Origin: Bdellovibrionales bacterium CG10_big_fil_rev_8_21_14_0_10_45_34
GTDB taxonomy: Bacteria > Bdellovibrionota > Bdellovibrionia > Bdellovibrionales > 1-14-0-10-45-34
Direction: 5' to 3'
Length of the DNA stretch: 64,000 bases
NCBI GenBank assembly: GCA_002778785.1
Contig: PEZS01000008.1
Coordinates: 7,207 to 71,206 of the forward strand
This document shows positions 1 to 64,000 of this stretch, piece by piece. The notes under the pieces are model-generated. The model had not been told where the DNA came from and made no database searches. It saw only the letters and a program-made list of their open reading frames with translations. The position numbers were made by a program, and so were the translations under genes. How positions within the stretch are numbered: position 1 is the stretch's first letter; every line of letters begins with the position of its first letter.

Positions 1-16
1 GCGGATCTGCCGCAGG

Positions 17-2134
17 CTAGTTTGAGGTGAGAGCCTTTTCGATAGGCAGCGCCTGATTCTTGTTCACAATCCTCGGAGTAATAAAAATAACGAGTTCCGA
101 TTTTTGCAAGCTAGAATCTCTCCCTTTAAACAAGTTACCGAGAATGGGTATTGAACCTAAAACGGGTACTCTGTTTTCAGTGATCTGATTGTCGCTTTGA
201 TAGATACCACCTATTACGGCAGTTTGACCGTCTGGAACAAGGATAGTCGTGTTGGCCTCGCGGGAATTCACTGGTCGGGCGTTGTTTTCAACCGTCGCGC
301 CGACAAACTGTCGCTTGATTTGTGACTGCATCATCACGGATCCATCAGCTGTGATTTGCGGGACGACTATGAGCTCGAGAACAACTTCTTTAAACTGAAC
401 TTGCGTAGTAGGCACTCCATTTGCAATCGTCGTGATGGGAATTGGAAATTCTGTAACTTGCCGAATTTTCGCCTCTTTGTTGTTGACTGTCAAAATCCTC
501 GGCGACGATAGCACCTTGATTTTCTCGTCTCTTTCTAGAAGCCCTAATCTAGCAGACAGAAGTCCTTTTCCGGCCAAGTCTCCGAACTGCATGGTTGCCG
601 CCGACGTTAGTGTTCTCGCTTGATCTATAAGCCCGATGGCAATTCCTTGGCTGGAGTCGCCTAGGTTCCATTCAAAGCCCATAAAAGAAGAGATATCTTC
701 TCGAGTTTCTACTATTTTGCCTTCTATGAGCACTTGCGGCGTTTCGAGGTCTAATCTTTTGATTAACTCCTCAACTCTGCGAATATTCTCGGGAAGGTCA
801 GTCATGACGAGGGAGTTGGTGCGTATATCAGCTTCAGCTTTGCCTCTAGGGCTCAGGAAGGCTTGAGCCTGAAGCTTCATATCTTCAACTTTGGCGTAGG
901 AAATAGGGAAGATTTTTACCTTTAAGCTTTGCAACAGTTTTTGAAACTGAACTAGTTCTCGAGCTAAGTTTGATTCTTCACGTATTTGCTTCAAGGGAGC
1001 TATGCGAACGATCGAACCATTGCGAATGTAGCCGAGCTGATTAGACTGCATCAAGACGACGAGTGCCTGATCCCACGGCACTTCTCGAAGCTTGATGCTT
1101 GTGTTGCCTTTGACCTCTTCTGAAAGAATGAGGTTAAGACCTCCTTCTTCGGCGATGAATTGGAAAATCTTACGAATGTCTGTATCTTCAAACTCTACGT
1201 TGACGGGTTTACCGTAAAATTCAATGTTGCCGGCCAAAAAATCGTCCAGGGTATATGTCTTAAGTATGCGAGAGTCTGATTCCGCCGAGATTCCTAAGTC
1301 ATTGCTTTCGCTATCCGCCGGCTCAGAAATTTGAGATTGTGATGCCTGCGTGGCCGCCGAACCTACAAGAACTAGCAGTTTGTTCCCCTCCGGTTGAACG
1401 TACATTTGCGCATCTTCTTTGAGCTGAACAACAATTTGAGAACCTTCACCAGAATCCATTGCCTGGATCGCCCCGATTGGCCCTCTAAACTCTTGAGTTA
1501 GAAATGGTCTTTTTAACCGCGCCGGTATCGAGATAGAAGGTAGGTCGACAGTAAACTGATTCTTGGCTGCATTTTTGGTAGTCGTGTACTGCAAAGGGGA
1601 TCTGCCAGTAAGGACTATGGTTCCACCATCTGCAGTTGCTAAGTAATCAAGACCGATGACATCTTCGCCTGTGCCTGAAGTATTTCCTGGCATCGTAGCT
1701 GCCCCTGCAAAACTGTCTTCACTGACCCCATCAGCATTCTCTAAGACACCCACAGAAGTGCCTTGCGACTGAGAGGCAGGTGCCTCGTTAGCCTCGCCTA
1801 CAAAGTCATTTTCTGAAACCTCGTAGTCCCCGTCGAGACCGTCTGTGGCAGACGCCACTTCGCCACTTATTCCGCTCTGATTGGCAAACTCGTCGCCTTC
1901 GACTGTAGCGCCTTCTGCCTGTTCAAAAGAAGTCTGACCGTCGGAGTCTAAACCCAAAATCTCTTCTTCAGCCTCTGAATCATCAAATGCAAAATCACTC
2001 GGTTGGTCTTCTGACGCACTCTCTACCTGTGTAGCTTCGTCGGAAACTTCGTTTTGCCACTCGGAAGGAGTCGAACAAGCTCCAAAAAAAAGTAAGACAA
2101 CGACAAATTGGAATAACTGGCGAAGTTTATCCAT
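17..2134 (-). CDS. pilQ: Type IV pilus secretin PilQ
   Basis: Outer-membrane secretin through which the type IV pilus emerges. The 705-residue protein starts with a lipoprotein-like signal (FFGAC, Cys at about residue 20), followed by an acidic, Ser/Glu-rich linker to about residue 165. An AMIN-like domain (about 170-262) comes next, then an STN/N0 domain (about 305-375) and a secretin N domain (about 400-465). The C-terminal secretin barrel domain (about 466-695) carries the family signature VPVLGSIPILGNLF. The ATG has a GGAGGG ribosome site 8 nt upstream. It is the last gene of pilMNOPQ, 62 nt after pilP. The acidic linker is unusually long, but the overall architecture is standard and the call is firm. 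Confidence 0.97.
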   Translation of the reverse strand: MDKLRQLFQFVVVLLFFGACSTPSEWQNEVSDEATQVESASEDQPSDFAFDDSEAEEEILGLDSDGQTSFEQAEGATVEGDEFANQSGISGEVASATDGLDGDYEVSENDFVGEANEAPASQSQGTSVGVLENADGVSEDSFAGAATMPGNTSGTGEDVIGLDYLATADGGTIVLTGRSPLQYTTTKNAAKNQFTVDLPSISIPARLKRPFLTQEFRGPIGAIQAMDSGEGSQIVVQLKEDAQMYVQPEGNKLLVLVGSAATQASQSQISEPADSESNDLGISAESDSRILKTYTLDDFLAGNIEFYGKPVNVEFEDTDIRKIFQFIAEEGGLNLILSEEVKGNTSIKLREVPWDQALVVLMQSNQLGYIRNGSIVRIAPLKQIREESNLARELVQFQKLLQSLKVKIFPISYAKVEDMKLQAQAFLSPRGKAEADIRTNSLVMTDLPENIRRVEELIKRLDLETPQVLIEGKIVETREDISSFMGFEWNLGDSSQGIAIGLIDQARTLTSAATMQFGDLAGKGLLSARLGLLERDEKIKVLSSPRILTVNNKEAKIRQVTEFPIPITTIANGVPTTQVQFKEVVLELIVVPQITADGSVMMQSQIKRQFVGATVENNARPVNSREANTTILVPDGQTAVIGGIYQSDNQITENRVPVLGSIPILGNLFKGRDSSLQKSELVIFITPRIVNKNQALPIEKALTSN

Positions 2135-2196
2135 TGATAAGTCCCTCCGTGGGCTTTCAACAATACCTAAACTAGCAAAACTAGTTCTAATTAGAT

Positions 2197-2760
2197 TTAT
2201 GGGCCCTTCTTTTCAGGGGGACGATAAATCTTGAGGATTCGAGGTTGGTAAGCCAACTGTCCATCAATTTCGACAGCCTCCATGACCACGACCTCTCCCT
2301 CGCGGATTGCAACAACCCGCCCATTGTTCCGCCCCACCATATCGTTCATCCTGAGTGTGTACGACTTGCTTTGTGGATCAACGACTAGGGCCCGCGGACT
2401 CTTCACATTCCAGATTATACCAGTTACATGAAGTTGGTCTAAATCAAACCTTTGTAGAGGAAAAACTGGGCCAAAGGCAGATGTACCGGTGGAGCCCGCA
2501 ATTCCTATGGGGTTATAGACACTGAACGGATCTCTTTTACCTTCTGGGTCATAGTCGAAGTCTTCGATAATTCCTTTTAACAAGTCGACCTTATCAACTG
2601 CCATTGTCTCGGGGTTCTCAAGTACGTTCGTCAAAGAAGAATCTTGATTGACTGGAGGTGGTGGCGGCGGACTTACAATCTGAGGCGCGGCCTGAGACAT
2701 GACACTACCTGCCCTTAACAGAATTACTATTAATAAAAAAAGTCTTATAAAAAACTTCAT
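2197..2760 (-). CDS. pilP: Type IV pilus assembly protein PilP
   Basis: Periplasmic linker between the inner-membrane PilN/PilO platform and PilQ. It is 187 residues with an N-terminal signal segment ending near VMSQA, so it looks secreted rather than being a lipoprotein: no lipobox cysteine is visible, unlike many PilP proteins. A run of six prolines follows. The family motif KRDPF lies near residue 77, and a C-terminal beta domain (TGIIWN, RALVVDP) matches the HR domain that docks to PilQ. It sits 4 nt downstream of pilO in the operon. Confidence 0.93.
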   Translation of the reverse strand: MKFFIRLFLLIVILLRAGSVMSQAAPQIVSPPPPPPVNQDSSLTNVLENPETMAVDKVDLLKGIIEDFDYDPEGKRDPFSVYNPIGIAGSTGTSAFGPVFPLQRFDLDQLHVTGIIWNVKSPRALVVDPQSKSYTLRMNDMVGRNNGRVVAIREGEVVVMEAVEIDGQLAYQPRILKIYRPPEKKGP

Positions 2761-2764
2761 TTAA

Positions 2765-3349
2765 CTAGGTTGCCTTCTTTTCTACATATCTGTACGCCAG
2801 CAAACGCCCCTTAAGGCGGATAGTGTCAGCATCTGACTGCCCAACTGTCGCAATACTAAAATCTCGTATTTTCACAATTCTTTTAATTTTAGAAATGTTG
2901 GCCAAGAACAACGTGACCTGCGGAAACGAACCTTCAAGTTCGATGTCCATCTCAAGTGTCTCAAAGAAGGCTCCTGATTCACCCGTTTGCTTGTCCGCAC
3001 TCTTTTGAAAACTAATCAACCGAATACCACTCGAGCGAACCTCTGTTGTAAGTCTTCTATGTATATCTTCTACTTCGAGGTCCGCCGGTAGGTATTCTAA
3101 AGCCGCTCGTAACTGATTCGAAACAAAATTAACTTCTTTTTGAAATTGACCTTCGTCTTTGGCAACTTCTTGTGCTTCTGTAAGTTCCTTTTGTTTCTGA
3201 TCAATGGTAGTACCCAACGTTTTAATCTGCTTATCTTCTTGAGCCCCATCGTTGTAGAGAGAAAAATAATAAAAAGCGGTTAGGCCCAAGCTAATTATTA
3301 AGAAAATTTTGGGAGGGGTATACTTCATCTTTTCAATAAGTTCATTCAT
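2765..3349 (-). CDS. pilO: Type IV pilus inner-membrane protein PilO
   Basis: Alignment-complex protein that dimerises with PilN. One transmembrane segment near residues 12-30 is followed by a coiled coil (about 35-85) and a C-terminal ferredoxin-like domain. The chosen start is the ATG at 3349, which overlaps the pilN TGA as ATGA and gives 194 residues. A start at 3373 would overlap pilN by 28 nt and add eight residues not typical of the family. A GGGG stretch lies about 12 nt upstream of the chosen ATG. Identification rests on size, topology and position between pilN and pilP. Confidence 0.92.
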   Translation of the reverse strand: MNELIEKMKYTPPKIFLIISLGLTAFYYFSLYNDGAQEDKQIKTLGTTIDQKQKELTEAQEVAKDEGQFQKEVNFVSNQLRAALEYLPADLEVEDIHRRLTTEVRSSGIRLISFQKSADKQTGESGAFFETLEMDIELEGSFPQVTLFLANISKIKRIVKIRDFSIATVGQSDADTIRLKGRLLAYRYVEKKAT

Positions 3350-3960
3350 GGCATCATCCCCTCTAAAGAACATTGAACTTTGTAGTATTTGAGAGTCCCC
3401 TCTGGGCCCTTTCTTTCTTCTGTCTTTAACAATATAACGTCTTTAAAGAAAATGCTGCGATCTATGTTTTGCATAAAGTCTGCGACGGTGATGTCGTCGG
3501 TCGCAAAACCTTCAAGATCCACTTTGTCTGAGCTGAACTTAAGCGCCGTTAACCATGCTTGTGTTGGAATGCTATCTTGAATCGCATTGAGAGCTCTTAC
3601 CGAAGAGAGTCGACTGTCGGATATTTCAGTAATTGTTTTGATCTGATTTTGAAGAGTCTCTTTTTGTTGTTTAAATGTATTGATTGCGTCCAACTTAGGT
3701 TTCAAAACTGTAAGTTCGGACTCAATTTTCTTCAGATGCGTGTTCAAAGAGTCAATCTCTCGGCGCTTCCCGAACAGGATAAACTGCTCGTAGAAGATAA
3801 ACCCCAATATGGGAACCAATAAAGCAAGGGCCTTTGTAACTGTGTCGCCGACTTCGAAAGTTGGAGACGACGTGGAAACACCAGAATCCTCTTCGTCCAC
3901 ACTTTCGCCGCCATCTCGGCCCCCAGCTACTGTGCCCGTCAATAAGTTAATTCTAATCAT
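3346..3960 (-). CDS. pilN: Type IV pilus inner-membrane protein PilN
   Basis: PilN begins with the family-typical cytoplasmic motif MIRINLL, which in characterised PilN binds the groove of PilM. An acidic and Ser-rich stretch (about residues 12-40) separates this from a transmembrane segment (about 44-64). A coiled coil and a periplasmic ferredoxin-like domain follow. Length is 204 residues. The start codon overlaps the pilM stop (ATGA), pointing to translational coupling. The insert between the PilM-binding motif and the membrane segment is longer than usual. Confidence 0.95.
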   Translation of the reverse strand: MIRINLLTGTVAGGRDGGESVDEEDSGVSTSSPTFEVGDTVTKALALLVPILGFIFYEQFILFGKRREIDSLNTHLKKIESELTVLKPKLDAINTFKQQKETLQNQIKTITEISDSRLSSVRALNAIQDSIPTQAWLTALKFSSDKVDLEGFATDDITVADFMQNIDRSIFFKDVILLKTEERKGPEGTLKYYKVQCSLEGMMP

Positions 3961-5012
3961 CGATCGCCTACCTTACGAAGTGCAAGGCCAAGAGCCACCG
4001 GTGCGTAGTGTGTGATCTGAGCTATGTACTCAGAGCTAAATACCTTTGACGAGTAGGAAATGTTAACGAACGGATTAAACAGCTCACACGGAATTTGAAC
4101 CTGACGCGAAAAAGTTTCTACAAGTCCATAGGCGCCCATCCCCCCACCCGATATATAAAACTTCTGGATACTCGCATCAGCAATTGTCGCCTGGAAAAAA
4201 TCAAACGCTCTTTGGAGTTCGTCTACCATGCTCTCTGTTAAAGTTTGCATGATGGATATGACTTCCTGGGGCACGTCTTTGCCGCTGGATGCCGAAATCT
4301 TCATCCCTTCGGCTTCGTCAAGACTTACACCCAGCTGCTTATGAATCTCATTTGTGAAGGCTTGCCCACCGATCAAGACGTCTCTTGAGAAAATAACCTC
4401 ACCCTTGTGAATGACGACAAAGTTGCAAACGCCTGCCCCAAAATCGAGCAACCCCACCGTGGCTGGAAAGTCCTCACCATAGTTAAACTGAAAGGTGTTT
4501 GCCACGGCAAATGCGCTCACATCTACTATCGCACAATTTAGTCCGGCGGATTCGACTGACTCTGCATATCGAAAAACGAAATCTTTTTGGGCAGCTATCA
4601 ACAAGACCTCCATCGAGTCGAGCCCTTCCGAATTCTTTTTTAAGATATGATAATCGAGATTAATAGAGTTCATCTCAAACGGAATGTATTGCTCAGCCTC
4701 CCAGCGGATCTGTTCGCTGAGAACCTTTGGATTCATTCTTGGCATCGAAATTTTTTTAACGATGACAGCCGCGCCCCATACTCCTGTTGCAACATGCTTT
4801 CGTTTAGTCTTTACTTCCAAGACCAAAGACTGGATAGCCCTTGATAGTGCAGATGGGTCCATAATTTCACCCGCCGAGATGCTACCAACAGGAGTTGCGA
4901 CAAATCCAAACCCCGTGAGCACGGCACCTTTACGTGAAACTTCAAGCTCGGCCAACTTAATGGAGCTTGTTCCTATGTCTAATCCTATGACTTTTTTTGT
5001 ATCAAAAAACAT
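3957..5012 (-). CDS. pilM: Type IV pilus assembly ATPase-like protein PilM
   Basis: Cytoplasmic actin/FtsA-fold protein of the pilus alignment complex. The nucleotide-binding phosphate-1 motif GLDIGTSSIKLAEL is at residues 10-23 and a second glycine-rich loop (ISGGGMGAYG) is near residue 288. Its 351 residues match the family. It is the first gene of pilMNOPQ and follows a strong promoter 30-58 nt upstream, so it probably sets expression of the whole operon. Confidence 0.96.
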   Translation of the reverse strand: MFFDTKKVIGLDIGTSSIKLAELEVSRKGAVLTGFGFVATPVGSISAGEIMDPSALSRAIQSLVLEVKTKRKHVATGVWGAAVIVKKISMPRMNPKVLSEQIRWEAEQYIPFEMNSINLDYHILKKNSEGLDSMEVLLIAAQKDFVFRYAESVESAGLNCAIVDVSAFAVANTFQFNYGEDFPATVGLLDFGAGVCNFVVIHKGEVIFSRDVLIGGQAFTNEIHKQLGVSLDEAEGMKISASSGKDVPQEVISIMQTLTESMVDELQRAFDFFQATIADASIQKFYISGGGMGAYGLVETFSRQVQIPCELFNPFVNISYSSKVFSSEYIAQITHYAPVALGLALRKVGDR

Positions 5013-5041
5013 TTGTATGTTACCGAACCTGCCTTCGATTT

Positions 5042-5070
5042 ATTAGACCGAATGGCTATATCATTGTCAA
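5042..5070 (-). promoter_or_regulatory. Predicted sigma70 promoter of pilMNOPQ
   Basis: On the minus strand a perfect TTGACA (5070-5065) is followed after exactly 17 nt by TCTAAT (5047-5042), five of six bases of the -10 consensus. The predicted start is near 5035, giving a leader of about 23 nt before pilM. No other comparably good promoter was seen in the pil operon. Confidence 0.75.
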
Positions 5071-5133
5071 AAAGCAACTGGTTGCCAGCGTTTCTCTGAA
5101 ATGCTATCGATGCCACCTTAGGGAGCAACAGAA

Positions 5134-5658
5134 ATGGCATCAAAGGCAGTTTTCTTGGATCGCGATGGTACAATCATAGTCGACAAAGTGTATCTCAATG
5201 ACCCAAATGGAGTTGAATACCTCGACGGCGCCTTAGACGCTCTAAAGAAACTCGCTCAAAACAACTTCAAGCTTTTTGTCGTCACAAATCAGTCAGGAAT
5301 CGCCCGGGGTATAGTTGACATGGAGAATCTGAAGGAGATTCACAGAAGGATTCACAATCACTTGAAGGTTGCGGGAATTTCCATATCAGCCTACATGTCG
5401 GCCCCTTTCTCTGTTGAAAGCGATCATTGGCTACGAAAACCTAATCCGGGCATGATTATTCGCTTGGCCCAAGCTTTTGACATTGATGTTTCGCAGTCGT
5501 GGATGATTGGCGATCGAGAAACTGATGTTAAATCTGGCCAAAAGGCAGGCTGTAAAACCGCTCTTATCTCTGAGTCTCAGTCACTAGACTGTGAACCGGA
5601 CGTCTCGGGCATCAGCTTAGCCTCTCTCGTTGACACAATTTCTCACTTCGATGCATGA
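5134..5658 (+). CDS. HAD-IIIA phosphatase, GmhB/HisB-N-like
   Basis: Small phosphatase of 174 residues with all HAD motifs: DRDGT at 9-13 (nucleophile and acid/base Asp), TNQSG at 51-55, the conserved Lys in LRKPNPGM near residue 97, and GDRETD near 118. The nearest well-known relatives are D-glycero-D-manno-heptose-1,7-bisphosphate phosphatase GmhB and the histidinol-phosphatase half of HisB. The zinc-binding Cys/His loop that precedes RKP in GmhB is absent; the segment reads SAPFSVESDHWLRKP. The substrate is therefore uncertain. It is divergent from pilM, with AGGGAG upstream of the ATG. Confidence 0.85.
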   Translation: MASKAVFLDRDGTIIVDKVYLNDPNGVEYLDGALDALKKLAQNNFKLFVVTNQSGIARGIVDMENLKEIHRRIHNHLKVAGISISAYMSAPFSVESDHWLRKPNPGMIIRLAQAFDIDVSQSWMIGDRETDVKSGQKAGCKTALISESQSLDCEPDVSGISLASLVDTISHFDA

Positions 5659-5796
5659 AGGTAGCTTCTCTGCACCGCTGCTTATTTTCAATGTAAAGTC
5701 GTTTTTCGAGACGTTTCTATTTAGGACTTCTTATCGAGTTCTTAGTCAAAGGATCCGATCAGCACCTGTTAAGAACGTTTTGCTGGGGGGATCGAA

Positions 5797-7176
5797 ATGC
5801 GTCGGCTTTCTTTAATCTTATTGATGGCAGCAGTCCTATTAAACACAGACCATCTCTTGGCTTCTGAGACACATGGCCTAATCATGGTATCGAAGGGACA
5901 AGTGCAAATTGTTCCATCAAAGGGCGGCGCGCCCCAGAAGGCCAAAGTGGGTACCAAAGTTTACCCCAAAGACACTATTGTCACTGGTGACAAATCTCGT
6001 GCAAAAATCATCATGGTTGACAAAAACGTACTGAACGTTTCACCAAACTCCAAGCTAGTTATCGAAAACTACGAATTTGAGCCCAATGACAACAAAAAAA
6101 ACGTCATGCTTAACGTGCTCTACGGAAAAGTCAGATCAGATGTAAAACAGAAGTACGATGGATCGGGGAACACATTCCGAGTTAAAACCCCTTCTGCGGT
6201 TGCTGGAGTTCGCGGAACAGACTTTATGGTGAGTCACCAACAAGGCACCACACAAGTTGTCACCTTCGAAGGGCGAGTGGAAGTGGCTGCTGGGGTTGGA
6301 CCGAGCGGAGCCTTGTCAAATCCTGTAACAGTAAATCCAGGACAAACCACTACTGCTCAGGTCGGTAGCGCGCCTCAGTCACCTACGCAAATGCCACCAA
6401 GCCAGCTTCAGGCGTTCAACAAAGAAACCCAGGCCGAGGAGCCTACAGATTCTTCAAGCGATACTCGATCGCCGGCTGGCAGCGACCAGAAAAAATCTGA
6501 TACCAACAAAGAAGATGCAAAATCGGAAGATGGCAAGAACTCTGGTGGAGAGAGCGCCGACTCCAACAAAAAGGATGGCAACAACGACGCGAAAAAATCG
6601 GAAAATTCAGGCGCAAAGAACGATGCGAAACAGGGCTCCGACTCCGGACAAAACAAAGAAGGATCAAACTCTACCGACAAAAGCGGCTCAAAATCACAAG
6701 CCAATTCGAACTCTGACAACAAGTCTGCCAATGGCAAATCACCTGCGGGTGGTCAAAGCTCTGTCGACAAGAAGTCGCCCGGTTCAGCGGGTACTTCAGG
6801 TAAAGCTCCTCGCGCGGGTGCCGCGCCAGCCAGTGGTGGAGGCTCGACCGCATCAAGCAATACTGGTGGCGACACAAGTTCACGCGCTCCCGCTTCTGTA
6901 TCAGGTACCTCTCCTGGACCAACATCTCCGACTAGCCCACCTATGGGCGGCGGCCTTATGAATCTAGGCCCGAGCACTGCTGACTTATCAAACACGGCGC
7001 CGCTAGCAGGCAACATACCCTCTATGCCAGGGTTTGGTGCTCTTCAACCCATTATGGCGATTGACCCTGTTTGCACATCATGTATTCCGACAAACACGCT
7101 CATGCCGCAAATACCCGATGACTTACTTCGCAATGGCAGCACGAAGCTCAAAATCACAATTCAAAATAGTCCTTAG
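5797..7176 (+). CDS. Secreted FecR-domain protein with disordered tail
   Basis: It has a signal peptide (to about residue 23) and a FecR domain (about 28-165), including the typical segment TPSAVAGVRGTDF. A low-complexity Ser/Lys/Asp/Gly-rich region spans about 205-390 and a short C-terminal domain contains CTSC and CIPT. Total length is 459 residues. In this lineage FecR-domain proteins of this kind are periplasmic or surface proteins rather than sigma-factor regulators, and there is no transmembrane anti-sigma segment here. A G6 run 5 nt before the ATG is the likely ribosome site. The next gene, 187 nt downstream, encodes a TPR/beta-barrel protein that may be its partner. Exact function is unknown. 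Confidence 0.8.
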   Translation: MRRLSLILLMAAVLLNTDHLLASETHGLIMVSKGQVQIVPSKGGAPQKAKVGTKVYPKDTIVTGDKSRAKIIMVDKNVLNVSPNSKLVIENYEFEPNDNKKNVMLNVLYGKVRSDVKQKYDGSGNTFRVKTPSAVAGVRGTDFMVSHQQGTTQVVTFEGRVEVAAGVGPSGALSNPVTVNPGQTTTAQVGSAPQSPTQMPPSQLQAFNKETQAEEPTDSSSDTRSPAGSDQKKSDTNKEDAKSEDGKNSGGESADSNKKDGNNDAKKSENSGAKNDAKQGSDSGQNKEGSNSTDKSGSKSQANSNSDNKSANGKSPAGGQSSVDKKSPGSAGTSGKAPRAGAAPASGGGSTASSNTGGDTSSRAPASVSGTSPGPTSPTSPPMGGGLMNLGPSTADLSNTAPLAGNIPSMPGFGALQPIMAIDPVCTSCIPTNTLMPQIPDDLLRNGSTKLKITIQNSP

Positions 7177-7229
7177 TCTGTCAGGCATTGGTAAGACTGA
7201 ACAAACCAACTCTTCTTCTGATACAGGCG

Positions 7230-7244
7230 CAAGACCTGGTCTTG
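7230..7244 (+). terminator. Inverted repeat with downstream T-run
   Basis: Palindrome CAAGACCTGGTCTTG lies 54 nt after the FecR gene stop, with a run of seven T about 20 nt further on. The stem is short and the T-run distant, so it is at best a weak terminator. Confidence 0.25.
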
Positions 7245-7363
7245 AAGATTCCTTTCGCTATTTTTTTGCCCAACTTCTGGTAGACTCAGACCTGGGTTAG
7301 AAAGACTTTTTCTCTCCCACGTTTTCAAATAATTTGATGTAAGTTTACTGGGGACCTATCACC

Positions 7364-9514
7364 GTGAGATTGTTTCAACTTGTTTCTCTGGCCACCCTAG
7401 CCAGTCTTTTTTCTGTTTCAGGTATTCCCCAAGAACTGAAAACACCCAAAAATGCGACCGGTAAACGCTTGAGCCAAGAGTCAAAAGTAAGCGCTAAGCG
7501 AGGCAGAGCTAAGATTTCTCTAGAAGGGCAAATCCAGGTGATTTTTGCCAATAAGCTCTGGAACACTTCCAGCACAGAGATAAACACGGGCACGTTAGTG
7601 TTGAGGGATGCAATTACAAAAAGGGTTGTGAAGATTCAACTTCAGGAGTCTGAGCCCGACTCCTCCGAGTTTCACGGAAAATTCACCGTGAACTGGGAAG
7701 GCACTACACAAATGGTCCCTGGGTTCTATGGACAAAAGAACGAAGGAGCCGGATACAAAGAAGAAGACATCCCGCAACTTATCAAATCTGGCCAACTTGT
7801 GAGGCTTCCCTACGTTCTTGAAAAGGATCCGCGTGGCCCCTATACATTTTACGTTTTTACCGACAGAGAACAGACCATCAAGGCAGCTAAAACTATAGAA
7901 GAGAGAGCTAGAGCTGCTAAACCATCCATTATTGCGCCGACTTCCAGCAAAGCTGCATTAGCAGTTTTAGAAGTGAATCAACTCAAGCAGCTTCAAGAAC
8001 TCAAATTCAAATTGAGTGAAGATGCCATTAAGAGAGAAAAAGAACGACTTTTACGCTACGAGAAGGCTCTGCAGGAAAGATCCAAGAACTCTCAAGAACT
8101 TTCTCGATTGCCGGAGGGCCAAAGAAATCTTCGAACCAAGGAAGCAGAAAGATTGGCTCAAGAAGGCATGAGGCAGTTTCAAGCTGGAGATTTTAAGCAG
8201 GCAACCCAAAGCTTCAAAAAAAGCCTTGAACTCAATCCCAACGGGCAGGGCATTTACTATAGTTACGGTGTTTCGCTATACCGAGAAGGTGAGTATGACG
8301 AGTCAATAGTGGCTCTAAGAATGTCTCAAAATGATTTGGTCGATCGGCAAGTGCTCGAGAAAGACTTTTACTTGGCGCTTAATTACTTTCGGTTAAGAGA
8401 GTACGCGTTTGCCCAAAAAGCTTTCGAAGAATTGCGTGGCAAAAAAGATCCTGCGCTTTCGCCATCTTCGGCTTTCTATCTTGGTCTTATAGGCTATGAA
8501 ACTGCAGAATACGAATCAGCAAAACCTTACTTTCAAGAAGTTCTCGATACCTCAGAAGATTCACAGCTTGACGAACAAGCCGAAAGAATGATTGATCAAA
8601 TCAATGCAATCCTTCAATTTGCCAAGTTAAAAGAAAAACGATTCGTACTAGATTTAACTCTGGGCATATCCTACGACTCAAACGTGCTTCTCGTTTCTGA
8701 CTCTAATCCCGATCAGGCGAGCCCGTCTGATTTAGCTGGCACACGTCTGGCTGGTGGGGCTGGCCTATACTGGAGACCCATCTTTGAAAAAGACTATGAA
8801 TGGGGCCTAAAGGCAAAGCTAGATTACATCTATTCGCTTCAGAGTAGGTTAAGCCAAGCGGATCCGTTCCTGGTAAACGTTAGCTCCCCTTTTTCTTGGC
8901 GAGGCAAGTTGTTTCAAAAAGGTTACAAGCTGTCGGTCAAACCTGCGTATGAAAACTTGTACCTCGACGCCGACCAATCAGGGTCACGAGAACATTTGCT
9001 TTCTTCTCTCATGGCAGACTGGGGCAACACTTTTGTCATGAGCGAAAGTTGGTTCTCTAGTTACAATTTTAAAATCCGCCAAGATCGCTTTACCACAGAT
9101 GCAACGAAGGTCCAAAACGCTAACAAGTACACACTTAACCTTAACAATATAGTATTTCTTGGAAGCAAAAAGAATAGAGGTCTTATCTCAGACCTAAACT
9201 ATATCGAAAATAAAGCTGAAACGACAACTTGGATGTTTCGAAGGTACGATATTGGCTTAAGCTATTTGACTCCTTTGATGGAAAATTATCAGGGGGTAGT
9301 TGGGTTCGTCTATTACAATGCTAATTATTACGAAAACACTCAGGGACGAAACGACACTAACTGGACAGCTCTAGCTATTGTCACAAAAAAACTGTCGGAG
9401 TGGCTTGAAGGTGGCTTGAGTGCAACATACATTCGTAACCAGTCGACCGTTCCAACCTTCACATACTCAAAATATATCATTGGTATTAACTTCAGCACTT
9501 CAACAGCTTTTTAG
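7364..9514 (+). CDS. Outer-membrane TPR/beta-barrel protein
   Basis: A 716-residue exported protein starting at GTG with a GGGG ribosome site. After the signal peptide there is an uncharacterised domain (about 40-170), a helical charged stretch (about 175-255), and TPR repeats (about 260-415, for example AERLAQEGMRQFQAGDF). The C-terminal beta-rich half (about 426-716) has alternating aromatic strands and ends in Phe, as expected of an outer-membrane barrel. The TPR plus barrel layout resembles SLAM/DUF560-type proteins, but this is a fold-level similarity only. The 3' end overlaps recO tail-to-tail by 4 nt, so no terminator fits between them. It probably works with the upstream FecR protein. 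Confidence 0.75.
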   Translation: MRLFQLVSLATLASLFSVSGIPQELKTPKNATGKRLSQESKVSAKRGRAKISLEGQIQVIFANKLWNTSSTEINTGTLVLRDAITKRVVKIQLQESEPDSSEFHGKFTVNWEGTTQMVPGFYGQKNEGAGYKEEDIPQLIKSGQLVRLPYVLEKDPRGPYTFYVFTDREQTIKAAKTIEERARAAKPSIIAPTSSKAALAVLEVNQLKQLQELKFKLSEDAIKREKERLLRYEKALQERSKNSQELSRLPEGQRNLRTKEAERLAQEGMRQFQAGDFKQATQSFKKSLELNPNGQGIYYSYGVSLYREGEYDESIVALRMSQNDLVDRQVLEKDFYLALNYFRLREYAFAQKAFEELRGKKDPALSPSSAFYLGLIGYETAEYESAKPYFQEVLDTSEDSQLDEQAERMIDQINAILQFAKLKEKRFVLDLTLGISYDSNVLLVSDSNPDQASPSDLAGTRLAGGAGLYWRPIFEKDYEWGLKAKLDYIYSLQSRLSQADPFLVNVSSPFSWRGKLFQKGYKLSVKPAYENLYLDADQSGSREHLLSSLMADWGNTFVMSESWFSSYNFKIRQDRFTTDATKVQNANKYTLNLNNIVFLGSKKNRGLISDLNYIENKAETTTWMFRRYDIGLSYLTPLMENYQGVVGFVYYNANYYENTQGRNDTNWTALAIVTKKLSEWLEGGLSATYIRNQSTVPTFTYSKYIIGINFSTSTAF

Positions 9515-10101
9515 CGCCTAAGAGCGATTGATTCGATACAATCTAACATTCGTTGCTCTACAGACTTTAGAGTGTTTGCATCAATTTGTGATTCTTGCCA
9601 CTTCATAACCGGATTAGTTAAAAATGTGGCATAATCGGACTCGCGGGGAAGCACTCCCAGTAAAGCCAAAAGCCTTACCTGAAAGTGAACTTTTAAAAGA
9701 TTCGGCTGAGTGCAACTTTCGAGTGCGATGAGTGAGTTACCTAGAAGCTGAAAAAGAGCCAATGAGTCTGAATCTTCATCTTCTGTCAACCGGTCGACAG
9801 ATTTCATAAACGCCAATGCTGTTTCAATTTGATCGAAGTTCTTACGAAGGCCTTCAAAGGCGTTCACTAGTTTAGCCTCGTTGAGCAGATGGATCTGACC
9901 TTCTCGAGAACTCTTTTTTATAACTCCATCAACCAAACAGGGTGGCTCTAGAATTCCACCCCCAAATCTCTTCACGCTTCGAGCTGCCCCGCGGGCGATC
10001 AGCGTAAGCTTTCCGTAGGATCGACTAAAAACTTTGAGTACAAAATTGGAATCGCCTTGCGAAATGCGCTTCAATACAAAAAATCTGTCGTTAAGAATCA
10101 A
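9511..10101 (-). CDS. recO: DNA repair protein RecO
   Basis: RecO loads RecA onto SSB-coated DNA and promotes annealing in the RecFOR pathway. The N-terminal OB-fold is recognisable (FVLKRISQGDSNFVLKVFSRSYGKLTLIARG, quoted here only as residues 7-37: key features are S-x-x-G-K and ARGARS-like AARSVKR). It is followed by a helical C-terminal domain. At 196 residues it is shorter than the usual 220-250 and lacks the C-terminal zinc-binding cysteines found in some RecO proteins. Its start overlaps the mgtE stop (ATGA). Confidence 0.85.
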   Translation of the reverse strand: MILNDRFFVLKRISQGDSNFVLKVFSRSYGKLTLIARGAARSVKRFGGGILEPPCLVDGVIKKSSREGQIHLLNEAKLVNAFEGLRKNFDQIETALAFMKSVDRLTEDEDSDSLALFQLLGNSLIALESCTQPNLLKVHFQVRLLALLGVLPRESDYATFLTNPVMKWQESQIDANTLKSVEQRMLDCIESIALRR

Positions 10102-11459
10102 ACGAAAGCCACTCCGTAATAGAGCCGGATTGCACCGATAAAGAGAGTCACAGAAGTGACACCTGAAACAACTGAGAGCAGCGAGATAGTGCCGACACGT
10201 GGATTTACCTTTAAAGTTGCCAACAATATAGGAAGAAGATTTCCGATAAGAGCTATGGTGATAGTTTGAACAATTGCAATGCCCGCCAAAATCTGACTAA
10301 CTTGAAGGTCACCAAACGCAAGCCAACTCGCTCCACCAAGGAGCAGAGCCAAAGTTAGACCGTTTAAGCTACTAATCCCCGTCTCTGTCAGTAAATGCTC
10401 AGAAATAACTCGTCGATGAAGCTCACCTTCTCTGATCATACTGAGCGCCACCGCCGCTGACTGAGACGCCGTAAGCTGGGCCAACCCCAAAAGCGCCGGC
10501 AGAAAGCCCAGACTCGCAAGCCAAAGTGGGCGATCCATTAAAGAAAGTAACCAATAGGCCACCAAAAAACTCAGCATACCGCCCACAAAAATTAAAGACT
10601 GCGATGGCAAACGTGAGGCGAGCTGTCCCCAAAAACTAAAGTCATCTTCAATTGAAGCGACTTGGCCCAACGCTCTTAGATCGTCTTGGGCTTCTTCGCG
10701 GATAATATCAATAACGTCATCAACCGTAATAACTCCGGCAAGTTCATTGTTTTCATCAATAACCGGAACCGACAAAAAATCGTACTTTTCAACGATTTGA
10801 GCGACTTCCTTAGCTGGCGTATCGACTCTCACTCTAATTACATCCGGTGACATGACTTCGGTAAGCTTTCGATTAGGCCTACTTAAGAGCAATTCTTTAA
10901 GGCTTAATACACCAACTAAGTTAGAATTCTTGTTAATTAAGTATATGTAGTGGGCGACTAACGAATCGGACTCATGATTCTGAATGCTTTGAATAGCGTC
11001 AGACACACTTAAGTCATCTCTCAGCGCAAGTACTTCGGTATTCATAATACCTCCCGCGCTGTCTTGAGAATAACGTAGAAGGTCTGCCACTTCTTCTTGA
11101 TCTTCTTTGACCAAGCTCTTTAAAATCGACTGCGAAAGTTCTTCGGGTAAACTTCCGATGAGGTCTGCAACGTCGTCTGTATCCATACCAGCAACAAGGG
11201 TTTGAATTTCTTCTTTAGGAAGAGTTCGCAGCACCTCCTCTTGGAGGTCTTCAGGTAGATAACTCAAAACTTCGGATCGCCGCTCCGCTGGTCCGACAAG
11301 CTTAAACGTCTGCTGACGTTCTTCAGAATCTAAAGATTCCAAAAGGCTTGCTACGTCAGCTGTATGAGCCCTGCAGACGATCTTTTCGATATTTTTAAAG
11401 GCGCCACGTCTCATTAGCTTTCTTACGCTTGAGATTAGTACCCGTGTGCGACTATCCAA
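10098..11459 (-). CDS. mgtE: Magnesium transporter MgtE
   Basis: Mg2+ channel/transporter of 453 residues. An N-terminal superhelical domain (about 20-130) contains repeated LP-E-E-L motifs. Two CBS domains follow (about 135-255; SPDVIRVRVDTPAKEVA, VPVIDENNELAGVITVDDV). The membrane domain (about 280-453) has five predicted helices, including the family-typical AVALSMIREGE segment. In characterised MgtE the N and CBS domains sense cytosolic Mg2+ and close the pore. It is translationally coupled to recO and overlaps the upstream flippase-like gene by 8 nt. Confidence 0.95.
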   Translation of the reverse strand: MDSRTRVLISSVRKLMRRGAFKNIEKIVCRAHTADVASLLESLDSEERQQTFKLVGPAERRSEVLSYLPEDLQEEVLRTLPKEEIQTLVAGMDTDDVADLIGSLPEELSQSILKSLVKEDQEEVADLLRYSQDSAGGIMNTEVLALRDDLSVSDAIQSIQNHESDSLVAHYIYLINKNSNLVGVLSLKELLLSRPNRKLTEVMSPDVIRVRVDTPAKEVAQIVEKYDFLSVPVIDENNELAGVITVDDVIDIIREEAQDDLRALGQVASIEDDFSFWGQLASRLPSQSLIFVGGMLSFLVAYWLLSLMDRPLWLASLGFLPALLGLAQLTASQSAAVALSMIREGELHRRVISEHLLTETGISSLNGLTLALLLGGASWLAFGDLQVSQILAGIAIVQTITIALIGNLLPILLATLKVNPRVGTISLLSVVSGVTSVTLFIGAIRLYYGVAFV

Positions 11460-12474
11460 CGTCTAATGCCTCTTTGGGTGAAGGAGCCTTCATTCTGAAG
11501 TAAGGAATTGCGCCGAGAGCTCCAAGAATAAATGTAATCATCTGAAAGCCAGTCACAAGATCTGCACCTATCGAAGATTGAGTGCCAAGACTCCAGTTCG
11601 TTAGAACCAAAAAAGCAGCCTGTCCAACTCCAATCCCAGCAGGAGAAATGGGAAGCGCGGTAGCAATCATACCTAGGGGCACAATAAACAATAGCTTTGA
11701 AACGTCCAACTGGGTGCCGCCATCAATAAATCGGCTCGCCCACCAAAACATCGCCATGCTAAAAAAGAGTGACCCCGAGCTCAGCAAAAGCCCTGCCACC
11801 AACGTGCGAATGTGATTTCGGAAAGCATGAAATGCATCATATATCTTTCTCATCTGCTTACCCAGTGGCAAACCTTCTAAAGCCGGTCCCACTAATCGGT
11901 TCACTCGCCTTGAAAAGGAGAGTGCCATAACAATGGAAAAACCAACAAACACGAGCAACACAGAAAAAAACAGAGTTTTCAATTCCGTCGTTTGAAAGAC
12001 GAACTCTCTATTTATAAGTAGGGCAATAAGTCCGATTAGCACCATGTTGTAGAGCCCAAGAATTCTATCTAAAATAATTGAAATCGCCCCACTGGCTCTT
12101 TTTTGAGGAAACTCCCGGATAAGGTAGTATCCCTTCATGACATCTCCGCCGACACCACCTGGCATAAAAAAATTGAAAAATGAGCCAATGAAGGTGAGCT
12201 TTATAGCGTAGAGATAGGATATGTTGATTGACTGGGCTCTTAGAAGTAATAGCCATCGATAACTATTGATACAAAAGCTCGTGCAAACGAGAGCCAGAGC
12301 AACGACCAGTGTAGTTGGGCTCAGAAGCGCACCCACATGCGAAAAGTTAAGATGGCCTTGGCTTACCATCCACGAAATCAGGCCGCCAGCAAAAGCTATC
12401 TTGAGAAGGCTTTTCACAAGAGTTGATGTGCTCGCCATACGGCGAGGTGGGGGCGTTTGACTTGAATCGATCAT
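11452..12474 (-). CDS. LPG-synthase-TM/UPF0104 flippase-like membrane protein
   Basis: Integral membrane protein of 340 residues with about eight hydrophobic helices. Family motifs are NSYRWLLLLRAQ (about 73-84), FFMPGGVGGDVMKGYYLIRE (about 115-134), a following DRILGL and a C-terminal PISPAGIGVGQAAF. The family covers the flippase half of MprF and many uncharacterised lipid or polyprenyl-linked sugar transporters; the catalytic synthase domain of MprF is absent. Location next to ugd and other surface sugar genes suggests a lipid or glycolipid translocation role (inference). Confidence 0.8.
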   Translation of the reverse strand: MIDSSQTPPPRRMASTSTLVKSLLKIAFAGGLISWMVSQGHLNFSHVGALLSPTTLVVALALVCTSFCINSYRWLLLLRAQSINISYLYAIKLTFIGSFFNFFMPGGVGGDVMKGYYLIREFPQKRASGAISIILDRILGLYNMVLIGLIALLINREFVFQTTELKTLFFSVLLVFVGFSIVMALSFSRRVNRLVGPALEGLPLGKQMRKIYDAFHAFRNHIRTLVAGLLLSSGSLFFSMAMFWWASRFIDGGTQLDVSKLLFIVPLGMIATALPISPAGIGVGQAAFLVLTNWSLGTQSSIGADLVTGFQMITFILGALGAIPYFRMKAPSPKEALDVG

Positions 12475-12520
12475 CTGATAAGTTGTACGCCCGAGTTAGG
12501 GTATTTGCCAAGGGAGCACT

Positions 12521-13828
12521 ATGAAAATCTCAGTCGTAGGAACGGGATATGTTGGTCTGGTTGCAGGGGTCTGCTTCGCCGATTCAGGGCACCAAATTAT
12601 CTGTGTCGATAAAGACCCAGACAAAATAAAAATTTTGCAAGATGGCATTAGCCCAATCTACGAGCCCGGACTAGAAGACATTATGTGGCCTGCTATCAAG
12701 GCAGAGCGCATCGCTTTTACAACAGATTTAGCATCTGCCGTACAGTCCACTCAAGTTATTTTCATCGCCGTCGGCACGCCAGAACTACCAGATGGAAGTG
12801 CGGACATGGCACCAACCATGAGTGTCGTAGACGCAATTGCTAAATGTGCGGATGCCCCCAAGTTCGTTGTTCTAAAAAGTACCGTTCCGGTAGGCACAGC
12901 TAAAAAAGTGAGTGAGAGATTCAAAAGCTTGTGCAATCACAAAATCGAGGTCATCAGCAACCCAGAGTTTCTTAAAGAGGGTGCGGCTATCGATGATTTT
13001 CTCAAACCTGACCGCATTGTCATCGGCTGTTCAAGCCCGAAGGCTGAGTCCGTCATGCGCGAAATCTATGAACCATTTGTCAAGAATGGCCATCCCATTG
13101 TTTTTATGGATAACCCCAGTGCAGAACTCACTAAGTACGCAGCAAATGCATTTTTGTCTGTAAAAATCAGTTTCATAAACGAACTTGCGAGACTTGCAGA
13201 TAAGGTGGGAGCAGACATTGTAAAGGTTAAAGAAGGTTTTACCTCTGATAGCCGAATCAATCCGGCATTCTTTTACCCAGGTATTGGCTTCGGCGGATCT
13301 TGCTTTCCTAAAGACGTAAAGGCCTTGATGAGCACCGGAGAAGCAGCCGGTGTTTCAATGAAAATCACGGCAGCCGCCGATGAGGTGAACGACTCGCAGA
13401 AGCTTTATTTGTCAGAAGTCATCCGTAAACACTACGGCAATTTAACCGGACTTCGCATTGCTGTTTGGGGGCTCAGCTTTAAACCTCGCACCGACGACGT
13501 TCGCGAGGCACCAGCCCTTCATATGATTCAGGCGTTAACACAATCTGGCGCTCACATAGTGGCGTTTGACCCTATCGCTTCCGAAAACGCCCTAAAGAGT
13601 TCTGCCGTAAAGTTCGAAGTTGCACCGACGGCAATGAGCGCACTTAAAAATGCCGACGGACTACTATTAGCCACTGAATGGAATGAGTTTCGCTCGCCAA
13701 ACTTTGACGAAATGGCAAGCAGCATGAAACAAAAAGTTATATTTGACGGAAGAAATATTTTTGACCCGGTTCGCATGAAGGAGCTCGGCTTCAAATATTA
13801 CTGCATTGGTCGTCAGGCCATCTGCTAG
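12521..13828 (+). CDS. ugd: UDP-glucose 6-dehydrogenase
   Basis: NAD-dependent oxidation of UDP-glucose to UDP-glucuronate. The Rossmann motif GTGYVG is at residues 7-12, and the catalytic cysteine is Cys261 in GFGGSCFPKDV. The C-terminal UDP-binding domain has the family segment WGLSFKPRTDDVREAPA. At 435 residues it is full length. An AGGGAG ribosome site precedes the ATG. The product is the substrate of the decarboxylase-like enzyme encoded downstream, so the two probably make UDP-xylose for a surface polysaccharide. Confidence 0.97.
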   Translation: MKISVVGTGYVGLVAGVCFADSGHQIICVDKDPDKIKILQDGISPIYEPGLEDIMWPAIKAERIAFTTDLASAVQSTQVIFIAVGTPELPDGSADMAPTMSVVDAIAKCADAPKFVVLKSTVPVGTAKKVSERFKSLCNHKIEVISNPEFLKEGAAIDDFLKPDRIVIGCSSPKAESVMREIYEPFVKNGHPIVFMDNPSAELTKYAANAFLSVKISFINELARLADKVGADIVKVKEGFTSDSRINPAFFYPGIGFGGSCFPKDVKALMSTGEAAGVSMKITAAADEVNDSQKLYLSEVIRKHYGNLTGLRIAVWGLSFKPRTDDVREAPALHMIQALTQSGAHIVAFDPIASENALKSSAVKFEVAPTAMSALKNADGLLLATEWNEFRSPNFDEMASSMKQKVIFDGRNIFDPVRMKELGFKYYCIGRQAIC

Positions 13829-13858
13829 TTGGCCACATTGATAGTTTTTAGGGTCGCA

Positions 13859-13873
13859 GCCGCCAAGGGCGGC
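13859..13873 (+). terminator. GC-rich hairpin after ugd
   Basis: GCCGCC-AAG-GGCGGC forms a perfect 6-bp stem with a 3-nt loop, 31 nt after the ugd stop. It lacks a clean T-run on either strand, so it may be a weak or factor-assisted terminator between ugd and the next gene. Confidence 0.35.
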
Positions 13874-13971
13874 CCAGTAATTCTTTACAGAAACTTTCCC
13901 TGTATGCTGCGCTAATATGGTTTATAGTGCGTGTTGGTTGGTTGAATTTGATTTCGAAAGGGCGAGTTGAG

Positions 13972-14898
13972 ATGAAAAAGAGCGCGCTTGTTGCTGGTGG
14001 TGCAGGTTTTATTGGCAGCCATCTTGTCGACCACCTTACTAAAAGGGATTATACCGTAACGGTTATCGACAATTTGGTGACCGGTCAGAGAAAAAATATT
14101 CATCACCTTCTGTCAAATGGTGTTCGACTGCTTGAAGCTGATATCAACGAGCCGCTGAATCTTTCTGAGAAGTTCGATGAGATTTACAACCTTGCTTCAC
14201 CCGCTTCGCCAGTAGACTTTGATACCATGCCGATGTTCATTCTAAAGACAGGAGTTGATGGTCACCGCAACCTCCTCGATAAAGCTAAGGCAGATGGCTC
14301 TCGCATCCTTTTTGCTAGCACCAGTGAAGTCTACGGCGATCCGCTAAAACATCCACAAGATGAAAGTTATTTTGGCAATGTTAACTGCCGCGGGCCACGC
14401 GCCTGCTACGACGAGGCCAAGCGAGTCGGTGAAACTCTCACAATGATCTATCAAAAGCACCACCAGGTAGACACACGAACCGTTCGTATTTTTAATACCT
14501 ACGGCCCTCGGATGCGATTAGATGATGGCCGCATCGTCCCGAATTTTTTTAAGCAAGCGCTCGCGGGCGAGCCACTCACAATCCATGGGGACGGCGAACA
14601 AACAAGAAGTTTTTGTTATGTCTCAGATTTGGTTGAAGGAATTTTTTTGACTATGCAGAGCGACTGCACTGAACCCATCAACTTAGGAAGCGTTTTTGAG
14701 TTTAAGGTAAAAGATTTTGCAAGTCAGGTCTTGAAACTTACAAGGTCAAGGAGCTCGCTCGAATTTCTACCAGCTAGACAGGACGATCCACTTCAGCGCC
14801 GACCTGACATATCCCGCGCGGAAACGTTGTTGGGTTGGTCACCAAAGGTAGCACTTGAGGATGGTCTTCTTAAAACACTAGAGTATTTCTCGAATTAG
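13972..14898 (+). CDS. UDP-glucuronate decarboxylase-like epimerase/dehydratase
   Basis: Short-chain dehydrogenase/reductase of the extended NAD-epimerase family, 308 residues. It shows the NAD motif GGAGFIGSH, the catalytic Tyr146 and Lys150 in CYDEAKR, and the segment GPRMRLDDGRIVPNF that is characteristic of UDP-xylose synthases. It would convert UDP-glucuronate from Ugd to UDP-xylose. The ATG at 13972 is preferred over a GTG at 13927 because it has GGGCGAG upstream and begins directly with the NAD-binding strand. Confidence 0.88.
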   Translation: MKKSALVAGGAGFIGSHLVDHLTKRDYTVTVIDNLVTGQRKNIHHLLSNGVRLLEADINEPLNLSEKFDEIYNLASPASPVDFDTMPMFILKTGVDGHRNLLDKAKADGSRILFASTSEVYGDPLKHPQDESYFGNVNCRGPRACYDEAKRVGETLTMIYQKHHQVDTRTVRIFNTYGPRMRLDDGRIVPNFFKQALAGEPLTIHGDGEQTRSFCYVSDLVEGIFLTMQSDCTEPINLGSVFEFKVKDFASQVLKLTRSRSSLEFLPARQDDPLQRRPDISRAETLLGWSPKVALEDGLLKTLEYFSN

Positions 14899-14974
14899 CT
14901 TCATCTGCTTGCACATTTGTCACATATGGCCCCTGTTGCCCACGAGAAGAAACAAACCTTCTTTTGCGATGAAA

Positions 14975-15042
14975 GATAACGCAGGAAGTCCCACAAGTGA
15001 CTCCGTACGATAACGCAGGAAGTCCCACAAGTGACTCCGTAC
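14975..15042. repeat. Tandem duplication of a 34-bp palindrome-containing repeat
   Basis: Two identical 34-bp units lie head to tail (14975-15008 and 15009-15042). The core GTCCCACAAGTGACTCC contains the dyad CAC-AA-GTG flanked by AGT/ACT. The block ends one nucleotide before the stop codon of the minus-strand sugar transferase, between convergent genes. The same core occurs twice, inverted, at 41112-41213, so this is a dispersed REP-like family. Confidence 0.9.
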
Positions 15043-15043
15043 C

Positions 15044-16438
15044 TTAGTAAGCGTTGGGAGAGATAAAGCCGCGAAAGATGGTTAGAAATAATATCTTCAA
15101 ATCAAAAACCAGTGACCAGTGAGTGATGTAGTAAATATCGTGCTGAATGCGACCCTCAAGGCTCGTGTTACCTCGAAAGCCATTGATCTGGGCCCAGCCC
15201 GTAACACCCGCCTTCACTTTGTGCCTTAACATATAGCCCGGAATTTGAGAGCGAAACTGGTCAACAAAAACAGGCCGTTCGGGCCGAGGTCCTACTAAAC
15301 TCATATTACCAACAAATACATTAAAGAACTGCGGAAGTTCATCGAGTGAGGTTTTGCGAAGCCAGCGTCCGAGTGTAGTTGTCCGCCCGTCATTTGAAGA
15401 GGCCCAGACTGCACCCGTCTTCTGCTCAGCATCCGTCACCATGCTTCGAAACTTAAGCATTTGAAACTTTACACCGTCGAGCCCCATCCTTTCTTGCTTA
15501 TAAAAAATAGGCCCTCTAGATGTGAGTTTAATCAGTAGAGGTATCAAGAGTAGCAACGGAGAAAATAAAAGTATCAGAGCAACAGATCCGCAAATATCAA
15601 AAAGTCTTTTGGCGACCGCGTTCCAGCCCACAAGCGGTGAGTTGTTGAGTGTGACGACCGGAAGACCGTCTATATCTTCGAGCTCAAATCCTAACACAGA
15701 ATATTTAAGAATGTCGGGCACTATTCTAACGTACACATGGTGAAGGGCGGCAAGCTCTAGTATCGCCTCAAGATGATTCATATCTTGATTACGTAAACAG
15801 ACGACAAGTTGATCAACGCTGCCCTTTTCTAGAAGTTTTTGTAGATCTTCAAGGCTTCCTGATGCGTCCAGCGATTGCGATTCAGTGCCAAGACGAAGCC
15901 ATCCAAAAAACTGAATCCCTAGCTCGGGGCGAGCCTGTATTCTTGCGGTAAAATTGTCGACAAGCTGACCGTCTCCGATGAGAAGGACCCACCGTTGGTT
16001 CTTCCCTTTTTTTCGCAGACCTCGAAGAATCAGGCGTACACAAACTCGAGCTCCCACGAGACCGGTTGATGCTAAAACAAGAAATAAAACCATCACTGCT
16101 CGAGACATTTCTTCGCGAGCAAAGAAATGAGTAAGAGTTGTCATAAGAACGAAAGTTAACCCAATTCCCTTTATGACAGAGAAAAACTCTCCAAACGGAT
16201 TGCTCAATCGCCAGCTTTTGTAGGCTCCCATGATTTGAAGCCCTAAATAGGTCAAAAAGAGAAGAACAAGATTCATGAACGCATATTTCGAGTAATCTTG
16301 AATTCCTGCAGGATTGAGGATTTCAATGCCGCTAGCGGAAGCTCTTAAAAAAACTGAGACCCACCAGGCCAAAGAGACAATGAGAGCGTCGGAGATTTGA
16401 AATAACAGGCGAAAGAAGCGATGATGGGTTCGAAGCAT
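15044..16438 (-). CDS. Polyprenyl-phosphate sugar-1-phosphate transferase (WcaJ/PssY type)
   Basis: Initiates assembly of an exopolysaccharide or O-unit by transferring a hexose-1-phosphate to undecaprenyl phosphate. Four to five N-terminal transmembrane helices (to about residue 130) are followed by a Rossmann-like CoA-binding region (about 150-250). The catalytic bacterial-sugar-transferase domain (about 272-464) shows FYKQERMG, KFRSM, SLDELPQ and NMSLVGPRPE. At 464 residues it has the full two-domain length. The start codon overlaps head-to-head with the divergent glycosyltransferase. Confidence 0.92.
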   Translation of the reverse strand: MLRTHHRFFRLLFQISDALIVSLAWWVSVFLRASASGIEILNPAGIQDYSKYAFMNLVLLFLTYLGLQIMGAYKSWRLSNPFGEFFSVIKGIGLTFVLMTTLTHFFAREEMSRAVMVLFLVLASTGLVGARVCVRLILRGLRKKGKNQRWVLLIGDGQLVDNFTARIQARPELGIQFFGWLRLGTESQSLDASGSLEDLQKLLEKGSVDQLVVCLRNQDMNHLEAILELAALHHVYVRIVPDILKYSVLGFELEDIDGLPVVTLNNSPLVGWNAVAKRLFDICGSVALILLFSPLLLLIPLLIKLTSRGPIFYKQERMGLDGVKFQMLKFRSMVTDAEQKTGAVWASSNDGRTTTLGRWLRKTSLDELPQFFNVFVGNMSLVGPRPERPVFVDQFRSQIPGYMLRHKVKAGVTGWAQINGFRGNTSLEGRIQHDIYYITHWSLVFDLKILFLTIFRGFISPNAY

Positions 16439-17773
16439 AAAGCGATAAAATCACAGTCTTGTGGGAAAGGAAAGACCTTGGACGCGACGCCAGCTCATGG
16501 GGCCAAAGAAGCCGAGGCAGTGGCCGACGACGCCATTCAAGACGAGGCCGCAAGTGACGAATCCTTCGCTGATAAGGCAACTGATCGCGTGGCACCATTC
16601 GACCCTCAACTCAAAGTTGCCTTAGTTCACGATTGGATCAATGGCTTTCGCGGCGGTGAGAAAGTTCTGTTAGAGCTTACCCGATTGTTTCCGGCGGCTC
16701 CGATCTATTGCTTGTTTTACAAAAAGGGCTCTTGCCACCCAGAGATTGAGTCTCACGAAATCAGACCTAGCTTTCTTAACCGTTTGCCGGGAGCAGACAA
16801 ATACTACCGCCATTTCTTACCGCTCTTTCCGCTAGCCGCTGAAACGCTGATTGATGAAAAGTATGATCTCATCGTCTCGACATCTCACGCCGTGGCTAAA
16901 TCAATTGCCACCAAGGGGGCAATCCACTGGAGCTACGTCCACTCGCCGATGCGCTATGTTTGGGATCGGTTTGATGACTACTTTGGTAAGTATCCGCTTG
17001 CGCTAAGAGAGGCGATTGTGCGGCCTATAGCTTCGGTCCTTCAGTGTTACGATGTCAAAACTGCGGGTAGAGCTGCCCACTATGTTGCTAACTCGCAGTT
17101 TATCGCACAGCGAATTCGAGTTTTTTACAATAAAACCGCCGAGGTTATTCATCCTCCGGTTGATACTATGCCTTGGCTTGAAGTCACGAGGGCACCGAAA
17201 GATCACTACTTGTTTTTTTCGGCACTAGTTCCTTATAAACAGGCGGAGATGGCAGCTCAAGCCTGCATTCAACTGAAAAAGAAATTGGTTATGATGGGGC
17301 GAGGTCCGCAAGAGAGTGAACTCAAAGAAAAGTTTGGTAAATCTGAATACATCAAATTTTTGATTTCGCCTACCGACGAGCAAATTGTCGAACAGTTTTC
17401 AACGGCACGCGCACTGTTGTTACCTGGTATAGAAGACTTTGGCATTGTGATGGCCGAGGCTATTATCGCTGGACTTCCCGTGATTGCTCCTAAAATGGGG
17501 GGTGCTTTAGACATTGTTGAAAATGGAGTGACGGGGCTACTCTTTGACTGCATGACCTCAGGCGGAGAAGCCGCTCGGCAAAGTGAGCTTTCGAATATAA
17601 AAGATTTCATTGGTCTTCATCTAACACTCGCAAAGCTGACAGAAGCTATCGAAGATTTTGAAAAGGCTCCCCTTCACATTGATAACGATACTCGTACGAA
17701 GATCGCAGAAAAGTTTGCTCCCAAGGCTTTCACGCAGAAAGTTCTGAGGTCTATTAAGAAGACTTTAAGCTAG
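16421..17773 (+). CDS. GT4-family glycosyltransferase
   Basis: GT-B fold transferase with donor-site motif EDFGIVMAEAIIAGLPVIAP (E-x7-E, about residues 340-348) followed by GGALDIV. The N-terminal acceptor domain starts near residue 65 (VALVHDWINGFRGGEKVL). Residues 1-60 are charged and low complexity and are not typical of the family. An in-frame TTG at 16478 with AAAGGAAAG upstream is a credible alternative start that would remove the 18-nt overlap with the divergent transferase gene. It likely extends the lipid-linked glycan begun by that neighbour. Confidence 0.88.
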   Translation: MMGSKHKAIKSQSCGKGKTLDATPAHGAKEAEAVADDAIQDEAASDESFADKATDRVAPFDPQLKVALVHDWINGFRGGEKVLLELTRLFPAAPIYCLFYKKGSCHPEIESHEIRPSFLNRLPGADKYYRHFLPLFPLAAETLIDEKYDLIVSTSHAVAKSIATKGAIHWSYVHSPMRYVWDRFDDYFGKYPLALREAIVRPIASVLQCYDVKTAGRAAHYVANSQFIAQRIRVFYNKTAEVIHPPVDTMPWLEVTRAPKDHYLFFSALVPYKQAEMAAQACIQLKKKLVMMGRGPQESELKEKFGKSEYIKFLISPTDEQIVEQFSTARALLLPGIEDFGIVMAEAIIAGLPVIAPKMGGALDIVENGVTGLLFDCMTSGGEAARQSELSNIKDFIGLHLTLAKLTEAIEDFEKAPLHIDNDTRTKIAEKFAPKAFTQKVLRSIKKTLS

Positions 17774-17843
17774 AGACCGAACCGTGTCTGACCAAGCCTT
17801 CAATTGCTATGAGAAATCACCCATCGAGTGATTCAAGAGCACT

Positions 17844-18377
17844 CTATTTTAGAGTCTCCGACACGGAAACTAAGCATCGCCATTTCTTGTCAGGACGTAT
17901 GCCTTCAGAAGTGCAACTAATATGAGATCCAGCATTGGAAGAGCTTGAAAAAGGATCGCCAATTTGCTTATGGTCCCACTCCTCAACGGCATTAGGATCT
18001 TCTGAGCTCATCAACTTTTCAATTTTCGCCATAGCTAATTTTAAAGGTCTTTCAGAAATCTTCTTCTCAATTTTTACAGTACCGCTACCGACACCGACCG
18101 AATTTACAACGGGCACAAATAGAGTGCACCCTTCGCCATGCCCATTTGGGTGAAATGGCGGACACTTTAATGTAAAGGGTGATCTTTTGCCATTTCCATC
18201 AAAGATCGGGTAGATTGCCATCATAGCCATTTCATCACTTGGTCTTTCTTTTGCCTCAACAATGTTTTTAGCTATATCCTTTAGGACTGGCGCAGACACT
18301 TCGTGTTGAACCGATACCAGAACTTTTGCATGAACTGTAGAAACAAAAAAGAACGTGATAAGAAAAATTACTTTCAT
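17844..18377 (-). CDS. Secreted protein of unknown function
   Basis: A 177-residue product with a clear signal peptide (MKVIFLITFFFVSTVHA). The mature part has two cysteine pairs, CPPFHPNGHGEGC in the middle and CTSEG...WRC near the C terminus. No known family is recognised. It is a monocistronic gene convergent with the glycosyltransferase; an AATCAC/GTGATT inverted repeat at 17815-17833 lies between them. Confidence 0.7.
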   Translation of the reverse strand: MKVIFLITFFFVSTVHAKVLVSVQHEVSAPVLKDIAKNIVEAKERPSDEMAMMAIYPIFDGNGKRSPFTLKCPPFHPNGHGEGCTLFVPVVNSVGVGSGTVKIEKKISERPLKLAMAKIEKLMSSEDPNAVEEWDHKQIGDPFSSSSNAGSHISCTSEGIRPDKKWRCLVSVSETLK

Positions 18378-18635
18378 AAGTACCTCTCGAGTATAGGTTA
18401 GATATTACACGATCTTGAAAAAGTCCAGTCATCTCAGAGACGTGACTAAAACCAAATCGCCGATCACGATTAGATTCGGATAGTTCGATTAGGTGACCGC
18501 TGCCAGCTCATGTAGAAGCACATGTTCAAAGGGGGCGAAATTGGTTTGTAACCGAGGGATTACAGTTATGCTTAGCTTTTTGCTAAACGGATATCAGCCA
18601 AATCTTCAAAGCCCGTTTCTCAAACTGCCGTAGAT

Positions 18636-18911
18636 TTGAATTCTACGTCAAAAGTGAAAGTACAATTTACAAAGACGCGTTCAAAAAATCAGCGATATAT
18701 TTCAGCAAGTCTCAAAGCTCATATTTGGAAGCGCGACAAGGGATGCTGTCAGAAGTGTGGAACAAATAGAAATCTTAACTTTGACCACATAAGACCCATC
18801 GCCTACGGGGGAGTGTCAGAATCTCATAATCTCAGACTTCTATGCTTTTCGTGCAATGGACGCCAGTGGGTAAGAAACTCCTCTAGTCGCTTGAAAGATA
18901 TCTCTAGGTAA
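18636..18911 (+). CDS. Small HNH endonuclease-domain protein
   Basis: A 91-residue protein with an HNH fold of the zinc-ribbon type: Cys38-x2-Cys41, Asp50-His51, Asn65 and Cys70-x2-Cys73. The order is as in McrA-like HNH nucleases. The first usable start is TTG; an in-frame GTG at 18654 is also possible. In Bdellovibrio-like genomes this domain usually sits at the C terminus of a longer protein, so this may be a truncated gene or a solo domain. It is flanked 3' by palindromic repeats, consistent with an accessory locus. Confidence 0.65.
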   Translation: MNSTSKVKVQFTKTRSKNQRYISASLKAHIWKRDKGCCQKCGTNRNLNFDHIRPIAYGGVSESHNLRLLCFSCNGRQWVRNSSSRLKDISR

Positions 18912-18915
18912 AAAA

Positions 18916-19035
18916 AGAGCTAAAGCGTTCAAAAGGGTGCAGATGCAAGAGCGCAGATATAAAATTTCCCAGAGGCGTAGTACCTCTACGTCGAAGAGAA
19001 ATTTTATAGCGAGCACGAAGCAAATGTGCCCTTTT
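18916..19035. repeat. Copy 1 of a 120-bp dispersed repeat
   Basis: This 120-bp block is over 90% identical to 19119-19238, 203 nt downstream. It contains internal inverted halves TAAAATTTC and GAAATTTTA around a central GGCGTAG/CTACGTC hairpin. It begins 5 nt after the HNH gene stop codon. Confidence 0.9.
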
Positions 19036-19059
19036 TCATCGACTCAAGTGTGCTAAAAA

Positions 19060-19110
19060 CCCAGATTGCGAGTGGGACGGTAAGCGCAGTCTGAGGAGGA
19101 GCGAGGCGTG
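19060..19110. repeat. Partial copy of the same repeat class
   Basis: Starts CCCAGATTGCGAG and continues with an AAGCGCAG...CTGAG...CGAGGCGT pattern. The same order of blocks occurs at 45433-45480. It appears to be the left half of another element wedged between two complete copies. Confidence 0.6.
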
Positions 19111-19122
19111 GCCCGCTGAGAG

Positions 19123-19249
19123 CTAAAGCGTTCAAAAGGGTGCAGATGCAAGAGCGCAGATGTAAAATTTCTCGGAGGCGTAGTTCCACTACGTCGAAGA
19201 GAAATTTTATAGCGAGCACGAAGCAAATGTGCCCTTTTCAACGCTTTAG
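19123..19249. repeat. 127-bp long-palindrome repeat element
   Basis: The outer arms CTAAAGCGTT (19123-19132) and AACGCTTTAG (19240-19249) are perfect inverted repeats. Inside them CAAAAGGG pairs with CCCTTTT, TAAAATTTCTC with GAGAAATTTTA, and the centre forms GGCGTAG/CTACGTC. The whole element can fold into one long imperfect hairpin. The stop codon of the minus-strand ferredoxin gene (19246-19248) lies inside the right arm. Confidence 0.9.
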
Positions 19250-19788
19250 TAACGGGTGTAGCGGGACTTAGTACTATCCAACGCCGCCGTATCCAGCTTC
19301 AACATCAATTCTTGCCTTGTCCAACTTTTTGAAATGGTTTTCTTATCAAAGTTGAGCGACTGAGGCTTGCAGGCTTCTACACAAATTCCGCATTGAACAC
19401 ATGTTGAATAGTCTACTTCAAAAATCTCGATCAACTTCTCTACTCGTTGACCAAACTTATTGAACTTCTGCGCTTCGGTGCGCACAAATGGTACAGACTG
19501 AATTCGGATGGATCCCACGGGGCAAACGCGTTCGCACTCATGGCAACCAGTGCATAAGAGAAAATCATTCTTCAAACTTTGGCAAGAAGCTGGATGCACA
19601 GACTTTTCTATGAAAGGATGCTCGACGGTAACAGCTTTGGTAGCTACTCCCCGGCGAAACCTCGCTATGAGCATTTTTATCCACGATAACACTTTTGGCT
19701 TCTCAATTAAGCAAGAATCTGCACTCGTTTGCAAAGAATGGATATCTGAATCTCTGGCGTTTTCAATTTCTTTCATTTGCATCACCAC
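19246..19788 (-). CDS. NuoI/HycF-like 2x[4Fe-4S] ferredoxin subunit (second set)
   Basis: A 180-residue iron-sulfur protein with two classical [4Fe-4S] motifs, Cys79/82/85/89 (CTGCHECERVCP) and Cys130/133/136/140 (CVQCGICVEACKP). Arrangement and length match NuoI or the HycF/Ech-type ferredoxin subunits rather than free ferredoxins. It is the last gene behind divergent NuoB-like and NuoD-like genes and is clearly distinct from the canonical NuoI at 21372. A GTG start at 19788 follows AGAGG. Its stop codon lies inside a palindromic repeat, so the C terminus may have been trimmed by repeat insertion. Confidence 0.75.
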   Translation of the reverse strand: MVMQMKEIENARDSDIHSLQTSADSCLIEKPKVLSWIKMLIARFRRGVATKAVTVEHPFIEKSVHPASCQSLKNDFLLCTGCHECERVCPVGSIRIQSVPFVRTEAQKFNKFGQRVEKLIEIFEVDYSTCVQCGICVEACKPQSLNFDKKTISKSWTRQELMLKLDTAALDSTKSRYTRY

Positions 19789-19797
19789 GAAGCCTCT

Positions 19798-19830
19798 AAC
19801 TCTGATAACTCTGATAACTCTGATAACTCT
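19798..19830. repeat. Tandem 9-bp microsatellite in the second-nuo intergenic gap
   Basis: AACTCTGAT occurs three times in perfect tandem plus a 6-nt partial copy. It sits in the 50-nt gap between the NuoD-like gene and the ferredoxin gene, just upstream of the ribosome site of the latter. Slippage would change spacing but not a reading frame. Confidence 0.9.
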
Positions 19831-19838
19831 AATACACT

Positions 19839-20891
19839 TTATCTCTGATTTCCCACAGACTGATACTCTTTTGAAAGAGTATCACCAATGTCTTGGTTTT
19901 TGGAATTTACAAGTTCAGCTTCTTGTAAAGAAAAACCTAAAGTTACTAGGGCCAAAGAGAGATCATTAACGATGATCCCTTTCACCAGCTCTTCTAGTTG
20001 ATTTCGCATTCGAGTCGAGGGGCTAGAAATTCTTACGACGTCGGCACTCACCTCTATTTCGATCCAGCCACTTGAACCAAAAGCTCCGCCCCGCACTGTG
20101 CTTTTGGGCCAGTCAACGGAGTGAAGTTCTGCGGACTCTACTCGACTTTCTAGCGTGAGCGCCTTATGCAGAGCCAACAGCTCTTTAAAAGATGATCTTA
20201 TCATGGCGATGACGGAATGAATTCTATGCAGGGCATCGCTTGTCTGGCCAAACTGACAGACGAAAGGCCCCATGACAAAAATTTGATTGCATGTCTCGCA
20301 GCTAATTCTTAACAGGCCTGACAGCCTTTCCCAAAGAATCACATCTTTCTCGATGTCGGTGAGCAACTGCTCGGCACGTGGAAAAAACTCAGAGAAAAAA
20401 GCACCAAGCTTCACAAGCTCGCCTAGCGAAAACTCTCGCCGAATTCCGCCGACTTTGAGAAATTGGGGGAGTACCCTATGACCGGTGGTCACCTCTAACC
20501 AATCACGGAGGCTCTCCGCCAGTAGAACTGAAGATTCATACATCGCTTTATCGCCTAAACACCCGAAGGTGTTTGTTAAAAGCTGAAACCCCCACTGCAT
20601 CCTTTGAAACGTCAGTAAAAATTCTCGAATCATTTGTACTTTTTTAGAGACATGGATCGAATGGGCGTTTTCGATGGCTCGACAAAATGCAGTTTCACAG
20701 GCAAGTGCTTCTAATTCAGAGAAACGATCCGTCCATTTAACTGCATCTTGAATCTCTAGTGAACGTAAAATTTGAAACAGCGGGCGATCTTCATATCCCC
20801 AACAAAATTCAATACCTGTGAGCCATCTGGATTCGACAGTGATCTTGGCATCTCGAATAAAGGGTGTGGTCACAGAACTAAGGTAATTCAC
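19839..20891 (-). CDS. Divergent NuoD/[NiFe]-hydrogenase large-subunit homologue without metal ligands
   Basis: A 350-residue protein whose middle resembles complex I NuoD and group-4 hydrogenase large subunits: AFCRAIENAHSIHV followed by an R-F-L-L helix, LRDWLEVTTGHR, then LKVGGIRREF. The C-terminal segment SPSTRMRNQLEELVKG resembles the family end. Where [NiFe] enzymes have CGxC the sequence reads DRFSELEAL, and no C-terminal CxxC is present, so it cannot bind the NiFe centre. It starts at GTG and overlaps the NuoB-like gene by 14 nt. Possible roles are a quinone or electron-transfer module, or an Ehr-like complex; substrate unknown. Confidence 0.65.
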   Translation of the reverse strand: MNYLSSVTTPFIRDAKITVESRWLTGIEFCWGYEDRPLFQILRSLEIQDAVKWTDRFSELEALACETAFCRAIENAHSIHVSKKVQMIREFLLTFQRMQWGFQLLTNTFGCLGDKAMYESSVLLAESLRDWLEVTTGHRVLPQFLKVGGIRREFSLGELVKLGAFFSEFFPRAEQLLTDIEKDVILWERLSGLLRISCETCNQIFVMGPFVCQFGQTSDALHRIHSVIAMIRSSFKELLALHKALTLESRVESAELHSVDWPKSTVRGGAFGSSGWIEIEVSADVVRISSPSTRMRNQLEELVKGIIVNDLSLALVTLGFSLQEAELVNSKNQDIGDTLSKEYQSVGNQR

Positions 20892-21369
20892 CGACCGACT
20901 CTTTTAATGCTTGTTGTAGGATCTTTCGCTGGTTCACTTTTGGACGAACCTTTTCAGAAAGAGCATAGATAGCTTCTAATATAACTTCTGGGCGCGGAGG
21001 ACAACCCGGTACAAACGCATCTACAGAAATCTTTTCATCTAATCGCTGCGCCGTATTTGTTTTAAGCGCGTAGGGCGAGCCAGAAATGGCGCAAGCCCCA
21101 ACCGCTATGACCCACTTTTCCCCTGCCAAAAGACAGTAAGCGCGCTCCGCTTCTTTAAGAGCGCTTTCAGATAGATAACCTGCACAGATCATAAGATTGG
21201 CAAGCGCTGGGTCGCTAACAGGAGCTAAGACTCCCAACCTTTCCCAATCGTAAGTCGCCGTAGCCAATAATTCGACTTCATTTCTACAACATCCGCCCAC
21301 TATGAGATAGGGCCGATAGGTGCCAACTTTTAAACTCTTTCGCATTTGCGATCTTAGGTCGCTTTGCAA
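20878..21369 (-). CDS. NuoB-like [4Fe-4S] subunit (second set)
   Basis: A 163-residue homologue of NuoB and the small subunits of group-4 hydrogenases. All four N2-type cluster ligands are present: Cys27-Cys28 (GGCCRNE), Cys93 (GACAISG) and Cys123 (GCPPRPE). It is strongly diverged from the canonical NuoB at 26949. Translation probably begins at TTG 21369, which has AGAAGGAA 7 nt upstream. It lies 2 nt after nuoI and overlaps the NuoD-like gene, so the second set shares the nuo transcript. Confidence 0.75.
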   Translation of the reverse strand: MQSDLRSQMRKSLKVGTYRPYLIVGGCCRNEVELLATATYDWERLGVLAPVSDPALANLMICAGYLSESALKEAERAYCLLAGEKWVIAVGACAISGSPYALKTNTAQRLDEKISVDAFVPGCPPRPEVILEAIYALSEKVRPKVNQRKILQQALKESVGELP

Positions 21370-21371
21370 AT

Positions 21372-21896
21372 TTAGATTCCTTCTGAGTGGCGCTCTTTAT
21401 CGTCGAGTACGGTTTGAATTCCACCCTTTAGCTGTGGGCGATAGGCAAGATAGTCAATTCCGTGAACAAAACCTGATCCATTGATACCGGCACTTTGCCA
21501 CTCTGGGCCCATCCGAACAGCATCAACCGGGCAAGCCTCTTCACAATAACCACAAAAAACACAGCGAAGAACATCTATCTCATAGCTAATCGGGTATTTT
21601 TCTACAGATGGATCAGGATGTTGAGAAGCTACGATCGTGATACAGTCTGCTGGACAGTTGGTTGCACAAAGCATGCAAGCCGTACATCTGAGACTTCCGT
21701 CCTTTTTCACAGTAAGTACATGGTTGCCTTTGAACCGAGGACCATACTCGTACTTCTCTTCAGGGTAATTGAGTGTTTGCATTTTCTTAGGGTTCGCAAG
21801 ATTTTTTAGGAGATGACCTAAAGTTATTCCCAACCCTTTAAATATTCCTGGCAAATACCACTTCGAAGCAGCGCCAGGTCTTTTTACAACGCTCAT
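21372..21896 (-). CDS. nuoI: NADH-quinone oxidoreductase subunit I
   Basis: Complex I connecting subunit carrying clusters N6a and N6b. Two [4Fe-4S] motifs are present: Cys71/74/77/81 (CTACMLCATNCP) and Cys112/115/118/122 (CVFCGYCEEACP). The N-terminal amphipathic segment and the motif YEYGPRFKGNH are typical. At 174 residues it has normal length. It overlaps nuoG by 4 nt. Confidence 0.95.
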   Translation of the reverse strand: MSVVKRPGAASKWYLPGIFKGLGITLGHLLKNLANPKKMQTLNYPEEKYEYGPRFKGNHVLTVKKDGSLRCTACMLCATNCPADCITIVASQHPDPSVEKYPISYEIDVLRCVFCGYCEEACPVDAVRMGPEWQSAGINGSGFVHGIDYLAYRPQLKGGIQTVLDDKERHSEGI

Positions 21897-23425
21897 ACAA
21901 TGCTCCCAGCCATGTTGTAGGCCTCGCCTTTAGAGATCACCTTTGTATCAATAGATAGCTCTTTACCAGATAAAAGCGCCGACGCCTCGTTCAAAGTTAA
22001 GGCTGACGAGACGATAGTCACACCTTTTTTAATGTTCTGGGAAACACCCGCGTGATTTACAAAGGTTCCCGATTTTTCTACGTAGGATTTCATCGGTATA
22101 CTGATAGTCATTTTTTCTAGGCTTGGATGCTTAGAGCTTCCCATCCAAACTGAGAGGGACACTTTTGCGAATAGCTCGAGCTTTTCCCCCAAGTCCGGAT
22201 ACACCTCTAAGTTTTCAGGACCCGCAACAACGATAGCCTTGATGCTTCCGTTCTCTATATTTTCAACAAGATCTTTCCACGTTTTGTTCAAACCCTTTTG
22301 CTCTAGCGCCCGAAGAAGTCCAACTGTGTTGGGGTTTCTATCTCCTCTTAAAAGGATTCCGTCAAAGCTATCGAAAGTCTCTTGATTGTTGATCCAGTGG
22401 TAAACGTGGCTCTTCGAAAAAGTTGTTGTGAAATCACTTAGGCAAGCGTCGTACTCTTCAGAAAAATACTGCCCGGTCAGAACGAGAGCCACGGAGTCAG
22501 CGCCATGTTGCTTTTTAATATCACCGAGCTGCTGTGCGGCTATTTTTGCCATCTGACCTGCGGATGTCACCTTCACACCGCCCTCTCGCAAACTTGCTTG
22601 AGTTAGTCGGCTTTCTAAATTGATAAATTTGTAAATGTCTCGGCCTTTGTCACACATCCAGTAGCCGTTAACACTTTCATTGTAAACAGGCTTCACTCTG
22701 TAGAGACCATTTTCATTGTAATAAACTCTGGTGTTGCAACCTGTGGAACAACCCGAACAAACAGATTCAAAATCCTTTAAAAACCAAACCCGCTGACGAA
22801 AACGGAAATCCTTGGAGGTCAAAGCACCCACTGGGCAAATATCAACCGTATTCAATGAGTAATTGTTATTGAGCGGCGCATCTGCGTGAGTTGCTATTTC
22901 ACTATGGTCCCCGCGGTTAAAAATCCCTAGCTCATGGGTTTTTGTAACTTCATCGGTAAAACGAACACATCTCGAACAGAGAATGCATCTTTCCGTATCA
23001 AGCACGACTCGCTCGCCAAGATCGACAACCTTTCTCTTCTTAACTTTCTTTTCGCCCATTCCCGGATCATACTGCCCGTGTTTCATGTAGTACTCTTGAA
23101 GTCCGCACTCTCCCGCTTGATCGCAAATTGGGCAGTCCAAGGGATGATTAATTAGGTGAAACTCTAGCACCCACTGAACAGACTCTTCCACCTTCTTAGA
23201 AGTATTGTTGACCACCATTCCATCGGTAATTGGGGTATTACAAGCCAGCTGGAGCCTTGGGTTCCCTTCGATTTCTACAAAACACATACGGCAAACACCC
23301 GCAACACTTAGGCCTGGGTGCCAGCAATAGTGAGCGATATTTTCTTCAACCTGCTGATAGGCCTGAATTATGGTCGTGCCTGGCTTTACTTCTAGTTGCT
23401 TGCCATTAATGGTGCATTTGAGCAT
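21893..23425 (-). CDS. nuoG: NADH-quinone oxidoreductase subunit G (short form)
   Basis: Electron-wire subunit with an N-terminal [2Fe-2S] domain (CWHPGLSVAGVCRMC...CNTP) and the His/Cys3 cluster segment HPLDCPICDQAGEC. It also has a NuoG [4Fe-4S] set (CILCSRCVRF, later CPVGAL) and a molybdopterin-type [4Fe-4S] motif (CSGCSTGC...CDKGR). The remaining C-terminal part is short, giving 510 residues versus about 900 in E. coli. The molybdopterin-like domain is thus greatly reduced. It overlaps nuoF by 20 nt. Confidence 0.93.
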   Translation of the reverse strand: MLKCTINGKQLEVKPGTTIIQAYQQVEENIAHYCWHPGLSVAGVCRMCFVEIEGNPRLQLACNTPITDGMVVNNTSKKVEESVQWVLEFHLINHPLDCPICDQAGECGLQEYYMKHGQYDPGMGEKKVKKRKVVDLGERVVLDTERCILCSRCVRFTDEVTKTHELGIFNRGDHSEIATHADAPLNNNYSLNTVDICPVGALTSKDFRFRQRVWFLKDFESVCSGCSTGCNTRVYYNENGLYRVKPVYNESVNGYWMCDKGRDIYKFINLESRLTQASLREGGVKVTSAGQMAKIAAQQLGDIKKQHGADSVALVLTGQYFSEEYDACLSDFTTTFSKSHVYHWINNQETFDSFDGILLRGDRNPNTVGLLRALEQKGLNKTWKDLVENIENGSIKAIVVAGPENLEVYPDLGEKLELFAKVSLSVWMGSSKHPSLEKMTISIPMKSYVEKSGTFVNHAGVSQNIKKGVTIVSSALTLNEASALLSGKELSIDTKVISKGEAYNMAGSIV

Positions 23426-24695
23426 AAATCTTTCCTCTTACTTTTGAGCGCCCCTCGCGAATAAAATACTCAAATTCATCGCGGAACTTTTGAACAAAGC
23501 TAATAGTAGGCAGCGCTGCGGCGTCTGAGAGAGCGCAAATAGTTCTGCCCTTCATGTTCTCTGCCACTCTTTCTAAAAGATCGAGATCTTGAAGTTTGGC
23601 CGTTCCATAGATAATGCCTTTAGAGATTTTTTCTAGCCACCCTGTGCCTTCTCTACAAGGTGTGCACTGGCCACACGATTCGTGGTGATAAAAATGCAAA
23701 ATGACATGCAGTAGATCCACCATGCATTTTGAATCATCAATTACAATGACAGCGCCAGAGCCAAGCATCGACTTCAGCTCTGCAAGGTTTTCGTAGTCCA
23801 TAGTTGCACGTTCGCATTCGGCAGCTGTGAGAACTGGAGCCGAAGATCCACCGGGAATTACCGCCTTAAGGCGTCGCCCGGGTCTTAAACCGCCACATTC
23901 TTTATTAATCAGATCCATTAAAGGGTAGCCGAGCGGAACCTCATAAGTACCTGGCTTCACAACGTCCCCAGATACCGAGAACAGCTTTGTACCTGCTGAT
24001 TTTTCTGTGCCGTACTTTCTGTATCCCGCAGCACCATCTCGAAGAATGGGAATAACAGCAGCAAGAGTCTCGACATTATTCACGATCGTAGGTTTTCTTA
24101 AATAACCTTGGATTGCCGGAAATGGAGGCTTCAGTTTGGGTTGCCCCTTTAAACCCTCAAGCGAAGAAATCATTCCTGTTTCTTCGCCGCAGATGTAGGC
24201 GCCTGCCCCTCGGTAGATATCTAAATCATGGTCAAAGCCGGAGCCCAGAATATTCTTTCCTAAGTAGCCGGCCTCATAAGCTTCGCGAATGGCCTTTTCG
24301 AGAGTGTCATAGGACTGGTTATATTCTCCGCGCACATAAATGTAGGACTTGGCGCTTTGAACTGCAAAAGCTGAGATAATCATACCTTCGATGAGTTGAT
24401 GAGGAGCTCTTTCCATCATCAATCTGTCTTTAAATGTGCCCGGTTCTCCCTCGTCAGCATTGCAAAGAAGGTATCTGGGTTCACCATTGTTTGGCAGAAA
24501 CCCCCACTTTACTCCAGTCGGAAAACCAGCACCTCCACGGCCACGAAGCCCAGATGCCTTAACTTCATCAATGATTTCTTGCGGCCTCATCTTGAGTGCT
24601 TTTTTAAGCATCTGATAGCCATCGAGCTCTAGATAGCCTTTGAGTGTTTTGTACTGCGGTTTATCGTAGTGTTGGGTGAGTAATTTTGCTTCCAT
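23406..24695 (-). CDS. nuoF: NADH-quinone oxidoreductase subunit F
   Basis: FMN and NADH-binding subunit, entry point for electrons. The glycine-rich NADH/FMN loop GLRGRGGAGFPTG is near residue 49 and LCNADEGEPGTFKDR follows. The N3 [4Fe-4S] ligands lie in ESCGQCTPCREG with a later Cys in TICALSDAAA. Length is 429 residues. It shares one nucleotide with the nuoE stop. Confidence 0.97.
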   Translation of the reverse strand: MEAKLLTQHYDKPQYKTLKGYLELDGYQMLKKALKMRPQEIIDEVKASGLRGRGGAGFPTGVKWGFLPNNGEPRYLLCNADEGEPGTFKDRLMMERAPHQLIEGMIISAFAVQSAKSYIYVRGEYNQSYDTLEKAIREAYEAGYLGKNILGSGFDHDLDIYRGAGAYICGEETGMISSLEGLKGQPKLKPPFPAIQGYLRKPTIVNNVETLAAVIPILRDGAAGYRKYGTEKSAGTKLFSVSGDVVKPGTYEVPLGYPLMDLINKECGGLRPGRRLKAVIPGGSSAPVLTAAECERATMDYENLAELKSMLGSGAVIVIDDSKCMVDLLHVILHFYHHESCGQCTPCREGTGWLEKISKGIIYGTAKLQDLDLLERVAENMKGRTICALSDAAALPTISFVQKFRDEFEYFIREGRSKVRGKIYAQMHH

Positions 24696-25201
24696 TATTT
24701 AAGCTCTTTCAATAACTGATCAACAACATCAGTGCTGAGATTTTCATAATAACGATCGCCAATTTGAGCCACAGGGGCTGTGTCACAAGAACCCAAACAC
24801 TCAACCCGAGTAACTGTGAAATGGCCGTCGGCAGTGACATCGCCTTCTTTGACTTGAAGTTTTGAACAGATATAATCGGTCAATTCCCTAGCTTCCTTCA
24901 TTGCGCAAGAGACGTTGCAACAAACCTGTATGTGGTGTTTCCCCACTGGCCTCTGGTTGAACATGGTATAAAACTTCAGTACTTCGTCTATTCTTGATGC
25001 AGGAATATCCATGATGTCGCTTAAGTGCTCAACAACCTGCGGGCTAACCCATCCCTTGTTTTCTTTTTGAGCAATGTAGAGCGCCGGAATTATTGCAGAG
25101 TATTTCGACTCGTACCTTTCGAGCTCCGACTTAACCTTCGCGAGGCCGTCTGCAGACAATTTAAAAATCGTGAACTTTTGTGTCGTTTCTAAATTTTCCA
25201 T
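24695..25201 (-). CDS. nuoE: NADH-quinone oxidoreductase subunit E
   Basis: Thioredoxin-fold [2Fe-2S] subunit (cluster N1a). Ligands are Cys94-x4-Cys99 and Cys135-x3-Cys139 (ECLGSCD). The N-terminal helical bundle with EVLKFYTMFNQRPVGKH is typical. At 168 residues it is full length. It directly abuts nuoCD. Confidence 0.96.
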   Translation of the reverse strand: MENLETTQKFTIFKLSADGLAKVKSELERYESKYSAIIPALYIAQKENKGWVSPQVVEHLSDIMDIPASRIDEVLKFYTMFNQRPVGKHHIQVCCNVSCAMKEARELTDYICSKLQVKEGDVTADGHFTVTRVECLGSCDTAPVAQIGDRYYENLSTDVVDQLLKELK

Positions 25202-26884
25202 TTATCGATCCAACTCTCCTGCTATGAGATTAAGACTTCCCAAAACAGAAATGACATCTGCCACAGGACCACCTGTTACTAGTTTTGAAAAGCTCTGATA
25301 AATTGCAAAACAAGGCGGCCGCACTTTCAAACGATAAGGGCTTGGCCCCCCGTCGCTCACTAAGTAAAAGCCAAGCTCCCCGTTGGCCGCTTCAGTTGCT
25401 TCGTAAACCTCACCTTTTGGAGGCTTAAGCCCTTTGATTACTAGCATGAAGTGATTCATCAACCCTTCGATGTTTCCGTAAACTTCTCGCTTTTCAGGAA
25501 GCACAATATCTTTGTCGCGAATTGTGTAGTCCCCACCCGGCAAATTCTTACAAACTTGCTCGACGATTTTCAGAGATTGTTTCATCTCCTCAAGCCGCAC
25601 GAGATAACGATCGTAAACATCACCAGATGTACCAATTGGCACTTCAAAATCCAAAGTTTCGTATCCGTAGTAGGGCGAAGCTTTTCGTAGATCTAAGTTA
25701 ACGCCGGCTGCCCTCAAACAAGGGCCGGTGTAACCGTACTGAATAGCTTCTTCTGCAGAAATGCCGCCTACACCTTGAGTTCTTTGAATCCAAATCTTAT
25801 TGCCTGTAAGCAGACGATCAATTTCGTCAATGTCTTGGCGAATAGTCTTCACCGTCTCTAAAACGTCGTTAATCCAACCATCCGGTGGATTATTCGCCAT
25901 ACCACCAACTCTTGTTAGAGAAACAGTTAGACGTGCTCCGCAAAGTTTTTCAAAAAGAGTGTAAACTCTTTCTCGGCATCCGAAGAGATAGAAGAAACCT
26001 GTTAATGCACCCAAATCCACAGCATTTGCACCAATACAAACGATATGGTCTATCACTCGGGAAAGCTCACACAAGATAATCCTCAGCGCCTGCGCTTTTG
26101 CGGGGATCTCAACACCAAGAATCTTTTCGACAGTTTTACAGTACCCCACGTTATTAATGGGCGCCGAACAATAGTTGAGACGGTCGGTATAAGGAATAAC
26201 CTGATTGTAAAAATGAGTCTCAGCCATCTTCTCAAAACAACGGTGAAGAAATCCGATTTCCACATTGGCCCTATGGATAGTTTCCCCGTCGAGTTCAGCC
26301 ATCACTCGAAGTGTTCCATGCGTGGCTGGATGGCTTGGGCCGATATTGAGCGGCACCAAATTTTTGTTGGGATCTGGTACATAATTCGGATCGTTTTCGA
26401 AATGAATGGGCAATACTTCGCTAAGATGCTGCTGTTGATTGGCATCATAGTCTTTTCTTAGGGGGTGCCCTTTAAACTCGTGATGAGTGAGGATTCTTGT
26501 TAAATTGGGATGCCCTTCAAAGCGAACCCCCATCATATCGTAGGCTTCACGCTCAAACCAGTTCGCTCCCTTCCAAATAGGAGTAGCGGAAGGAACCGAC
26601 TCACCTTCGCCGACCTGGGTTTTTATTCTCAGTCGGGTAGCATCTTTTGACGAGAATAGGTGATAGACCACCTCAAACCTCTTCTCGCGCCCTGGGTAAT
26701 CAACAGCGCAAACGTCCATCAAGAAATCAAATTTCTTAGATGTTTTAAGGTGAGTCAGTATGGCTGGAACCTGTGATTTTTCACACTCTAATACTGCATC
26801 CCCAAACGCCTGATAAAAATTTAGCTTTGGGCCAGAGATACCTTGAGCACCCAAATCCGCGACGACATTTTCTGTAACGCTCAT
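25202..26884 (-). CDS. nuoCD: NADH-quinone oxidoreductase subunit C/D fusion
   Basis: Fusion of the 30-kDa (NuoC, residues 1 to about 170) and 49-kDa (NuoD, about 180-560) subunits. NuoC shows EREAYDMMGVRFEGHPNLTR and HPLRKDY. NuoD starts at LNIGPSHPATHG, the quinone-site region, and ends GSLNLIAGELDR, close to the usual SIDFVMGEVDR-type end. The fusion is known in several proteobacteria. It is 560 residues long, with 64 nt between it and upstream nuoB. Confidence 0.96.
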   Translation of the reverse strand: MSVTENVVADLGAQGISGPKLNFYQAFGDAVLECEKSQVPAILTHLKTSKKFDFLMDVCAVDYPGREKRFEVVYHLFSSKDATRLRIKTQVGEGESVPSATPIWKGANWFEREAYDMMGVRFEGHPNLTRILTHHEFKGHPLRKDYDANQQQHLSEVLPIHFENDPNYVPDPNKNLVPLNIGPSHPATHGTLRVMAELDGETIHRANVEIGFLHRCFEKMAETHFYNQVIPYTDRLNYCSAPINNVGYCKTVEKILGVEIPAKAQALRIILCELSRVIDHIVCIGANAVDLGALTGFFYLFGCRERVYTLFEKLCGARLTVSLTRVGGMANNPPDGWINDVLETVKTIRQDIDEIDRLLTGNKIWIQRTQGVGGISAEEAIQYGYTGPCLRAAGVNLDLRKASPYYGYETLDFEVPIGTSGDVYDRYLVRLEEMKQSLKIVEQVCKNLPGGDYTIRDKDIVLPEKREVYGNIEGLMNHFMLVIKGLKPPKGEVYEATEAANGELGFYLVSDGGPSPYRLKVRPPCFAIYQSFSKLVTGGPVADVISVLGSLNLIAGELDR

Positions 26885-26948
26885 TCTTAATCCTCAATTT
26901 TCGAAAATTTATCCCTTGTGGCTGAAAGTCTTCCAAAAATAAACCATG

Positions 26949-27497
26949 CTACGCAATCTCACCCAGTGATTTATCGTAAGCCTTTCTCCAAGGTCTAGGA
27001 TGGTTATTCTCTATCATTTTTTGAAGCAGCATCACTCCATCTAAAACTGCCTCGGGTGCGGGCGGACATCCTGGAACATAAACATCTACAGGAATGACTT
27101 TGTCGGCCCCTTGAAGTACGTGGTAAGCGCGGTAAAAACCACCAGAGCTCGCGCATGCACCCATTGAGAGTACATATTTTGGCTCAAGCATTTGAACATA
27201 GATTCTCTTTAATATGGGAGCCATTTTTTCTGTGATAGTGCCAGCCACAACCAAAAGGTCTGACTGACGAGGGGAGAATCTGACCACTTCGGCTCCGAAA
27301 CGCGCCAGGTCATAACGCGGTCCCATCACCGACATAAGCTCAATACCGCAACAGGCCGTACCGAAGGGCATTGGCCAAAGAGAGTTCTTTCTTCCCCAGG
27401 CAATAAACTCATCCACTCGCGAGGTCAGCATATTAGATGCTAAAAGATCCTCAGACTCGGCGGCAGCAAACTCGCTACCAGAAAGGGTTTTATTCAT
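26949..27497 (-). CDS. nuoB: NADH-quinone oxidoreductase subunit B
   Basis: Carries cluster N2, which reduces quinone. Ligands Cys49-Cys50 (FGTACCGIE), Cys115 (SMGACASSGG) and Cys144 (VPGCPPAPE) are all present. Length is 182 residues. It is the first gene of the minus-strand nuo operon. No nuoA lies upstream, and none of the membrane subunits (A, H, J-N) is in the window, so the membrane arm must be encoded elsewhere. Confidence 0.96.
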   Translation of the reverse strand: MNKTLSGSEFAAAESEDLLASNMLTSRVDEFIAWGRKNSLWPMPFGTACCGIELMSVMGPRYDLARFGAEVVRFSPRQSDLLVVAGTITEKMAPILKRIYVQMLEPKYVLSMGACASSGGFYRAYHVLQGADKVIPVDVYVPGCPPAPEAVLDGVMLLQKMIENNHPRPWRKAYDKSLGEIA

Positions 27498-27698
27498 TAT
27501 CAGGCCTCACTCGTTGCCGCAAAAGTCGTTACTCAACGCTCAGGCCGCTTGGCCTTGCGCCGATTTCTTTGGGCTTTAGAAAAAAATAACCCTTTTGACT
27601 AGATTTTGAAAGCTTATAGATGTGGGAACTGAGAATGAATCACAACTAACGCAATGCCGAGAACTTGAGCCGTCTTAGAATAAATTCGCGAGCACCGG

Positions 27699-28346
27699 TC
27701 AGTCCTTCAGCTTGCTGTAATCCCGTTCGATTTTTTCGGCCTTTTTTGAATGGCTCTTCCAAGTGGCGACTTCTTTTGAATAGCCCTTTTCCTTAGAGTC
27801 CCATTTTGTGAAATCTTGTTGGGCCTGGGCTAACTTTCGGTCGATTTCGGTCTCTAAATCCGTCACTTGATCTCTTTGTGACTGCCAGATCTCTTTTTGC
27901 TGATCGACTTCTTTGATCTTGTTCTCATAGCTAGCGATCACTTCTTCGCGCTTCTTTATGTTTCCTTCGATTCTTGCGATAGTTTGCTTTAGACGATCGA
28001 TTTGCTCGCGCTCTTTAGCGATAGAGCGATTTTCGTTGTCGACCTCTGATTGAATCTGACCGCGCTGTTGCTCAAGTTCCTTCCGGCTGGTCTCTGAGTT
28101 CTTCCAGTTCTCACGAACCTGCGATTTCTGAGTGCTCAGGGTCTTGATCGCCTTATTCACTTCATCCACATTTCCCTTAACAATGCCATGATTCTTCTCA
28201 TATTGCTCAAGATTCGACTTCGCATTTGAAGAATTGTTCTTAAGTAGCGCCATTGACTCTTCAAGCTCTTCGTCGGCCATTGCAGTGGCCGGCAACTGCA
28301 GACATAACGCCAGAATCAAATACTTACTGATATTCTTTTCACTCAT
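27699..28346 (-). CDS. Periplasmic coiled-coil protein, last gene of gliding-type operon 1
   Basis: A 215-residue protein with an N-terminal signal peptide (cleavage near AMADEE) and an almost continuous coiled coil from residue 30 to 200, rich in Glu, Lys and Gln. No enzymatic motif is visible. It lies 17 nt after the TPR gene and belongs to the same transcript. A structural periplasmic spacer or scaffold is a reasonable guess. Operon 2 has no counterpart within the window. Confidence 0.65.
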   Translation of the reverse strand: MSEKNISKYLILALCLQLPATAMADEELEESMALLKNNSSNAKSNLEQYEKNHGIVKGNVDEVNKAIKTLSTQKSQVRENWKNSETSRKELEQQRGQIQSEVDNENRSIAKEREQIDRLKQTIARIEGNIKKREEVIASYENKIKEVDQQKEIWQSQRDQVTDLETEIDRKLAQAQQDFTKWDSKEKGYSKEVATWKSHSKKAEKIERDYSKLKD

Positions 28347-28363
28347 TTTTTTCCCCTTTATCT

Positions 28364-30907
28364 TTATTTCCTGCAGTTGTCTTGCAGACTAGATCTGTAG
28401 TTACCGATCTCGTCCTCCCAAAACTCACCATCAAAACTCCAGTTAAGATCTTTTTCTTTAGGCTTAAAAGACGAAGGCAATCGCCTTTCGGTTTTCGTAT
28501 TCGCAGCCAGTTGATAGCGAAGGTTCTCTCCGCTGCCGGCAAACACTTCATATCTTAAGAATTCATTGTTCTCGAACTGCCTGTTGAGCTCGACCTTGAT
28601 CTGGGCCATTCGCGACTTAACTACTTGCCCCGCACTCTCTTTTATCACTGCCATTCGAGACGCTAGCCGTCGCTGCGCCACCTTTTCGAATATTGAAAGT
28701 CCTTTTTTGCTTTCTGTATAGGCCTCTAACTGAAAGTCATACAGCCTAATAAACTCATTCTCTGTTAGAATTTCGTTCTTCCACTGGCTCTCATGTTTTA
28801 TCGTGTCAGGGCGTTTTGCGATCAGCTCTAACTTATTTTTTGTTGCGGCAATGCGCTCTTCGGCTTTTCGGCGCAGCCACTTCGTTTTACCAATATCGCG
28901 AGCTATCAGGTTGTAGAGTGTCTTGTACTGATCTCGCTCATCTATTCGGTGATTGAGTTCTTCTTGAAAATTTAAGAAAGCTTTTGTTCTCGCGAGCTCT
29001 CTTAGCACTAGCGGAGACAATCCGTCTATGTTCGACTTAGAGTTGGAAGTTCGCAAGTATTTGTAGATCGTGCCGTAATATTCATTTGGACTCTTCTTGG
29101 CCGCACTGTACGTGCTAATCTCCTTGTTGGCTCTACCGTAAATACCCTCGAGTGCACTCAAGGTTCTGTAAGCGTCCGGATACTGGCAAATATTTAGGTA
29201 GCCAATCGTTCGCACGACATAAGACTCGGGCTTAAATACGAGATCAAAATACGGTGAATGGATCGAATGCATGTTGCCAATCGCACCAGAGCTATCAGTG
29301 GCTAGCAGTTGACTCCACGCCTGTTCTACAAGGCCTTGAATCCAAAATGGATTGTCGCGTCTTAAAACCCGGTAGTGATCAACCGCTAATTTAAACTGCT
29401 TGCGCTGAAACGCGTACCTTGCAAGGTTCAATGCTGCTAACGTATAGGTAGTCTCATCCACTTTGTGGCGACTCATCCACTCCATAACTTTCTCTTGTGT
29501 TTTGTAGGCTTCTTCAACCCTTCCTTGCGCATACTCTGCAACCGCCCGTACATAGAGAGCTTTCCCGTAGTGTTTAGCCTGAGGGCTAACTTTATTTGCG
29601 GCAACCTCGGCCGATTTGTAATGACCGGAGCGAGCGCTCCCTTTTGCAAGAATGTAAAAGAAGTCGTCTTTAACTTTCTCTGGAATCACGCTTTCGTCTG
29701 AAACCGTGCGAAACGCGTCAGCCACTTTGGTCTCAAACTCCATCTGAACATACTTAGTGAGCGATTCGATGGCTCGTGACTTGTACTTCAGATTCTTAGA
29801 ATCAACGACCGAAATCAGGCGATCAATAGATTCCGAAAAAAGGCCCATCTCATGGAGACAGTAACCCAGGTAATAGTTGACCTTTATCTGATACTTGGAA
29901 CTCTCAAGCTTTAACAGATCCGACAACAGACCTGCCGCCAAATGGCATTGGTCTTTATTGGTTGCAAAAATCAGTGCACGAACAAACTTAAGATCTTCTT
30001 CAGTCATGCTCATATAGGGCTTAAGATCGAACTCAAATTCTTCTTTTTCTTTGTATTGAACGCTCTTAACCTTGTTCAAGCTGATGATTTGGTCTTCACG
30101 TAAAGCTGAGATCTTAATTTCTTTCGGTATCGGCTCGCTGACTGCTTCGCTCTTAAGGTACTCGGCAAATTTTTCTTTTGTGTAAAGGGCTTGAACCGGG
30201 CGCTTCTGCCACTCGGGCAAGATCAATTTGGGAGCTTTGAAGTTCGGTATTTCCCACTGACCCGCAGTAATTATTTCTTCTTCGCCGACATCAAAACGCG
30301 GAATCTGCTGCATCTTAGCTTTAGCCGAAGCAATCGATCTTTCAGAGCCAACAGACGGCGCTCCAACTGTAAAGGTAGGTACACCCTGAGCAGAAAGCGT
30401 TAGCTCTCCGGAGGGGGCTCGACCAGCAGTTGCAACTCGCAATGACTTTGTTTCTTTAAACTCCGAGAGCGCCTGTTGTTCTCGTCTATTATTCTTGTAG
30501 GTTTCAGGATCTTGCTTCTTAAGAGCTACATTCGGATCGAAAGCCTCTTGCTTGCCTGATAGACCGATTGCGACTTTTACGGCCTCAACCTTTTCTTTTA
30601 CCCAGCCAGCGAACTTTCCAAATGCACCCGTTGGCTTTTCTTCTGCCGCTTTAGCAGAACCAGCCACTGAAGAGACAGCTCTACTACCACTGCCCCCAGA
30701 TGCTCGCCCTGTGGCATCAGTTACCTGAGTAGATTTTTGTAGTGAGTCTTGTCCAGCATCATCTCTGGCGTCTTGACTGCCCGCTAATCCGGCACCTTGT
30801 CTGTGCGACACACCTCTATCTGATGGGTCAAAGGACTCAACCTCACGAGCTTCTAGTCGAAGTGAAAGCAGTAGAGCTAGTAAAAGCCAAAGACCTTTGA
30901 TGTTCAT
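28364..30907 (-). CDS. Exported TPR protein, GltC-like (operon 1)
   Basis: An 847-residue exported protein with signal peptide (to about residue 20), a disordered Ser/Gly/Asp-rich segment (about 25-90), an unknown linker, then TPR-type helical repeats from about residue 315 to 600. Near residue 530 it has HSIHSPYF followed by ICQYPDAY. The C terminus ends FDGEFWEDEIGNY. Both segments recur in the 542-residue protein at 60688, making the two paralogues; this one has an extra N-terminal part of about 300 residues. By operon position beside an OMP_myx-like barrel it corresponds to M. xanthus GltC (inference). Confidence 0.7.
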   Translation of the reverse strand: MNIKGLWLLLALLLSLRLEAREVESFDPSDRGVSHRQGAGLAGSQDARDDAGQDSLQKSTQVTDATGRASGGSGSRAVSSVAGSAKAAEEKPTGAFGKFAGWVKEKVEAVKVAIGLSGKQEAFDPNVALKKQDPETYKNNRREQQALSEFKETKSLRVATAGRAPSGELTLSAQGVPTFTVGAPSVGSERSIASAKAKMQQIPRFDVGEEEIITAGQWEIPNFKAPKLILPEWQKRPVQALYTKEKFAEYLKSEAVSEPIPKEIKISALREDQIISLNKVKSVQYKEKEEFEFDLKPYMSMTEEDLKFVRALIFATNKDQCHLAAGLLSDLLKLESSKYQIKVNYYLGYCLHEMGLFSESIDRLISVVDSKNLKYKSRAIESLTKYVQMEFETKVADAFRTVSDESVIPEKVKDDFFYILAKGSARSGHYKSAEVAANKVSPQAKHYGKALYVRAVAEYAQGRVEEAYKTQEKVMEWMSRHKVDETTYTLAALNLARYAFQRKQFKLAVDHYRVLRRDNPFWIQGLVEQAWSQLLATDSSGAIGNMHSIHSPYFDLVFKPESYVVRTIGYLNICQYPDAYRTLSALEGIYGRANKEISTYSAAKKSPNEYYGTIYKYLRTSNSKSNIDGLSPLVLRELARTKAFLNFQEELNHRIDERDQYKTLYNLIARDIGKTKWLRRKAEERIAATKNKLELIAKRPDTIKHESQWKNEILTENEFIRLYDFQLEAYTESKKGLSIFEKVAQRRLASRMAVIKESAGQVVKSRMAQIKVELNRQFENNEFLRYEVFAGSGENLRYQLAANTKTERRLPSSFKPKEKDLNWSFDGEFWEDEIGNYRSSLQDNCRK

Positions 30908-31782
30908 GCGCCCGGCTCCGCGACCTTAGACTCACTCAACTCTTCTTTGTTACCAAACCGATCCAGATAGAAGGTTAGCCCAAGTAGGATGGAAATGGAG
31001 TGTGTAAACGTCGTCTGTGCAATTGTTCCGGGTCGCTGAGCATCTTCTATTTGTTGTTGAAAAAAGCGATTCTTCATCTCAAGCATCAACGCAAAGTTTT
31101 TGTTTAAGAAAAAGTGCTGGGCGATATCAAGTGTAAGAACGGGAGCAGAAAAATTTTGACCGCTTGCCGCTTTTAACGGGTCTACCGTTCCTTCATATTG
31201 CATATAGCCTATTCCCGGAGAAATTGAGAAATCAAAGTAAATAATCTTTTGTTCTAGCAACGAAAGCTTCGCGTAGATTGGAATCCAGTGAAACGAAGCT
31301 CCATAAAAATTATTGAATATTGTATGATTCGGCGGGGCACCAAACCGCGACTGGAAGTCTTTTACGATTCGATTTCCCTCAGTATTGAACGAAGAGTAAT
31401 TTAAGCCGACTCCGGTTCTCTCTGTAAAGTAATAGTGCCCAGTGAGTGCCAGCTGACTGCCAGAAAGATACGGATCATTGATTAACGAACCATATGCGCC
31501 TGTGAATGCAAATCGGTTGTCTTTCGTGTATCGACGGTTTTGGACAACTTTGAACTCAGTATCCCTTGGGGCCCAATATCTCTCTTGAAGATCAGAGATA
31601 TCCACCTTTTCGTCGCCGTCCTTCTTTGGTTTTGTTTCAGGTGCAGCTCCTTCAGTTGGCTTTGGCTCTACGTTAACCAGGGAGCTTTTTTTAGCTTTCC
31701 TTTGGTAAGCCGAGCTTTGTGAGCTTCCGATGCTTGCAGACAAGAGTATTGCCATCGCTGCGATGATAGTAAAGCGTCTCAA
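30904..31782 (-). CDS. Outer-membrane beta-barrel protein, OMP_myx_plus-like
   Basis: A 292-residue protein with a signal peptide (to about residue 22), a basic/acidic linker, and a domain of alternating aromatic strands from about residue 85 to the end. It resembles the outer-membrane barrel family of M. xanthus GltA/GltB, with segments such as ALTGHYYFTERTGVGLNYS and SISPGIGYMQYEG. Similar layouts occur in the barrels at 62313 and 63264. The stop overlaps the TPR gene start by 4 nt, so the barrel and its presumed TPR partner are co-translated. Confidence 0.75.
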   Translation of the reverse strand: MRRFTIIAAMAILLSASIGSSQSSAYQRKAKKSSLVNVEPKPTEGAAPETKPKKDGDEKVDISDLQERYWAPRDTEFKVVQNRRYTKDNRFAFTGAYGSLINDPYLSGSQLALTGHYYFTERTGVGLNYSSFNTEGNRIVKDFQSRFGAPPNHTIFNNFYGASFHWIPIYAKLSLLEQKIIYFDFSISPGIGYMQYEGTVDPLKAASGQNFSAPVLTLDIAQHFFLNKNFALMLEMKNRFFQQQIEDAQRPGTIAQTTFTHSISILLGLTFYLDRFGNKEELSESKVAEPGA

Positions 31783-31830
31783 GAGTTACCCCCTTGACTT
31801 AGCAGCTCTATTCTTCAAGGACCTCAGTTT

Positions 31831-33318
31831 TTACTGAGTGGCCTTAAATAAGAACGGGTAAGTCACTAAAACGGAAGTCCCTCCCTTTGGCAGCGGGAAC
31901 TTCCATCTGGCAACGCGTCTCAAGATACATCCTTCAATCATGGCGTTGTTCATTGTTGTCGTACCAATTCGTGGCGATGTAGTTGTACCTTCTGCCACGA
32001 TCGTAAACTTAATCACTACTTTTCCGTAAAGATCTGGGTTGCCACTAAGCTGGCGTTCGTAACAGTATCTGATCTGGCCCAAATCTTTTTTTATCACTTC
32101 TGCAATTACCTCTCTATCAAGTCCACCCTCAACTAGGGTCTCTTCATCAATCACACCTACGTTAGCAAGACCAACAGCTCCAGTCGCCAGGGAGGCACCA
32201 GATCTATAGGCACCGGATCCGCCGCCTTTGCCTTGAGTCTTGACACCGTCAACTCGATAAGGACCTTCATTCAAAGCGGCCCCAGCTCCGTCACCAACTT
32301 TTGCACCAGAAGCCAATGTTGCTAAACTCCTAGAAGATTTCGGATTATCTGGGCTTAAACCGAAGGCCTGAAAGCTATTGGCACCCTTTGCGGCTCGCTT
32401 TGAGATCTTTCCGATAAGTTGGTGTAAACCAGTTGCACGAATTTTTGAAATTGCATTCTTCACTGCTGGCTTGCTATCCGCCCCGCCGGTGGAAGGTGTA
32501 GGGTCTGGGTTCTGAGGCCCGGCTGCTGCCTCTATGTTCTTCATTTGCTGTTGAGTAAACTTAAGAGCCTGAGCGCGTTTCTCTTTGATGATTTTTGCAT
32601 CAAATATCATCTCTGTATATTTTGAAGGCGACTCTAAACTGAGATCATCCGTAGGCTTTTTAGGAATTAATAAACCAATGATAAATGCCATAACCATCAA
32701 TACTGAAAAGATCTGAAGTGGCTTTTTAAACTCCTCCGGAATATCAACAGCTTCAATCGCCGCTTGATGCGGCAGTGAAATCAAACGCCTGCGAACTTCC
32801 GTTTTACCAACCACACTCGTTACCCATCCGCCATCTAGCGCAGAAGGCAGTGGAGTCTCAACGCCGTCCAGTAAACGACTCTTAGTCTGACCCTTAGGTT
32901 TTATATCTACTTCGACCAACTTGCCGTTTCTCAGTAACACCCACTCTTGATGTGTTAGATTCTTAGAGTCGCTTGAAAGCACTTCTACGTCACGGGTATA
33001 TAGCGGTCGAGGGTTGTTTAGCCTTCGAACAGATAAAGTATGCTGACCTATACGGAACTCATGCTCACCAACAATCGACATCTCAACAATGCCTTGCTCT
33101 TTGTACCAAGTACCGGTTTCGCTACCGCAATCCATAATAAACCAACCGCCACCACGACATTCTATGACAGCATGAAACGGCGACACTTCTGCACCCATAA
33201 GCCTGAGGCTAGCTTTTGGAGATGAACCCACGGCCGTAGAATAGCTTCCGGGCATTAACTTAATTGCCCTTACAAACCGTCCAGCCGTTCGATGCTCAAT
33301 CCAGAGTTGATTTGCCAT
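31831..33318 (-). CDS. FHA-TM-TonB-like protein, GltG/PglI-like (operon 1)
   Basis: Predicted trans-envelope coupling protein of 495 residues. It has a cytoplasmic FHA domain (about 27-97) with GSSPKASL and SPFHAVIEC, then one transmembrane helix (about 201-219). A Gly/Ala/Ser-rich periplasmic stretch follows. The C-terminal domain (401-495) is of the AgmX/PglI TonB-like type: Cys419 in CYERQLSGNPDLYGKV and Cys464 in EGCIL. FHA domains bind phosphothreonine peptides, which suggests kinase-linked control. Its paralogue is at 54084. In M. xanthus such a protein spans the periplasm and contacts outer-membrane components during gliding. Confidence 0.82.
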   Translation of the reverse strand: MANQLWIEHRTAGRFVRAIKLMPGSYSTAVGSSPKASLRLMGAEVSPFHAVIECRGGGWFIMDCGSETGTWYKEQGIVEMSIVGEHEFRIGQHTLSVRRLNNPRPLYTRDVEVLSSDSKNLTHQEWVLLRNGKLVEVDIKPKGQTKSRLLDGVETPLPSALDGGWVTSVVGKTEVRRRLISLPHQAAIEAVDIPEEFKKPLQIFSVLMVMAFIIGLLIPKKPTDDLSLESPSKYTEMIFDAKIIKEKRAQALKFTQQQMKNIEAAAGPQNPDPTPSTGGADSKPAVKNAISKIRATGLHQLIGKISKRAAKGANSFQAFGLSPDNPKSSRSLATLASGAKVGDGAGAALNEGPYRVDGVKTQGKGGGSGAYRSGASLATGAVGLANVGVIDEETLVEGGLDREVIAEVIKKDLGQIRYCYERQLSGNPDLYGKVVIKFTIVAEGTTTSPRIGTTTMNNAMIEGCILRRVARWKFPLPKGGTSVLVTYPFLFKATQ

Positions 33319-33321
33319 TTT

Positions 33322-33564
33322 TTACCTCAAATACTCCAACGATTCTTTTATTGACTGATCAAAACGGTCTCGGACCTTGTAAAGGGGAACAAAGTCAACT
33401 CCTCGCTTCTGAACGAGGTAGGCCCCCTCCGGTTTTCTTACAAGTCCATCGACCTCAACATTTTCGAAATTGATCTCTTGCGTTTTTGTGTACTTCTCTT
33501 TTGCCTCAACTAAGTAAGAAAATCCCAAAACTGAAAGAACACTTAAGAAAATTAGTTTTTTCAT
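33322..33564 (-). CDS. Small exported protein conserved in both gliding-type operons
   Basis: An 80-residue protein: signal peptide (to about residue 21), then a 60-residue mature part with INFENVEVDGLVRKPEGAYL and a later KVRDRF. The 84-residue product at 56300 has the same order (INFED...VEGELRKPE, KMRDNF) and the same place between the TPR lipoprotein and the FHA/TonB gene. This suggests a required periplasmic component, perhaps equivalent to GltF by position. No enzymatic motif is seen. Confidence 0.72.
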   Translation of the reverse strand: MKKLIFLSVLSVLGFSYLVEAKEKYTKTQEINFENVEVDGLVRKPEGAYLVQKRGVDFVPLYKVRDRFDQSIKESLEYLR

Positions 33565-34355
33565 TTTTTCACCTCCGCCTCGGGAGTTGTTTGTGAACTC
33601 GGAGTACGTTCTATTTTTGCATCTAATCGCTTTTCGACCTCTGCAATTCGTGCTTGCAGAGTCGAACTCTTTCGGTCTCTCTTCAAAGCTTGCTTGTAAG
33701 ATTCGAGTGCTTTTTGATCTTCTTTTTCCGATGAAAAAATGTTCGCGAGTGCAAAGTGGGTTTCATAACTTGACCCTTTGGCCTCTGCCGCCTTTTCTAA
33801 ATGTCGCCTAGCATTCGACCAATCGTTCTGCTCGTAGTAGACAAGCCCTAGAAATTGGTTCGCCATCCAAAGCTTAGGATCGAGTTTTAGCGCTAACTCA
33901 AAACTCTCAATGCCCTGCAACTTTTCATTCATTTTCCAAAGCAATCTTGCCCTCTGAAAGTGAAACAGACCTATTTCAGCCTTTCGAAGTGCAAGGTCGA
34001 TATACCAAAGAGCCAACGGGTAGTTCGCTGATTTTTCATCGCACAGTGAATGGAAGTAGGGGCCCCACGGGGAAAACCGATGGTTTTTTGCTATCACGTC
34101 GGCAATCTGTTCGACTTTTTTATAAGCTCCCATTTTTGCACATTCGTTAGCCGCGCTGACAAGCCCCTTCCAGTCCGATACGTCAATTTTTAAGGTGTCT
34201 TTAGGGCAGTTTGCGCTACTCTCTGTTAGCTCAGGAAGCACTTCTGTTTCGACTCCTTGGACGTAAGCTTTTCCAGCGGATCTCTCGTCCGTCATTTTTT
34301 GAACAGAACCGCAGCCCATCAATACAAATAGTAAGAAGAAATATACTATTTTCAC
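33561..34355 (-). CDS. TPR lipoprotein, GltE/AglT-like (operon 1)
   Basis: A 264-residue lipoprotein with lipobox LMGC (Cys15). The mature part holds about four TPR units from residue 90 to 235 (for example WMANQLFGLVYY-type and YETHFALANIF). It resembles the AglT/GltE TPR lipoprotein that in M. xanthus sits at the outer membrane. Four-nucleotide overlaps with both neighbours show tight translational coupling. The paralogue is at 56544. Confidence 0.75.
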   Translation of the reverse strand: MKIVYFFLLFVLMGCGSVQKMTDERSAGKAYVQGVETEVLPELTESSANCPKDTLKIDVSDWKGLVSAANECAKMGAYKKVEQIADVIAKNHRFSPWGPYFHSLCDEKSANYPLALWYIDLALRKAEIGLFHFQRARLLWKMNEKLQGIESFELALKLDPKLWMANQFLGLVYYEQNDWSNARRHLEKAAEAKGSSYETHFALANIFSSEKEDQKALESYKQALKRDRKSSTLQARIAEVEKRLDAKIERTPSSQTTPEAEVKK

Positions 34356-37285
34356 TTTTGCACCCCCGAAATTCTTCGCGGAACGACAGCCGCAGGCAGT
34401 CTCGCAACTACCGGAGACCTCGGGTCTTGCTTAAAATTCAGTTTGTCGAGTTCAACTTTGAGATCTCGAACTCTGTGATCAAAAAGATGGAATTTTTTGG
34501 CCTGTTCATATGCTTGCGCAATAGACTCTACATACTTTTCGTCCATTGGTGCCGCCAGTGACTCTATCTCTCTACTCAAGGCCTCTTTTTCATTTTGAGG
34601 AGCATCAACGGATTCGGGCACCAACCTAAGGGCTCGTGCATACTCACCATAGCACCTCGCTAGGGCAGCCATCGCATCAACGGCTGTCTCAGGGTCTTTA
34701 TAACGGATCACTGACTGATAGGCCTGCTGGGCCTTGTCTAATTTTTCTGTCTTAATTGCTAGCACTACTGCCAAGCGATCGAGGCGAGATTTTACGCTCT
34801 GTGCTCGAAATTCGTGATCGAGGACTTTTGCTTGAATCAATCTCGCCCTTGCCTTTAGATCATTCGTGACTTTTTCGCCGCCGCCTACAACCTGTGAAGC
34901 CAACCTAAAAGCAGTTTGATAGTCTTTACTCTCAAACTTCATTTCAGCCTGATACACTACAGCTTGAGAACTGTATGGCTCCCTTGAAGTTGTAGAGAAC
35001 ACCGTCATCAAATCTGCATAGCTCGCAGCAGAGGAATCGATTTTTTCAAGTGCTTCGAGACGCGACGCAACCAAATCGAACTCCTCGCCCTTTGCCGTCT
35101 TAAGCTGTTTCTTAAGATCCGCCATTTGCTGATTTTTTGGCGTCCTTAAAAGCTTAATATCTGCGGCAAGTTTCTCCCACTTTGCACGGTTCTTTTTATC
35201 TCTTTCAACTATCGCCTTTGCTGCTTGCTCAAGACGGTCGAGGTCGCCCATGCTCTCGTATAAATCAGCCGCCTTCTCTAAGGACGGAACGACACTTTTC
35301 TCTGAAGGGAATTCGTCTTTTACAGAAAAGTACATGTTGGCGGCTTCAAAGTAAGATTGTTTTTTTTCAAGTAGACTAATCGCATTGAACCAAGCTTTAG
35401 AGGCCAGCGGAGAGTTTTTATTGCTTTTAGCAAACTTCGTGTAAGCGGTCACAGCTTCATCCAGCTTCGGCCCGCTCTCAAACGACTGAATCTCTGCAAA
35501 ATAACTTTGCTGGTAAATAACAGTAAGGGCTTCCTTTCTTGCTACATCCTTCTCTTTTTTTAGTAATTTGTCAGAGTACACTTTCAGCTCTGCATATTTC
35601 TTTTTTATATTGAGAATATCAAGATAGAGGTCTTGAGATTTTCGTTGGACATCGCCGGTAGCCTTTTCTGCCAGCTCAAAGAGCTGCGGCTCTGCTTCGT
35701 CTATACGCCCCTTTTCATAAGCAATAAATGCACTCTTAAACAGAATCGTTTGGCGATGCTCGCCCTTTGGATTTTTGTCTAAGTAGATTTTTGCAAGATC
35801 AACAAATCTGTTTTCGTCTTGGTCTGACCATTTTTCGCCAGCGGCTTTCTCCATACTTACCAAAGCAGCGTAGGAAGAATCGTGAACTCTCGCAGCATCC
35901 TGAGAGTGCAGAGCCACTTTTTCGTATTCTACGCTGGCTTCGCGAAACTTATTAATTTGAAATAAAAGTTCCGCATAAAAAAAGCGCGTCTCGTGATATT
36001 CTTCCACTGCACGAGGTTGCCCAAGATAGATCTGGTACGCAGCTATCGCCGATTCGGAAAGCTCAATATTTGCATTTTTCTTGTTCAATCCATGCCACTT
36101 GCGTGCCAAAGTGTTACTTGCTTCTGAAAGCATACCTTGGCACTCCTCAAAAACAGAGCCCTCACGTCGCAAGCATTCCTTTTTGAGTTTTCGCATGTAC
36201 TCAACTGACATGGGCCGGTTCTTAAGGGTCTCGTAATTCACCACAAGATCTCGAACGGCCTCGGGGACCTGATCAGAGTTAGGCACCTTATCAATGAACT
36301 CAAGAAGTGCTATCTCAAGGTCCTTGTGCCGGGAGTGATGTCTATATAAGCTTGCCAGTCTTAACATAAGCTCGCCAACTTCTGCGTCGCCGGCTTGAGA
36401 CCGAAAATACTTGAAGGCGTCTTTCGCTGGGCGAACATCCGAATAGAACAGCACCATATCTCTTAAAGCTTCTTTTCGTAAATCAAGTTTAGATGTTTGC
36501 CCTTCATACGCAAGAGTGCGGCGGCTATAGTCTACGACCTCTTCTAATTCCTTTAGCCCACCTAGAGCATTGTTTAGATTGTACTTACTCCAAGCGGCTT
36601 TATAAACTCCGTAAGGATAGACCCTTGCGGCGGGATACCGTTTGACCGACTCAAACTCCTTGAGCGCCGCTTTAAAATCATTCTTGTCAAAACGCATTTC
36701 ACCGATAGCCAAATAGCTATCTGGAATCAACGGAGATTCTGGCATTTTTGAAATTAGCAAGCGATACATTTTCTCTGCGCCAGCCAAGTCGTTTATCTGC
36801 TGCCTAGCGAATCCATTGTTAAAATAGACGAGATCTAAATCGCGAAAGTGAGGATCTGACTTTGCAATTCCCTCATAAGTCTCAATGGCACGTTTTATGT
36901 TTGCTGTAGTTGAACTCTTTTTTACAGCTTGAGGTACAAATCTGAGTGCCGCTTCATCGCCCTCATCTCGTTTTAGTTCGAAGAACCGAGAAGACTTACT
37001 CATTCGCATATAGAGCTCTGCCTTCCGAAACATCAAACCAGAATGTACTGGTGGTCGTCGGTACTTGGCTAGGAGGCGATTGAGCTGCCCCATTGCCTCT
37101 TGTTCGTTTTCTGATATTAAAAGCTCGGCCTTAAGAGCCTTCAGTTCGTTTCCTGCATAGTCGCCTTCGACCATTCTTAGCTGCTTCTCAAATGGCAAGG
37201 GCTTACCTTTGGCATCCTTTGTATAAGAGTCTACCGAGCTCAGTACCAGCAAAAGTGAGAATGTAGAGCTCAGTACCAGCTTCAC
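34352..37285 (-). CDS. Large periplasmic TPR protein, GltD/AgmU-like (operon 1)
   Basis: A 977-residue exported protein with signal peptide and TPR repeats over nearly its whole length. Units such as FKAALKEFESVKRYPAARV and YPYGVYKAAWSKYNLNNALG near residue 225 match segments of the 1057-residue paralogue at 57493. Charge-rich helical linkers occur after residue 700. In M. xanthus GltD/AgmU is a large TPR protein of the periplasm that follows the moving motor complexes; the equivalence here is based on size, repeats and operon order. It is followed by the TPR lipoprotein with a 4-nt overlap. Confidence 0.75.
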   Translation of the reverse strand: MKLVLSSTFSLLLVLSSVDSYTKDAKGKPLPFEKQLRMVEGDYAGNELKALKAELLISENEQEAMGQLNRLLAKYRRPPVHSGLMFRKAELYMRMSKSSRFFELKRDEGDEAALRFVPQAVKKSSTTANIKRAIETYEGIAKSDPHFRDLDLVYFNNGFARQQINDLAGAEKMYRLLISKMPESPLIPDSYLAIGEMRFDKNDFKAALKEFESVKRYPAARVYPYGVYKAAWSKYNLNNALGGLKELEEVVDYSRRTLAYEGQTSKLDLRKEALRDMVLFYSDVRPAKDAFKYFRSQAGDAEVGELMLRLASLYRHHSRHKDLEIALLEFIDKVPNSDQVPEAVRDLVVNYETLKNRPMSVEYMRKLKKECLRREGSVFEECQGMLSEASNTLARKWHGLNKKNANIELSESAIAAYQIYLGQPRAVEEYHETRFFYAELLFQINKFREASVEYEKVALHSQDAARVHDSSYAALVSMEKAAGEKWSDQDENRFVDLAKIYLDKNPKGEHRQTILFKSAFIAYEKGRIDEAEPQLFELAEKATGDVQRKSQDLYLDILNIKKKYAELKVYSDKLLKKEKDVARKEALTVIYQQSYFAEIQSFESGPKLDEAVTAYTKFAKSNKNSPLASKAWFNAISLLEKKQSYFEAANMYFSVKDEFPSEKSVVPSLEKAADLYESMGDLDRLEQAAKAIVERDKKNRAKWEKLAADIKLLRTPKNQQMADLKKQLKTAKGEEFDLVASRLEALEKIDSSAASYADLMTVFSTTSREPYSSQAVVYQAEMKFESKDYQTAFRLASQVVGGGEKVTNDLKARARLIQAKVLDHEFRAQSVKSRLDRLAVVLAIKTEKLDKAQQAYQSVIRYKDPETAVDAMAALARCYGEYARALRLVPESVDAPQNEKEALSREIESLAAPMDEKYVESIAQAYEQAKKFHLFDHRVRDLKVELDKLNFKQDPRSPVVARLPAAVVPRRISGVQK

Positions 37286-37288
37286 CGT

Positions 37289-37798
37289 TTACTCCAACCG
37301 CAAAACGGCCAACTTGACATTCGCGTAACCTGCCAGCGTTGACGTATACATAATTTTCTTTAAAAGCGAGTAAGGTAGATCCCGATCCGCCTGAACGACC
37401 ACTTTACCTTCGAACTCAAAGGCTTCGTTGACAGTTGCAATGCTTCGACCCTTCTCTGCATGCTTGTCAAGTGCCTCAAAGAGCGGTCTTACAAACTCTG
37501 TGTCGTTGGTATCAATAGATTTTTGATCAAGCCTGAGATCGAATATATCAACTATCTTTTCGTCTTCGACAAATACGCCTTCTTTAGAAACTACCAGCTT
37601 CAAATATTCTTCTGGCTCTAGTGTGCTAGTTGAGGCCGGAAGCTTCAGACTATCAGTTGGAGTGATTTCATAGGGATTGGTGGAGTAGCTTTTAATAAGA
37701 AAAACGAGAATGATCATCAGCATGTCAACCATTGCTGTGATCTGAAGCACAAATGTGGCTTCCCCTCTTCTCCTATAGTGTTTCTTTGCCGCCGACAT
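37289..37798 (-). CDS. TolR/ExbD-family motor protein (operon 1, second)
   Basis: A 169-residue protein with a short cytoplasmic N terminus and a single transmembrane helix (about 18-36) containing the conserved proton-path Asp in AMVDMLMIILVFL. A periplasmic TolR-like domain follows. It pairs with the TolQ at 38353 and the other TolR at 37798 to form an AglRQS-like motor. It shares one nucleotide with the upstream TolR gene. Its nearest relative in the window is 52321. Confidence 0.88.
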   Translation of the reverse strand: MSAAKKHYRRRGEATFVLQITAMVDMLMIILVFLIKSYSTNPYEITPTDSLKLPASTSTLEPEEYLKLVVSKEGVFVEDEKIVDIFDLRLDQKSIDTNDTEFVRPLFEALDKHAEKGRSIATVNEAFEFEGKVVVQADRDLPYSLLKKIMYTSTLAGYANVKLAVLRLE

Positions 37799-38337
37799 TA
37801 CTTACCACCCAACACGTTTCCGAAAACAATATCCGGAAACATGAGATTCAATGCTACCGGTTTGCCACTAGCCTTGTCGGCCATAGATATTTTAGGATCG
37901 GCATTTCTCAAGTCTCGAAGCTCGTCCATAACCTTCACAATTTCGTCATATTTTATTTCGTCGGCCGGAAACAACTCTAATCGGAACAAATCTGAATGTT
38001 TTTGTTTAACCGAAATGGCCTCGTTGTGAATGGCAACGAAGTCGTATTTTGCAGTTGATGCTGGAACTACTTTTTCATGCTTACCTTGCAAATCGAACAG
38101 AACAAATTTTACAGAACGATCTGACATCAAATAAACTTGGAGACTTCTCTTGTCATCGTTTTGGTTCTGTTGAATGGCCTGAGCTACAGGCTGCGGAATA
38201 GGAGCGTCTAAAATACTCACCTTAACGAACACCGCGTAGAGTAGGAGCGCAGGTATAAGCACGACCATCATGTCTAGCATGGGCGCTAAGCTGAGTTCAA
38301 AAGTTGCATCTTCAATTCGCGTCTTCGCTGATCGCAT
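37798..38337 (-). CDS. TolR/ExbD-family motor protein (operon 1, first)
   Basis: A 179-residue TolR/ExbD-like protein. The transmembrane helix (about 17-38) has the motif LAPMLDMMVVLIPALLL with the conserved Asp. The periplasmic domain is larger than that of ExbD. Two TolR paralogues with one TolQ is the arrangement of the AglQ/AglS pair with AglR in M. xanthus. It lies 15 nt after TolQ. Confidence 0.88.
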   Translation of the reverse strand: MRSAKTRIEDATFELSLAPMLDMMVVLIPALLLYAVFVKVSILDAPIPQPVAQAIQQNQNDDKRSLQVYLMSDRSVKFVLFDLQGKHEKVVPASTAKYDFVAIHNEAISVKQKHSDLFRLELFPADEIKYDEIVKVMDELRDLRNADPKISMADKASGKPVALNLMFPDIVFGNVLGGK

Positions 38338-38352
38338 CTGTCATCCTTATGT

Positions 38353-39078
38353 CTAAGACACCTTCGGTTTCGCCGGCCTTGCCGTAGATACCGCTGGCTT
38401 CACGTCTGCCTTTAAGTCACCCGGAAATGCCTTAGTTTCTGAGTATGTCTCAAAGGCGCGGCCAATAAGCCAGTCGACAACCTTACCGGAGCAATGGTCT
38501 AATTCCGCAAACAAACGACCTGTTCTTGAGTGCAAGAAGGAGTAGACAACCATAGTTGGTATAGCAACCGATAACCCTAATGCCGTCGTGTACATAGCTG
38601 TAGAGATACCTTGCGCGAGAAGTGTTTGTTTTTGCGACGGATCTGCATAACTTACCGCTTTAAAACTCATGATCAGTCCGATTATAGTAGCGACCAACCC
38701 TACCAGGGTGGCGACGTTCGCAATCATAGAAAGATAGCCCATCCCCTTACTGAGGTCTGTCGAGACTTCTGCTATCGCATTGTTACCTGCGTTCGACATA
38801 GCTCTTTCATCCCGATCTGCTTTCTCGAGAACTCTTTTGATCACGTAGGCTAGCGGCTTTTTGTCATTGGCCGCGCAAAATTGAATCGCCTCTTCGATTT
38901 TGTCTGCCTCAATAAGAGATCTGAGTTGTTTCATAAATTCTTCGGTCTTCAATGAGTACTCAAAGAATATCGACTTTATTCGCTCTACCGAAATCACAAA
39001 GCTAAAGAGCCCCATGACTGCGACAATGTAAGCAAGCACTTCATGCTCCGCTACAAATCCAAAGATGCTGTCTAACAT
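38353..39078 (-). CDS. TolQ/ExbB-family motor protein, AglR-like (operon 1)
   Basis: A 241-residue proton-channel subunit with three transmembrane helices: about residues 12-30, then NVATLVGLVATIIGLIMSF (about 122-143), then TTALGLSVAIPTMVVYSFL (about 164-186). These carry the family's small and polar residues lining the proton path. A cytoplasmic loop lies between helices 1 and 2. With the two TolR proteins it would form a proton-driven motor. It is 9 nt downstream of the VWA lipoprotein gene. Confidence 0.92.
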   Translation of the reverse strand: MLDSIFGFVAEHEVLAYIVAVMGLFSFVISVERIKSIFFEYSLKTEEFMKQLRSLIEADKIEEAIQFCAANDKKPLAYVIKRVLEKADRDERAMSNAGNNAIAEVSTDLSKGMGYLSMIANVATLVGLVATIIGLIMSFKAVSYADPSQKQTLLAQGISTAMYTTALGLSVAIPTMVVYSFLHSRTGRLFAELDHCSGKVVDWLIGRAFETYSETKAFPGDLKADVKPAVSTARPAKPKVS

Positions 39079-39087
39079 ATTCTGCTC

Positions 39088-40068
39088 CTATTTCGCTCTT
39101 AATGGTTGATAATCTATCTTTACAGTTTCATTTGCCTTAGGGATCCAAGATCCGTGAAAACGGATTAACATTCTGTCTGGGTGGTAGGTCCATCCGTTGA
39201 CAGCGTCATTCGGCACTACAACTCCGTCAATTGTGACGACAATTGTTTCTGCTACGGGTTCTCTCGCTAGCTTGTACTCCATGATCATGCCAGAGATTCG
39301 CTCGCGAATGTTTTCTAAAGCCGTTCTGAGCTCACTAGAGCAAATACTTTGGTTCACGCCATTTGAAGCTCCAACAATGTCCATGTACCGGTAACCCAAA
39401 TCCGAAAACTCACCAAGGGTTCGGCACTCCGTCGAATCTTCTATTATTCCGATATAGTTAGCTAGCCAGCCTTGCGCGCCAAATTCAAAGATAGGTTTAA
39501 GGTTATTGAGAAAGTCAATATAGTCGATGCTGTTGCCAACACTCCAATCATCTTCGGAGCTTACAAATACAATCACGAGAGCTGCATCGCTCCTTACAAA
39601 ACCACCATTGGTTGAAGTGTGTTGCCCTGGGGTTAGCGCTAATTTCATAGCTTCAAGTCCGCGTTCAGTGCCACTGCCACTGTTACCGGGTGCTATGCGA
39701 GCACGAAACAAATCAACGAGGCCTGGAGTTTGCGGCGTCAATATTGAAGGAATCCCCAAGAATTTTCCTCTTTCGCCAGAACTACGCATATCTGTTGTTG
39801 TCGCCGCCATTTGAAAATCAAAGCCACGCTCGACAAAAAAGTTGATGAGACTGTCCGCTTGTTCTGCAATTTTAACCTGGTAGTCTCCCATGCCTGGGCT
39901 ATTGTCGATCACCCAAAGAACATCAATTTTATTGTTGTATTCAAGTTCTTGCGCAAAGCCTGTTTGCTCGGGTGCTAGACTAAAATTGTTAGAGCCACCG
40001 CCACCTTTGGTGCAGCCAATACCAACAAGAATTAATAGTGCCCACGAATGCCGAATCATAAGTTGCAA
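39088..40068 (-). CDS. VWA-domain lipoprotein, CglB-like candidate adhesin
   Basis: A 326-residue lipoprotein (lipobox VGIGC, Cys19). A von Willebrand A-type domain starts near residue 47 with VLWVIDNSPGM; the MIDAS DxSxS reads DNSPG, so the fifth position is changed. A later strand VIVFVSSEDDWS follows. The final 60 residues look like an immunoglobulin-like beta domain. M. xanthus gliding uses the VWA lipoprotein adhesin CglB, and the position directly before TolQ-TolR fits a similar role. Operon 2 has no such gene in the window. VWA identity is fairly firm, adhesin function is inferred. Confidence 0.7.
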   Translation of the reverse strand: MQLMIRHSWALLILVGIGCTKGGGGSNNFSLAPEQTGFAQELEYNNKIDVLWVIDNSPGMGDYQVKIAEQADSLINFFVERGFDFQMAATTTDMRSSGERGKFLGIPSILTPQTPGLVDLFRARIAPGNSGSGTERGLEAMKLALTPGQHTSTNGGFVRSDAALVIVFVSSEDDWSVGNSIDYIDFLNNLKPIFEFGAQGWLANYIGIIEDSTECRTLGEFSDLGYRYMDIVGASNGVNQSICSSELRTALENIRERISGMIMEYKLAREPVAETIVVTIDGVVVPNDAVNGWTYHPDRMLIRFHGSWIPKANETVKIDYQPLRAK

Positions 40069-40073
40069 GTGCC

Positions 40074-40988
40074 CTACGCAGCTGTTTCTACAAATCCTGC
40101 AATGGATCTCTGAGCCCCATCACTGATTTTAAGAAATTTTATCCCATAACGTACTGGTGCATTTGGATCTTTCAGGTCTTTAACATATTGTTTGCTGACA
40201 ACTTCACAGACAGCATTGAAGGCCGGCACATTGTCGCCCGCCTTGAAGTGAATGTAGAGCGTTTGCCCAGGTAGTGCCATCGAGTTAAACATAACTACCC
40301 CGGCACCTCCTTCGCTGATTTCGAAGCTTTCGCCCTTCCAGATTTTTCTGTTGTCGTGAACGATAATACTTCCGTTGAAGCTTGTTCTTAGGTGACGGCG
40401 CCTAAAAAAGATTTCATCCTTTTTGTCGCCCTTGTCGTCGCCTTGAAGTTTTCTGATGTAATTGCTGGCAAAAACAGCAACTTCAGCAACTCTTTGCCAA
40501 GTTTGCATTCCTTTGGTCCAAACAAAATCAAATTCAAAAACCGATTTCTCTTGTAGCATTTTCAGCATTTCAAAATAGGTAAATGGGCCGTAACGGTTGT
40601 CCCATTTCAGTACAAACCACTCTTCATCAGCTGTGTTTTGAGGAACTGGTTCTGGCGAGGTTGAAGTGAGATCCACCATTGCCTTGTCTGTTTGATGGGT
40701 TTTGTTTTTAAAATCGACAGAGACGACTTGTGCATTTGCAAAGTTTATGTTCGTCGCGTCTGTTTGAAGCAAAGTTGTTGTCAAATCTTGCGGTAAGGGA
40801 CTTCCTTGATCGAAGTTACTTTCAGCCCCAACAGAGAACTCATTGAGAGTTAGCCAGCTCTTACTATCTTCGGCATAGAAAAAGTCATCTTCTGTTAGCT
40901 CGCCCGTAGCTATTTTTTGGCGAACCTCCGCTTCAGTGTAAGGCCCGAACGTCTTGCCATCTTTTGAAACATGGATTCTCTGCGACAT
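40074..40988 (-). CDS. GYF-GYF-PilZ protein, first gene of operon 1
   Basis: A 304-residue cytoplasmic protein with two GYF_2-like domains (about 5-52 with FGPYTEAEV; about 123-172 with YGPFTYFEM) and a C-terminal PilZ domain (about 196-300). The c-di-GMP arginine motif RxxxR is Arg197/Arg201; the second motif reads EISEGG, so the usual D/N of D/NxSxxG is Glu. The ATG at 40988 is preferred because GGGGAG lies 9 nt upstream; a start at 41042 would add an untypical N terminus. It may link c-di-GMP to the motor encoded downstream. GYF domains also occur in M. xanthus GltJ. Confidence 0.8.
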   Translation of the reverse strand: MSQRIHVSKDGKTFGPYTEAEVRQKIATGELTEDDFFYAEDSKSWLTLNEFSVGAESNFDQGSPLPQDLTTTLLQTDATNINFANAQVVSVDFKNKTHQTDKAMVDLTSTSPEPVPQNTADEEWFVLKWDNRYGPFTYFEMLKMLQEKSVFEFDFVWTKGMQTWQRVAEVAVFASNYIRKLQGDDKGDKKDEIFFRRRHLRTSFNGSIIVHDNRKIWKGESFEISEGGAGVVMFNSMALPGQTLYIHFKAGDNVPAFNAVCEVVSKQYVKDLKDPNAPVRYGIKFLKISDGAQRSIAGFVETAA

Positions 40989-41111
40989 AGTTGTCACTCC
41001 CCTAATCTCAGGTATCGGTCGCTTTACGCACCAACTAAACATCTGAAATCACGGAGTAATCTTCAAAAAATTGTCATAATGTTGGACACACGACTCGCCC
41101 TTCGTCTCAAA

Positions 41112-41213
41112 AAGTACGGAGTCACTTGTGGGACTTGCTGCGTTAGTTAGTGTATCAAAAACGATCGCGATGACGATACTGACGCAACAAGTCCCACAAG
41201 TGACTCCGTACTT
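41112..41213. repeat. Inverted pair of 35-bp REP-like repeats
   Basis: The left arm 41112-41146 and the right arm 41179-41213 are reverse complements at 33 of 35 positions, separated by 32 nt. Each contains the core found in the 34-bp tandem repeats at 14975-15042 (GTCCCACAAGTGACTCC). The pair lies in the intergenic space between the divergent GYF-PilZ and TraB-like genes and would form a strong cruciform or RNA hairpin. Confidence 0.92.
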
Positions 41214-41302
41214 CATGGTTGATGGCACTGCCCAAGCTTTGCGCACTAAGTGAAATCTCTTCACTCTCACTCCCTAGGTCTCGTTTGGTATACTCAACGG
41301 TG

Positions 41303-42340
41303 ATGACCTCACACAAAGCCACTATAAGTCGATTTCGATTTGTACTTTGGCCTGCTCAGCAGCGGGCTTTCGCCGTTGATAAGCGCTTTGCTTTTTGGCG
41401 GCGTTTCTTTAGCCGCGGTTGTTTTTTGTCTATATCGTTTACCCTCGCTTCTGTCGCTATGGGCATTTCGGCTGGCCACGCCGAAAGTGGCGCACAGCTT
41501 TCATACGAAAACCTTGTGCACAGGATTGAATCCGCGGGAGTCGACGCGCAGTTGAGAAGATTCAAAATAAGTTCAGAAGAAAAATCACTTGTCATACTGG
41601 GTGAGTCTCACGTAAAGCCCAGAGAAGAAGCGCAAAAAGAATTAGAACTTATCAAGTTTTTTAAAGTGAGATTTCTTGAAGGATACGCAGGTAACGGCAA
41701 AGAGCCCTGGCTAAAAGAAAACGTTACACTTTTTTTAGCTGAATGGATTTTGTTTCCCATACTAAAGAGGGTCAAGCAGCTGGAAGCTACGACTCTTCAC
41801 AAAGCGACTGTCCAAGGATTCTACCTTTCTCCAAATGGAAGCCTCTTCTATGCAGGATGCTTTTTAGGTTCACAAACCTCAACTGGACTCGTATTGAATT
41901 CGATGGGCGTAGAAAACGTCCAACAAAGCCTTAAGCTAGAATTCAGAAAGTCTTTTCTTGCCCGACTAACGGAATTGTCAGCTTCCGCTGGGAGGGTTCG
42001 AAACGAACTTAGTGCAGAAAACTTACATTTTCCAGGAGACTTCAAAAACCCTCAGCCTTGCTCAAGGAGCAGCGTCAAAGTGAACTTTGAAGTCGGTGAC
42101 CTGAGAAAGTGGAATCGAAAACGCGTGTGTGGTGACTTGACTTGTGGGGCTTCGAAAGACCGACTCCCTAGTACAAGGGAGCTTAGAATGGTTGATAATA
42201 TTTGGCACTGAATGAAAGAGCTTTCTGATGACACAATTCCTCTTGTTATTGTTGGAAGGCTACACACGAAGGCCTTGGCGGATCTCCTGAGCAAATGGCC
42301 TGTGACGCGACGACAGCTCGAAAATCCAACAGTTCTCTAG
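41303..42340 (+). pseudogene. TraB/ChaN-like exported protein interrupted by an in-frame TGA
   Basis: The N-terminal part has a hydrophobic export segment (FLSISFTLASVAMG) and VILGESHVKPREEA, the GxxH-type first motif of TraB/PrgY/ChaN-like proteins. Downstream come PSTRELRMVDNIWH and then TGA (42209-42211). The same frame continues with ATG and reads PLVIVGRLHTKALADLL, matching the family's second G-x-x-H motif, until TAG at 42338. The conserved C terminus is thus cut off by a single nonsense codon. No ribosome site is seen for a separate second product. A start at the TTG 41219 is possible but reaches almost to the inverted repeat. Confidence 0.6.
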
Positions 42341-42363
42341 TATGTGATCTAGAGCGCCGCTTA

Positions 42364-42414
42364 GCTTCGTTTGTCGTGTGTTGGCGCGCCAAGGCGTTGC
42401 GCTCCAAGCGAAGC
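42364..42414 (+). other. Nested inverted repeats upstream of HAD gene
   Basis: Outer arms GCTTCG (42364-42369) and CGAAGC (42409-42414) enclose a perfect 12-bp palindrome TTGGCGCGCCAA (42381-42392). It could act as a terminator-like or leader hairpin. There is no T-run. Confidence 0.35.
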
Positions 42415-42476
42415 CCGATTAAATTCATTCGGTGAACTACCGACAAACTATTCTCAATCGTCTCTTGGAATCTTTA

Positions 42477-43172
42477 ATGCAGTCGAAGTTCGACAAGCCT
42501 AAGGGTCTCGTAGTTTTCGATCTAGATTCTACGCTCTTTGATGTTTCTCCGCGAACGCTCCAAATTTTGCATGACTTTGCAAGCACACCCAAGGCTCAAT
42601 CCTTTAGCTCTCATGCCTGCAAGAAACTCAAAGAAGTTAATAGCCTACCGAGCGTCTACCATTTAAAAGAGCTTACTCTCCACTTTAATTTGGGAGAAGT
42701 TCCACCCGAGTTTTATCACGCTCTTTTCCAATATTGGCGAGAAGAGTTCTTTAGCAATAAATTGTTGCACCTTGATCGACCAGAGGACGGAGCTATTGAT
42801 TTTTGCCATGAAGTTTTCGCAAAAGGGAGCAATATCATTTATCTCACGGGGCGAGACGAAGAGCGCATGGGGCTGGGAACGCGAAATGTTCTAAAGAACT
42901 TCGGCTTTCCGCTTGATGCCGAAAAGGCCCACGTCGAGTTAAAACCCCATCGATCTCTTGACGATGCTCTGTTCAAAAGAGACTTCCTTATCGAAATGCA
43001 CGCGTTAACAGATTTTGTTCCTGGCCCTGTGTGGTTTATAGAAAACGAACCCGCCAATATTGTGGCTGTTCGCGAGGGCCTTCCGCATGTAAATGTTATT
43101 TTTTTCGACAGCATTCACGCCGGTACCCACCCCGTCCCTGCGGACCTACCACACATCAAGAATTTCTTATGA
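42477..43172 (+). CDS. HAD-superfamily hydrolase
   Basis: A 231-residue soluble HAD protein. Motif I is VVFDLDSTLFD (Asp nucleophile with Ser in place of the usual Gly), motif II is YLTGRDEERMG, and a later acidic motif is FIENEPAN. TGRDE is typical of the acid-phosphatase-like HAD branch. The ATG at 42477 with GGA upstream is preferred over a GTG at 42432 that lacks a ribosome site. Substrate cannot be inferred. Confidence 0.75.
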   Translation: MQSKFDKPKGLVVFDLDSTLFDVSPRTLQILHDFASTPKAQSFSSHACKKLKEVNSLPSVYHLKELTLHFNLGEVPPEFYHALFQYWREEFFSNKLLHLDRPEDGAIDFCHEVFAKGSNIIYLTGRDEERMGLGTRNVLKNFGFPLDAEKAHVELKPHRSLDDALFKRDFLIEMHALTDFVPGPVWFIENEPANIVAVREGLPHVNVIFFDSIHAGTHPVPADLPHIKNFL

Positions 43173-43346
43173 ACCCTTAGATCAGCCTCGCTCAGTGGTT
43201 CATATGCCACGAAGTCCCATCTAAGCTTATGGAGCTGGGAATCTCCAATGCCGCAGCAAAGCGTCGCTTCAAATAGTGTTTACTTTTAGTTTGGCGCGAA
43301 ATTAAGCTACCAGAGCCAATTTGGCGGATATTTAACAGGGGGCTTT

Positions 43347-44717
43347 TTGAAAACACTCATTCTTTTTTTGCTAGCCGTTACGAATTCGATAACATTGCAG
43401 GCTGATCCCAAGCATCTACTCTTTGAAGCTAAGACGAGCGAGCTAAAGAATAGAAACAAAAATCAAAAGCTCAGCTCAGCGAAGGAGTTCTTGCAGACTC
43501 TCGATCACCTCACTGAAGGCAGCGATACAAAGTTCTCACAGCGTTACTGGATAGACTCTACTCGTGCAGAGAATTCGAATAGCCCTGTGCTCTTTTATTT
43601 GTGCGGAGAAGGAGAGTGCGGCCCTCAGCCTTTTCGAGGAGCCATCGCTAAGCATGCAGAAGAGTTAAAGGCGTACTTGGTCGCCCTTGAACATCGCTAC
43701 TACGGAAAAAGCCAACCGTTCGAGGACCTATCAACCGAAAACTTGCGTTTTCTCACGGTCGAGCAAGTTCTTCGAGATTACGTGAACTTTAAAAAGACGA
43801 TTTCGTCGCAATTGCAGTTGACCGGCAAATGGTACGCTGTTGGCGGCTCTTATGCTGGCTCATTAGCTGCCTACGCTCGTCTGAAGTATCCGGAAGATTT
43901 TGAAGGTGCTTTGGCCTCATCAGGTCCTGTAAAGGCCGACAATAATTTCGATGAATACGACCGACATGTTGCCGAGCAGGCCGGCCCAGCTTGTCTATCT
44001 GCAATTCAATCAGCAGTTCATCAAATCGAGGCAATGGTACAAGACCCCACGAGGAATGAAGCAATCAAACATCGTTTTCGCGCTAGCGAACTTACAAATG
44101 ACGACGACTTTCTTTACCTGATCGCCGATGTGGCTGCAGCAGCCATTCAGTATGGGATGAGAGATGAGTTCTGCGCCAAGGTCACTTACGACCCCGTAAC
44201 GGGATATATTGAAGCCGCGGCAATGGTGGGCAGGCTATTTGGAAATCTGGTAGATATGAGTGCGCATGCCGCTCAAAACACCAGCGTTGCCGCACACTCA
44301 GGGACGATTGGTATGAGGCAGTGGTTCTATCAGTCTTGTACAACATTTGGATTTTGGCAAAATGCTTGGAGCGACAGCGCCATGAGTGCACGCTCTAGTC
44401 GAATCAATAGTGAATATCACAAGGGGATTTGCAAGAGGCTCTTTGGTATTGAACAGCAGGCTCCTGAAGAGGCTGTAAATCGTGAGTTTTACCTGCCCTT
44501 ATTCAGCGCAAGTACGTCGAACATTTTCTTCACGAATGGGAATGAAGATCCTTGGGTTAATCTGTCGGTCGTGGATGCGAGCTCTTCTCGGCTAAACGCT
44601 TATGTGATTCAGAATGCTGCCCATTGCGACGACTTAGGATCTGGCTCAAACCCATTCGTTATTGAAGCCCAAAAAATGTTCCAAAGTTTAGTTCAGATTT
44701 GGAATGCAAAGAAGTAA
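43347..44717 (+). CDS. Secreted serine carboxypeptidase, peptidase family S28
   Basis: A 456-residue exported alpha/beta-hydrolase like lysosomal Pro-X carboxypeptidase and DPP-II. There is a signal peptide to about residue 19, then GEGECGPQPF and LEHRYYGKSQPF typical of S28. The catalytic triad is readable: Ser168 in GGSYAGS, Asp401 in GNEDPWVN and His426 in AAHCDDL. It cleaves Pro-containing peptides in known relatives. Start is TTG with AGGGGG upstream. Secreted prolyl peptidases of this type fit a predatory lifestyle, though that is inference. Confidence 0.9.
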   Translation: MKTLILFLLAVTNSITLQADPKHLLFEAKTSELKNRNKNQKLSSAKEFLQTLDHLTEGSDTKFSQRYWIDSTRAENSNSPVLFYLCGEGECGPQPFRGAIAKHAEELKAYLVALEHRYYGKSQPFEDLSTENLRFLTVEQVLRDYVNFKKTISSQLQLTGKWYAVGGSYAGSLAAYARLKYPEDFEGALASSGPVKADNNFDEYDRHVAEQAGPACLSAIQSAVHQIEAMVQDPTRNEAIKHRFRASELTNDDDFLYLIADVAAAAIQYGMRDEFCAKVTYDPVTGYIEAAAMVGRLFGNLVDMSAHAAQNTSVAAHSGTIGMRQWFYQSCTTFGFWQNAWSDSAMSARSSRINSEYHKGICKRLFGIEQQAPEEAVNREFYLPLFSASTSNIFFTNGNEDPWVNLSVVDASSSRLNAYVIQNAAHCDDLGSGSNPFVIEAQKMFQSLVQIWNAKK

Positions 44718-44744
44718 CTTGGCGTGAGTGAGAGGAGTTTAAAA

Positions 44745-45344
44745 ATGTTTCGGTTGAGGTTAAGAAGTATTTTTATATTGCCTTGTATAGCTATCATTGC
44801 TTTGAGCAACCACTCCGAAGCAACTTCACGACATAGCGATTGTACAAGCGAGCAATCCCAGCTTGCTGGTGCTTCTTGGTTACTGGTGAGTTTTTCGACT
44901 TTGTTTGCAGCATTCGACTCCGGTTATGAAAAGAAAGACAAGTTCTTGAACCAAGCGCTTATTGGAGCCGGCTTGGCGACATCATTTTTTGCACCGATGG
45001 TTGCGAGCGAAAATTGTTACGGCGACGTCTCTGCCGAAGAAGGCGGAAAGAACTTGGCCTCAGAACTAAAAGATGAGGGGTTTGTTTGGAACAGACAATG
45101 GACCTTCTCGGTCGTCAGTCTCTCAATTGCTAGCGCAATTGGAGCGACCGCTAACCCTGGGCCAACTCGTACGGCTTCTTTCCTGAGCGCAGGAGCGATA
45201 GCGGGGTTTATGGTGTATGAGCTGTTTCGTCCTAAGCCTCGAGGCGCGTCTGCGCAAGGTTTTATTATTCAGCCAACGTTGCTTCTGGCGAATCAGTTTT
45301 CAACGGAAACGGTTCCCGCACTACAAATGAATTACCGCTTTTAG
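44745..45344 (+). CDS. Membrane or exported protein of unknown function
   Basis: A 199-residue product with an N-terminal signal or anchor segment, then two to three further hydrophobic stretches rich in Gly/Ala (about 38-55, 65-85 and 125-165), and a C terminus that ends in Phe (LQMNYRF). The ATG at 44745 has AGGAG 9 nt upstream and is preferred to a start at 44724. Size and hydrophobicity would fit a small membrane protein or a small barrel. No family recognised. It is convergent with rpoN across a palindromic repeat. Confidence 0.65.
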   Translation: MFRLRLRSIFILPCIAIIALSNHSEATSRHSDCTSEQSQLAGASWLLVSFSTLFAAFDSGYEKKDKFLNQALIGAGLATSFFAPMVASENCYGDVSAEEGGKNLASELKDEGFVWNRQWTFSVVSLSIASAIGATANPGPTRTASFLSAGAIAGFMVYELFRPKPRGASAQGFIIQPTLLLANQFSTETVPALQMNYRF

Positions 45345-45355
45345 CCGAACCCACG

Positions 45356-45424
45356 AGGCGTTCAAACAGCGTCAGATGCAAGGCCGCAACTTCGAATTCG
45401 ACCGCAAGCGTATCAGCATAGCCT
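45356..45424. repeat. Partial palindromic repeat element
   Basis: Begins with GGCGTTCAAAC and continues CAGATGCAAGGCCGCAA, resembling the left half of the elements at 18916 and 19123. It starts 12 nt after the stop codon of the preceding plus-strand gene and runs straight into the complete element at 45425. Confidence 0.55.
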
Positions 45425-45552
45425 CAACAAATCCCAGATTGCGAGCAGAAGCACAAGCGCAGGCTGAGCCGTTCGAGGCGTAGTGATGACTACGTCGCAG
45501 ATCCGGTGAAGCCGAGCATTGCTGCTTATGCGAAGCAAGATGGGATTTGTTG
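45425..45552. repeat. 128-bp long-palindrome repeat element
   Basis: Outer arms CAACAAATCCCA (45425-45436) and TGGGATTTGTTG (45541-45552) are perfect 12-bp inverted repeats. The centre GGCGTAGT-gatg-ACTACGTC is another hairpin, as in the 19123 element. The right end abuts the rpoN stop codon directly. Length and architecture match the 127-bp element at 19123 although much of the sequence differs. Confidence 0.9.
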
Positions 45553-47019
45553 TTAGAAGTATTTTTTGCGTTTAGAAGACGGCAAGATCCCCAACATATC
45601 CCTATACTTTGCAACCGTCCTGCGCGCGATATCGATCCCATCTTTACGAAGTATTTCAACGATTTTTTGATCAGAAATAGGGTTTGTAACATCCTCTTTA
45701 ACGACGATCTCTTTAATCTTTTGTTTCACAGACTCACTTGCTAAAGTTCCGCCTGAGGTTGTGTTGATACCGGAGTTAAAGAAATATTTAAGTTCAAAAA
45801 TACCGCGGGCCGTGTGCACATATTTATTTGAAGTGACGCGACTCACGGTCGATTCATGAATACCAATGTCGTTTGCAATATCTCGCAGAATCATAGGTTT
45901 GATATATTCGGAGCCAAGTTCAAAAAAGTCTCTTTGGTGCTTAACGATACTTTCTGTAACTCGATAGATCGTTCTCTGCCGTTGATGAATAGACTTTATT
46001 AAAAACATAGCAGCCTTGAGTTTGTCTTTAATGTATTCCTGAGCCTCTTTGCTCGTCCCACTGGCTTTCAACGAGTTTCTATAGAAGTTGGAGACTCGAA
46101 GGCGGGGTAGACCATCTTCATTCAGCGATACAACGTACTCCTCACCTACTTTGTAAACATAGACGTCCGGCGTGATATATTGAGTATCCGCAGGAACAAA
46201 GGCTCTTCCGGGTTTAGGCTCAAGCTCGTAAATGATTCGAGATATTTGAATAACTTCTTCGAGATCCTTGTTCATTGCCTTAGCAATGGCTTCGTAGTTT
46301 TTCTTTTCTAATTCCTTTAGATGATTATTAATGAGATAGACGAGATCGTGAGTGTCTTCACCGATATGCTCGGCTTGAATAAGTAGGCATTCTTTAAGAT
46401 CTCGCGCTCCAATGCCAGCTGGGTCAAATTCATGAAGAAATGGCAGCATTTCTTCAAGATCTTGCTCTCCTACCCCCTCGTCTTGAGCAATTTGGGCTAA
46501 AGGAGTTTTAATATATCCATCGTCATCTATGTAAGAGATGAGAATATGCACTAAACGATATTCTTCATCGTTAAATCCCGAAAGGTTCATTTGCCAAACA
46601 AGATGATCATAAAGACTTTCAGTCGTAGAAATCACGTTCTCGTAATTCATGATTTCATCTGAGCCTGGCCCAAAGTCTCGCGTTGGCTTTGAGGGCTCAA
46701 AGTAGTTTTCCCAATCGAATTCATCTTGCTTCGTTGGATCTTGAGAGGCTTCTACTGAGGTCTCAAAGTTTGTGTCCTGAGCAGTTCCATCGAGCGACTG
46801 GGTGTTATCACTTTCTTTGGCAACTTTCTCATCTGGGGCGTCCGGTGATTCACCGAGTTCTTCAAGGGTAGGATTTTCCTCGAGCTCTTTTCGGATGGCG
46901 GTTTCAAATTCCATGCGTGACAATTGAAGCAGTTTAATCGCCTGCTGTAGTTGCGGCGTCATTCGAAGAGTCTGAAACTGACCCTGTGAAATGTTTAAAC
47001 CAAATTTGCCCTGCGCCAT
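45553..47019 (-). CDS. rpoN: RNA polymerase sigma-54 factor
   Basis: Alternative sigma factor for -24/-12 promoters opened by AAA+ activators. Region I at the N terminus has the Gln-rich TPQLQQAIKLLQLSRMEF (about 21-38). A central acidic linker (about 50-115) follows, then the core-binding domain. The C-terminal RpoN box reads ARRTVAKYRDMLGI. Length is 488 residues. It lies 9 nt downstream of lptB, the common arrangement in proteobacteria. Confidence 0.97.
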   Translation of the reverse strand: MAQGKFGLNISQGQFQTLRMTPQLQQAIKLLQLSRMEFETAIRKELEENPTLEELGESPDAPDEKVAKESDNTQSLDGTAQDTNFETSVEASQDPTKQDEFDWENYFEPSKPTRDFGPGSDEIMNYENVISTTESLYDHLVWQMNLSGFNDEEYRLVHILISYIDDDGYIKTPLAQIAQDEGVGEQDLEEMLPFLHEFDPAGIGARDLKECLLIQAEHIGEDTHDLVYLINNHLKELEKKNYEAIAKAMNKDLEEVIQISRIIYELEPKPGRAFVPADTQYITPDVYVYKVGEEYVVSLNEDGLPRLRVSNFYRNSLKASGTSKEAQEYIKDKLKAAMFLIKSIHQRQRTIYRVTESIVKHQRDFFELGSEYIKPMILRDIANDIGIHESTVSRVTSNKYVHTARGIFELKYFFNSGINTTSGGTLASESVKQKIKEIVVKEDVTNPISDQKIVEILRKDGIDIARRTVAKYRDMLGILPSSKRKKYF

Positions 47020-47028
47020 TTAACCACC

Positions 47029-47757
47029 CTATAGCCTGAAGTTCTCACCCAAGTAGAACTTCTTGGCGATCTCTGAGTTTGCGATATCCTCAGAGGTTCC
47101 TTCTACTTGGATTTGTCCTTCTTTTAGTATATAGCCTCGATCGCAGATTGTGAGTGTTTCGCGCACATTGTGATCCGTTATAAGAATTCCTAGACCTTTA
47201 GCTTTAAGAGACTTAATCATCGACTGAAGATCACCAACCGCAATCGGATCAATTCCGGCGAAAGGTTCATCTAAAAGCAAAAAACTCGGCTCCGTCGCAA
47301 TGGCCCGGGCAATTTCAACCCTGCGCCTTTCACCTCCTGATAGAGAGTAACCCATGGAGTCAGAAATATGCCCGATCTTGAATTCCTCCAAAAGCTCCTC
47401 GGCCCTTGCATCTCTATCACCACCACTGAGTCCTATCGCCTCAAGGGCTACATAGAGATTTTCTCTAACAGTCAGTCTTCTAAAAACGCTTGCCTCTTGC
47501 GCTAAATAACTTACTCCAAGTCGAGCCCGTTGAAACATGGGCGCATCAGTCACGTTGGCGCCATTGAGATCAATTTCTCCATCATCAGGTTGAACTAAAC
47601 CCACTACCATATAAAAGCTTGTTGTCTTTCCTGCCCCGTTGGGCCCAAGAAGCCCAACAATTTCAGAGCCACAAACGTGAAAAGTGACGTTATCAACGAC
47701 TTTCCGTCCTCGATAAGATTTCGAAAGAGATTTGGCATCTATTCTCGCCTCAGACAT
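47029..47757 (-). CDS. lptB: LPS export ABC transporter ATPase LptB
   Basis: ATPase that powers lipopolysaccharide extraction from the inner membrane with LptF/LptG. It has Walker [10 protein letters not shown], signature LSGGERRR, Walker [13 protein letters not shown], and the H-loop TDHN. Length is 242 residues. It is encoded between the LptC-like gene and rpoN. Confidence 0.96.
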
Positions 47758-47851
47758 GAACCCTCACACTATTTTAGTCGTTAACTACTAGGAACTCATG
47801 AAGTTCAATAGTAGCTCCGCTTCGTCATAAAGAGCCGTCAGCAGCCCTGAA

Positions 47852-48844
47852 TCATTTTTTATCTCCAGATTTCGGAGCCATAAACTTACCTTTTACGCCA
47901 AAAACCTGAATTTGGCGACCATTTCTGGAAAACACGATTTCTTCACCAACCAGAAGATCGCCGCCTCGAGTCAGCCTCGGGTTTCCCCTGAGCACATATC
48001 GGTCTTCTTTTAGCAACATGATTGCTGTGTCAGATTCGGCGAAGCGATCAGCATCCTTCAGTTTTGCGCCTCCAGTAACAACCAAGCTCGAGACTTCTCC
48101 CGAGGGTTTATCAAATCGAAATTCAGCCTCCGGGCCCTCAATGTGTGAAGTTCCCGAATCGATTTTGACATTATCCTTAAACCTGGACGAACGATCTGTT
48201 GCGCTTAAAAAAGCTTCGTCGCTCGTTATATATACGGAGCGCGTTTCATCGATCTCGCGGGTCGACTTCACATTGCCAACCACATGGATGAGATTTGAGT
48301 CCATCCAAGATTTCATTCTGCTGCCCGATAGTTCAAATTTTCCCGGCTGTACTTTCGGATCGCTTTTCATCTTAACGGGGCCAGGACTAACGATGGTTTT
48401 CTCAACGTGATGAAAGACAAGTCGATCACTCAAAAAAATGTAACCGTTCGACGAGGTCATTCGTATATTGCCGCGAATCTCCATGTTTTTAGTTTCTGAA
48501 TTTACAGTTCCATCTTCACCCTCGACGATATAACTGACCTGATCTTTACCAAAGAATTGAGCCTTAACATCTTTTAGAAACCAGTCTCCCGTACCGCGAA
48601 TCCCCACGGCCTCATTTGCCCATAGCTCCCACTGGCGAGAGTTCTCTCCAATCTCGACGAGGTAGACTCCCTCCATCTCTTGCTCGGCCTTATCCCTGAC
48701 TCCATCATGGCGGGGAACCAAAGGAGGACGGTTCTCGAGTGTTCTGGGGTTGAATACGAGCACCTCCGCAAATAGTGCAAGCCAGAGTACGATTCCAATT
48801 ACTCTACGTAAGACCAGACGAAAGGTTTTAGTCATTGCACTCAT
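47852..48844 (-). CDS. lptC: LptC-like protein with extended OstA region, probable LptC-LptA fusion
   Basis: Periplasmic LPS-bridge protein. One N-terminal transmembrane helix (about 13-32) is followed by an LptC-type beta domain. The C-terminal half continues with further OstA/LptA-like strands (for example TSDEAFLSATDRSSRFKDNV and IEGPEAEFRFDKPSGEV). At 330 residues it exceeds LptC (about 190) by about the length of LptA, and no separate lptA lies before lptB. A fused or elongated bridge is the simplest reading. An in-frame ATG at 48835 is an alternative start. Confidence 0.78.
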   Translation of the reverse strand: MSAMTKTFRLVLRRVIGIVLWLALFAEVLVFNPRTLENRPPLVPRHDGVRDKAEQEMEGVYLVEIGENSRQWELWANEAVGIRGTGDWFLKDVKAQFFGKDQVSYIVEGEDGTVNSETKNMEIRGNIRMTSSNGYIFLSDRLVFHHVEKTIVSPGPVKMKSDPKVQPGKFELSGSRMKSWMDSNLIHVVGNVKSTREIDETRSVYITSDEAFLSATDRSSRFKDNVKIDSGTSHIEGPEAEFRFDKPSGEVSSLVVTGGAKLKDADRFAESDTAIMLLKEDRYVLRGNPRLTRGGDLLVGEEIVFSRNGRQIQVFGVKGKFMAPKSGDKK

Positions 48845-48888
48845 AATATCATTCTCAATACTTACACAAAAGCTGCCGATTTTAACTC

Positions 48889-50130
48889 ATGATGAAGCGA
48901 GTCTGGTTTACATCAGTATCGAATCAGGTCCAAGGGCCTTTTTCAACCGAAGAGATTGAGCATAAACTGGCTCAAAATACATTTGCTAATTCGGATCTCA
49001 TTTGGTGCAAACGACAGTCACATTGGTTACCGATTTTTGCGTGGAAGACCGAAGCACCCAAAATTTTGGCGACTTTCGAAAAGGTACAGGTCGATACCGC
49101 CACTTGGTACCTTGAAAGAGACGGTCAAGTTTCTGGTCCGCTCAACCGCAACGAGCTTCTCAACCAAATAAAGAACACAGTTGATATTGATTCTCTTCGC
49201 ATCAGATTTGGAGCTGATGAAGTATGGCAGAGAGCTTTCGACTTTGGGGATCTGCTCGTCGATTTAGGCCTCAATAAACGGATACATCGAAGAGTGCCGT
49301 TTGCCGGCAGTGCTATTGTTCGAGCCAACAAAAAAGACATCCCGGTCGAGATCACAACCATTAGTGAAGGCGGTATAGGGATTCTGACAGACCAAAACTT
49401 GGCAGTCGGGTCGGAATATTCGGTAACCATAAATAGTGACCTGCTGTCGGCACCTCTTCATACTGTTGTACAGGTTCGGTACCACACGGGCCAATCCTAT
49501 GGGTTACAGTTTAAGCAAATTAACTTTGAGTCGAAATCAGTGATCCTTGATTACATTCGCCAGCTTACGGATGTTTCAATAAAGAATCCAAACCAAGACG
49601 AAATTGATGAGCTTTTCAAGCAAAGTAAACAGCCGACTTGGTATATAAAGGATCAGAAAAAACAATATGGGCCCTTCTCTTTAGACGAGACTCAAAAGGA
49701 GCTTAAGTCGCGAGACGACTTAGACGATCTGACACTTTGGACTCCCGGCCAAAAGCAGTGGAAGTCTGTTTACGAATTCAACGCTGTGCTCGAGACACTA
49801 GGGCTTTCGCGAAGGTTGCATATGAGAGCGCCAATTCAAGGCGCGTTTCAATATTCTCAACACGGCAAAGCTGATGTTAGTTTCAATATGTTTTCAATAA
49901 GTGAAAACGGACTCGGAATCGAAGGCGAAACAGGCTCTTCTCCTGGAGAGGTCATCGAGGGCAAAATTAAGTCGCGATTTATTGGGGTCGATATTTCCGT
50001 GAAGGCAAAAGTCATGCACTGCGAACGCGGTACCGTGGGTTTGGAGTTTTTGCAAATCACCGAAGAAAATCGCGCACTCATAAGGAACTACGTCGCTAAA
50101 TTTCAACCCGGCGCTAAGGCCGCCGCATAA
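48889..50130 (+). CDS. Multi-domain GYF-GYF-PilZ-GYF-PilZ protein
   Basis: A 413-residue cytoplasmic protein with three GYF_2-like domains (about 4-52 with QGPFSTEEI, 72-120 with SGPLNRNEL, 251-297 with YGPFSLDET). Two PilZ domains lie at about 131-225 and 308-402. Both keep the RxxxR arginines (Arg131/Arg135, Arg309/Arg313); the second motifs are TISEGG and SISENG, so the D/N is replaced. It is a longer relative of the GYF-PilZ protein at 40074. A c-di-GMP-responsive adaptor is likely, with an unknown target. It is divergent from lptC with only 44 nt between. Confidence 0.8.
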   Translation: MMKRVWFTSVSNQVQGPFSTEEIEHKLAQNTFANSDLIWCKRQSHWLPIFAWKTEAPKILATFEKVQVDTATWYLERDGQVSGPLNRNELLNQIKNTVDIDSLRIRFGADEVWQRAFDFGDLLVDLGLNKRIHRRVPFAGSAIVRANKKDIPVEITTISEGGIGILTDQNLAVGSEYSVTINSDLLSAPLHTVVQVRYHTGQSYGLQFKQINFESKSVILDYIRQLTDVSIKNPNQDEIDELFKQSKQPTWYIKDQKKQYGPFSLDETQKELKSRDDLDDLTLWTPGQKQWKSVYEFNAVLETLGLSRRLHMRAPIQGAFQYSQHGKADVSFNMFSISENGLGIEGETGSSPGEVIEGKIKSRFIGVDISVKAKVMHCERGTVGLEFLQITEENRALIRNYVAKFQPGAKAAA

Positions 50131-50269
50131 AGGTTCTGCCGGCAGTCTGGTGGAATGACTTTGTAATTTCAAAGGTTCTAAGAACCTATTAATTAAAATC
50201 TAAATCAAACTCAGTAACCGACAAAATTGGTTTCAGATCATAGTTTTGACCCACAGAGGTTTGCTGTGA

Positions 50270-50413
50270 ATGAGAGCAGGACTCACCGAAGACAAGTTGA
50301 AACTCGGAACAAAGGTAAAAATATTTGGGCGACTTTTTAAAAGATCTCGCAGCCAGTTTTGGATGTTAGCAGAGGAACTTACCGTAGATGGTCTGACCTA
50401 TAAATTGAGATAA
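50270..50413 (+). CDS. Possible small protein or gene remnant (47 residues)
   Basis: ATG-started frame with AGAGG about 10 nt upstream. The product contains LKLGTKVKIFGRLFKRSRSQ and ends DGLTYKLR. It reads like the C-terminal part of a small beta-strand domain, and an in-frame TGA directly precedes the ATG. It is therefore either a short gene or a decayed one. The rest of 50131-50479 shows only the 21-bp duplication and no other feature. Confidence 0.3.
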   Translation: MRAGLTEDKLKLGTKVKIFGRLFKRSRSQFWMLAEELTVDGLTYKLR

Positions 50414-50449
50414 ATCGACGCTGTGCAGGTAGGATTCAACTGGTTATTT

Positions 50450-50498
50450 CTCTAGCCGAACACAATCGCTTCGATCGCTCTAGCCGAACACAATCGCT
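50450..50498. repeat. 21-bp direct repeat spanning the transposase stop
   Basis: CTCTAGCCGAACACAATCGC plus one T occurs at 50450-50470 and again at 50478-50498, a period of 28 nt. The second copy encodes the C terminus of the minus-strand transposase gene, so the end of the gene has been duplicated just outside it. Confidence 0.85.
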
Positions 50499-51082
50499 CT
50501 TCTTAATTCTCTGCGCCTCTTCGCGCCGCCAACCTCACGAGGAACATACGGTAGATAACCGATCGCTTCAAGTGTGTTTTCGGCCAAATACAAAGACAGT
50601 CTTTTGAAATCCCTACCCCATTCCACGATGCGAGTATAGGGCCGAAAATCCCAGAATCTCTGCTTCGGGAGTTTAGAGTCTTTTAGACGACTACGCGAGG
50701 CTGATCCAATACTGCCTCGTTGAGTATTTAGAACTAATCGAGCGATCAGGCCGCTCACAGACCTTATGAAATTTTTGTAAGAGTCTCGTGTCGAAGGAAG
50801 AATCACTAGATGCAAATGGTTCCCACCATTGGCAAATCGATAAACTTTCACGCCAAATTGCTTCGCCTGCTTATGAATAATGCTCTCGATAGCGTCATCT
50901 TTACGAAGGAAGGAGTGCTGCCCCTTAGCTAGTGATGAGCGCAATACCAAATGCATGCTTTTGCGAAATGAAATGGGTCTTTTAACCTTAGGATTACTTT
51001 TTAAAAGGGATCCGCCGAACTGTCTTGCTATTTTATCTTCGAGTAACGCAAACCCAAGTTGTTTTTGATTGGTCTTTTTCAT
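50480..51082 (-). CDS. REP-associated tyrosine transposase (Y1/IS200-like, RAYT)
   Basis: A 200-residue single-domain Y1 transposase. The N-terminal RPISFRKSMHLVLRSS is typical. The HUH metal motif is NHLHLVI near residue 108, followed by FIRSVSGLIARLV. The catalytic tyrosine is probably in LSLYLAENTLEAIGY, the position of YixxNPxxAG in relatives. The ATG at 51082 with GAGG upstream is preferred to a TTG at 51133. No IS200 terminal structures or partner TnpB are seen, which fits a domesticated RAYT acting on REP sequences. The palindromic repeats at 14975 and 41112 are candidate substrates. Confidence 0.75.
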   Translation of the reverse strand: MKKTNQKQLGFALLEDKIARQFGGSLLKSNPKVKRPISFRKSMHLVLRSSLAKGQHSFLRKDDAIESIIHKQAKQFGVKVYRFANGGNHLHLVILPSTRDSYKNFIRSVSGLIARLVLNTQRGSIGSASRSRLKDSKLPKQRFWDFRPYTRIVEWGRDFKRLSLYLAENTLEAIGYLPYVPREVGGAKRRRELRRAIVFG

Positions 51083-51275
51083 TTTTGGAGTGACCTCTTT
51101 GGTAAAGCTAAAGCATTTTGGTAGCGATGTCAAAATATTTTTTACTCAAAGGAGCTGTCGCCTTTAAACAGTTTGTTGACTTAGACTCCATGCCACTTTG
51201 TGCGGGGGATGACCGGACAGGACAGGGCGGAATTAAGTGCTCGGCTTAAATATCCCGGATTGCTTCTTCAAGGAC

Positions 51276-51587
51276 TCACGCGAGCAAACACAGATGTGGA
51301 CTGGTATTTTTCTTTTGTACTTTTTCGGAGTGTTCTTCTGTTAGTTCTCTCACCGCAACAACAATACTTTCACTGTTAGCAATTCCCAATTCTTTCGCGA
51401 TGGAGTGGGCCGTGGCGTTGAGATAAGCGCCTGCTCAGGATTGGCAATTCGTTGATTTGACACAGTCTAAAGCCAGTATCCTTTGACTAGTTATATCGTA
51501 TAATTCCATTTGCATTTTTATTGGCAGATCTCGCACTTCACAGTTGAAGGTAGGAGATTGGCTTTTCGCATAAGAACTGCTGACGAA
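51276..51587 (-). pseudogene. Possible decayed coding remnant in a gene-poor gap
   Basis: The 51083-51728 gap holds no intact gene. On the minus strand this frame runs 103 codons with one internal TGA (51435-51437). It reads MQMELYDITSQRILALDC before the TGA and HSIAKELGIANSESIVVAV after it. A second minus frame reads YECVCTVNNAESDSSAV until 51518, overlapping the first. That pattern would fit a small secreted protein broken by a frameshift and a stop, but chance is not excluded. A perfect palindrome CTGCACGTGCAG lies at 51629-51640, and a degenerate REP-like stretch (GGAGTCAATTATGGGG) follows. Confidence 0.2.
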
Positions 51588-51728
51588 TCACTCTCGGCGT
51601 TGTTGACTGTGCAGACGCACTCGTAGAACTGCACGTGCAGGTATGCGGAGTCAATTATGGGGCCTCGTGCCCGCGGTTACACGGAGCCACTGTAGAACTA
51701 GGCGTGGGTTAACCAAATACTTCTCTTG

Positions 51729-52136
51729 TTAATTTGTGTAGCTGGTCTTTGTTGCGAGTAATTCTAATGAGATTGTTTCGTTTTTATTTCCGACCTCAAT
51801 CGAAGCGGCCTCACCTAGCTTTGAGACTACTTGTGGCGTAGAGATTACTCCGTTAGGCGTTTTATTGGCGTCTACAACAATGTACTCCATATACAAAGTA
51901 TCGTTTTTAACCTCTGTGATTCGTCCAAGAACTGTAAAACCTTCCTTCGCGTTTACTAGGGTGGTCCAAATTTTATTGTCTTTTGAAAGAATCAACTCAC
52001 CCGCGTTTTCGACGTTCTTTTTACCGGTACGATATTTAAAATTAGTTTTGACCAGGTATCCTTCTGATTTTTCAATGACTGCGAATGCTGGCATAGCAAA
52101 AGTTGCTAGAATCAAAATAACCGTAAAATGTCTCAT
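51729..52136 (-). CDS. Secreted protein of unknown function
   Basis: A 135-residue product with a signal peptide (cleavage near AFAVIE). The mature part is predicted mainly beta and includes GELILSKDNKIWTTL and GRITEVKNDTLYMEYIVVD, which suggests a small beta-sandwich or barrel. It has no cysteine and no known motif. GAGAGG precedes the ATG. It lies downstream of gliding-type operon 2 on the same strand, with a 184-nt gap. Confidence 0.7.
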   Translation of the reverse strand: MRHFTVILILATFAMPAFAVIEKSEGYLVKTNFKYRTGKKNVENAGELILSKDNKIWTTLVNAKEGFTVLGRITEVKNDTLYMEYIVVDANKTPNGVISTPQVVSKLGEAASIEVGNKNETISLELLATKTSYTN

Positions 52137-52320
52137 GGCTTGGCCTCTCTAAATTGTTGATTCAAAAATTGTACGCAATCAAAGTAGCAAGTAAAGGAAT
52201 TTTTGCTTCGCTCTTCAAATGAACTCTCGCTCTTGGAATAAACTCTCGCCGCTAGGCCCTTAAGACCAACAACATTTTAACTTCATCTACTATTGAAGTG
52301 ACCTTCTTAAGACAAGCATC

Positions 52321-52917
52321 TTAAAACAGAGATTCTTCTGGCTTCTCTTCTGGTTCTTTCATAACAGCAAAGTTGATTTCTGAAGCTCCAGCTTCAGTGA
52401 CGGTGTACATGACCTTTTTTATAGTTAAGAAATCTATAGCTTTGTCGGCTTGAACTGTAACATTTCGAAAGTCAGTCTCTTCTTCTTGGGGAGCCCCTTT
52501 CTTAGAGTCAGAGACCACTCCTCTTACAATCGTTTTAAGTTCACCCTTTCTCTCGACTTCCTTTGCTTTAATTGCCTCAATCAAACGATTGTGAAGGCTT
52601 GAAATCATCCAATCTGACTGCTCCTTTACGTCTGTAAAATCCGCGACTATCTCTTGATCAAGTAGTATTTGAGTATTTGTAACCGTCACTACGTGCGCGG
52701 GCTTGAGATCCTTCACGGCTGATGCCCTTGGCAGTTCAACATCTTTACGTATGGGAATAACTTCCCCCGTTTGATTGTAGTTCTGGAGCAGAAATATCAC
52801 GAGAACCGTGAACATATCTACCATGGCAGTCAAAGAAAGGAACGCAACCATCCTCTTAGGCCCTTTGAGCATTTTCTTATTACGCCGATCCCGTTTGCCC
52901 GGGGGATGGATTGCCAT
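52321..52917 (-). CDS. TolR/ExbD-family motor protein (operon 2, second)
   Basis: A 198-residue TolR-like protein. It has a basic cytoplasmic N terminus, a transmembrane helix (about 25-44) with the conserved Asp in LTAMVDMFTVLVIFLLQ, and a periplasmic domain with a Lys/Glu-rich insert near residue 125. It is most like the operon 1 protein at 37289, sharing the AMVDM motif and the C-terminal KKVMYT segment. It is the last gene of the operon. A weak inverted repeat (ACTTCA/TGAAGT) lies about 30 nt beyond the stop. Confidence 0.88.
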   Translation of the reverse strand: MAIHPPGKRDRRNKKMLKGPKRMVAFLSLTAMVDMFTVLVIFLLQNYNQTGEVIPIRKDVELPRASAVKDLKPAHVVTVTNTQILLDQEIVADFTDVKEQSDWMISSLHNRLIEAIKAKEVERKGELKTIVRGVVSDSKKGAPQEEETDFRNVTVQADKAIDFLTIKKVMYTVTEAGASEINFAVMKEPEEKPEESLF

Positions 52918-53390
52918 TAGTTAACCTCCGCCGTTGCTACTGACACCTCTGGAAACCCTGCCTTTAGCAAGGTGTCCATACCGCGAATCATGTCTTCGTA
53001 GGTGAGATTGTCAGCAACCGATAATATGGAATCTGACTTTTCTGGATACTTTTCTTTTACTTGCTTTAGATACACAACAAGGGACTCATGATCGAACAAT
53101 CCTTCTTTTAGCGGAAACCCCACTATTTGATTTCCGACACGTAGACTGTACCCACTGGCATCCATTCTAAGAGTCAGCAACAAGTCAGGACGAGGAGGAG
53201 GATCAACCTGCCCAGTGTCGTTTTGCTTACCATAGATTGAAGTACCCAGCTGGATCATTGAAACCTGCGTCCAGACGGCAGTGATCAGCAAAAAGATAAT
53301 ACAAACGCTCATTAAGTCGATAAATGGAACGAGGTTTAGATCTACGTTTATATCATTCTTATCGTTTGAATCGCCGCCAATACTCGCCAT
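52917..53390 (-). CDS. TolR/ExbD-family motor protein (operon 2, first)
   Basis: A 157-residue TolR/ExbD-like protein with its transmembrane helix at about 19-38 containing the conserved Asp in LNLVPFIDLMSVCIIFLL. The short periplasmic domain is of ExbD size. Genes for TolQ, this protein and the next TolR are contiguous, as in aglRQS. It shares one nucleotide with the downstream TolR gene. Confidence 0.88.
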   Translation of the reverse strand: MASIGGDSNDKNDINVDLNLVPFIDLMSVCIIFLLITAVWTQVSMIQLGTSIYGKQNDTGQVDPPPRPDLLLTLRMDASGYSLRVGNQIVGFPLKEGLFDHESLVVYLKQVKEKYPEKSDSILSVADNLTYEDMIRGMDTLLKAGFPEVSVATAEVN

Positions 53391-53397
53391 TTGTTCC

Positions 53398-54063
53398 TCA
53401 GAATTTTAGTTTGTCTCGGTTCGCCACAACCAAGTTCATGAGTGTCATACTACTTTCAACCATATCATTTGAAAGTCGATTAGAACGAACTTGAAAGTAT
53501 CCGTAAAAAATGAGCGAGGGTATCGCAATCGATAAGCCGAACGCTGTACAATTAAGAGCGTGCGAGATACCTAGCGAGAGCATCTCCGCCTTTTGTGCCG
53601 GGTCTGCTTTTTCAACAGCACCAAACGAAGTAATTAGACCAACAATCGTTCCAAGAAGACCTATGAGTGTGGCGACGTTTCCGAAAACAGCTAGAAAGCC
53701 AGTCCACCCCTCTATCTTCGGCGTCTCCCTTAATACCGCGCTATCCATAGCAACCTGAATTTCTTCGTCAGGCCTTTTGTTCGCTGCCTGTACCAACCCC
53801 GCCTTCAAGGCATTCGAGAGGGGCGCAGGTCTTTGATCACAAAAACTTATCGCTTGCCTAAGATCTCCTCGTAAAATCATTCCAAAGAGAGTGTCGGTAA
53901 ATGATTGCTTGTCTAGGGTCATCCTTTGAAAGGCTAGAAAGCGCTCGATAATGAGTGCCACGACAAGAATACCGACCGCCGCAATGAAAAACATTGAGAC
54001 GCCACCATCTTGAAAGGCTTTGACGAGCCAATGCGCTTGTTCAACTTGTTGAGTGGGTTCCAC
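53398..54063 (-). CDS. TolQ/ExbB-family motor protein, AglR-like (operon 2)
   Basis: A 221-residue protein with three transmembrane helices: about 20-40 (FFIAAVGILVVALIIERF), 118-142 (FGNVATLIGLLGTIVGLI) and 160-182 (TAFGLSIAIPSLIFYGYF). The first begins after a short N terminus and the large cytoplasmic loop lies between helices 1 and 2. It is the motor channel for operon 2. It lies 20 nt after the FHA/TonB gene; in operon 1 the motor genes instead precede the structural genes. Confidence 0.92.
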   Translation of the reverse strand: MEPTQQVEQAHWLVKAFQDGGVSMFFIAAVGILVVALIIERFLAFQRMTLDKQSFTDTLFGMILRGDLRQAISFCDQRPAPLSNALKAGLVQAANKRPDEEIQVAMDSAVLRETPKIEGWTGFLAVFGNVATLIGLLGTIVGLITSFGAVEKADPAQKAEMLSLGISHALNCTAFGLSIAIPSLIFYGYFQVRSNRLSNDMVESSMTLMNLVVANRDKLKF

Positions 54064-54083
54064 GTTAAAAATCCTCCTTCATG

Positions 54084-56303
54084 TTAATTCTGCGATGCAA
54101 ATACGAAAGGATATACCACCTCGGCCTCTTGCCCTGGCGGTGGATCAGGAAATCTCCAAGTTCGAAACTTGTTTACAATACAAGTTTCGACTTCGGAGTT
54201 GTTCAGCGATGAAGTGTCCACATTAGCTGACCCGACTCGTCCTCTTTCTACTATTGTCCAACGAATAACTACTTTTCCAAATAAACTCGGGTTTCGGTTG
54301 AGTGCCCGTTCATAACAAGATTTAATCTGACGCAAGTTTTGAAGAATAACTCTTCTAATGGCTTCCTTGTCGATAGTTCCGGTAAACGCTTCTTCTGAAC
54401 CACCGGGTATAATTTTAGTCCCTTTGATGCCACCAAGACCGCCGTCTCCGTAACCAGTGACGCCCCCGCCACGACCCTTCGTATTCACGCCTGCTATACC
54501 AACAGTGGCTGTGCCACTGCCTCCCTTACCAAGCGTTTTTAGACCCGGCTCCGAAGCCGAAGAATTATCACCTGCTCCCAATCCACCCTGGCCTTTTGCA
54601 TCTCGACTTAGTCCCCCAACAACGTCAGAGCCACTTACGGCTTTTTCAATTGCTGATTGCGTGCCTTTGGTACCGAATACGCTCAGTAAGCCTGTCTTTC
54701 TCACATCACGAGGGGCAGGCGCTGCGGCACCCGCTTTTTCTCCTGCACTTTTGTTCGCTGTACCTGATGTGCCTTTGCCGATGTTTTTCGAGGTCAACCT
54801 TACTTCATTCGATTGAGAATTATTCGGAGCCGCCTCAGCAGGAGTTTTTTCCGGCAACCTGATGGGTGAACCCGCCGCAGGCTGATTAGGCTTAGGCGTA
54901 TCTTGCAGCCCTTGCTCGGCTACTTTCTGAGGTTGCGAACGTTTTTTATAGACAAAAACTGCCTTGCGCAAAACCTCTTCTTCAACTTTGTCTTCTTCCA
55001 TAATTTCAGGGCTATACACAGCAAAGTAAAGTGCAGCAATCGTGGTGAAAATAATGGTACCAACAATTGTAGCTAGCTCTGATGTAGAAAAGAAAAGGAA
55101 CGGTGCGAGTGCAGGCTTCGGACTCGGTAAACGGTATCTTATGTAAACGGATACCCCATCGCTGAACTCGACTTGAATCAGCTCCTCTTGTTGAAGATTG
55201 ATCCAGTAGCCTCCGGCAGCAGGCGTGATCAAACTCTTAGAGATCAATTCCGAAAAAGTCATAATACTTTTTGAAGACTTCACACAACCAACAGAGTTTG
55301 CCTGAATAAATATCTGCACTCCGCGATCAATTTTGATCAGAGGCTGCCCTTGAAATCCCATTCCTATGAGCGGCAGAAAAATCTGATTCTTAGGATGGTT
55401 CCCGACGTAGAAGGTTCCTGGGCTATCGAAATGGTAAGTCGAAATAACTCGGTCTCGCCACCCCACGAGAACTTCAACTTGGCTTCCCTTTGTGAGCTCA
55501 AGGGATTCAATAAGATCAGGGCCTGTGGGTTCAATTTTTGGTTCGCGGCTTTTACTATAGGCAGACTGCTCCTGCCCTCTGAGAGGTAGATCAATATCCG
55601 GAATTATTTCTGTAGCCCCTTGAGAGGATGATGCGACTATTTCACTCGATCGAATCTCATCTGGTGCAGTGACCAGGGGAACTACGTCTGGAATCTTCTT
55701 TATCGGAACTGACTTTTTCTCAAAAGTCTTTTGAGGAGCCTTCGGCTTAACCAGAGACTCATCGCTTTGTAGCGTATCCGCTTCCTTGGCAGGTGGTTTC
55801 TCCGTTTGTGCCGAAGTCATTTCTTTAACAGGTACTGTCTTATTGCTTACTGTGTCGGAGCCTTTTCTTCGAGCGCCTTCTGCGCTCGGTTCAACTTTTA
55901 CACTACTAAAATCCAAATCCAATTTTGGAATAGGCTTCTTCGAAGGGGGCGGTGGAGGCGGCGGAATTACTACGTTTTGAGTGGGGCCAGGAGAAACCTT
56001 GCGAGGAATTCCTACAAAATATTCAATCTGAAATGGACCAACACCAATTCGATCCTCAGACTTTATCTTTGCATCTAGAATTCGCTCCCCGTTCAGTAAA
56101 GTTCCTTTTTCAGAACCCAAATCACAAATGTAGTGAGCATCCTGTCTTCTCTCGATCATGCAGTGGATTGAGGAAACTTCGGGAGCATCAAGCCGAACCT
56201 GAACGTCGGCGGCTGCTCCGACAACTATCTGTTCGTCTGTCAGCTGCTTCACTTCCAGCAGTTGACCCATTCTATAAATGCGAAGAATTACAGGTTCGCT
56301 CAA
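54084..56303 (-). CDS. FHA-TM-TonB-like protein, GltG/PglI-like (operon 2)
   Basis: A 739-residue coupling protein. The N-terminal FHA domain (about 20-97) shows SSIHCMIE and GSEKGTLLNGERI. A seven-proline run (about 117-123) and a disordered acidic/Ser region follow. A second FHA-like beta domain (about 275-380) precedes a transmembrane helix (about 410-432). A long Gly/Ala/Ser-rich periplasmic arm leads to the C-terminal AgmX/PglI-type domain with CYERALNRNPSLFGKVVI and a second Cys in VETCIV. It is longer than its operon 1 paralogue (495 residues), mainly through the middle domain. The small protein gene overlaps its start by 4 nt. Confidence 0.82.
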   Translation of the reverse strand: MSEPVILRIYRMGQLLEVKQLTDEQIVVGAAADVQVRLDAPEVSSIHCMIERRQDAHYICDLGSEKGTLLNGERILDAKIKSEDRIGVGPFQIEYFVGIPRKVSPGPTQNVVIPPPPPPPSKKPIPKLDLDFSSVKVEPSAEGARRKGSDTVSNKTVPVKEMTSAQTEKPPAKEADTLQSDESLVKPKAPQKTFEKKSVPIKKIPDVVPLVTAPDEIRSSEIVASSSQGATEIIPDIDLPLRGQEQSAYSKSREPKIEPTGPDLIESLELTKGSQVEVLVGWRDRVISTYHFDSPGTFYVGNHPKNQIFLPLIGMGFQGQPLIKIDRGVQIFIQANSVGCVKSSKSIMTFSELISKSLITPAAGGYWINLQQEELIQVEFSDGVSVYIRYRLPSPKPALAPFLFFSTSELATIVGTIIFTTIAALYFAVYSPEIMEEDKVEEEVLRKAVFVYKKRSQPQKVAEQGLQDTPKPNQPAAGSPIRLPEKTPAEAAPNNSQSNEVRLTSKNIGKGTSGTANKSAGEKAGAAAPAPRDVRKTGLLSVFGTKGTQSAIEKAVSGSDVVGGLSRDAKGQGGLGAGDNSSASEPGLKTLGKGGSGTATVGIAGVNTKGRGGGVTGYGDGGLGGIKGTKIIPGGSEEAFTGTIDKEAIRRVILQNLRQIKSCYERALNRNPSLFGKVVIRWTIVERGRVGSANVDTSSLNNSEVETCIVNKFRTWRFPDPPPGQEAEVVYPFVFASQN

Positions 56304-56554
56304 GGATTACCACCGGATCTGAGGTCGTCTGAATATCTTCGCATTTCAGGCAAGAAATTATCCCGCATTTTGATCATACGTCCAAAATCAATTTGCTTTC
56401 TTTGTAGCAGATAAAACAACTCTGGCTTTCTGAGTTCACCCTCAACAAGCTGATCTTCAAAGTTAATCTGTGTGCGCTTTTTATCGACGGTCTCTGCATT
56501 GACGACGGCCACACCTAGCTGGATTATTGAAAGAAGCAATAGTCTACTTATCAT
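56300..56554 (-). CDS. Small exported protein conserved in both gliding-type operons
   Basis: An 84-residue product with signal peptide (to about residue 20). The mature part reads QINFEDQLVEGELRKPELFY, then QRKQIDFGRM and KMRDNF. Order and spacing of these motifs match the 80-residue protein at 33322, and both lie between the TPR lipoprotein gene and the FHA/TonB gene. It overlaps the lipoprotein gene by 11 nt. The conservation after duplication indicates an essential part of the apparatus. Confidence 0.72.
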   Translation of the reverse strand: MISRLLLLSIIQLGVAVVNAETVDKKRTQINFEDQLVEGELRKPELFYLLQRKQIDFGRMIKMRDNFLPEMRRYSDDLRSGGNP

Positions 56555-57491
56555 CTTTGGTATCCATCTGACTCTTTATGTCCTCTACAGTCCGTGAGAT
56601 ATCTTGACTATTTGTGAGTAGTCGAATTCGATTCAAAATTTCACGCGCTTTCTCGGGCTTCTTTTTATTTTCAACGAGAAGTCTCGCGTAGTTGAGGAGG
56701 ATTTTCTCGTTACTAGACTTTTCTACTGCAGAATCTTCAAGTACCCCAAGAGCATCCCGCTTATCACCTAGACCCTCCAGACATAAGGCGTAGAGATTCG
56801 CTATTTCTACGTTTGTTTTGTTCTTTCGATGAGAAACTTTAAGGAGATCTTTTGCTCTATCATAAATACCCGCTTTTAAGAGCACTTGTCCGTAACCCAA
56901 AGCGGCACCATAGTGATCACCGTCTTTCTGAAGTGCTTTTCGCAGCTCGATTTGAGCAAGTTCTTTTTCGCCCTCAAGCTCATACGAGTACGCCATAAGA
57001 TAAAAGTAGTTCGCGGAGTTCTTGCTCTTTTCGCTAATTCTTCGCATAACCAGGCGGCCCATCAACGATTTACCTTGTCCAAGGTAGGCTGCAGCTAAAA
57101 CTAAAAGCGCTTCGTCATTGCCAGAACTTCTTTCTAGTACAGCTCTTGCTTGCTCCTTTGCCTTCTCGTAATTTCGCTCCTCGAGCGAACGCTTCATTTG
57201 CTGAATCTCGTCGGACGACACTTTTTTGGGCTTAGGTGATTCGTACTCCTGCTTTTCCGCCTCTGCTCCCGCATTAGCCGCAATCCCCTGCTGAGCCAAA
57301 TTAGCCTGCGACGAATCAGACGATTGGGAATTTTGTTCGTCTTTTATGGATTCTTTAACCGCGTCGGATTTTAAAGTAGATGTTGAGCTACAACCCAAGA
57401 AAGTCACTAGAAGCTGACTATAAACGATGAACGCCACTGCCTGTCGGGCAGTCGACTTACTCAAAATAAAAATACTCGCTTCTTTAAGCAA
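56544..57491 (-). CDS. TPR lipoprotein, GltE/AglT-like (operon 2)
   Basis: A 315-residue lipoprotein whose lipobox TFLGC places the modified Cys near residue 34; a TTG start gives an unusually long signal segment, and an in-frame GTG about 17 codons later is an alternative. A Gln/Ser/Ala-rich spacer (about 45-90) precedes five or so TPR units (about 95-300). It is the counterpart of the operon 1 lipoprotein at 33561. Confidence 0.75.
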   Translation of the reverse strand: MLKEASIFILSKSTARQAVAFIVYSQLLVTFLGCSSTSTLKSDAVKESIKDEQNSQSSDSSQANLAQQGIAANAGAEAEKQEYESPKPKKVSSDEIQQMKRSLEERNYEKAKEQARAVLERSSGNDEALLVLAAAYLGQGKSLMGRLVMRRISEKSKNSANYFYLMAYSYELEGEKELAQIELRKALQKDGDHYGAALGYGQVLLKAGIYDRAKDLLKVSHRKNKTNVEIANLYALCLEGLGDKRDALGVLEDSAVEKSSNEKILLNYARLLVENKKKPEKAREILNRIRLLTNSQDISRTVEDIKSQMDTKDDK

Positions 57492-57492
57492 A

Positions 57493-60400
57493 CTATATCT
57501 CCAGTATCAAAGGTAGGGGTACATCTACAATTTCTCCTGTAAAAACAGGCGTCTTACTTGCTCCAAGTCTCTTTAATCCACCTATAGCTTGAGCTGTGAA
57601 GTCAGAATAACTATCTAATTGTTGGCTCTTAGCAATGGCACTGCTGAAGTTTTCAATACTCTTTTGCTGTAAAGGTTCGCCGATTTTAAGAATCTCTTTC
57701 CTGTAGAGATCGGCCTCTTCCGCGGTGAGTCCGCTTGGAAGTGGTGCTTTGATCAGTTGCTCAGCAATGTCTTCGTAGGCAAGGCCGAGAGTCGCAAGCG
57801 CGCCCACGATGTATTTCGGACTATCAATTTTAATAACTTTTGCTAGCTCTCTGTTCAAAGCATCTAGCTTTGCCAATTTTTCTTTGAGAACTTTTGCTTG
57901 AGTATTTGGATTCCTTGGAATCCTTAACTTCCGATATTCTTCAAACTGTCTCTGAACATCGGAAAACTGGGCCTCTGCAAAATACTCTTTCGAAATGTCG
58001 TTGGTACGGCCCTTAAGCCGTCCGTAGACGAGCTCCGTCAAATCGTACCACCTGTCGGAATCCGCAGTTTTCCCCATTTTACGATTCAGCCGAGCTAGCA
58101 TTGCATGAGCTTCAACAACTCGGTCTGGGTCTCTAGGGTTCTCTTTGAGATATCGTTCATAAGTTTTGCCGGCAGAGAAATTCTTGCCGCCTCGTTGATA
58201 CATTTTGGCGATTCGAAAAAGTGCAAGTGGCCTTTCGGCAGATGGCGCCAAATCATAGAACTTTTCAAACATCTGTATAGCAGATGAGTCTTGCCCGAGA
58301 GCTTCGTATATAACTGCCGCATTAAAGGCGTAGTCAGCCGCTTTAGGGTCTTTGGGATTCGCTTTGATAAAGCCACGAAGTTCGTGAGCCACCTCTTCAA
58401 ATCTGCCGGAGAGTTCAAACAACCTTATTCGTAAGTCAAATGCCTGTCGCTCAAGCTTTCCTTTTTTGGAATCTGGCAAAGCTGCAAACTTTGAATGCAT
58501 TTTAAGAGCCCTGGCATTGTCACCGGCTCGCTCAAAATTTACCGCAGAATTAAAAATTGCCGCTGGCAACAGTGTAGACTTGGCATGCTGCAACGAGAAT
58601 TTTTCAAAAGCTTCGGCGGATTCGGCGTACTTACCTGAAGTTTCTAGCTCTTGCCCTTTCTTGAATGATGCCTTTTCGACAACATCTTGTACATCAAGCT
58701 GGATCTCTGCCGTCTTTAGGCCGGGCGTCTTGAGAATTGTTTGACCAGCCCTTGCTAAAGATTCGTAGTCCTTCCGGAGATTGTAGATATCTAAAATAAG
58801 ATTCGCTGAATAAACAGCTGACTGTGACTTAGGATGATTTTTCACAACGTTTTCGAAATAAACAATAGCCTTGTCAAAATGGTTGTAGGAATAGTGCAAG
58901 CGGCCCAGCTTAAACGTAATATCTTCAACTTTAGTTCCTTTCGGAAATTCGGAGATGTATTGATCGCCAGCTTGGATAAAGGCCAACTCTTTCTCGCCGA
59001 ACCCTATTGGCTCCAATGAATCACCGGCTTTTCTCCGAACGTCTTCTTCTTTCGGCAAAGGCTTCTCGTAGGCGAGCACTTGATTGAGCACAGAGTCTTC
59101 GTAATACTTGCTGCCTTTAGCATTGGCAGCTACCCACTTGTACTGATCACCGGCAAGTTCATACTCTTTCAAATCATAGAGTAACTCGCCGAAAAAGAAT
59201 CTCATTTCAAACAGCTTATCTGTGTTAGAGAAATTTTTCAGATAAAGTATGTATCCACTTTTTGCAATCTGCCTTACAACATTAGAACCAGAGTTTTGAG
59301 CTGTTTGGTGCTGCTGCAAAACATATTCTCTTAAGGTCTTTTCGCGAAGGTCCTCAGATTTCTTAGTAAGATCCGCATCGTTTTTGTTTGCCTGATACCA
59401 AGCACTACTATTGCTATAGCTTTCAATCCACCGGAAGAGTTCACGACGAAAAACTCTTCTGTCCCCTCCACCGAGATAGTTTTGAACGATTTGATATTGG
59501 TATTCGAAGGCCTTTGGAGCAGTGGGATTGCGATCTAAAAGCAAACTAAACGTATATCGAGCCTCTTCCCTTCTGCCTTTGTCTGAGTAGACATAGGCAA
59601 GCCGCTCGAGCATTTCCCAAGCTTTCTCAGCACCGACGAGAGAACTGAAGTATCGAAAAGCTGTTTCATAGTTTCGCGATTCGCCGAAAATAGGTACAAG
59701 ATCTCTAAGGGCCTCGTTAACTAGGCGAACACGACTTACTTTACCGAATCGCGAATCTGACTTTTCTTCTTCGCTCTGGCCGAAGCGAATCACTTTTTCG
59801 AGACTCGAAATTGCATTTTCAATTTTGCCTAACCTGTATTGACACCAGGCCGCTTTGTAAAGAGCAAAGGAGAAGACGCGTGAGCGCTTTTTCTGGATAA
59901 CCGCTTGGTAATTATCAAGCGCCTTAGCCCACTGTTCGTTCTCAAAGTAAAACTCCCCTAATGCAAAGAAGCTTTCAGTGATGAAGACACTCTTCGGAAA
60001 TCTTTCAGTAAGTATCTCATAGTAGCGGGCACCCTTTTTGACGTCTCCAATTTCAAAAAAATTATATCCTACAAAAAACAAAGCTTGATCTGCGTCTTTG
60101 CTCTTGGGGAAGTCTCTCAGGTACCACTCGTAAAGTTGAATTGCCTTGCGATTAAATTTTTGAGGCTCGGCGAGATCAATGGTTGGCTTCCTGCCTTTTT
60201 GACCTCTCTTGAGCCATGCTTGTACCTTTTTCTCAAAGTCTTCTTGCTTGCGAAACTCAATAAGCCTGGCCTTCTCTATGTATAGCTCAGCCAATCGCAA
60301 CCAAAGCTCGCCTCTTCGATCTGTCTTCCGATATTTCTGGGTTAGCTGATAGAGTTGATCGATCTCGTCATCGACAAGTCTCTCTAGTTTTGCCTCACCG

Positions 60401-60666
60401 GTTTCGGCTGCCACAAAATTCTTAAAACTACTGGGCGGCTTAATCATTTCAAGATTGTAGGAGCGTGCCTTTCGATCTGGCTTTGCAACTGGAGGCAATG
60501 AGATGCGCGCCTTTTTAATATCAATTGAAGACTTCTTGCTGTTTCGTTGAATGCGATTAAGCAAATCACTTACACGCTTTTTATCCTGTTTGGCAGCTAG
60601 CTCCTGCCCGGCACCTAAAAAGGTGGCTACTGTAAGGATTGTAGTTAAAACAACTCGACCAAGCAA
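57493..60666 (-). CDS. Large periplasmic TPR protein, GltD/AgmU-like (operon 2)
   Basis: A 1057-residue exported protein. The signal peptide is followed by a Lys/Arg-rich segment and then TPR units over most of the sequence. It has the recurring phrase ALYKAAWCQYRLGKIENAIS (near residue 268), equivalent to YKAAWSKYNLNNALGGL in the operon 1 protein. Later units include FNAAVIYEALGQDSSAIQMF. Its size and repeat content match GltD/AgmU in M. xanthus. The paralogues share order and spacing of conserved repeats despite low overall identity. Confidence 0.75.
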   Translation of the reverse strand: MLGRVVLTTILTVATFLGAGQELAAKQDKKRVSDLLNRIQRNSKKSSIDIKKARISLPPVAKPDRKARSYNLEMIKPPSSFKNFVAAETGEAKLERLVDDEIDQLYQLTQKYRKTDRRGELWLRLAELYIEKARLIEFRKQEDFEKKVQAWLKRGQKGRKPTIDLAEPQKFNRKAIQLYEWYLRDFPKSKDADQALFFVGYNFFEIGDVKKGARYYEILTERFPKSVFITESFFALGEFYFENEQWAKALDNYQAVIQKKRSRVFSFALYKAAWCQYRLGKIENAISSLEKVIRFGQSEEEKSDSRFGKVSRVRLVNEALRDLVPIFGESRNYETAFRYFSSLVGAEKAWEMLERLAYVYSDKGRREEARYTFSLLLDRNPTAPKAFEYQYQIVQNYLGGGDRRVFRRELFRWIESYSNSSAWYQANKNDADLTKKSEDLREKTLREYVLQQHQTAQNSGSNVVRQIAKSGYILYLKNFSNTDKLFEMRFFFGELLYDLKEYELAGDQYKWVAANAKGSKYYEDSVLNQVLAYEKPLPKEEDVRRKAGDSLEPIGFGEKELAFIQAGDQYISEFPKGTKVEDITFKLGRLHYSYNHFDKAIVYFENVVKNHPKSQSAVYSANLILDIYNLRKDYESLARAGQTILKTPGLKTAEIQLDVQDVVEKASFKKGQELETSGKYAESAEAFEKFSLQHAKSTLLPAAIFNSAVNFERAGDNARALKMHSKFAALPDSKKGKLERQAFDLRIRLFELSGRFEEVAHELRGFIKANPKDPKAADYAFNAAVIYEALGQDSSAIQMFEKFYDLAPSAERPLALFRIAKMYQRGGKNFSAGKTYERYLKENPRDPDRVVEAHAMLARLNRKMGKTADSDRWYDLTELVYGRLKGRTNDISKEYFAEAQFSDVQRQFEEYRKLRIPRNPNTQAKVLKEKLAKLDALNRELAKVIKIDSPKYIVGALATLGLAYEDIAEQLIKAPLPSGLTAEEADLYRKEILKIGEPLQQKSIENFSSAIAKSQQLDSYSDFTAQAIGGLKRLGASKTPVFTGEIVDVPLPLILEI

Positions 60667-60687
60667 AATGCTGCCCCCTTAAAAGCC

Positions 60688-62316
60688 CTAATTGCAGCTC
60701 TGAACTCCCACATAATGATAGTTGCCAATCTCATCTAACCAATACTCGCCATCGGACGGCCAATATTCATAACCATTTTGGATATAAAAATCCCTCTCGT
60801 TGTCGGAGTCGATCTGCGTATCTGTACCCTGCGCAGCGATCTCCTTTCTGAGCTGTTCTTTCTTCCCTCTGACGAGCTCATATCTGGAAAACTCAACTTG
60901 TTGAAACAGTGTCTGAAGTGCCGACTGGTGCCGACGAATATGAGAAAGCCCCCTTCTCCCAAGGTTTTGAACGACCTTATTCTTTCTTTCATTGAGAATT
61001 TTCTGGGACCAGTTACCGATTTTTGAATTCTTCCACGTTGCAGGCAAAGCGTTTACAACTTGAGCCTCTTGATCGAGCGCATCCAAATATCTTAAAAGAT
61101 TTTGAACGTCCCCCTCTTTAAGGATACTTCGGAGCACTGAAAACGGGAGCCTCAGCTCGTCTTTTTTCTTTTTGCCCTCTTTGTATTCTTCAAACTTTGC
61201 TCTTAATGTCAGTAGCTGTTTAGCCGTTTCATTTGCGGCACCCTTCATCTTAGTGAAACGGTTCATCGCGTCCAAGACGGGTTGATATTGGTTATCAAAA
61301 AAGTCTAGGGTGATCTCCATCTCGTCGTACTGACAAATGAAAAGATAGACGAAGGCCCTCAGCAAAATGGATTCCGGAAGATAATGATCCTCGTAGTACG
61401 GAGAGTGCAAAGTGTGCATTTGGCTCAGAACAGAACGAAATCGAGCAGCCCGAAAGTGAGCCCAGCTGCCTTCAAAAACCGCATCATGCCAATATGGGGA
61501 GTCCAACGGAACCTCACCATAGTATTTAATGGCTTTTTCCCAATCTTTTGCTTGATAGAAAACTCTCGCCTTACCCATAAGCGCCATGACACGAACTGAA
61601 TCATTAACCTTTTGACCGGTTCGAGAAGATCCTAGTCGATTGAATACTTGAATGGAGTCGTTCAATTGATTCATTTCAGCTAAAGAGAGAGCCTCAAGAT
61701 ACTTGGCCTGGATATACCACTCACTGCCTTCATTGACTTTTCGAAAGCTCTGAGCTGCTCCTGCTGGATCTCCTTTTGATCGCTGTATCTCACCGATTCT
61801 AAAAAGTAACATATCATGATTATTTTTAGGAAACTCACTGAGGCGCACTTTAGAAATAGCATACTTCAAAAGGCCAGAGTCATTCAGTGCGTTTGCAGAA
61901 AGCGAAAGCTTCTCGAGTGATTTTCTAACGTACTCACTGCCTCCGTCTCGCACGACCAAAGTAAATTGCACAGCGGCTGCTTGAAATAGTTTTAATTCAA
62001 AGAGCATAAGCCCTAATATATATCTCAACTGCATTCTCTTGCTTGCCAATGAAGGCTGTGAAATCAATCCATGTAAATCCATAGATGCTTCGACGTATTT
62101 CCCTGCTTTGGCCAACTCCAAAGCCCTGTTCAATTTTGTCTGCAGTACGTTTCGCTTGCGCGGAACGGCTCGACGACTCACCTTTTTCTTTGTCGCGCCC
62201 GTTGATGATTTAGCTTTTGCACGGTTCGGCTGGGCTTTTCGTCGTGACGACTGCGATTGCCCCATCACAGCTAGTAGAAAAATAGAAATCGCTATCCAGA
62301 TTGTCGCTTTTTTCAT
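60688..62316 (-). CDS. Exported TPR protein, GltC-like (operon 2)
   Basis: A 542-residue exported protein: signal peptide (to about residue 22), basic linker (about 23-60), TPR-type helical repeats (about 60-290), a segment LHSPYYEDHYLPES followed by FICQYDEM, then a helical region and the terminal motif SDGEYWLDEIGNYHYVG. These motifs are shared with the 847-residue protein at 28364. It directly follows two outer-membrane barrel genes, matching the gltA-gltB-gltC grouping known in M. xanthus. The stop is 21 nt before the large TPR gene start. Confidence 0.75.
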   Translation of the reverse strand: MKKATIWIAISIFLLAVMGQSQSSRRKAQPNRAKAKSSTGATKKKVSRRAVPRKRNVLQTKLNRALELAKAGKYVEASMDLHGLISQPSLASKRMQLRYILGLMLFELKLFQAAAVQFTLVVRDGGSEYVRKSLEKLSLSANALNDSGLLKYAISKVRLSEFPKNNHDMLLFRIGEIQRSKGDPAGAAQSFRKVNEGSEWYIQAKYLEALSLAEMNQLNDSIQVFNRLGSSRTGQKVNDSVRVMALMGKARVFYQAKDWEKAIKYYGEVPLDSPYWHDAVFEGSWAHFRAARFRSVLSQMHTLHSPYYEDHYLPESILLRAFVYLFICQYDEMEITLDFFDNQYQPVLDAMNRFTKMKGAANETAKQLLTLRAKFEEYKEGKKKKDELRLPFSVLRSILKEGDVQNLLRYLDALDQEAQVVNALPATWKNSKIGNWSQKILNERKNKVVQNLGRRGLSHIRRHQSALQTLFQQVEFSRYELVRGKKEQLRKEIAAQGTDTQIDSDNERDFYIQNGYEYWPSDGEYWLDEIGNYHYVGVQSCN

Positions 62317-63167
62317 CGGTATTTTGCCCCCGGGAAGAAAAAGCTGACGCCGAGATTGAGATGCATATCTATGAAGGACGACTCAGCCGAAGCGCCACGC
62401 GCCTTCGCCTGGTACCAGTACCAGCCAAGATCCCATCGAAGTGCCATTGACTTACTCAAAGCGAAAATTTGCCCAGTTCCTCCATGAAATGTGAGAGCTG
62501 GGTCAGGTTGATTAGTCTGCGTCATTCCCATTCCAAGCGAGAAGTACATATCAAATGGAACTATGGAGCGATTCGAGACTCCTAATTTACCGTAGATTGG
62601 TGACCACTTAACATCTGCTCCGTAATAAGAAGTTGGAGTTACGAGGGCATTGGTTAAAACTCCCCGCTTTTCTTTTAGATCTGTCGTAATCTGGCGCTCG
62701 GTAGAACCCATATACGAACCCGTAACTTCAACCGCCCAATACTCAGTAAAGCTATACGCCATTCTACCGGCAAACATCGACGACAAGAAGAATGCTTGAT
62801 TGAGCACGATTCCCAATGACGGAAAGAACTCAAATCGATTCGTCTTCGGCAGGAACCTACGCTGAATAACAGCGATGTCTGAATATGCTGAAAGCTTTGT
62901 CAAATCGGAGGGTTTTTCATACACTTGTGCATTTGATTCTGCAGGGTTCTGCGCTTCTACCGCCTCGTCCACTGAAGGACTCGAGCTGCTTACATCCGAG
63001 GATGTTGAATCTTCAGCTTGTGAACCTGATGAGTCAACATCTCCGCCGTAGGTTTCTTCTGGGTAGGATTCTAACTCATCAAGAACTTGATCCACAGAAG
63101 ATTGCGCTCTCAACGTGGGCGTTGAAAGAATTAAACCGATGAAAATTACGTTGAAAGCACGCAGCAT
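62313..63167 (-). CDS. Outer-membrane beta-barrel protein, OMP_myx_plus-like (operon 2)
   Basis: A 284-residue product with signal peptide, an acidic Ser/Glu-rich stretch (about 25-90), then a barrel domain from about residue 108. Strand segments include MAYSFTEYWAVEVTGSYMG, FDMYFSLGMGMTQT and LRWDLGWYWYQAKA, and the end has a typical aromatic strand (NLGVSFFFPG). It is the second barrel gene of operon 2. AAGGA precedes the ATG. It overlaps the TPR gene by 4 nt. Confidence 0.75.
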   Translation of the reverse strand: MLRAFNVIFIGLILSTPTLRAQSSVDQVLDELESYPEETYGGDVDSSGSQAEDSTSSDVSSSSPSVDEAVEAQNPAESNAQVYEKPSDLTKLSAYSDIAVIQRRFLPKTNRFEFFPSLGIVLNQAFFLSSMFAGRMAYSFTEYWAVEVTGSYMGSTERQITTDLKEKRGVLTNALVTPTSYYGADVKWSPIYGKLGVSNRSIVPFDMYFSLGMGMTQTNQPDPALTFHGGTGQIFALSKSMALRWDLGWYWYQAKARGASAESSFIDMHLNLGVSFFFPGAKYR

Positions 63168-63222
63168 TTTTATTCCTTATTTAAAGGATAGAGATATCTT
63201 ATCAATTTTGAAAGTGATTCAG

Positions 63223-63244
63223 CCAGACCTAGACCGGACCTAGA
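63223..63244. repeat. 11-bp tandem repeat between barrel genes
   Basis: CCAGACCTAGA is followed directly by CCGGACCTAGA (one mismatch), in the 96-nt gap between the two barrel genes. It may be a protein-binding site or slippage product. No clear promoter was found beside it. Confidence 0.6.
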
Positions 63245-63263
63245 GAATTAAAAAGCATTTTAA

Positions 63264-64000
63264 CTAGAGCAAAAACAACACACCGACCGAAAACAGAATA
63301 GAAAACTGACTCGATTGTTCGTAGTCCGACACCTTGTATTTACGGCCACCAGTCACGGTTGGATCGTGACTTCTACTTGCTAGATTTGGTCCGGAGAACA
63401 TCAGCCCTCTAAGATCAAGTCTAAGTCCGACTTTAGGGCTAAAGTAAAACCTTTGGCCCAGACCAAAAGCTAACCCGTACTTCGACTCATCTTCAAAAGA
63501 AATTAAAGCAGGACCAACACTGAAGTGTGTTGAAAGGTTTAAAATCGTCGATTTGGTTAAACTGACTTTTCCGTAAAACGGTTTCCAGTTGTAGAGTAGT
63601 CCCGCAATGTACTGAATTGCAGGTGCTACTGCATAGTCTTGAGCAGCTGAGGAAGCCTTAATACTTTCTGCATTGCTGGAAAGTTCTGAAGAAAGGAGCG
63701 TTCCAAAGACTTCAACGCCATGCTCTTCTGTGAAATGGTAAAGAGCATTTCCGCCAAAGGCTAGTGGCTGAAAGAATGGTTCGTTAACAGAATATCCAGC
63801 AAGCAACCCTAGTTCTACGCGCTTCTCGGTAACGACCCGGCGCCTCTTAACAGCTTCTGGATTGTCGAAAACTGGATAAACCGTTTCAGTTGCGAGCTCT
63901 TCCTCCGGAAATTCAATAGTCGCTCCGCTTGCGACTATCGAGAGAAAAAGCACCGAACTCGTCGCACACGAAACTGTAACAGCCTTTAATATTTGTTTAA
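63264..64000 (-). CDS. Outer-membrane beta-barrel protein, partial at window edge (operon 2)
   Basis: First gene seen of operon 2. The barrel domain spans the final 180 residues (NALYHFTEEHGVEVFGTLLS, LGQRFYFSPKVGLRLDLRG) and ends VGVLFLL. A GTG at 63953 could start it, but the reading frame stays open to the right edge and reads KQILKAVTVSCATSSVLFL just upstream, which makes a proper basic-plus-hydrophobic signal peptide with the rest. The true start is therefore probably beyond base 64000. It is a paralogue of the barrels at 62313 and 30904. Confidence 0.7.
   Translation of the reverse strand, partial: KQILKAVTVSCATSSVLFLSIVASGATIEFPEEELATETVYPVFDNPEAVKRRRVVTEKRVELGLLAGYSVNEPFFQPLAFGGNALYHFTEEHGVEVFGTLLSSELSSNAESIKASSAAQDYAVAPAIQYIAGLLYNWKPFYGKVSLTKSTILNLSTHFSVGPALISFEDESKYGLAFGLGQRFYFSPKVGLRLDLRGLMFSGPNLASRSHDPTVTGGRKYKVSDYEQSSQFSILFSVGVLFLL

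Follow-up and report, generated by a model that had tools for sequence, protein, structure and literature searches.

PilZ-domain proteins of the YcgR and MotI type act as brakes or clutches of the flagellar stator MotA, which belongs to the same channel family as TolQ. In Bdellovibrio, where the motor, the adhesins and the force transmission of gliding have been called a major open challenge (PMC13104615), the closest described counterpart of the locus analysed here is the Bd1473-Bd1483 gliding operon (PMC3271064, PMC11003981, PMC2797640), in which genes for a PilZ protein and a MIDAS lipoprotein head a TolQ-TolR-TolR operon. The PilZ protein, Bd1482, was put forward in 2012 as a receiver of c-di-GMP in gliding (PMC3271064), and the MIDAS protein Bd1483 has itself been studied (PMC11003981); insertions in Bd1481 (aglR) or Bd1483 reduce biofilm predation by B. 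bacteriovorus (PMC2277423). Another pairing of a VWA gene with a PilZ gene, the consecutively numbered Bd3099/Bd3100 (PMC9140294, PMC2797640), lies away from TolQ genes; bd3099 and bd1480 show surface induction and both respond to Bd0367, with bd3099 lower in bd0367 mutants (PMC9140294). In Myxococcus xanthus, the gliding machine contains a GYF domain in GltJ (AgmX), a membrane protein whose C-terminus is of the AgmX/TonB type and which is reported absent from Bdellovibrio (PMC3169522).

The window, that is, the whole stretch of 64,000 nucleotides analysed here, comes from Bdellovibrionales bacterium CG10_big_fil_rev_8_21_14_0_10_45_34 (GCA_002778785.1, contig PEZS01000008.1, positions 7,207 to 71,206) and holds an operon with the gene order GYF-PilZ, VWA lipoprotein, TolQ-TolR-TolR, TPR, GltG-like, OMP, GltC-like (Table 1). 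The gaps between the first four genes are 14, 9 and 15 nt, which suggests co-transcription. The first-pass annotation had placed TolQ-TolR-TolR directly after the GYF-PilZ and VWA genes and had attached both proteins to the motor of this operon; the gene order was confirmed and the tie to the motor supported, the operon containing the set expected of a Glt/Agl gliding operon, namely, TolQ-TolR-TolR together with genes of the GltG and GltC kind and one for an outer-membrane barrel. The GltG-like and GltC-like proteins are relatives rather than certified members of these families because their scores fall below the NCBI equivalog cut-offs. No riboswitch or other Rfam RNA was detected ahead of the operon in positions 40000-50000 of the window. 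A search with the Arf family for MglA yielded one weak candidate of 200 aa.

Table 1. Coordinates of the GYF-PilZ and motor operon features, in window positions
Feature	Position	Strand	Basis or remark
GYF-GYF-PilZ protein, 304 aa, first operon gene	40074..40988	-	Pfam, AlphaFold model, PDB fold matches; ATG at 40988, stop ends at 40074
GYF domain 1	40839..40973	-	PF14237 at G000:C8:48045-48179 minus window offset 7206
GYF domain 2, adjoining PilZ	40476..40619	-	PF14237 at G000:C8:47682-47825; stretch aligns to GltJ GYF 7z3c
PilZ domain	40089..40403	-	PF07238 at G000:C8:47295-47609
RxxxR motif, R197 to R201	40386..40400	-	both arginines shared by 58/58 orthologues and 16/16 paralogues
ExSxxG, E223 to G228, replacing canonical (D/N)xSxxG	40305..40322	-	motif comparison
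VWA-fold lipoprotein, 323 aa	39088..40059	-	AlphaFold and fold search; ATG 40059, stop ends at 39088
Lipobox cysteine C16	40012..40014	-	invariant in 24 aligned sequences
MIDAS position, D52-N-S-P-G56	39892..39906	-	degenerate vs DxSxS
TolQ/AglR-type proton channel subunit	38353..39078	-	PF01618 3.5e-24
TolQ tail ...VKPAVSTARPAKPKVS, place of PP motif in relatives	38356..38430	-	tail comparison
TolR/ExbD subunit 1	37798..38337	-	PF02472 1.4e-10
TolR/ExbD subunit 2	37289..37798	-	PF02472 2.1e-13
Large TPR protein, 977 residues	34352..37285	-	conserved together with GYF-PilZ gene
Small TPR protein	33561..34355	-	
GltG-like FHA/TonB-C protein	31831..33318	-	NF033760 GltG 1.6e-52, below equivalog cut-off
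Outer membrane beta-barrel protein (OMP_myx_plus)	30904..31782	-	TIGR04565 4.1e-24, above cut-off
GltC-like protein	28364..30907	-	NF033756 7e-30, below equivalog cut-off
Coiled-coil protein, last conserved operon gene	27699..28346	-	synteny

The product of the first gene is, as initially described, a GYF-GYF-PilZ protein, with both domain types above the Pfam cut-offs: two copies of GYF_2 (2.2e-19 for the whole protein) and one PilZ domain (4.5e-10), a combination present in 26/26 aligned relatives. The solved folds nearest to its AlphaFold model (pLDDT 80.9) in a PDB fold search are MotI and the PilZ domain of c-di-GMP-bound YcgR, although such matches of a predicted structure do not in themselves show function. 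The likeness to YcgR and MotI comprises the PilZ fold and a MotA/TolQ/ExbB-family gene as neighbour; the present protein differs in that Pfam detects no YcgR-type N-terminal domain and finds the two GYF_2 domains instead, and that the neighbour, a putative binding partner, is TolQ and not a flagellar stator. When the GYF profile of the aligned relatives was compared with solved structures, the sole significant match was the GYF domain of M. xanthus GltJ (7z3c, E 1.4e-4); the single-sequence match of the window GYF to the same domain was weak (E 0.03). The GltJ comparison made in the first-pass annotation is therefore appropriate for the GYF domain but not for the protein, which is soluble, has a PilZ end in place of the TonB-type one and is not a GltJ homologue. 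An NCBIfam search of the complete protein gave no match. As candidates for GltJ, the genome's remaining GYF proteins were examined and rejected, one being a GYF-TPR protein and the other having no motor gene in its short locus.

The linkage of GYF-PilZ to motor genes is well supported by comparison across relatives. A single GYF-PilZ protein used as the query of the named genomes found no match, and the loci were recovered with the alignment as query. Among the 60 named loci so gathered, which were counted by eye from the table and of which several come from genomes shared with the 20-locus set below, 49 have TolQ, TolR or the TPR gene no more than about 3 kb from GYF-PilZ and in the same orientation; in nine there is a VWA gene only, and in two neither. 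In the 20 loci chosen by a GYF-PilZ or VWA match, GYF-PilZ mostly precedes TolQ or the large TPR gene, with or without VWA between them, and the three Bdellovibrionaceae loci of the set lack this arrangement. The gene order recurs across families of the order, which speaks for more than chance, in the layouts GYF-PilZ, VWA, TolQRR (layout 1), VWA, GYF-PilZ, TolQRR (layout 2, that of Bd1483-Bd1482) and GYF-PilZ, TolQRR, FHA (layout 3; L156, L157, L159, L160, L162, L165, L166). Across 96 good genomes, a close GYF-PilZ and the motor TPR protein co-occur (82/3/2/9, Fisher p 9e-9; stricter thresholds give 78/5/4/9 and p 9e-7), with the thresholds picked after the tables were seen and kinship ignored in both p values. 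Most of the genomes without them belong to f4, where genomes are small, or to f6.

Proline-rich peptides are the usual ligands of GYF domains, and a likely docking site here is the C-terminal tail of TolQ. Typical tails of GYF-PilZ-adjacent TolQ are QPPAPSNKAV and TPPSPGQKVS, and PP occurs in the last 25 residues of 34/45 such proteins vs 2/67 others, the controls including MotA and ExbB types. The two PP-bearing others come from L074 and L075, whose loci hold GYF-PilZ further off or on the opposite strand, so that the comparison becomes 36/47 vs 0/65 under a regrouping made after the result was seen; in a tree of the TolQ-like rows alone, which kept 27 controls, PP is found in 0/27. Because the GYF-PilZ-adjacent TolQ proteins form one clade (SH-aLRT 98) in this tree, which was built without the tail and in which PP needs four changes, an independent-contrast test of PP against adjacency is impossible; the pattern is compatible with one origin followed by losses and is suggestive of an interaction rather than a statistical test of it. 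The TolQ of the window ends in VKPAVSTARPAKPKVS, a proline-rich tail without PP, and PP is likewise absent from its close relative L069 and from the whole of layout 3. Docking of GYF-PilZ on TolQ is, on these grounds, plausible. A proline motif in the FHA/TonB protein was also considered as the GYF target and discarded, PP being patchy there.

Taken together, these features are best explained by a scheme in which the TolQ-TolR motor is regulated from the cytoplasm by the GYF-GYF-PilZ protein, acting as a nucleotide-responsive clutch or adaptor; the motor genes lie just downstream of its own. A GYF domain would dock on the C-terminal tail that TolQ exposes to the cytoplasm, R197 and R201 would let the PilZ domain bind a cyclic dinucleotide, and nucleotide binding would alter motor activity or assembly, as with YcgR and MotI on MotA. 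The VWA lipoprotein would most likely serve this machine in the outer membrane as an adhesin-type partner, and switch, motor and grip would then all come from a single operon. We give this chain as a whole about an even chance. In its favour are the linkage and the co-occurrence, the constant pairing of GYF_2 with PilZ, the PP tails, the invariant arginines, the MotI/YcgR fold, the GltJ profile match and the phenotype of the Bd1481 and Bd1483 insertions (PMC2277423); against it are the TolQ proteins without PP in the window, L069 and layout 3, the single clade to which PP belongs, the altered second PilZ motif described below, the L082-L084 gene pair away from motor genes and the neighbourhoods in other classes that lack TolQ. 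Should the scheme hold, PilZ control would extend from the flagellar stator to the TolQ/AglR motor class, and the Bdellovibrio group would have a so far undescribed route by which a second messenger acts directly on a gliding-type motor. The predicted peptide-sized docking site on the TolQ tail and the two invariant arginines lend themselves to a small set of direct tests.

Whether a nucleotide is bound depends on the PilZ site. The arginine numbering of the first-pass annotation is correct when counted from the ATG, and both residues also recur in the more distant relatives that were compared. The claim of a c-di-GMP sensor fares less well: the PilZ domain and RxxxR are present, but the canonical (D/N)xSxxG is not matched. 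Its D/N position is E in 52/58 and Q in 5/58 orthologues and S in 13/16 Bd1482-type paralogues, so that nearly the whole TolQ-linked clade departs from the canonical residue, which makes specificity for c-di-GMP uncertain, whereas 12 relatives from other classes, on a long branch and perhaps paralogues, have D. Tandem GYF-PilZ genes in other classes (L265, L266, L267) have T or S at this position and N in the neighbour. Conceivably, the PilZ domain no longer binds nucleotides and the protein simply serves the motor as a scaffold or an assembly adaptor, on the model of M. xanthus PlpA, which reportedly works without c-di-GMP binding. The replacements in the TolQ-linked clade, set against the D of the 12 relatives, fit this possibility, which we nevertheless consider rather unlikely: the invariant RxxxR and the serine and glycine of the second motif (S225 and G228), well kept over 96 sequences and present in the window protein, argue for a retained binding site, and PixB binds c-di-GMP in vitro even though the serine is missing from its motif (PMC8316039). 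Nucleotide binding by GYF-PilZ is likely, with c-di-GMP as the ligand not assured.

The second gene encodes a protein without a Pfam match, and the sequence support for a VWA domain is weak, a few relatives reaching VWA models (E 0.0004 to 0.003). The VWA fold is supported by structure prediction: the AlphaFold model (mean pLDDT 85.8) matches the VWA-like domains of integrins, with integrin alphaIIb-beta3 as the best hit (E 3.3e-9, probability 1.00), and among the 50 fold matches listed, 48 are integrin chains and two (ranks 24 and 39) are inter-alpha-inhibitor heavy chains. Along with the invariant lipobox cysteine, this upholds the initial description of a VWA lipoprotein. Matches of the VWA-alignment profile to HIV capsid chains were taken to be accidental, and the matter was decided by the fold search. 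As for the comparison with CglB drawn at the outset, the VWA fold on a lipoprotein stands, and the resemblance seen in sequence is to MIDAS adhesins and CglD: each of the 24 aligned VWA proteins is matched by the model of the Bdellovibrio MIDAS adhesin (NF052240, MIDASAdhsBdello) and by that of CglD (NF033765), and none matches CglB in NCBIfam, which may hold no CglB model. The window protein itself falls far below both cut-offs (55.6 bits against the NF052240 equivalog cut-off of 700). Nearly all relatives have DxSxS, with S56 nearly invariant, and the loss of this second serine in the window protein (DNSPG) makes metal-dependent adhesion by this copy doubtful.

It could be argued that the VWA lipoprotein is the main partner, with GYF-PilZ controlling export, display or turnover of an adhesin and the link to TolQ being secondary. 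In Bdellovibrio, GYF-PilZ and VWA genes occur together without TolQ (L082-L084, L144, L146, L147), one such pair in Bdellovibrionaceae lying away from motor genes (L082-L084). In other classes, the neighbours of GYF-PilZ are often VWA or FHA/TPR genes without TolQ, and divergent GYF-PilZ/VWA pairs less than about 250 bp apart recur (L268, L271, L273, L274, L276-L278), suggesting that the two genes were paired before the link to TolQ arose, or independently of it. However, in many loci of family f4 TolQ follows GYF-PilZ immediately, without an intervening VWA gene, and the two proteins reside in different compartments, so that contact between them would need an intermediary; we regard this alternative as unlikely. 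Improbable, too, is a Tol/Ton-like envelope machine outside gliding, for trans-envelope transport or surface remodelling and regulated by GYF-PilZ, which is favoured by the 4-18 MotA/TolQ/ExbB paralogues in every genome searched, by the much broader distribution of the core complex than of gliding-specific genes (PMC3169522) and by the organism of the window being known from its genome alone, but is opposed by the GltG-like, GltC-like and OMP_myx_plus genes of the operon and by the surface induction of bd1480 and bd3099 in Bdellovibrio (PMC9140294).

Returning to the regulation of TolQ by GYF-PilZ, one further version is that the TolQ-linked proteins are receptors of 3',3'-cGAMP rather than c-di-GMP and that docking on TolQ lets a Hypr GGDEF enzyme switch the motor directly. 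This idea, which we hold to be quite improbable as a whole, is raised by three observations: gliding of B. bacteriovorus requires cGAMP made by Bd0367, for which the paper names no receptor (PMC9140294); the D/N position has changed in almost all members of the TolQ-linked clade but not in the more distant relatives examined; and of the four GGDEF domains in the window genome, two have serine at the Hypr-marking position, as read by eye from the motif. Its premise, a preference for adenine conferred by E or S at the motif position, is putative; 3',3'-cGAMP is a candidate ligand, and the two serine-type GGDEF proteins are candidates for its synthesis. They belong to L115 and L116 (G000 contigs C10 and C11), with the motifs GHRVGS and DHLFGS, and the L116 protein is a REC-GGDEF like Bd0367.

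With Bd1482 and Bd1483 already noted at the Bdellovibrio gliding operon, neither the gene content nor the c-di-GMP idea is new, so the first-pass wording 'possibly undescribed' was too strong for the PilZ link (PMC3271064). The GYF part, the likely TolQ docking site and the order-wide linkage to TolQ/TPR motor genes appear undescribed in the literature searched, and this linkage is reported here together with the recurrence of the VWA pairing in other classes. No paper naming GYF together with PilZ was found, which is weak evidence given that most subscription papers fell outside the search. The loci with the Bd1482/Bd1483 layout (L091-L093, L095-L097, L174), equated with these genes by gene order and not by HD100 sequence, likewise combine GYF with PilZ in one protein and have a TolQ whose tail contains PP (in L174, B. 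bacteriovorus kdesi, ...TPPSPGQKVS); they differ from the window, where GYF-GYF-PilZ comes first, in opening with the VWA gene and in having a single GYF domain in the PilZ protein. The Bd3099/Bd3100 pair resembles the GYF-PilZ/VWA pair of L082 and L147, its assignment to the HD100 numbers being inferred.

Several other features of the window deserve mention. A second GYF/PilZ protein, GYF-PilZ-GYF-PilZ (48889..50130, plus strand), stands alone outside any motor operon and has T and S at the D/N positions of its two PilZ motifs. A near-perfect inverted repeat of 102 bp (41112-41213; 36-nt arms, 94% complementary) separates the operon from the divergent gene; with 57 matches in the genome and two more copies in the window at 14985-15044, it is a dispersed repeat and was rejected as a regulatory element of the operon. 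An IS200-like Y1 transposase domain (50480-51133, minus strand; 23.0 bits, just at the Pfam cut-off) is possibly REP-associated and linked to the dispersed repeats. Finally, a second TolQ-TolR-TolR/FHA/TPR operon (52321-63167, minus strand), without GYF-PilZ, encodes an FHA protein with seven consecutive prolines (residues 114-120).
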